The notes under the pieces are model-generated. The model saw nothing but the letters and a program-made list of their open reading frames with translations. It made no database searches and was not told the origin of the DNA. A stretch of 22,623 bases of DNA from the IMG/VR virus record IMGVR_UViG_3300025813_000006, positions 1 to 22,623 of that record, one strand, 5' to 3'. The DNA is from a virus. The stretch's first letter is position 1; each line of letters opens with the position of its first letter. Below are positions 1 through 22,623 of the stretch, one piece after another. Both the position numbers and the translations under genes were made by a program.

Positions 1-774
1 TCCGATCTGGTTGAACCTAGAGTTACTGGTACTGTTGACGTTCAGTATACGGTCAAAGACTCCGTATCTAATTTAGGAATATCCGGTGTCAAGGTTTGGA
101 TAACTGCTGATATTAGTAATTCTCAGAATCCCTTCTGGTTGGGTTACACTGACTTTGCAGGTGTGATACGGGATGCACAAGGCAACTATCCAAGACTAGA
201 CACAGGGGTTATGTACGTCTGGAAACACTCGGCTGGTTACATAGATGATCAAAACCCGCATACTATAGATACATCTGCTGCCACCGTATTTGAAGGTACG
301 ATGACAGCTGTACCAGCTGACGTAGATGACACTACTCCTGTTGTAGCTGCACAGCCATCGTATGCTTATGCTACGCCTGATGATTTTCAGAAGTATTGGT
401 TCTGGGACTTTGGTGACGGAGAAGAGTATGAGCAACTTTGGCCGTTGTTAAGGATGGCTTCTAGTAGAGTTACATCAGCACTATCAGCTAGTGATCAGCT
501 AGACTGTTCTCGCAGCGGATGGGGCGACGACTACTTGAAAGAGTTGTCAATTATAATCGCCGGAGTTATGTTTAACAGTCCTGCTGTTCGCTTGTCGAAT
601 GATCAGCGTGAAATCTATTCGCAATATGTCATACAAGCTCTTGATGGTTTAACGACTGGTGTGGTACAGATCTGCGATGGAGCTACTGGTAAAGGCTATC
701 CGGCCTATGAAACAGCACGCTACGGATTGACTGAACGCAACTACGCTCGTATTGTATCCGAAGAGAGCTACTAA
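1..774 (+). CDS. Connector/neck-like protein with N-terminal Ig-like or regulatory-like beta domain (5' partial)
   Basis: The frame is open from base 1, so the true start lies upstream; 257 residues are visible. Two parts can be seen. The first ~100 residues are beta-rich with the pattern of a carboxypeptidase-regulatory or Ig-like fold: GTVDVQYTV, then GISGVKVWITAD, then GYTDFAGV and a YVWKHSAGY strand. After a Pro/Val/Asp-rich linker (about residues 145-165), the C-terminal part begins YATPDDFQKYW and is helical, including WPLLRMASSRVTSALS and a Ser/Tyr-ending tail. That pattern resembles gp6/Ad1-type head-tail connector proteins. The next gene is an HK97 gp10-like completion protein, which fits a connector here. 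A TTG at 139 is the first in-window candidate start, but homology-like sequence continues upstream of it, so I treat the gene as truncated. It could instead be another virion decoration or neck protein; the connector call is inference from helix pattern and position. Confidence 0.6.
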   Translation, partial: SDLVEPRVTGTVDVQYTVKDSVSNLGISGVKVWITADISNSQNPFWLGYTDFAGVIRDAQGNYPRLDTGVMYVWKHSAGYIDDQNPHTIDTSAATVFEGTMTAVPADVDDTTPVVAAQPSYAYATPDDFQKYWFWDFGDGEEYEQLWPLLRMASSRVTSALSASDQLDCSRSGWGDDYLKELSIIIAGVMFNSPAVRLSNDQREIYSQYVIQALDGLTTGVVQICDGATGKGYPAYETARYGLTERNYARIVSEESY

Positions 775-1325
775 TGACTTATGGAGTAGTGTACAAAGCT
801 ACCAGAAAGAAAGGCATATTCGCATATCCTAAACAGGTCGTCAAGGAAGTAGAAAGTACGCTTGATGGAACAGTAAAGCGAACGCTAATCAAAACGTTTG
901 ATAAGGTGGTCGCTAATTGGGAATCAGATGTATCATTTGCTGCTAGAAAGTTCTTGCGAAGCGAAGCTATATGGGTTAATGTCTATCCAACAGGTGCGGA
1001 TAAGGAGGTGTGGCACTACGTAAACAGAGGTACTAGGAGACATATTATAGAAGCGAAAAATTATGTGCCACGAGGCCAATCAAGACCTAGACTGGTATTT
1101 GAATGGGGCGGTTACGGTTCGTATTCCCCCAAAACATTACCTGGTGGTAAATATGGTATGAGAGGTGGCGCATATGGTCCGCTTTGGTTTTTTGGATCTG
1201 TTGATCATCCCGGCAACGAGCCGCGTGAGTTCTCCAAAGTAATTGGAAGAGCGTATCAAAAACAATTTAATCGTGAGATCAAAAACGCCATTGCGCGTGG
1301 TAAAAGAAAAGCAAGGAGATTTTGA
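774..1325 (+). CDS. HK97 gp10-like tail/neck completion protein
   Basis: This 183-aa basic protein has the hallmarks of HK97 gp10-like proteins, which sit at the head-tail joint and cap or complete the tail. A long N-terminal helix (residues ~18-60) precedes the YVNRGTRRH segment, and near the C-terminus lies a SVDHPGNEPREF segment matching the conserved His-Pro-Gly...Phe signature of the family, followed by a helix of Lys/Arg residues. Its ATG overlaps the previous stop in TAATG, so translation is probably coupled to the connector gene. The C-terminus is strongly basic (KRKARRF). Length is close to the usual 120-190 aa of the family. The family call is from motif recognition and gene order, not from a search. 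Confidence 0.7.
   Translation: MTYGVVYKATRKKGIFAYPKQVVKEVESTLDGTVKRTLIKTFDKVVANWESDVSFAARKFLRSEAIWVNVYPTGADKEVWHYVNRGTRRHIIEAKNYVPRGQSRPRLVFEWGGYGSYSPKTLPGGKYGMRGGAYGPLWFFGSVDHPGNEPREFSKVIGRAYQKQFNREIKNAIARGKRKARRF
1313..1318 (+). promoter_or_regulatory. Ribosome binding site deciding the start at 1327
   Basis: AAGGAG lies 8 bases before the ATG at 1327. It selects this start over the in-frame ATG at 1243, which lies deep in the upstream gene and has no comparable site. Confidence 0.75.
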
Positions 1326-1326
1326 C

Positions 1327-1494
1327 ATGCCCATGAGAAGTCTGTATCATCAATCGAAGAAGAGCGTTACCGCTCAACAACTGGAGGAGCAGAAGAAACA
1401 GTTAGAAGCTGCTCTGAAGGCTGCTGCCAAGAAGGCCACGGCTACCACAAAGGCTGCCGCGAAACCGGCCGATACTAAGAAGGAGAGTAAGTAA
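1327..1494 (+). CDS. Small Lys/Ala-rich protein of unknown function
   Basis: The product is 55 aa. I chose the ATG at 1327 because a strong AAGGAG site precedes it; the frame also opens from 1243, but that would overlap the previous gene by 83 bases. Residues 1-17 are a short polar start (MPMRSLYHQSKKSV), followed by a predicted helix rich in Gln, Glu, Lys and Ala (AQQLEEQKKQLEAALKAAAKK) and then a low-complexity Ala/Lys/Thr tail. It has no Cys, no membrane segment and no recognisable domain. It sits between the tail completion gene and the putative major tail gene, overlapping the latter's ATG by TAATG, so it is expressed as part of the virion operon. Role unknown; a small tail or neck accessory protein is possible. 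Confidence 0.6.
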   Translation: MPMRSLYHQSKKSVTAQQLEEQKKQLEAALKAAAKKATATTKAAAKPADTKKESK

Positions 1495-2933
1495 TGAGCG
1501 AAACTGGTTTACAAAGTAATGTGTACACTACACAGGCCGGGAACGTCTACTTGAAGCAAGCTGGAACGTTTGGTCGCTATGTGTGGGGTGGACGTCGTAT
1601 GCGCATGGATGAAATCCAAGAAGCGCTTGGCGACGTGAGTACCACTACGAGGTTCGATCCTCGTGGCGGTGTACAACGTGATATGCTGCTATCGGACATC
1701 CCTGGCGTAGTTAGCACTACGTTGGTAATGAAGCATGAGCAACTGAACCGCATGAAAGCGGAACTGGCAGCCGGCTTCTGGAATGTAGATAAGCGTATGC
1801 ACGTTCAAGGGCGCGACCGTGATGCTCCTGACAAGTGGGCGGAAATACGCCGCTTGATGTGGGGCAAGGCTACGCAACGAACTGATCCTGGTACCAGTTG
1901 GGAAGCTGAGGAAGAAGGAATGATTCAGCTGCCATGGTCGGCTCTTGATGCGTATGACATCAACCCGGTTGTGTATGCTGAAGGTTCGTCCACTGTAGCC
2001 CATCAGATCGTTGATGTTCGAGCTGCCGTTATGGGTTCTGCGAATCCGAGTGACAACTTGCTATATGCTGTCAGTGGTAATCCTACGGTCGGAGATCCTG
2101 TTCTGCTAGTCAACGCTAACGGTGGAGCAGTTACCAGTTGGGTGGAAAGGGCGCTTACTGGTGAAACCGCTGTGCCTGTTGCAGTTCTGGGTCTAGGAGA
2201 CTTCGTGTTCATCTCGCTCGGAACCAAGATTATGCGCAGCGATGATCGTGGTGTCACCCTGACAGACATTACGCTAACAGACTGGGCAACGAACAATCTG
2301 CTACAGATGGACGCTTTGGATCAGGGCTTCATCTTAGGCTGTGGACAGAACGGTCGTATCTTTGCCTCGTTCGATGGCGCACGCACTTGGGAAATTTTGG
2401 TAGGAGCAGGCGGTCCAACTACCGAGAACTTGCTTCGCATACACATCTCGCGCAACAATCCACAAGTGGCCTGGGCATGTGGTGAGAATAACGCTCTTAT
2501 CAAAACTGAGAATGGCGGCTTCTCCTGGTTCTCGATTACCGGGCCTGCTGCCGCTGAGGACTTGTTAGGTCTGCATGTCGAAGACCCTGATTCTCTACTG
2601 GTACTTTCTGCTGAAGGTATTGTATATGAGACTTCAGACGGCGGAGATACGTGGATTCAACAGGGCGGATTGCCTGGCGTTACTGCTTCTGCATTCGCAC
2701 GTGGTAACATCGTCGGTACTCCAGCCGATGTTTACTATCTGTTCCTAAGCGATACTACCAATGGCGAGTTCGTCTTTCGTAATACCGAAGCTGGTGCTGA
2801 CGGCTATTGGTATCAGGTCGAACAGGCTACCGTTGGTGAGGAATTATATGGTATTGCTGCTGCCGATGTCAACGTTGCCTCAATCGTTGGCGGTACAGCA
2901 GATACCAGTAGCCTGGTAGCACTGGTTGCCTAG
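1494..2933 (+). CDS. Putative major tail (tube) protein with C-terminal Asp-box beta-propeller
   Basis: The 479-aa product occupies the major tail protein slot, after the gp10-like gene and before the chaperone-position genes and the tape measure gene. Residues ~1-165 form one region (beta strands plus the segment MKHEQLNRMKAEL) that I take as the tube-forming part, by position only. Residues ~165-479 carry repeated Asp-box (BNR-type) motifs: SDDRGVTL at 249, SFDGARTW at 292, TENGGFSW at 338 and TSDGGDTW at 380, spaced 43, 46 and 42 residues, with a degenerate copy near 429-440. That is the blade spacing of a six- or seven-bladed propeller like Ycf48, sortilin or sialidases. The residues of sialidase catalysis are not evident, so a structural or carbohydrate-binding role is likelier. 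AAGGAGA precedes the ATG. G+C is higher than in neighbours (52-53% in two 60-base rows counted, versus 33-38% in two tape-measure rows), which may reflect high expression or transfer. Propeller call strong; tube call moderate. Confidence 0.7.
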   Translation: MSETGLQSNVYTTQAGNVYLKQAGTFGRYVWGGRRMRMDEIQEALGDVSTTTRFDPRGGVQRDMLLSDIPGVVSTTLVMKHEQLNRMKAELAAGFWNVDKRMHVQGRDRDAPDKWAEIRRLMWGKATQRTDPGTSWEAEEEGMIQLPWSALDAYDINPVVYAEGSSTVAHQIVDVRAAVMGSANPSDNLLYAVSGNPTVGDPVLLVNANGGAVTSWVERALTGETAVPVAVLGLGDFVFISLGTKIMRSDDRGVTLTDITLTDWATNNLLQMDALDQGFILGCGQNGRIFASFDGARTWEILVGAGGPTTENLLRIHISRNNPQVAWACGENNALIKTENGGFSWFSITGPAAAEDLLGLHVEDPDSLLVLSAEGIVYETSDGGDTWIQQGGLPGVTASAFARGNIVGTPADVYYLFLSDTTNGEFVFRNTEAGADGYWYQVEQATVGEELYGIAAADVNVASIVGGTADTSSLVALVA

Positions 2934-3573
2934 CTTATTCATCACGGTAGATGGCACAGAGCTTCTCATTAACAGGGTTGAACGGGCTGCTATTGATACA
3001 TTCGTAGCAGCCCACCCTGAACCTCAGCCGCCTAGTATCAAGGTTGAGGTTTGGGGTGGTATATTAGAAGATATACCAGACTATGAAGATTTGACATACA
3101 AACAGGAAGTCCGAACCTTTCGTTTGGGCTTAGGTCAAGATCAGATGTCTATAATCTTCCCGGCTATAAGGATTGTCGGAAACCCTCCTGTGCCATCTCA
3201 GGAGTTACTAACACTTCTCAAAAAAGAAAAGCTTACTGACTACGAGTTAATGCAGTATGTCATTTTAGCTGATAAAAACGATTTGGAGTATATCGTAGAT
3301 GAAGTGTTATACTTATCTACTGTCACTATACGCGGTGTAATTGAGGCACAGAAAGCATTTAACGTTCGGTGGATGGATAAGGACGTTACAAAGTGGAAGG
3401 TAGCTCAGCTACCTGCTGATTATACTCCACTGTTTCGTGATCGACAAGTGGCTAAGTATTGCGATTATAATTGGAACAGTTTCTGCGAATTAACTGGGCC
3501 AGAACAGTCTGCGTGTGTCGCCTACTACTTAGCGGACAGGATGTTGGAATACTTATCAAGTAAATGGAGTTAG
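2926..3573 (+). CDS. Putative tail assembly chaperone, first gene (TTG start)
   Basis: This 215-aa protein lies between the major tail gene and the tape measure gene, where siphophages encode the chaperones (lambda G/GT equivalents) that coat the tape measure during assembly. The only start available is TTG at 2926, since an in-frame TAG lies at 2917-2919. It overlaps the tail gene by 8 bases and has no good Shine-Dalgarno site, so it is probably translated by coupling with the upstream gene. The N-terminus (LFITVDGTELL) is beta-like, and the C-terminal segment LTGPEQSACVAYYLADRM resembles the end of many chaperone-region proteins. There is no domain I can name with certainty. The gene order supports the call; the sequence evidence alone is weak. 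Confidence 0.45.
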   Translation: MPSLFITVDGTELLINRVERAAIDTFVAAHPEPQPPSIKVEVWGGILEDIPDYEDLTYKQEVRTFRLGLGQDQMSIIFPAIRIVGNPPVPSQELLTLLKKEKLTDYELMQYVILADKNDLEYIVDEVLYLSTVTIRGVIEAQKAFNVRWMDKDVTKWKVAQLPADYTPLFRDRQVAKYCDYNWNSFCELTGPEQSACVAYYLADRMLEYLSSKWS

Positions 3574-3577
3574 TGAT

Positions 3578-4000
3578 ATGGCCAAGAAGGAATTATTAGA
3601 AAATCAAGTTAGAATCGCGTCGTCCAAGATTGTATTGGACTGTCGCCCTGTTGCTTCAGGTGTCCTTCAAACGTTGTTATCTGAATTAGCAACTCTTGAA
3701 GGTGTTGACATTACTGATCCTGGAACAATACTGCTTGTAGGTGGGAGCCAACAAGCACAGGCAATACAAGCTTCTGAAAAGCTGTTCACGTATTGTACTG
3801 GATGGGGAGTTTCTAATGAGCCTCCGCAAAAACTATCAGAAGTGGCTCAACTTATGGGGGTACGTCCAGATCAACCCAATCTGAAAAGAGCAGCGTGGAT
3901 ACGCTACGACTTAGGAGCTACTCAGCAAGAACTAGGAGATGTAGTAGGTATAGTCATGGGACTTACTTTCACTCCGTCTGATAACGGTAAAGAGGAATAG
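3578..4000 (+). CDS. Conserved-looking protein in the tail assembly chaperone position, second gene
   Basis: A 140-aa protein begins 4 bases after the previous stop, with GGAG 8 bases before its ATG, so it has its own initiation site. It is immediately upstream of the tape measure gene. Visible features are two hydrophobic helical stretches (LLSELATLEGVDITDPG and ELGDVVGIVMGLTF), the motif LFTYCTGWGVSNEPP, and RAAWIRYDLGATQQEL. No catalytic motif is recognised. In lambda-like phages the second chaperone product is made by frameshifting from the first; here the frames differ by +1/-2 and I see no slippery sequence in the possible overlap (3533-3573). Independent translation is the simpler reading. 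It may be a second chaperone or a minor tail protein. Confidence 0.45.
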   Translation: MAKKELLENQVRIASSKIVLDCRPVASGVLQTLLSELATLEGVDITDPGTILLVGGSQQAQAIQASEKLFTYCTGWGVSNEPPQKLSEVAQLMGVRPDQPNLKRAAWIRYDLGATQQELGDVVGIVMGLTFTPSDNGKEE

Positions 4001-4003
4001 AGT

Positions 4004-7000
4004 ATGGTAGGCGGTTTAGGTCTAAGCGCTGATGAGCAACTAGCTCTTCAAGTAATCGTAGAAGGCACAGGTCGATTCATGTCTGATATGAATCGAATCG
4101 ACAGAAGAATAGAAGGCACTACTGGCGGCTGGATGGGTATGTCAGGCATTGTTAGTGGTGCTTTAGCTACTGCTTTTGGTATCGCATTAGTAAAAGCTAT
4201 AGACGCTGCCGCCGAAGCGATGAAGCGCTTAGTTGCAGCAGGTCTGAACTATACTAAAGACGCTATAGATGATGCTCTTGACTTTGAACTGGCTATCACT
4301 AAATTAGACATCGCTGCACGTGATGCTAATGTTACTATGGAAGATTTGGAAGGAGCGTCATTTGCTTTAGGTAAAGACATAAATATAGTCGGTGTAGATG
4401 CCTACGAAGCTGCTGAAGGGTTAAGGACGCTATACCTAGCTGGTATTGATACTGATACGATCTTTGGTGAGGGCGGTTTAGAAAGTACTCTTGACGGAGT
4501 TAGTAGAACTACTGGTGCTTTCAAAAGTTCTGCCGACCTCGCTGCTGCATCGACTCTGGATCTGGACCGCGCCGCTAATCTAGCAGTAGTAACCGTAACA
4601 ACTTTTGGCGAAGAAGCACAAAATTTTGCTAGCGACGCTGAGTTCTTAGACTACGCATTTAATCTAATCGTACAGGTTGCAGATAGTACCACAGCTGAAA
4701 TTTCAGACTTCGAAGGAGCACTAAAGAATGTAGGCCCGACAGCATCAGGTCTGGGGTATCCTATAAGCGAAATATCTAAAGCTATTGGTATCCTATCTGA
4801 TCGTGGTATACGTGGTGCTGAAGCTGGTACTGCCCTGCGGCGTATGCTTGCTAATCTTAACCGTGATACAGCTAAGGTGCGCGAAGCTAATGAAGCATTA
4901 GGTGTAAGTCTATTTGACAGCGAAGGAAAGCTACGTAGTCTTGAAGATGTAATGATGGACTACTCTGCTGCACTCAATACTGATCCTAATAGTGTTGTAG
5001 CGTCTACCATATACGTTAAAGACGCAACAGCAGAACAGACACGCCAGTACCAAGAAGCAATTGATGTACTGGATTCTATGAATGAGAAGATAGCTGACCA
5101 CAATGCTGGGTTGAAGATCGTTTCCGATACAACATTAGAGAAGTATATAGCACAGCAAGGTAATGCTAATAGAGTTATTGCAGAATACAATGAGCTAGGA
5201 GTAATTGCTAAAGAGGTAACTAATCAACTTACAGAGGAGGAGCGTGCTAACTACGTTCAAACGTTAGCAGGTGTGTACGGTCAGAACGCATTCAACGCTC
5301 TAATAGGAGATGGCACAAATCAATTTGCTGCTCTTTCCGAAGAAATGGCCACAGCTACTAATCTTGGCGACCGTGTCACAGCTATGGCTGAGACTGGTCG
5401 AGGAGAGTGGGAGCGACTCACCAGTGTACTAGACACCGTGAAAATTCAATATGGTAGTCTATTCCTTGACGCATTAAAAGATGGAATAATTATACTACGT
5501 GAATGGCTAGTAGCTAATGATGAATGGATTCAAAATGGATTAGAACGTCTAGGTGAAGTCATTGGTGAATTAGCTGAGTGGGCGTTGCCTAAATTTTTAG
5601 AGTTCCTAGAAAAGCTTCCTGAATATGTTGATACCGCTAAAGAAGTATGGAATAATCTAACAAATGCCTTGCAGACAGGCGGCAACTGGATAGAGAAAAA
5701 CTTACTTCCTATACTTGATAAATTTGGTGAGTGGTTTGATATTATCAAACCGCTAATAGCTGGTGTAGCAGATACCGAAATTAACGCTCGTATGCTACCT
5801 GCATTTGAATCTGTCAAACAAGTGCTTGGCGACGATGTGATGCCACTTTTCGAGAGGATTGCAGACTTCTGGGATGAGAATTTACCAAAAGCTGCTGAAC
5901 ATTTTGGGAAGATATGGGAATCCTTTATAAAGCCAGCATTAGAAACGCTAGGTAAATTTGTAGCTACTGTTCTGATACCTGTAATCGGAAAATTAGTTAA
6001 GATCATAGGCACATGGTTGATAGGTTCGCTAGAAGGCTGGGCGAAGATCTACTTCGAGAGAATAGCTCCGCTAGTAGAAGATCTATTCGAGTGGTTAGGA
6101 GAGAATCTAGTACCAGCAATACAAGATTTAGTCGAATGGTTAGCAGAGAATCTGATACCAGCGTTAGAAGATTTCGCTAATTGGATTAACGAAGAAGGAC
6201 TACCTGCGCTATTTGAATTTTATGATACTGTTGTCGTAAAGGTGATAGAGGCTATATCTGATCTAGTAGCGTGGATAAAAGATGACCTGATACCAGCTGT
6301 ACAAGATTTCGCAACATGGCTAACTGAAGAAGCTATACCAGCATTAACCGATTTTTGGGAAATGTTAAGCGATAAAATCAGTACGGCTATCGAAACAGTT
6401 ACTAACTGGATTGAAGAGCATCTAGTACCGATATTCGAATCTCTGACATCTACTGTTAATGAAGATGTAATACCAGCTGTTGATTCACTTCATAAGTGGA
6501 TCGACGAATTCATAGTTCCTATATTTGAAAAGCTATCAGAGCTTGTTACTGAAGTATCTGATGTTGTCAAATTACTAGCTGAATCTGCGATAGATGCCTA
6601 CATCATACCAGCATTTGAGCGATTTCAAGAGCTAATAAATGAAAAGATAGTACCTGCGCTCACTGACGTATGGCATTGGGTTGAAGAAAAAGTAGGAGCT
6701 GCTCTCGAATGGTTAGAAGAGAACGTGCTACCTCCTGTAACAAATGCTTTTGCTGGAGCGCATGCTGTCCTGTTTGATAAGCTAATCCCGTCCTTGAAGG
6801 ACGCATGGCACTGGATTGAAGAAAAAGTAGGTGCTGCACTTCAATGGTTAGATACTGAAGTAGTACAGCCTGCAATAGAAACGCTTCAGAAACTATGGGC
6901 TAAGTTCAATGACGATATACTTCCTGTCTTAAAAGAAGTTAAGGATGCTATCGAAACTGGAGTAGGTTATTTCCTAAACTGGTTTATAGACGAAGTGGTA

Positions 7001-7387
7001 ACTAAAGCTAATGAAGTATTAAGAGGTCTTGAAAAAGTCTTAACAGATGTTAAGAATGGACTTCAATTTGTTATAGATAAGCTACGGTCGTTCAAAGAAT
7101 CGTTTGCTGGATTTACTGTACCTGAAATTCTACAAGGACACTCGCCCCCTCCGTTGTACTATTCGCTAAAATACATTGAAGGTGCTATGGATGATATTAG
7201 TAACAAAGCTGCTCCAAGGTTCACTAAAGCGATGAAAGCTCTACCCGCTCCTGCTTTTGCTATGGGCACTACTTTCAATAGTAATGTTATACAGAATAAT
7301 CAACAGTATAACTTAGAGACTAATACTTTAGTATCGGCTAGTGATCTAGCTCTCGAATTCCAAGAAATGCAAGTAGCGAGAAGGTAG
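4004..7387 (+). CDS. Tail tape measure protein (TP901-like core)
   Basis: The 1127-aa product is the longest in the window and follows the chaperone-position genes, as tape measure proteins do. This protein fixes tail length and leaves the tail ahead of the DNA at infection. Residues ~95-320 contain the TP901-type core, including AIGILSDRGIRGAEAGTALRRML (about 260-282) and LGVSLFDSEGKL. Hydrophobic segments occur at ~43-66 and ~648-675. From residue ~560 to ~975 the protein is an amphipathic helical repeat with prolines on a 15-residue register (see the repeat entry). Near the end are HSPPPLYYSL and an Asn/Gln-rich segment. At 0.15 nm per residue the whole chain would span about 169 nm if fully helical, a rough upper guide to tail length. 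No peptidase or lysozyme domain is visible. Start ATG at 4004 is preceded by GAGGAAT. Confidence 0.9.
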   Translation: MVGGLGLSADEQLALQVIVEGTGRFMSDMNRIDRRIEGTTGGWMGMSGIVSGALATAFGIALVKAIDAAAEAMKRLVAAGLNYTKDAIDDALDFELAITKLDIAARDANVTMEDLEGASFALGKDINIVGVDAYEAAEGLRTLYLAGIDTDTIFGEGGLESTLDGVSRTTGAFKSSADLAAASTLDLDRAANLAVVTVTTFGEEAQNFASDAEFLDYAFNLIVQVADSTTAEISDFEGALKNVGPTASGLGYPISEISKAIGILSDRGIRGAEAGTALRRMLANLNRDTAKVREANEALGVSLFDSEGKLRSLEDVMMDYSAALNTDPNSVVASTIYVKDATAEQTRQYQEAIDVLDSMNEKIADHNAGLKIVSDTTLEKYIAQQGNANRVIAEYNELGVIAKEVTNQLTEEERANYVQTLAGVYGQNAFNALIGDGTNQFAALSEEMATATNLGDRVTAMAETGRGEWERLTSVLDTVKIQYGSLFLDALKDGIIILREWLVANDEWIQNGLERLGEVIGELAEWALPKFLEFLEKLPEYVDTAKEVWNNLTNALQTGGNWIEKNLLPILDKFGEWFDIIKPLIAGVADTEINARMLPAFESVKQVLGDDVMPLFERIADFWDENLPKAAEHFGKIWESFIKPALETLGKFVATVLIPVIGKLVKIIGTWLIGSLEGWAKIYFERIAPLVEDLFEWLGENLVPAIQDLVEWLAENLIPALEDFANWINEEGLPALFEFYDTVVVKVIEAISDLVAWIKDDLIPAVQDFATWLTEEAIPALTDFWEMLSDKISTAIETVTNWIEEHLVPIFESLTSTVNEDVIPAVDSLHKWIDEFIVPIFEKLSELVTEVSDVVKLLAESAIDAYIIPAFERFQELINEKIVPALTDVWHWVEEKVGAALEWLEENVLPPVTNAFAGAHAVLFDKLIPSLKDAWHWIEEKVGAALQWLDTEVVQPAIETLQKLWAKFNDDILPVLKEVKDAIETGVGYFLNWFIDEVVTKANEVLRGLEKVLTDVKNGLQFVIDKLRSFKESFAGFTVPEILQGHSPPPLYYSLKYIEGAMDDISNKAAPRFTKAMKALPAPAFAMGTTFNSNVIQNNQQYNLETNTLVSASDLALEFQEMQVARR
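5708..6925 (+). repeat. 15-residue (45-base) periodic proline repeat inside the tape measure gene
   Basis: Within the tape measure protein, prolines fall at residues 569, 599, 614, 644, 659, 689, 704, 719, 734, 764, 779, 809, 824, 839, 869, 884, 929 and 974. All fit 569+15n, and several skipped positions are multiples of the same unit. Typical units read W-L-x-E-x-L-I-P-A-x-x-D-F. The unit WHWVEEKVGAALEWL and its copy WHWIEEKVGAALQWL are 45 residues apart; at the DNA level 6671-6717 and 6806-6852 match at 41 of 47 bases, 135 bases apart. The protein period is far better conserved than the DNA. Confidence 0.85.
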
Positions 7388-7388
7388 T

Positions 7389-8588
7389 ATGACAAAGACT
7401 TACCCTTTAGAAAGAGACGAGATACTAGTACCAACTTATAATGGGTATAGATTATACCCCATTATGATGTTGCTCGGCATGAACTATAGTTCAATGGCTG
7501 GACGTAGAGGTTTAGGTATGGCGCAAGTCAGATTCTTAACTGACTCAAGTCCATACCAACACGGTGAATCTGTTCAGGGTATTAGATGGAATACTCGCCA
7601 AATACAGATACTTGTCAACGACCAGCAAAAGTCGTTGATAGACTACTGGCAAAAAAGGGATCTTTACCTTGACCTTTTACGTCCAAGCAGATCAACCATC
7701 ACTAAAGATAAACTCATAAAGCCATTTATCTATAGAAAGTGGCTGCCTGGTGGCAAGTTGTATCGTGGTACAGATATGATTGTAACTAACGGTTTATCTT
7801 ATGTGACTACTCCTACTGGTCACTTTATCAGCAACGGTGGCTTAGAAGCAGGAGATCAAATAACGATAGGCGGTGTAAATTATACCATAGCCATCGCTGC
7901 GAACGATTCTGAGCTATACCTGGCCAGTAGCTATGCCGGCTCTACATCGTCAAATGCGTCCTGGAGATACTTGTCAAAACAAGTGTATAGAGAGATAACT
8001 TTTATACTTGGATCAGGTTTGGAGTTTGATGAGAGGGGATCAGATCAGATACTACCATATGGCTTCCAGGAAGTATTGCGTCTTGTCTGCCACGACCCTT
8101 TGTGGAGAGGACGAGAGCAACAACGTATATGGACACTACCAGAAACTTATGGAGACCTGATATTCGATGGTGAAGGGGCTTGGTTTGGAACATCTGGTAT
8201 CAGCGGCAGATGGGAATTTGAAACTACATATCTTTCTGAATCAGCAGAAATTCAATATACAGGACATGAAGTAGCTAGACCTATCATTACCATACGCGGT
8301 CCGGCACACTATCCTAGAATATCCAATGAACAACTAGGTATTACTCTAAGCCTAGAATACGTTGTGAGTATTGGAGAAGAGGTAGTAATAGATATTGATA
8401 ACTTATCTGTAACTACTAATCAAGGAAACAATCTCTTACCATATCTTCGCGGCAATTTATCAGGATTCGCTCTAGTCCCTGAACCAGCTGCTCCTGACGG
8501 AGTTAATACTATTGTAATTACTATGGGGGACGCCGACACTAACACCTATGCCTCTGTCAAGTGGCAAAATGTGTACATAGGAATATAA
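7389..8588 (+). CDS. Distal tail protein (Dit-like)
   Basis: The 399-aa protein comes directly after the tape measure gene (one base gap), the usual place of Dit, the hexameric ring at the tail tip that links tube to baseplate. The N-terminal part (residues ~45-100) has the beta-strand pattern of siphovirus tail component proteins, with VRFLTDSSPYQHGESVQGIRW and RQIQILVNDQ. A central DPLWRGREQQRIWTLPE segment and a C-terminal beta-rich region (HEVARPIITIRGPAHYPRI ... YASVKWQNVYIGI) follow, as in longer Dit proteins that carry an extra carbohydrate-binding-like domain. A beta insertion around residues 125-190 includes VTTPTGHFISNGGLEAGDQI. The SD-like GAGAAGG lies in the end of the tape measure gene. 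The family name is inferred from position and pattern. Confidence 0.65.
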   Translation: MTKTYPLERDEILVPTYNGYRLYPIMMLLGMNYSSMAGRRGLGMAQVRFLTDSSPYQHGESVQGIRWNTRQIQILVNDQQKSLIDYWQKRDLYLDLLRPSRSTITKDKLIKPFIYRKWLPGGKLYRGTDMIVTNGLSYVTTPTGHFISNGGLEAGDQITIGGVNYTIAIAANDSELYLASSYAGSTSSNASWRYLSKQVYREITFILGSGLEFDERGSDQILPYGFQEVLRLVCHDPLWRGREQQRIWTLPETYGDLIFDGEGAWFGTSGISGRWEFETTYLSESAEIQYTGHEVARPIITIRGPAHYPRISNEQLGITLSLEYVVSIGEEVVIDIDNLSVTTNQGNNLLPYLRGNLSGFALVPEPAAPDGVNTIVITMGDADTNTYASVKWQNVYIGI

Positions 8589-8597
8589 GGAGATAAG

Positions 8598-9620
8598 ATG
8601 ACACAAAATTCCATTCCTCAAACTGGTCATATTGATGACAATGTATCCCCTGATGCCGGCCCTTATTCTGCTGTAGAATGGTCTGCTGTATGGTCTAGTA
8701 TATTAACATCAGGCGTTAATCAAGGCCCAATAGGCATTATTGGAGACGATTCGCTAGCAGTAACAAATCCTAGCGGCACTACTATTAACGTTGCTGCTGG
8801 AGACGCTATGGTAGGAGGAAGAAATTTTCGGAACGATGCCTCCCTTAGCTTCAGTGTAGCCTCTCCTTCAGCTAACCCCAGAATAGACGTAGTGGTAGTA
8901 GTTCAAAATGAGTCAAATAGCTCTATAACCGCTGGAATAGCTTCAGGTAATGACTTGTCATTTCCAACATCGCTAACTGACTATCAGGGAAGCGCATCTG
9001 TACCACCATACTCAGCCAGAGTAGCAATTCTGAAAGGCACAGAAGCAGCTAGCCCTTCTGCTCCTACACTCGATCAGAACGCAGCCTTGCTGTACATGAT
9101 ACCGTTAGCACAGTATCAAATAAGCACAGGTGGTACTATATCGGCGCTTACTAATCTAAGAGAGTTTACTGTAAGCGCAGGTGGCGGTAACGCTTATGTA
9201 GATACTGTTATCGAATATCCTAGTGGTGGCCCTATGGATCAGATAGGATATAATGGCAGGGTTCGTATAGTGCCAATGCGTTTGTATTTCAACTTCGTTG
9301 GTAGTACTTCAATGAACATCTCATTTGAAAATGAAGATGACCCTCTGCTAGGATATGATGAATATGCGACGTTCTTCTTTTGGACGGTTAATCCTCAACA
9401 AACATACTCAACTTTTGATGGTAAAGTAAACGGTTTAGGCTTCACTATATATAAATCTCCAGGTGAATCGTTTATACGCATATACGGTTATAGAGCAGGC
9501 TATGTAGACAATGCTGGAACTGCACAGGCTCCTCCAACTAATGAAACAGTTGTAATAGACTGTATGTTAGTCCAGTTGCTAGATCAAGCACCATTATCGT
9601 TCAAGAGTATAGCAGGATAA
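8598..9620 (+). CDS. Baseplate/tail tip protein with BppU-like N-terminal domain
   Basis: This 340-aa protein has a strong AAGGAG site five bases before its ATG. Residues ~50-185 show a pattern shared by many siphophage baseplate proteins: INVAAGDAMVGGRNFRND, then NPRIDVVVVVQN, then ARVAILKGTEAASPSAP and YMIPLAQYQIS with a closing LTNLREF. These match the upper-baseplate/receptor-binding-associated domain in which a small beta domain positions fibres. Residues ~190-340 form a second beta-rich domain (MRLYFNFVGSTSMNISFENEDD, FIRIYGYRAGY) that I do not recognise; a carbohydrate-binding or host-contact role would fit. It ends in TAATG shared with the next gene. No enzymatic motif is seen. Confidence 0.6.
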   Translation: MTQNSIPQTGHIDDNVSPDAGPYSAVEWSAVWSSILTSGVNQGPIGIIGDDSLAVTNPSGTTINVAAGDAMVGGRNFRNDASLSFSVASPSANPRIDVVVVVQNESNSSITAGIASGNDLSFPTSLTDYQGSASVPPYSARVAILKGTEAASPSAPTLDQNAALLYMIPLAQYQISTGGTISALTNLREFTVSAGGGNAYVDTVIEYPSGGPMDQIGYNGRVRIVPMRLYFNFVGSTSMNISFENEDDPLLGYDEYATFFFWTVNPQQTYSTFDGKVNGLGFTIYKSPGESFIRIYGYRAGYVDNAGTAQAPPTNETVVIDCMLVQLLDQAPLSFKSIAG

Positions 9621-10819
9621 TGACATACACTGGTGAGGTTAGTTACAGATTAGATCTAGTTGATCACGATGACAACGTGGTCACTACGTTCGCTGGTTTT
9701 GGATATGGTACTCCTAATCGCGGTGGGTTGCACAGCTTCTCCTATCGTAAGAGGCTCAACTCGTCTGGTGCTATAGCAGTACGTATATGGGGCGAAGACC
9801 AGCGAATAGAAGAATTCCTACGGCTTGATATAGGATTCGATTATCGTTGGCGAATTTACAGAACTGATCCTCTATGGGACAATAAGGAGCGTAAGGACTT
9901 TGTAGCGTTTCATCGTGGAGAAGAAGATGATCAGTTTAACTCTGGAGAATTCCTATATACCAGCTTCGGTACTGGATTAAATGACTTCATCTACTCCGAA
10001 GGCATTGATTGGTATTCTGGTAGTCCACAGTCTAGTAAATCAGGTGATATTGCTACAGTAGCCTACGAGTTCGTCAACGAGAACATCGGTCCCGCAGCTG
10101 GTAATGATAGCGATGGTAGACCGCGTGTTAGGCCACGTTTGGTGGCATTATATCCTGCCCTGTGCGGTAAGAGCTGGACTGGTGGTAGAGCGTATTTACA
10201 ACTAGGAGATGTGTTAGAAGAGCTGGCAGAATTAGCGCCAGGTGACTTTCTAATAAAAGAAGAAGATAATCCATCAGGGCCAGGAGGAGCATATCAGTTC
10301 TATTGGAGCTGGAAGTCTCCTAGATGGGGAAAAGACAGAACTATCGGTAATACAGAAGGAAACAAACCGCTAGTGTTCAGTGCTGATCATAGGAATATTC
10401 AAGACTACAAAAGCAACTACTCGCATTTAGACGAAATAAATGTAGTAACTGTTGTAGGACAAGGTGTAGGAGAATCTCGCAGGAGAGCTATGGCTGCTAG
10501 GGATTCTACTTTATCACGTTCTCCTTGGGCTAGAAGAGCTGTTGTACGTGACTTGAAAAGTGCCACAGATGATGAGCTACAATTTAGAGCAGACGAGCAT
10601 CTGGTAGCTGGTTCTCCGAAGCAGAAAATGAAATTTGACCTGCGACAAGACGTCAATACACGGTATGGTAGAGACTGGGACATAGGAGACTTGGTTCACG
10701 TAGTACACAAAGAACGACAGGCTAAGATGAAGATTATAGGTGTGACAGTAACACTACAGAAAGAAGGCTACGAAAAGATCACACCTGAGTTTATCACTGA
10801 ATGGAGTCAGTTCGCCTAA
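9620..10819 (+). CDS. Tail hub/Tal-like protein (siphovirus Gp37-like family)
   Basis: The 399-aa product follows Dit and a baseplate protein, where the tail-associated hub protein is expected. Its pattern fits the Gp37-like proteins named after Rhodococcus phage ReqiPepy6. An N-terminal strand region (LDLVDHDDNVVTTFAGFGYG) is followed by FSYRKRLNSSGAIAVRIWG, a middle segment with FGTGLNDFIYSEGIDWYSGS, and a C-terminal segment with QKMKFDLRQDVNTRYGRDWD, IGDLVHVVHK and KMKIIGVTVTLQKEGYEKI that resembles the closing domain of hub proteins. There is no peptidase or lytic domain in it, unlike many longer Tal proteins; the lytic domains are three genes downstream. ATG overlaps the previous stop (TAATG). 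Confidence 0.6.
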   Translation: MTYTGEVSYRLDLVDHDDNVVTTFAGFGYGTPNRGGLHSFSYRKRLNSSGAIAVRIWGEDQRIEEFLRLDIGFDYRWRIYRTDPLWDNKERKDFVAFHRGEEDDQFNSGEFLYTSFGTGLNDFIYSEGIDWYSGSPQSSKSGDIATVAYEFVNENIGPAAGNDSDGRPRVRPRLVALYPALCGKSWTGGRAYLQLGDVLEELAELAPGDFLIKEEDNPSGPGGAYQFYWSWKSPRWGKDRTIGNTEGNKPLVFSADHRNIQDYKSNYSHLDEINVVTVVGQGVGESRRRAMAARDSTLSRSPWARRAVVRDLKSATDDELQFRADEHLVAGSPKQKMKFDLRQDVNTRYGRDWDIGDLVHVVHKERQAKMKIIGVTVTLQKEGYEKITPEFITEWSQFA

Positions 10820-12729
10820 TGACTAAAGAAGGAGATCGTCTACGAAATGTAGAAACGCGCGAAAGTGCTGGTATGATAGAAGTACCAGGAGATCCAAATA
10901 CTGGCGCTGGTACAGCTGGTGCTCCTGGCATGTTTGCTATCCGTCCCACCAGTGGATTGTTGTATTACAACTCTGATGGTGAACCTGATGGATGGGTAGA
11001 ACTTGGAATAGCTACTGGCGGTGGTGAAGCTAACACTGGCACCAATATAGGAACCGGCGCTGGAGTATATGCAGGAAAAGTAACTACTGTACTTCAGTTC
11101 CGTAGTCTTATTGGTACTGCTCCCATCGTTGCTACTCAAAATGCTAATGACATCACTTTTGATTTAGACATCAATAGCCTAACTACGATTACTACTCCTA
11201 CTACTGGCGACGAGCTGATCATCGAGCGCGCCGGGACACAATACAAGATTGACTTCACCACTTTCGCTAGTGGTAGTTTAAATTCTGTATCAAACATTGG
11301 CACAGGTGCTGGAGTCTACAAGCAAGTAGTTTCCGGTGATGTGGAGCTTCGTAGTCTAATTGGCACCGCTCCTGTTGTTGCTACTCAAAACGCCAATGAC
11401 ATCACTTTCGACTTAGATGTCGCTGGTCTTACTACTATAACCAGCCCGACTACCGCAGACTATCTAATAATAGAAAGGTCTGGCACGCAATACAAGATTG
11501 ATTTTACTACCTTTACTGGTAGCGGCGAGGCCAATACAGGTACAAATCTTGGCGCAGGGTCGCAGGTCTACAAAGGAATGTCGGGAACTGTATTACAGTT
11601 TCGTAGTATCATAGTTTCATCTCCAATAACTATCGCTCAAAACGCAGATGATCTTACTTTTGATTTTGATATTACCGGACAATCAGATGCTCCATCATCA
11701 CCTCCGCCAGCCGGCGACTACTTTATAGGTCAAGCTACTGTAGGTGGAGCGTTTTACCGAGTACCATTTTCAGATTTAGGAGAAGTAAATCTAGTCGAAA
11801 GCGCGTCTAGTGTAGGAACCGGTGTTGGATTATATTATGCACTAACGGTTAAGACGTTGCAGTTCAGGTCTATTGTCGGCGGTGAAGGTATAGCTGCTAG
11901 TTTATCTCTTGCTGCTACTGACGTAGACATAGACTTAGATATAAATGCCATAACTACTACAGGTACTCCTGATACCGCTGATTACATAGCTTACCACGAT
12001 GTAGGTGTAGGTATTAAAAAATCTACTGTATCAGATCTTGCTTCTGTTTTAGGTAGTGGCTTTATAACAGGTGCTACTAGCTTAACTACAACCAATCATG
12101 TATATGAAGGAGAAGTTAGTCAGGTACTGAGATTCAGAGGATTAGCTCTAGCTGATTCATCTATACCTATTACAATTACTCAAGGAGCGACTGCTTTAAC
12201 GTTTGATTTCAGTATTGCTAATACTGCTACTGCTCCAGGATCACCAGATAGCGCTGATATACTAGTAGTAGAGAAATCATCAGACGGCTCTCACTACAAG
12301 CTACCACTATCAGAATTTGCTACAGTATCGCCACACGGTGGTGATTGGATTCGTACTACGGATACTGCCTTAACTACAAGTTCATTTTATGATATAGTAT
12401 GGGAAACTGAGAATCGTGATACAGATGGTATATGGAGTAGTGGTGCTAATCTTACTATACAAACTGCTGGTACTTATATAATAAAATTAGAGTGTGCGTT
12501 CGCTTCTAACGCTACACCCTATGCGTGTCAAGCTCTTATAGACTACGAAGGAGCTTATATAGCATCTCAAAAAATACAAACAGCAGCTAATGAGGTTCTG
12601 CGAATACAATCAGTAGGGGTACAAGACTGTTCGATAGGAGATGTGATCAAAGGAACAGCTAGGCATACAGCTGGATCTAACAGAAACTTAATAGAAGCCA
12701 AAATACAAATTCATAAACTGTCAGATTAA
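10819..12729 (+). CDS. Tail fibre with five ~85-residue repeats and a C1q/TNF-like C-terminal domain
   Basis: I use the ATG at 10819 (636 aa) because it forms the same TAATG overlap seen at other junctions, with GGAG upstream; an in-frame ATG at 10801 would add six residues. The N-terminal ~75 residues (including GAPGMFAIRPTSGLLYYN and WVELG) form an attachment segment. Then come five repeats, each with a G-T-G-A-G-V-Y opening, a LQFRSL strand, ITFDLDI, a Thr/Pro-rich turn and an IERxGTQYKIDF-type closing strand. The last ~130 residues have the pattern of a C1q/TNF jelly roll: IWSSGANLTIQTAGTYIIKL, then QALIDYEGAYIAS, ending EAKIQIHKL. Such tips commonly bind host surface glycans or proteins. 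Host receptor unknown. Repeats 1 and 2 are the most alike. Confidence 0.75.
   Translation: MTKEGDRLRNVETRESAGMIEVPGDPNTGAGTAGAPGMFAIRPTSGLLYYNSDGEPDGWVELGIATGGGEANTGTNIGTGAGVYAGKVTTVLQFRSLIGTAPIVATQNANDITFDLDINSLTTITTPTTGDELIIERAGTQYKIDFTTFASGSLNSVSNIGTGAGVYKQVVSGDVELRSLIGTAPVVATQNANDITFDLDVAGLTTITSPTTADYLIIERSGTQYKIDFTTFTGSGEANTGTNLGAGSQVYKGMSGTVLQFRSIIVSSPITIAQNADDLTFDFDITGQSDAPSSPPPAGDYFIGQATVGGAFYRVPFSDLGEVNLVESASSVGTGVGLYYALTVKTLQFRSIVGGEGIAASLSLAATDVDIDLDINAITTTGTPDTADYIAYHDVGVGIKKSTVSDLASVLGSGFITGATSLTTTNHVYEGEVSQVLRFRGLALADSSIPITITQGATALTFDFSIANTATAPGSPDSADILVVEKSSDGSHYKLPLSEFATVSPHGGDWIRTTDTALTTSSFYDIVWETENRDTDGIWSSGANLTIQTAGTYIIKLECAFASNATPYACQALIDYEGAYIASQKIQTAANEVLRIQSVGVQDCSIGDVIKGTARHTAGSNRNLIEAKIQIHKLSD
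11023..12345 (+). repeat. Five diverging in-frame repeats in the fibre gene
   Basis: Anchor codons of the conserved opening (NIGTGAGVY and variants) lie at 11044, 11293, 11545, 11809 and 12079, spacings of 249, 252, 264 and 270 bases (83, 84, 88 and 90 residues). Copies 1-3 are similar at both DNA and protein level; copies 4 and 5 are more degenerate. All spacings are multiples of three, consistent with in-frame duplication and recombination among repeats. Confidence 0.8.
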
Positions 12730-12754
12730 TTAGGACGTAACAAGGGAGAAAGTG

Positions 12755-12946
12755 ATGTCCAATAAAGATAGTGAAACAATGAACACCTATTCACAAACAG
12801 AATTAGAAGAAAAACTTGCTAGGCTACAAGAAGCCCGTAAGGTAATGGTCGAAAAAGCTAATCGTGAAATAGCACAACTAGATGGCGCGATTGCTTTTTT
12901 GGTTCAATTACTAGCAGGTGAGCTAGACAAGGAAAGCGACAACTAA
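12755..12946 (+). CDS. Small coiled-coil protein of unknown function
   Basis: The product is 63 aa from the ATG at 12755 (a GTG at 12752 is in frame directly before it; GGGAGA just upstream favours the ATG by spacing). After a polar start, residues ~15-55 form one continuous predicted helix with heptad-like Leu/Ile/Val/Ala placement (ELEEKLARLQEARKVMVEK, then IAQLDGAIAFLVQLL). It has no Cys and no hydrophobic stretch long enough for a membrane span, so it does not look like a holin. It lies between the fibre gene and the lysin gene and ends in TAATG with the lysin gene. It could be a fibre or lysin assembly partner; no family recognised. Confidence 0.65.
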   Translation: MSNKDSETMNTYSQTELEEKLARLQEARKVMVEKANREIAQLDGAIAFLVQLLAGELDKESDN

Positions 12947-15243
12947 TGGACGGGTATAACAAAGTATTCTTCCACATGAGTAGTCAAGGTATTCGTACAG
13001 GATGGGGCGATCTTGTGCGAGCCTGCGATGCTGCTGGCATACCCGTTTCTGTAATGTCAGTAGGAGGAGAAGGAATTGGTGACATAGTAGCACAATGGGA
13101 TGCTGGAAGCACAGTCCCCCATGTGCCAGTATTTCGTCCAAACGGAAACGATGTTCCACCTTACGGTGCTAATATCGAAACCGCTGCTCCCGAGTGGTGG
13201 GCGTGGATGAAAAGCCAGTTCTCTAAGGAGATATATCGTTACCATGATAGAATTGTTATTAAACATGGTAATGAGCTAGACAAGAATCAGTCAGACTGGT
13301 TAGGCCAGTTCTTTACCAGAGTTGCTAAATTAGCCATGTCAGACCCAGATGGGCCATTTATAACCGCCCCTTTCGGATTCTCCGCTGGCGAGCCTGAACA
13401 AGCAGATTGGATAACTCCTGGCATGAAGGAGTATCTATACTTAGCACATTCGTTTCCGTACTACGTCTACATATGCCTACATGAGTACTCCTTAGACGCA
13501 TCTAACATATTCGCAGATTCTCCATACAACGTTGGTCGGTTTCTGATGCTGTTTAGCATCTGCGATGAGTTAGGGCTGCGACGACCTAACATAGTATTAC
13601 ATGAGGTTGGATGGGAACTAGGTGATATTCCTGACACTCCGACTGCGATGGCGCAGCTGAACTCCCTTGCTGAATTGTATGCTTACTATCCTGAGATAAA
13701 AGGTGCCGGTATATGGACTACTCAACCTTATAACAACACTGGCATAGAAAAGAAAGTAAGCGCATTGATACCCCTCGTCAAAGAAATGACACTCAATAAT
13801 CGTTATCCTGTAGGAGAGACAGTGCCACCAGAACCAAAGCATAAAGTTGTCGTCTACAAGCTGGCCCAGGAGCATACCAGGGAACAGTGGCAAGAGATTG
13901 CCGATATAGCTCATGACGACTATAAAAGGACACAAACTGCTAGTCATAATGATGCAGAGACGATGTACCTGGAGGGTAACGAAGAATCGTATATTGTAGT
14001 AATCGATCCAGAGTTAGCAAGTCAACAACATGCTATACAGTATTTTGCTGAACGGGGCTACATGTATCAGACTAAGTATATATTCACTGAACCCCCAACT
14101 CAGCCAGAGACGTTTAAATATAGCGTTTGGCCTACTGTAGAACATCGTATTACACAATATTTTGGCGAGCATCCTGAGAATTACAACAAGTACGGCTTTC
14201 CAGGACACGAAGGTATAGACCTTGCTGCTCCTTTAGGCTCCGCTATTTACGCTCCAGAAGGCGGCGTAGTGATAAAGGTGTCTGATAAGACATCGAGTGG
14301 TAATCTAAGCAATTATGGTCAGCATGTGATTATAGACCATGAGAATGGATACTACACCACACTAGGTCATCTGAGATATGATACGCTAGTACAAGTTGGT
14401 GATCGCGTAGACGCCAGCCAGATCATTGGTTACTCAGGTAATACTGGTAATAGTTATGGAGCACATCTGCACCTCACGCTCAAAAAAGACGGATACGTGC
14501 ATCCTGGTTGGGAGTGTTGTCCTGGCTACAAAGACCCGCTACCTCATTTACAGTCTGCACAAATTCCGCCAGGACAAGGTGAGCTAATATACCTTGTACC
14601 GTACCTTCGTCCAGCTGACTTGAGAGGTAGACTATACGAGGTAGAGACAAAGATAGACGGAGTGAGCCATGGTCAACAGCGACACCAAAGTCAACGAGAC
14701 GCTGATAGTAGTATATTCTACCATACTAAAGGTGGTGACGGGCCTTCTCATCCGGCTGAATGGGAGCAGCTAGACATACAGGACGGTCACATCAGGCGAT
14801 ATATTGACACATCAATGGGTGGCGGTAGATATTACACATTAACGAAGCAAGGCACAGACGAACCTTTCGTGGATTGGCTACTTACTAGCATGAGGATCAA
14901 TCAGGTGTTTGTCAGCTACCCCTTAGTAACTATTCACAATAAAGATACCTGCAACATGGTTAGCGGTCCAGATGCCACCACTGACTATCTGAAGCTTGCC
15001 AGGAAACATGATACGTTCGAGTGCTACAACGGCATCATACTACAGGACGTGATAGAGATTCACTGGTCGAAATCTCCTACTTTTGAAAGAGTCGAGGAGA
15101 AATACTTCTACTCTAAAGACCCCCGAGCAGAAGGTTTAGTTGGTTGGGGAAGTTTAGTAAGTGGGAAAGTTGCGAGGGTGAGTGAACTACACGATCCTGG
15201 TCAGCGTCCTGATAACTTTAGAGAAACAGGATGCTTTAGCTAG
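12946..15243 (+). CDS. Multidomain lysin: GH-A-like glycosidase domain plus M23 peptidase
   Basis: The 765-aa protein has at least three parts. Residues ~1-285 look like a TIM-barrel glycosidase of clan GH-A: IVIKHGNE (N109-E110, strand-4 acid/base position), ICLHE (H179-E180) and IVLHEVGWE (E220, candidate strand-7 nucleophile), then KGAGIWTTQP. Residues ~298-380 are a linker domain I do not recognise. Residues ~395-515 are an M23/LytM metallopeptidase with all zinc and catalytic residues: H421 and D425 in GHEGIDLAAP, H475 in LGH, H507/H509 in AHLHL. Residues ~540-765 are an unassigned C-terminal domain, possibly cell-wall binding. There is no signal peptide or membrane segment. Together the two domains would cut glycan strands and peptide cross-links. 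Position after the fibre, with no holin nearby, allows either an endolysin or a virion-borne lysin. M23 is certain; glycosidase likely; substrate unknown. Confidence 0.85.
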   Translation: MDGYNKVFFHMSSQGIRTGWGDLVRACDAAGIPVSVMSVGGEGIGDIVAQWDAGSTVPHVPVFRPNGNDVPPYGANIETAAPEWWAWMKSQFSKEIYRYHDRIVIKHGNELDKNQSDWLGQFFTRVAKLAMSDPDGPFITAPFGFSAGEPEQADWITPGMKEYLYLAHSFPYYVYICLHEYSLDASNIFADSPYNVGRFLMLFSICDELGLRRPNIVLHEVGWELGDIPDTPTAMAQLNSLAELYAYYPEIKGAGIWTTQPYNNTGIEKKVSALIPLVKEMTLNNRYPVGETVPPEPKHKVVVYKLAQEHTREQWQEIADIAHDDYKRTQTASHNDAETMYLEGNEESYIVVIDPELASQQHAIQYFAERGYMYQTKYIFTEPPTQPETFKYSVWPTVEHRITQYFGEHPENYNKYGFPGHEGIDLAAPLGSAIYAPEGGVVIKVSDKTSSGNLSNYGQHVIIDHENGYYTTLGHLRYDTLVQVGDRVDASQIIGYSGNTGNSYGAHLHLTLKKDGYVHPGWECCPGYKDPLPHLQSAQIPPGQGELIYLVPYLRPADLRGRLYEVETKIDGVSHGQQRHQSQRDADSSIFYHTKGGDGPSHPAEWEQLDIQDGHIRRYIDTSMGGGRYYTLTKQGTDEPFVDWLLTSMRINQVFVSYPLVTIHNKDTCNMVSGPDATTDYLKLARKHDTFECYNGIILQDVIEIHWSKSPTFERVEEKYFYSKDPRAEGLVGWGSLVSGKVARVSELHDPGQRPDNFRETGCFS

Positions 15244-15286
15244 TGTGTCAGCTATTCCGCAAGGGGTAGTAGTCACTTTCTCCATT

Positions 15287-15328
15287 GGTAGTGGTGAATG
15301 TGCGCAGACATCCACCACTACCTTTTTT
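15287..15328 (+). terminator. Intrinsic terminator of the + strand virion operon
   Basis: A perfect 10-bp stem (GGTAGTGGTG at 15287-15296 with CACCACTACC at 15313-15322) is extended, across one mismatch, by ATGT/ACAT (15298-15301 and 15308-15311) closing a 6-base loop. Six T residues follow at 15323-15328. On the opposite strand the hairpin is not followed by a U-run, so it terminates + transcription only. It lies 44 bases past the lysin stop. The rest of 15244-15336 shows no gene. Confidence 0.9.
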
Positions 15329-15336
15329 ACTAATAG

Positions 15337-15867
15337 CTAGTTACGATCTCGACCGCCACCAAACTCGAAGCCGTCAGGGTAACGCTCCTTATGTAGCTTC
15401 TCAATGTTGTACTTCAACACGTCGTCAACTGGTATCCAATACACATTGCTAATAGCAGTCAATGCGTTCCAGATACTCAGCATCGCAGTTGAAACACGGT
15501 CGTTAACAGCTCTCATAGCGTCCATATCGTAACCAGCTTTAGCAGCTGTGGTAGCAAGATACCAGTGGACATCCCCCAACTCGTCTATAAGATCAGGCAC
15601 GCTGATATCCTGCTTGTGAAATACCATCTTCTTTATCAGATCAATTAGTTCACCAGCTTCTCCTACTAGGCCCATGATCGTAAAGTGTAATGGAGTAATC
15701 TCATGAGTGTCTATCAGCTTAAACTCTCTTACTAGCAGAGAGACGCTCATAGTGATGTTGAAGCAAGCCTGCAACAGTACTTGCTCCTCCAACTCCAGCG
15801 ACAAGTCATCTTGGCGCATAGTCTCCAGTGCCAAGGCTTGATACTCGTTCCAGTTGTTTAATTTCAT
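15337..15867 (-). CDS. MazG-like nucleotide pyrophosphohydrolase
   Basis: The product is 176 aa from the ATG at 15867, which has AGGAG seven bases upstream; an in-frame ATG at 15885 lies before that site and is unlikely. The MazG signature is clear: GLVGEAGELIDLIKK (E-x-G-E motif) followed about 18 residues later by DELGDVHWYLA (E-x-x-D motif), the acidic residues that bind Mg2+ and hydrolyse nucleoside triphosphates to monophosphates. The end, YNIEKLHKERYPDGFEF, is also typical. Unusual are an extra helical stretch before the signature (LLQACFNITMSVSLLVREF) and an insert of about 30-40 residues between GYDMD and the YNIEKL segment. Phage MazG proteins are linked to nucleotide pool cleaning or to lowering host (p)ppGpp; which applies here is not visible. 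ATG overlaps the preceding stop (ATGA). Confidence 0.9.
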   Translation of the reverse strand: MKLNNWNEYQALALETMRQDDLSLELEEQVLLQACFNITMSVSLLVREFKLIDTHEITPLHFTIMGLVGEAGELIDLIKKMVFHKQDISVPDLIDELGDVHWYLATTAAKAGYDMDAMRAVNDRVSTAMLSIWNALTAISNVYWIPVDDVLKYNIEKLHKERYPDGFEFGGGRDRN

Positions 15868-16439
15868 TGAATCACTCCTAAACATTCAAGATAGTGTAGA
15901 GGTTCATATGTTAGAACATCTACTCCAATAACGTATCGCTTGTAGCCGTCGTGCCAGAATACTCCATTCTGATATGTTTCGTTACCAAATGTGTCATGTT
16001 GCCTGAGACATAATCCAGCATGGAAACAAAAATCCATACCATAAGTTTCAATCGGTCCCGCTACTAATCCCCAATTATCGCTGTATGGATTTATAACATA
16101 TCCGTTACCAGTAACGGTAGGTGTGTCGTCTGCTTGACCATTCCATGCTACGGGCTGCCAGTAGTAGTCTGATGACAGTAGCATTTGCTCTATCTTTACT
16201 CTTGGAAGTGAATAAAAATCCACTGATCGGAAGGGAGGAACATCCTCGGTCAATTCAAACGGCCAGTAGCTTGTCACCGACCAGCACACTTCATCTACTT
16301 CAGGCAGGCCGCCGCAGCCGTTCCACCCACACTCTGTAGGAGCTGCTTCTACAGTACCACTTAAATATAGTATAGCCAATACTAGAACAGCTAGTATTAC
16401 CAATAATACTACGAATAATCTTCTACCTTTTGCACTCAT
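15864..16439 (-). CDS. Secreted or membrane-anchored Cys-containing protein, unknown function
   Basis: The 191-aa protein starts with a positively charged MSAKGRR followed by an uninterrupted hydrophobic span (residues ~8-27) and a small-residue region (SGTVEAAPTE). This is either a signal peptide cut near residue 32 or a single N-terminal membrane anchor, so most of the protein should lie outside the cytoplasm. Six Cys (37, 42, 52, 138, 144, 186) could form three disulfides, which suits an extracellular location. Tyr/Trp-rich segments include VTSYWPFE, SSDYYWQPVAW, NPYSDNWGLVAGP and GVFWHDGYKRYVIGVDVL. The TSYWP and VAGP segments and the late VIGVDVL strand faintly recall secreted 3D/double-psi beta-barrel proteins, but the catalytic acids are not clear. 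AAGGAGA precedes the ATG. It could act in superinfection exclusion, lysis or envelope modification; none is shown. Confidence 0.6.
   Translation of the reverse strand: MSAKGRRLFVVLLVILAVLVLAILYLSGTVEAAPTECGWNGCGGLPEVDEVCWSVTSYWPFELTEDVPPFRSVDFYSLPRVKIEQMLLSSDYYWQPVAWNGQADDTPTVTGNGYVINPYSDNWGLVAGPIETYGMDFCFHAGLCLRQHDTFGNETYQNGVFWHDGYKRYVIGVDVLTYEPLHYLECLGVIQ
15875..15879 (-). promoter_or_regulatory. Ribosome binding site deciding the start at 15867
   Basis: AGGAG on the - strand, 7 bases before the ATG at 15867 and inside the frame that would begin at 15885. It supports the shorter MazG-like protein. Confidence 0.7.
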
Positions 16440-16462
16440 AATATAGTCTCCTTTACCATCGT

Positions 16463-16696
16463 CTACTGGTTGTCTGGTTGATCTTGTCTTTCTGGTGAAT
16501 CATATGCTTGTGTCAACACATTATGACATCTAGGACATTTAGCACTACAATAACCGTGTGCCCAATCCTCTTCTGATTCTTCAGTAGTAAAAGTCTCACC
16601 ACATTCCTCAGGTTCATAGTGGTCACCATACCACTGTGGTAGACCATAGTAGTGTCCGCAGTACCAGTCAACTTTTACCATGTGCTTGTGTCCCAT
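16463..16696 (-). CDS. Small Cys/His-rich, possibly zinc-binding protein
   Basis: The product is 77 aa from the ATG at 16696, or 72 aa from the in-frame ATG at 16681; neither has a strong ribosome site, and the first overlaps the end of the polymerase gene by 22 bases, suggesting coupling. Cysteines at 13, 32, 50, 54 and 57 and several His residues are arranged as YCGHYYG, EECGETF and CSAKCPRCHN. The CPxC-type pair at 54/57 with C13 and C32 could hold one zinc in a zinc-ribbon or rubredoxin-like knuckle. The middle is acidic (TTEESEEDW). Small zinc ribbons are common in phage early regions, often with unknown targets. No specific family recognised. Confidence 0.6.
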   Translation of the reverse strand: MGHKHMVKVDWYCGHYYGLPQWYGDHYEPEECGETFTTEESEEDWAHGYCSAKCPRCHNVLTQAYDSPERQDQPDNQ

Positions 16697-19218
16697 TCCA
16701 TCTTCTGATATTCTTCTTCTCCTTCTGGATCAATAGCTGCCCATCTATCTCGTATCGACCCATCTACCTTCCACACTAAGTCTGAGGAGTAATCATATGC
16801 TTCTTTCAACATAGCGTGTGCGACTTCGTTCATCATATCAGGAGCTTCATCTGGCTTACACTCAAACATAATCTCATCGTGCACCAGAAGCACTATTGGT
16901 ACACCTACTCGGTCCAGTTTCACACCAGCTTTGAGAACTAAATCGCTAGCGATTGACTGGATAGGATAGTTGACAGCCTGCCTACCAACTCGGGCCCGGT
17001 TATCATCTGCTATTCCTGGGAACCGTCGCTTACGTCCGAACGCTGTTTGCACGTAGCCGTTCTTATACGCGAATCGTTTGATTTCCAGCTTCCACGCCGC
17101 AGCACCGAATAGCTTCTCATCATACCCATCGTGAATAGCTTTAGCGTCTCTATAAGTTAGAAGATCAGGAAACGTAGAGTACAGGCCGGCAGCAGTAGCG
17201 TCATAAGCATAGCCAAAATTGACTATCTTGGACACACTACGTGGTTTGACAATCTGAGCCGACCAGACTATATTTGGCGTAATGTCTACAATGTGTTCTG
17301 CCATAGCAGAATGTAAATCAATGCCGTTGTTATAGCAGTAGAGTAAGTATTGATCTTGCGATTCCACAGCTAACACTCTAAGCTCTGCTTGCGACTGGTC
17401 TATTTTGCACAGCACAAGTCCCGGGCCTGCCACAAAACCGGCGCGGATAATACGTCCCCATCTATCAGTTGGTCTAGGGATAACTTGCAGCGCAGGATCA
17501 GTTGAGGACAGCCGGCCCGTTACTGCTATATGTAGATTGAAAGTAGTATGTGCACGATGCGTTGTAGGGTGTGGCCAAGTCTGCAAAGGCTTAATGTAAG
17601 CGTTGTTCATCTTACTGATACGTGAGTATTTGAGCTTCGCTTCCAGAAACGGGTGTGTCCAAGCATCATTATTGGTCTTGGTTCGCATTACCTCGATTAT
17701 CTTCTTAATAGCATCTTTGCTTGTAGACCCTACCTTGAATGTCTTGCCACTGACTTTTGGAAAGTTGAACTTCTCGTACATTACAGGCTGTACTTGCTGC
17801 CATGAGTTTGGATTCAAGTCTGGTTTACCAGCTAATCTACGCATCTCCAGTGTCAACTCTGCCAAGGCGATGGTAACAGTGGCAACCTGAGACTCAAAAT
17901 ACTCAATATCAACTGTTAAACCACGCTCTTCTAAGTGTCCAAGAAGATTACTGGCGCTCATTAGCGGGTCTAGGAATGGCTGTTCGTATAGCTCCTCAGC
18001 TTGTAGTCTTTTAAGGAACACATGGTACAGCCCAAGAGTACACGCTAAGTCATACGCTAAATACTTAGTCAGGACAGGATATGGTACTTTATCGTACCAC
18101 TTGACTTTCTTTATACCAGTCTTTTTGTAGACAAACTTATCTACTTCCTGGTCATAATCAGGAACGCCAAGGAAATCACGTGATAATGTTTTGAGGTCGT
18201 GGTACGTGTTCTCGTCTAGCGCATAATGAGCGAGCATGGTATCGAAGTTTATTGGTATATCAATCTCTTCTTTTTCACGTAAGAACAGTTGGTCAAACTT
18301 GCCGTTATGGGCGATAACTGTTGTACTTGGATGCCACAGTAGATCTACCAGTTCCTTTTTAACCTGCTTATCTCTTGCCACTTCAGGGGTTAAGCAGTAG
18401 CCATACTCCGTACTGTCGGTAAATCCAATAGCAGTCAGCCATCCGCTTGAGCATCGTATCTGATCGAACGTGATTGCTGTGGCCGATTCTATATCTACAG
18501 CTATTGGGCCAGGTTTGATACTCCTAATTGCTTCTAGTGCTTGCTCTGGTAGAACACACAGTCGCACTTCAGGTGCTTCTTTGGCTAGTTTCGGAAACGG
18601 GTATCGCCGGCCGAATAGCATGTTATCCAAGTCCTGTACGAACGTTGGAGCCATTTGCTTTGACCGTAGCACATACGCCGGATTGAATGAGAAGTACACA
18701 CGGTTGCCGATGGATGGTACAATGATACTACTGCCACGTAGCGTAGTAATCTTAGCTGTACTATGTTTACCAGCTAACAGCATAGCTGACTGTGCTGCCA
18801 GATTACCGAGTGCCATAATTTTGACATCCGGGTTGCGTCTTGACAACTCTCCTAGCTCAGCTTTCAATCTGCCACTACAGCACTCCATAGCAGTCTTGTC
18901 AACCTTATCGCCGTAGGCTGGAAGGCACATCACGGCATTAGTGCGATAGCTGCGCTCCCAATCACCTTCTACCGCTTTTACTCCCAACTCCAAGACTTGA
19001 CCAGACTGTCCACATAAGGGTATTCCCTTACGCGCTTCTTCAGCGCCAGGATGTTCTGCGACATAAATTGCTTGGATGCTGTCCAGATCATCAGATTCCA
19101 CATAGCCGTCTACTACTGGTCTGGCAATCAGTGGACACTCTAAGCATTTAGCTTGAGGGTAGCGTTCAGTCTTTAGTTGAATTAAGTCAACTATCTTCTT
19201 TGGAATTCTGTCCGTCAT
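16675..19218 (-). CDS. DNA polymerase I with 3'-5' exonuclease, fused to an N-terminal family-4 UDG-like domain
   Basis: The 847-aa replicative polymerase has three parts. Residues ~20-205 resemble family-4 uracil-DNA glycosylases: iron-sulfur cysteines C25, C28, C98 and C113 or C114, the AEHPGAEEARKGIPLCGQSG loop, and FNPAYVLR at 178-185, where the family usually has His-Pro. Residues ~237-400 are a 3'-5' exonuclease: D242/E244 (VDIES), N305...D309 (AHNGKFD) and Y386...D390. Residues ~415-830 are a family A polymerase: motif A with D607 and E612 (DQSQAEL), motif B with R660, K664, F668 and Y672, and motif C with H780-D781-E782. The 5'-3' exonuclease of bacterial Pol I is absent, as is usual in phages. 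AAAGGAG lies five bases before the ATG. It acts with the primase-helicase upstream in the same operon. Polymerase call certain; UDG activity doubtful because of the Asn. Confidence 0.95.
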   Translation of the reverse strand: MTDRIPKKIVDLIQLKTERYPQAKCLECPLIARPVVDGYVESDDLDSIQAIYVAEHPGAEEARKGIPLCGQSGQVLELGVKAVEGDWERSYRTNAVMCLPAYGDKVDKTAMECCSGRLKAELGELSRRNPDVKIMALGNLAAQSAMLLAGKHSTAKITTLRGSSIIVPSIGNRVYFSFNPAYVLRSKQMAPTFVQDLDNMLFGRRYPFPKLAKEAPEVRLCVLPEQALEAIRSIKPGPIAVDIESATAITFDQIRCSSGWLTAIGFTDSTEYGYCLTPEVARDKQVKKELVDLLWHPSTTVIAHNGKFDQLFLREKEEIDIPINFDTMLAHYALDENTYHDLKTLSRDFLGVPDYDQEVDKFVYKKTGIKKVKWYDKVPYPVLTKYLAYDLACTLGLYHVFLKRLQAEELYEQPFLDPLMSASNLLGHLEERGLTVDIEYFESQVATVTIALAELTLEMRRLAGKPDLNPNSWQQVQPVMYEKFNFPKVSGKTFKVGSTSKDAIKKIIEVMRTKTNNDAWTHPFLEAKLKYSRISKMNNAYIKPLQTWPHPTTHRAHTTFNLHIAVTGRLSSTDPALQVIPRPTDRWGRIIRAGFVAGPGLVLCKIDQSQAELRVLAVESQDQYLLYCYNNGIDLHSAMAEHIVDITPNIVWSAQIVKPRSVSKIVNFGYAYDATAAGLYSTFPDLLTYRDAKAIHDGYDEKLFGAAAWKLEIKRFAYKNGYVQTAFGRKRRFPGIADDNRARVGRQAVNYPIQSIASDLVLKAGVKLDRVGVPIVLLVHDEIMFECKPDEAPDMMNEVAHAMLKEAYDYSSDLVWKVDGSIRDRWAAIDPEGEEEYQKMEWDTSTW

Positions 19219-19408
19219 TTCTACTCCTTTCTAAGCGAGAGAGCAGATCAAATATGCTTTGAAGCGTATCAATATCGAGCACAACGTACTCAGGCTTAGC
19301 TTCTACACCGAGGACACGTATTATCATACTTTCCTCTTTGATGTCAAATTTGACCTCGCACTTATCGCCTAGTTCTGTTAGTGCGTCAGTGTGAATAGTG
19401 GCTATCAT
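19187..19408 (-). CDS. Small acidic protein of unknown function
   Basis: The 73-aa protein overlaps the start of the polymerase gene by 32 bases and starts at an ATG preceded by AAGGGA. Residues ~15-45 are beta-like (CEVKFDIKEESMIIRVLGVE, EYVVLDIDTL) and residues ~46-60 a helix (LQSIFDLLSRLERS), followed by a polar acidic tail. The strand-strand-helix layout, with a helix of FDLL/FNIV type near the end, resembles that of the 64-aa protein at 19520-19714, so the two may be distant paralogues. No catalytic motif or Cys cluster. Its place between primase-helicase and polymerase hints at a replication-associated or regulatory role, which is inference only. Confidence 0.6.
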   Translation of the reverse strand: MIATIHTDALTELGDKCEVKFDIKEESMIIRVLGVEAKPEYVVLDIDTLQSIFDLLSRLERSRNDGQNSKEDS

Positions 19409-19536
19409 ATCAATCCCTTACTTCGTAGCTCTTTACTTACTTCTATTAAGATAGAACGACCTCTATCATCAAAAGACATAAGTATTAGAACAATGACTAT
19501 GAGCATACGTTCATTCGCCTCAAAATCTTCCAGCAT
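19405..19536 (-). CDS. Very small (43-aa) protein, unknown function
   Basis: An open frame of 43 codons starts at an ATG with AGGAG seven bases upstream (19544-19548 on the - strand) and ends in a TGA that overlaps the ATG of the next gene (ATGA). Its start region overlaps the end of the 64-aa gene by 17 bases. The product (starting MLEDFEANERM) has a hydrophobic core IVIVLILMSF (residues ~13-22), too short for a confident membrane span, and a charged C-terminal helix (ILIEVSKELRSKG). The ribosome site and both overlaps support a real gene that fills what would otherwise be a gap in the operon. No family recognised. Confidence 0.6.
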   Translation of the reverse strand: MLEDFEANERMLIVIVLILMSFDDRGRSILIEVSKELRSKGLI

Positions 19537-19714
19537 GTAGCAGCTCCTGTACTATGTTGAAGAAGGCAGTTATCTCCTTGTCATCGCTGATAGTGAACGA
19601 CTTCACTACTCCATCAAACTTGAAAGTAACCTCGCCACTTTCGAGGTCTATATTGACTTTCATATCATCAGGCAAATCCATATCATTTCGCCCACGAACT
19701 CTAACTGTTGCCAT
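19520..19714 (-). CDS. Small protein of unknown function, possible paralogue of the 73-aa gene
   Basis: The 64-aa protein starts at an ATG with AAAGGAG seven bases upstream and overlaps the end of the primase-helicase gene by 14 bases. The N-terminus is VRVRGRNDMDLPDDM, followed by two or three beta strands (KVNIDLESGEVTFKFDGV, SFTIS) and a C-terminal helix (EITAFFNIVQELLHAG). No Cys and no catalytic motif. The strand-strand-helix arrangement is like that of the 73-aa protein two genes downstream. It is co-transcribed with the replication genes; function is not inferable. Confidence 0.65.
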   Translation of the reverse strand: MATVRVRGRNDMDLPDDMKVNIDLESGEVTFKFDGVVKSFTISDDKEITAFFNIVQELLHAGRF

Positions 19715-22301
19715 TTGTCTGCTCCTTTTCTCTTACTTCTTCATCTATACTAGCTGATTGCCCATTATGACTTGATCTTCTCATACTGCTAGGCATTGGG
19801 CCTTTCCTATCAATACGTTCTGGCAAATCTAATCCTAACTTGAACGCTAGACCTAGGTCTACACCATACATCCAACGATTCTTAACAGTCTTGTTGCCTG
19901 CAAAGTATTCCACTTGCTTTAACTGCTGTCGTATAGCACGTGAATCCAAAGTTGGTAGTTGCTGTCTGCGTCTTTGAGCCAACCACCAGCCGTGTGTCGT
20001 GTTGATTTGGAAGTATAGCACATTGGATTCATCGTCATAGTGGTATTGGAAGTTTGGCTTGTAACCTGGAGAGGTAACACCATTAGCTACAGATTCTACA
20101 AATTCGTCTACCAGTAGACCGTCACGTCCTGTCTTGGTATTGAACACATTGTCTAATGTCTGCAACAGTATCTCAGGCTCAGGTCTAGGCAATCCTACCG
20201 TATCAGCAAACAAGTAGATTCCTAGCAGCACAACCATCTGATTGTTACGTATACGGTCAGGTAGATCGATAGTAAATGCTTTGTGGTGATCCTTTTTCAC
20301 CTGGTTTAACAGCTTCTCCATATCGCCAGATTCTATCATCTGTAAGCATCTCTGGATATAGTAGCCACCGAACCCTGAGAAGCGTGGTAGCTCTTTGTTG
20401 AACTGCTTATATGCTACATTAGCAATAGTGTCATGAGCGATGCGTTTTGGCAACATCTCGACCAGCACAATACGTTGTCGTATAGCTGCATCTCGTGTTA
20501 GATAATCCTCTCCGTCCACTGTGAACGGTGCTGACAATGGATGGTCGATAGTCGTCTGGTCGCTACGTCCACGCGGGTCGTGTCCTGTATCGTATGCTAA
20601 TCTAATGTAGTGCATAAAATACTCGACCGACTCATGGCGAAACTCGGAGAACGCTATAGGTATAGCATTACTACTGCCCAGGAGCGCAAGCTTCACAAAC
20701 TTGGTTGTATTAGCGTCATAGCTTTTAGGCATCTTGTGGCCGAATAGCGGCAGGAGTACTCGTTGTAGCACAGTCGTCTTACCACTACCTCTAATACCTG
20801 CTACATTCAAAACAGGGAAACGAATGTCCTGCGTTTCAATCCAAGGCTTCAAGCTACTAGCAGCGAACCATCCTAGCAGCGGCCACATTACTTCAGGTTC
20901 GTTGAGCTTTGGCAACAAGTCACCTATCAGTGTCAGCTCTGCTTGAGTAGCATGGGGCTTAATCTGCATCATAGGATGCTCTCTACCAGTAGGCAGCCAT
21001 ACGACATTACCTTCGTATCCTTCGTGATAGTTGTCGGCGGTCAACACGCCGCTATTAGTGACAAACGTCCACCGACCATCTATCTTGTGCAACCCCTGAA
21101 TTGGAGTAGCAGCAAGTTGAGGCACATTTTCAAGTCGCGCTCTTTCCATTATCAATGGAAGTAGTTCTTTGACTTCTCTATCACCACCGATCCAAGTCCA
21201 TCCGGCATCTACCAGATTCTTATTTAACTCGCGCACACTGTCAAATGCACTCTTTGGGAACTCTACTTCATGTGACTCGCCTTGTTGCGTATCCACATCT
21301 GCTACGATAAAATCTTCTGTGCGAACACGTTGTGTACGCTCATCTTTGGGAGTAGTGTCGCGCAGTATTACTTTCGGTTTTATAATGAAGGTGGAGATAA
21401 CTTTGTCATAGCGTGCGTGTCCATACATATACACTTTATCTTCTTCATTTTCGAATAGTCCACGAGCGCCGGCCGTTGTATCTCCAGCTTCATTCGATTG
21501 TATTACTGGCTGGTCTGTTGAAACGCTTCGGAGTAGACCTGACTCTTTAGCGTTCTCAATAGTAGTTGTTAGATATTGCTCACCATCTTCACGTGCCTTA
21601 TCCCCTACTGGTTGACTAGCGAATATGAGCTTTATCAGACGATCTGATGCTCTAGCTGCTAGTAACTTTACTACCACCTCCCAATCGCGTTCGCTTCTAG
21701 TGTCGAACTTGCGAGTGTCGCCTGTGCGAATCAGGTGTCTAGTGTTCTTATCTAATTGGGATAATACATGGAAATCAGCTGAGTGATACACAAGTGCTGG
21801 TTCAAACGCTACTACTTTAGTTGGTACTATTTCTTCTCCGAAGTATGGAGAATCAGGGTCTTCACTTTTGCGATTCATAGTCCCTGGTACACGTAGAACA
21901 CGATTAGCGTTGTGTATACTCTCCCCTTTACCTTTGGAAGTAGCGCGAAATACAATCTTGTTTAGCGTTTCTATTTCATTCACAGCAAGTAGCGGAGTTT
22001 CTAGCTTCCAATACATATGGTAGCCGTGACCACTATCAACAATGATAGTAGGCTTAAAGGCAACCTGCGGCAAATGGCGGGTCTTGTCAACTTCCGCCCA
22101 CAAGAAATTAGTACCGACTACGCTAGTCTTCTTTAGGGGATCGTTTTTACTACGATAAGCTGGTGTAAACCATACGTCTCTGTCGTCAGGTATTGCTAAG
22201 CCTGATACATATGGTATAGGTGGCGAGCTGAGTCTATCAACTTGTATATACACTATTCCTTTGGAGTTTCTGTCCTGGAACAGGTCAAGAAATTGACTCA
22301 T
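19701..22301 (-). CDS. AEP-type primase fused to a P-loop replicative helicase
   Basis: The 866-aa protein combines priming and unwinding. Residues ~15-170 match an archaeo-eukaryotic-type primase: FLWAEVDK (E70 and D72, metal site), SGHGYHMYW (H95, nucleotide-binding motif) and NRVLRVPGTMNRK (about 132-144). Residues ~205-255 resemble a PriCT-type helical domain, with AARASDRLIKLIFAS and YLTTTIENAK. Residues ~440-700 hold a P-loop ATPase: AGIRGSGKTT (Walker A, K508), IPIAFSEFRH (Walker B-like, E553) and IRQRIVLVE (candidate arginine finger around R608/R610). This organisation is like the DUF927-containing phage primase-helicases. The C-terminus (~820-866) is a charged, probably disordered tail. 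AGGAG precedes the ATG. It is first in the - operon after the terminator at 22335-22370 and probably works with the polymerase four genes downstream. Confidence 0.88.
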   Translation of the reverse strand: MSQFLDLFQDRNSKGIVYIQVDRLSSPPIPYVSGLAIPDDRDVWFTPAYRSKNDPLKKTSVVGTNFLWAEVDKTRHLPQVAFKPTIIVDSGHGYHMYWKLETPLLAVNEIETLNKIVFRATSKGKGESIHNANRVLRVPGTMNRKSEDPDSPYFGEEIVPTKVVAFEPALVYHSADFHVLSQLDKNTRHLIRTGDTRKFDTRSERDWEVVVKLLAARASDRLIKLIFASQPVGDKAREDGEQYLTTTIENAKESGLLRSVSTDQPVIQSNEAGDTTAGARGLFENEEDKVYMYGHARYDKVISTFIIKPKVILRDTTPKDERTQRVRTEDFIVADVDTQQGESHEVEFPKSAFDSVRELNKNLVDAGWTWIGGDREVKELLPLIMERARLENVPQLAATPIQGLHKIDGRWTFVTNSGVLTADNYHEGYEGNVVWLPTGREHPMMQIKPHATQAELTLIGDLLPKLNEPEVMWPLLGWFAASSLKPWIETQDIRFPVLNVAGIRGSGKTTVLQRVLLPLFGHKMPKSYDANTTKFVKLALLGSSNAIPIAFSEFRHESVEYFMHYIRLAYDTGHDPRGRSDQTTIDHPLSAPFTVDGEDYLTRDAAIRQRIVLVEMLPKRIAHDTIANVAYKQFNKELPRFSGFGGYYIQRCLQMIESGDMEKLLNQVKKDHHKAFTIDLPDRIRNNQMVVLLGIYLFADTVGLPRPEPEILLQTLDNVFNTKTGRDGLLVDEFVESVANGVTSPGYKPNFQYHYDDESNVLYFQINTTHGWWLAQRRRQQLPTLDSRAIRQQLKQVEYFAGNKTVKNRWMYGVDLGLAFKLGLDLPERIDRKGPMPSSMRRSSHNGQSASIDEEVREKEQTNGNS

Positions 22302-22334
22302 TAGCTACTCCTGAATAAGTAAAACAGTAAAAAT

Positions 22335-22370
22335 AAAAAAAGGGTGGCGGCAGCATTGCCACCACCACCC
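22335..22370 (-). terminator. Intrinsic terminator between the SSB-like gene and the primase-helicase gene
   Basis: Read on the - strand, GGGTGG at the outer end pairs with CCACCC across an inner GC-rich stem with some G-T wobbles and a small loop (22342-22370), followed by seven T residues (22335-22341) and a further AT-rich stretch. It would stop or attenuate transcription entering from the right. I see no convincing promoter in the 33 bases between it and the primase-helicase ATG, so read-through may feed the downstream genes. Confidence 0.8.
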
Positions 22371-22395
22371 GAGTGTCGAATCAACGGGCCGTCAG

Positions 22396-22623
22396 CTAGA
22401 CGAGCATTTGCGCTTGTTCTTCTGTGAGAGCAGAATAGCGCCGAACCTGATTCTGTGGCGGATACTTCTCGCCAGTGGCAGGATTGATTTTATCGGATTG
22501 ACGAATAACAACGCCAATCATTAGCGTCTTTCCGATCAGCTCCTCAGCTTCGATGTCCTCATCAAAATCTTCTGGCCAACCGCAGGCGACGAGGCACTCC
22601 TTGATGCGGCGAAGTGGCAGATC
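22396..22623 (-). CDS. C-terminal part of a probable single-strand-binding-like protein (DUF669-type), partial
   Basis: The last 75 codons of a gene whose start lies beyond the window end are read on the - strand, ending in TAG at 22396-22398. The visible sequence has IKECLVACGWPEDFDED, then AEELIGKTLMIGVVIRQSDK, then QVRRYSALTEEQ. The order 'helix with Gly turn, acidic stretch, E-L-I-G-K followed by a strand of hydrophobics, then a G-x-K-Y-x-x-x-N-x-V strand' is the pattern of phage DUF669-like proteins, which are thought to bind single-stranded DNA and lie in recombination or replication blocks. Its neighbour is the primase-helicase, which fits. The visible end (TEEQAQMLV) is not the acidic tail of E. 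coli-type SSB. The call rests on pattern and context and is moderate. Confidence 0.5.
   Translation of the reverse strand, partial: DLPLRRIKECLVACGWPEDFDEDIEAEELIGKTLMIGVVIRQSDKINPATGEKYPPQNQVRRYSALTEEQAQMLV

Follow-up and report, generated by a model that had tools for sequence, protein, structure and literature searches.

To date, the decorations reported on tail tubes are Ig-like domains of small size, arms and CBM extensions. The major tail proteins (MTPs) of lambda (gpV), T5 (pb6) and Douge, as well as YSD1_22, each combine an N-terminal domain of the tube fold with an external C-terminal domain encoded in the same frame, and their genes lie upstream of that for the tape measure protein. 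Loss of the C-terminal domain lowers the activity of lambda 100-fold (PMC8718954), and the Ig-like domains of the Douge tube and capsid, expressed alone, bind the host surface and have been proposed to keep the virion flat against the cell (PMC13033339). In 936 phages, extended MTPs (MTP-TpeX) bind host cells (PMC6669499); both in 936 TpeX (PMC6669499) and in gp17.1* of SPP1 (PMC8718954), a frameshift decorates only a fraction of the copies.

The ORF at 1494-2933 (+) of the window (the whole stretch of DNA analysed, 22,623 nucleotides) starts with ATG and encodes a 479-aa protein, P0001, which shares both the domain plan and the gene position of the lambda, T5, YSD1_22 and Douge proteins. Its sequence, folds, gene order and family conservation were computed, and they make it very probable that a tube domain and a seven-bladed propeller are joined here in one siphovirus-type MTP. 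The tail module reads as follows:

1..774 (+), head-tail adaptor-like connector, its 5' end cut by the window (PHROG 137 head-tail adaptor Ad1, E 2.5e-4)
774..1325 (+), tail-completion or neck-like protein (PHROG 5 tail completion/Neck1, E 0.017, a weak match)
1494..1988 (+), tail-tube domain, residues 1-165, a predicted beta-sandwich with a helix at 81-92 (AF2, Foldseek against PDB and BFVD, family N-domain profile)
1989..2930 (+), predicted C-terminal seven-bladed Asp-box beta-propeller, residues 166-479 (PSII_BNR, Foldseek, Asp-boxes, family HMM)
2926..3573 (+), probable tail assembly chaperone (by position and resemblance only; no significant family)
3578..4000 (+), small ORF in the second chaperone slot (by position only; no family)
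4004..7387 (+), tail tape measure protein, 1127 aa (PHROG 1533, E 1.3e-54; Pfam PhageMin_Tail, E 1.3e-26)
7389..8588 (+), distal tail (Dit)-like protein (Pfam SPP1_Dit, E 2.4e-6; PHROG 33 Dit and PHROG 106 minor tail)
9620..10819 (+), Gp37-like minor tail or hub protein (Pfam Sipho_Gp37, E 4.3e-16; PHROG 538, E 2.3e-22)

The initial annotation had placed four Asp-boxes at residues 249, 292, 338 and 380, 42-46 residues apart. The motifs lie at exactly these positions (249 SDDRGVTL, 292 SFDGARTW, 338 TENGGFSW and 380 TSDGGDTW; spacings of 43, 46 and 42 residues), and both PSII_BNR and Foldseek agree with them. When P0001 was shuffled 20,000 times and searched with the same pattern, none of the shuffled sequences held at least three motifs (mean 0.04); chance clustering was thus ruled out, by a test that is somewhat generous in that the pattern had been composed with the P0001 motifs already in view. 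Pfam PSII_BNR matched residues 274-388 (E 4e-7, 30 bits against a cut-off of 27), phmmer aligned P0001 with Ycf48 (8am5) at E 4.4e-6, and the propeller HMM of the family described below matched it at E 1.3e-20. The full-length AF2 model, calculated from a 28-sequence alignment (pLDDT 79, pTM 0.79), displays seven consecutive strand groups at about residues 172-478. In a Foldseek search with this model Ycf48, one of the folds that the initial annotation had put forward for comparison, ranked first (E 1.7e-12, TMt 0.74). As modelled, the C-terminal two thirds of P0001 is a closed seven-bladed Asp-box propeller, with the repeat S/T-x-D-x-G-x-x-W/F clearly recognisable in only four of the seven blades. 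The initial annotation was therefore right about the location of the propeller and wrong about its blade count, which is seven and not five; its degenerate fifth motif, RNTEAGADGYWYQ (about residues 429-441), sits in blade 6 of the model.

Sialidases and GH74 xyloglucanases are among the Asp-box propellers, and the Foldseek matches of the model also contained GH74 structures. An enzymatic propeller (sialidase or GH74-like), digesting matrix along the tail, is nevertheless very improbable: the top matches are to Ycf48, which is non-enzymatic, no Pfam glycosidase profile scored above its cut-off for P0001, and no glycosidase family was common among the matches of its relatives.

The N-terminal part was examined separately. 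Residues 1-166, modelled alone by AF2 (pLDDT 83.7), form a beta-sandwich with a flanking helix, and the best 50 Foldseek matches of this model in the PDB were all tail, tube, connector or baseplate structures. The best E-value was 6.5e-5, and the query-normalised Foldseek TM-scores were moderate, from 0.35 to 0.59. Among the matches listed were the tubes of diffocin, AFP, PVC, cyanophage A-1(L), phiCD508, T4 and T1; contractile systems are represented among the nearest tubes, and neck and baseplate proteins of the tube fold were found as well. In BFVD, the first match was a 'Tail tube protein' of an uncultured phage. The isolated model thus agrees with the tube identity first proposed for residues 1-165, as does the synteny considered below. 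At the sequence level, P0001 had no PHROG match to a known tail-tube family, its relatives matched PHROGs of unknown function or nothing, and the N-domain profile retrieved no tube chain from the PDB sequences, chance matches only. P0001 was accordingly filed as an MTP by fold and synteny, not by sequence. The stopper, terminator and distal tail proteins of RcGTA have the same tube fold (PMC7296036); since this fold is common to several tail ring proteins, gene order is also needed for the assignment. Tube fold and gene slot together rule out a stand-alone tail fibre or a fibre fusion.

Relatives of P0001 were not retrieved when viral contigs were scanned with the P0001, gp37-like and tape measure proteins singly, nor when P0001 was compared with genome contigs and phage records. 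They first surfaced in a search of viral contigs with a double Asp-box DNA pattern, which returned 60 loci; at 11 of these, the encoded proteins have 480-530 aa and share an N-domain, and most are followed 0.8-1 kb downstream by an ORF of tape measure size. A nine-sequence alignment was too divergent to serve as a query. As the Asp-box pattern itself selects for propellers, the second search used the N-domain alone, and yielded 23 viral loci and four loci in MAGs of the class Anaerolineae (one from an all-taxa scan and three from 396 genomes of the class). An Asp-box propeller was present in all 25 complete single ORFs thus recovered; the remaining two loci are truncated at a contig end (L076) or split at the domain border (L079). 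The tube-propeller fusion is therefore not an isolated case, and characterizes a whole family of uncultured phages, about 30 in number. PHROGs identified a tape measure protein at 11 of the relatives (L063, L068, L086, L070, L077, L082, L074, L028, L007, L060 and L015), and did not match one to the downstream ORF of L067. Distances between tube domains and between propellers correlate strongly across the family, the window being left out of this comparison (Mantel r 0.72, 0 of 2000 permutations), which indicates that the two fused domains have for the most part been passed on together.

Several variations on the common plan were observed. In L079 the tube domain (7962-8495) and the propeller (8504-9472) are encoded by two adjacent ORFs that part precisely at the linker, where a TAG is followed by an ATG with GGAG upstream; gene fission, a programmed frameshift and a sequence error are all compatible with this arrangement. 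Tandem tube-propeller genes within one tail module occur in L069 (7998-9443 and 9472-10923), L071/L072 (7989-9443 and 9453-10925) and L042 (10246-11757 and 11774-12856), the second copy in L069 and L071 stopping early, without the final propeller strand. Such tandems suggest tubes built from two propeller-bearing proteins. In most of the relatives in the range L063-L086, the tube domain has cysteines in common and the linker carries a Cys-rich motif that ends in CG; disulphides or metal binding are possible.

P0001 itself stands apart from these proteins, with a mean identity to the family of about 16% in the tube domain and about 21% in the propeller. It lacks the family cysteines, and carries KQAGTFG where the relatives have QPDGPNT. 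Its N-domain is linked to the family profile weakly, and above chance in a one-to-one comparison (hhalign P 9e-6; hmmsearch E 5e-6 at Z=1, about 0.08 at Z=10,000). The much stronger propeller match is in itself no proof of common descent, since the family propeller HMM also finds unrelated Asp-box proteins. Judged by sequence, P0001 would be either a divergent member of the family or a sister lineage of it.

The gene order around P0001 bears out the 'major tail protein slot' of the initial annotation. Connector and completion-like genes (the latter a weak assignment) come before the ORF, and two small ORFs and a tape measure gene recognised by both PHROGs and Pfam come after it, followed by the Dit-like and gp37-like genes. 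By eye, the motif TFDKVVANWESDVSF in the product of 774..1325 resembles KDFKKTVATWDTKVKF at the equivalent position in relatives, and 2926..3573 occupies the slot in which the relatives have ORFs of 174-215 aa bearing P-P-x-Y-x-V...GG. Neither the window nor the relatives read yielded a sheath gene, and a contractile tail was therefore rejected. P0001 could instead be a minor protein of the tube fold (a terminator, an adaptor ring or an end ring) with a receptor-binding propeller in 6-12 copies, the real tube gene lying beyond the window. The sharing of this fold among tail ring proteins would allow such a role, and the window is a fragment without head genes. We nonetheless consider it improbable: the place of P0001, directly ahead of the chaperone-slot ORFs and the gene for the tape measure protein, is that of the major tail gene, and Dit-like and tail-completion-like genes exist separately. 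No second tube-like gene was found in the window, and eight relatives, read completely and as far as 8 kb upstream, showed no other tube candidate between the completion and tape measure genes. The initial annotation had held that P0001 would be a minor decoration protein if its N-terminal part did not fold like a tube and another tube gene were found; the outcome on both points favours the MTP. An overlapping contig, L002 (IMGVR_UViG_3300004007_000014), comes from the same virus, being 100% identical over window positions 11174-22623; it runs 4.8 kb past the right end of the window, and the genes tested there belong to replication (exonuclease, Sak4-like and SSB-like).

Other genes of the window deserve brief mention. 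The 642-aa product of 10801-12729 (+) is a likely fibre; it matched no family, and contains several copies of an internal repeat of ~80-90 residues (NxGTGAGVY...LQFRSL...I). The 765-aa protein encoded at 12946-15243 (+) has an M23 peptidase at its centre (420-516), and its N-terminal ~290 residues look glycoside hydrolase-like by eye and have no profile match. At 16675-19218 (-), a uracil-DNA glycosylase domain is fused to an exonuclease-PolA; PHROG 17 spans this fusion, and we therefore regard it as a known phage arrangement and not as a novelty.

The host of the family is probably a member of the Chloroflexota (Anaerolineae), a link made by MAG binning only. One all-taxa scan and four genomes of the class agree on it, and a phylum-wide draw of 400 genomes matched none beyond the one already known. 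The label 'Anaerolineae prophage' was treated with reserve for L086: those stretches of its 101 kb MAG contig that were read look phage-like by eye and contain no tRNA.

From these data we infer how the protein may assemble, in how many copies, with which orientation and to what effect. Residues ~1-165 would assemble into the tail-tube rings, with the last ~314 residues forming a propeller on the C-terminus of the tube domain. As this is the site of the Ig-like domains in lambda gpV, T5 pb6 and Douge, the propeller should face outward. Tube domain and propeller share one reading frame without a frameshift, and the genes read included no tube gene lacking the decoration, so that one propeller is expected per tail subunit; provided that P0001 is the tube protein, the tail would probably be coated along its length. 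JBD30 has 270 MTP copies and a tape measure protein of about 1150 aa (PMC11445458); by analogy, the 1127-aa tape measure protein encoded here would correspond to about 230-270 P0001 subunits per tail, each displaying a propeller of ~35 kDa.

The likeliest role of such a coat would be that of a weak multivalent adhesin, by which the virion would be held at the host surface or matrix while the tail tip seeks its receptor. We lean somewhat towards this putative function. Because the Ig-like domains of SPP1 are dispensable (PMC8718954), the propeller could also be structural or accessory, and the main rival to adhesion keeps the same architecture without host binding: adjacent propellers would pack into a sleeve, lending the tail stiffness or protection or controlling polymerisation. 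The propeller is slightly better conserved than the tube domain (mean family identity of 35% vs 32%), and the two are inherited together, a pattern less typical of receptor binders that evolve fast; the propeller is missing from no complete ORF recovered, and a circumference of about 68-79 A per subunit, at a radius of 65-75 A, fits one propeller each. Against the sleeve, most of the tube decorations known are attached loosely, and assembly is possible without them (PMC8718954, PMC9022992); the separate tube and propeller ORFs of L079, if real, imply that the tube does not require a covalent propeller. A purely structural role is rather unlikely, though a far stronger contender than the minor-protein and enzymatic readings, and weak multivalent adhesion is favoured over it. 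Considered as a whole, the proposal that phages of the Chloroflexota (Anaerolineae) bear tails fully clad in propellers, multivalently adhesive, fixed in the lineage, unlike Ig-like or CBM decorations and sometimes duplicated into two-protein tubes, is a tentative one. The large size of the propeller, its known fold and the possibility of expressing it by itself would allow adhesin and armour roles to be told apart for tube decorations.

The fold of the P0001 propeller is a familiar one. Its best match in both fold and sequence is Ycf48/HCF136, the photosystem II assembly factor, also a seven-bladed Asp-box propeller; that protein is a stand-alone cellular one acting on D1, and the likeness is one of fold only. 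Asp-box repeats are also known from tail structures, namely the cyanophage baseplate wedge initiator and the tail fibre of Caulobacter phage Percy, in which they belong to baseplate or fibre proteins, whereas those of P0001 belong to a tube protein. Among 50,697 phage records, Asp-box arrays were confined to baseplate proteins of cyanophages, a tail fibre, a BNR-repeat protein and a single record without annotation; none was in an annotated MTP, and no record matched the tube-propeller family. Two reviews of tail tube proteins (PMC8718954, PMC9022992) list only Ig-like domains and arms, and do not use the word 'propeller'. No propeller was found as a tube decoration in the literature searched, which was partial in coverage, so that an earlier description may exist. 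A decorated tube is thus of a known kind, while the propeller as its decoration appears undescribed in that literature. The family moreover makes major tail genes recognisable in uncultured phages for which no PHROG model assigns them.

The closest parallel in size is the MTP with TpeX of the 936-group lactococcal phages, which like P0001 has 470-530 aa, a core of ~165 residues and a large adhesive C-terminal extension; there, a BppA-like CBM is added by programmed frameshift to part of the copies, whereas the propeller of P0001 is in frame. Lambda gpV, T5 pb6, YSD1_22 and Douge add an Ig-like fold of ~90 residues, in contrast to the seven-bladed propeller of ~314 residues in P0001, which is twice the size of its own tube domain. 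Borne by every subunit, and in every complete relative recovered, such a propeller would change what the surface of a tail can be.
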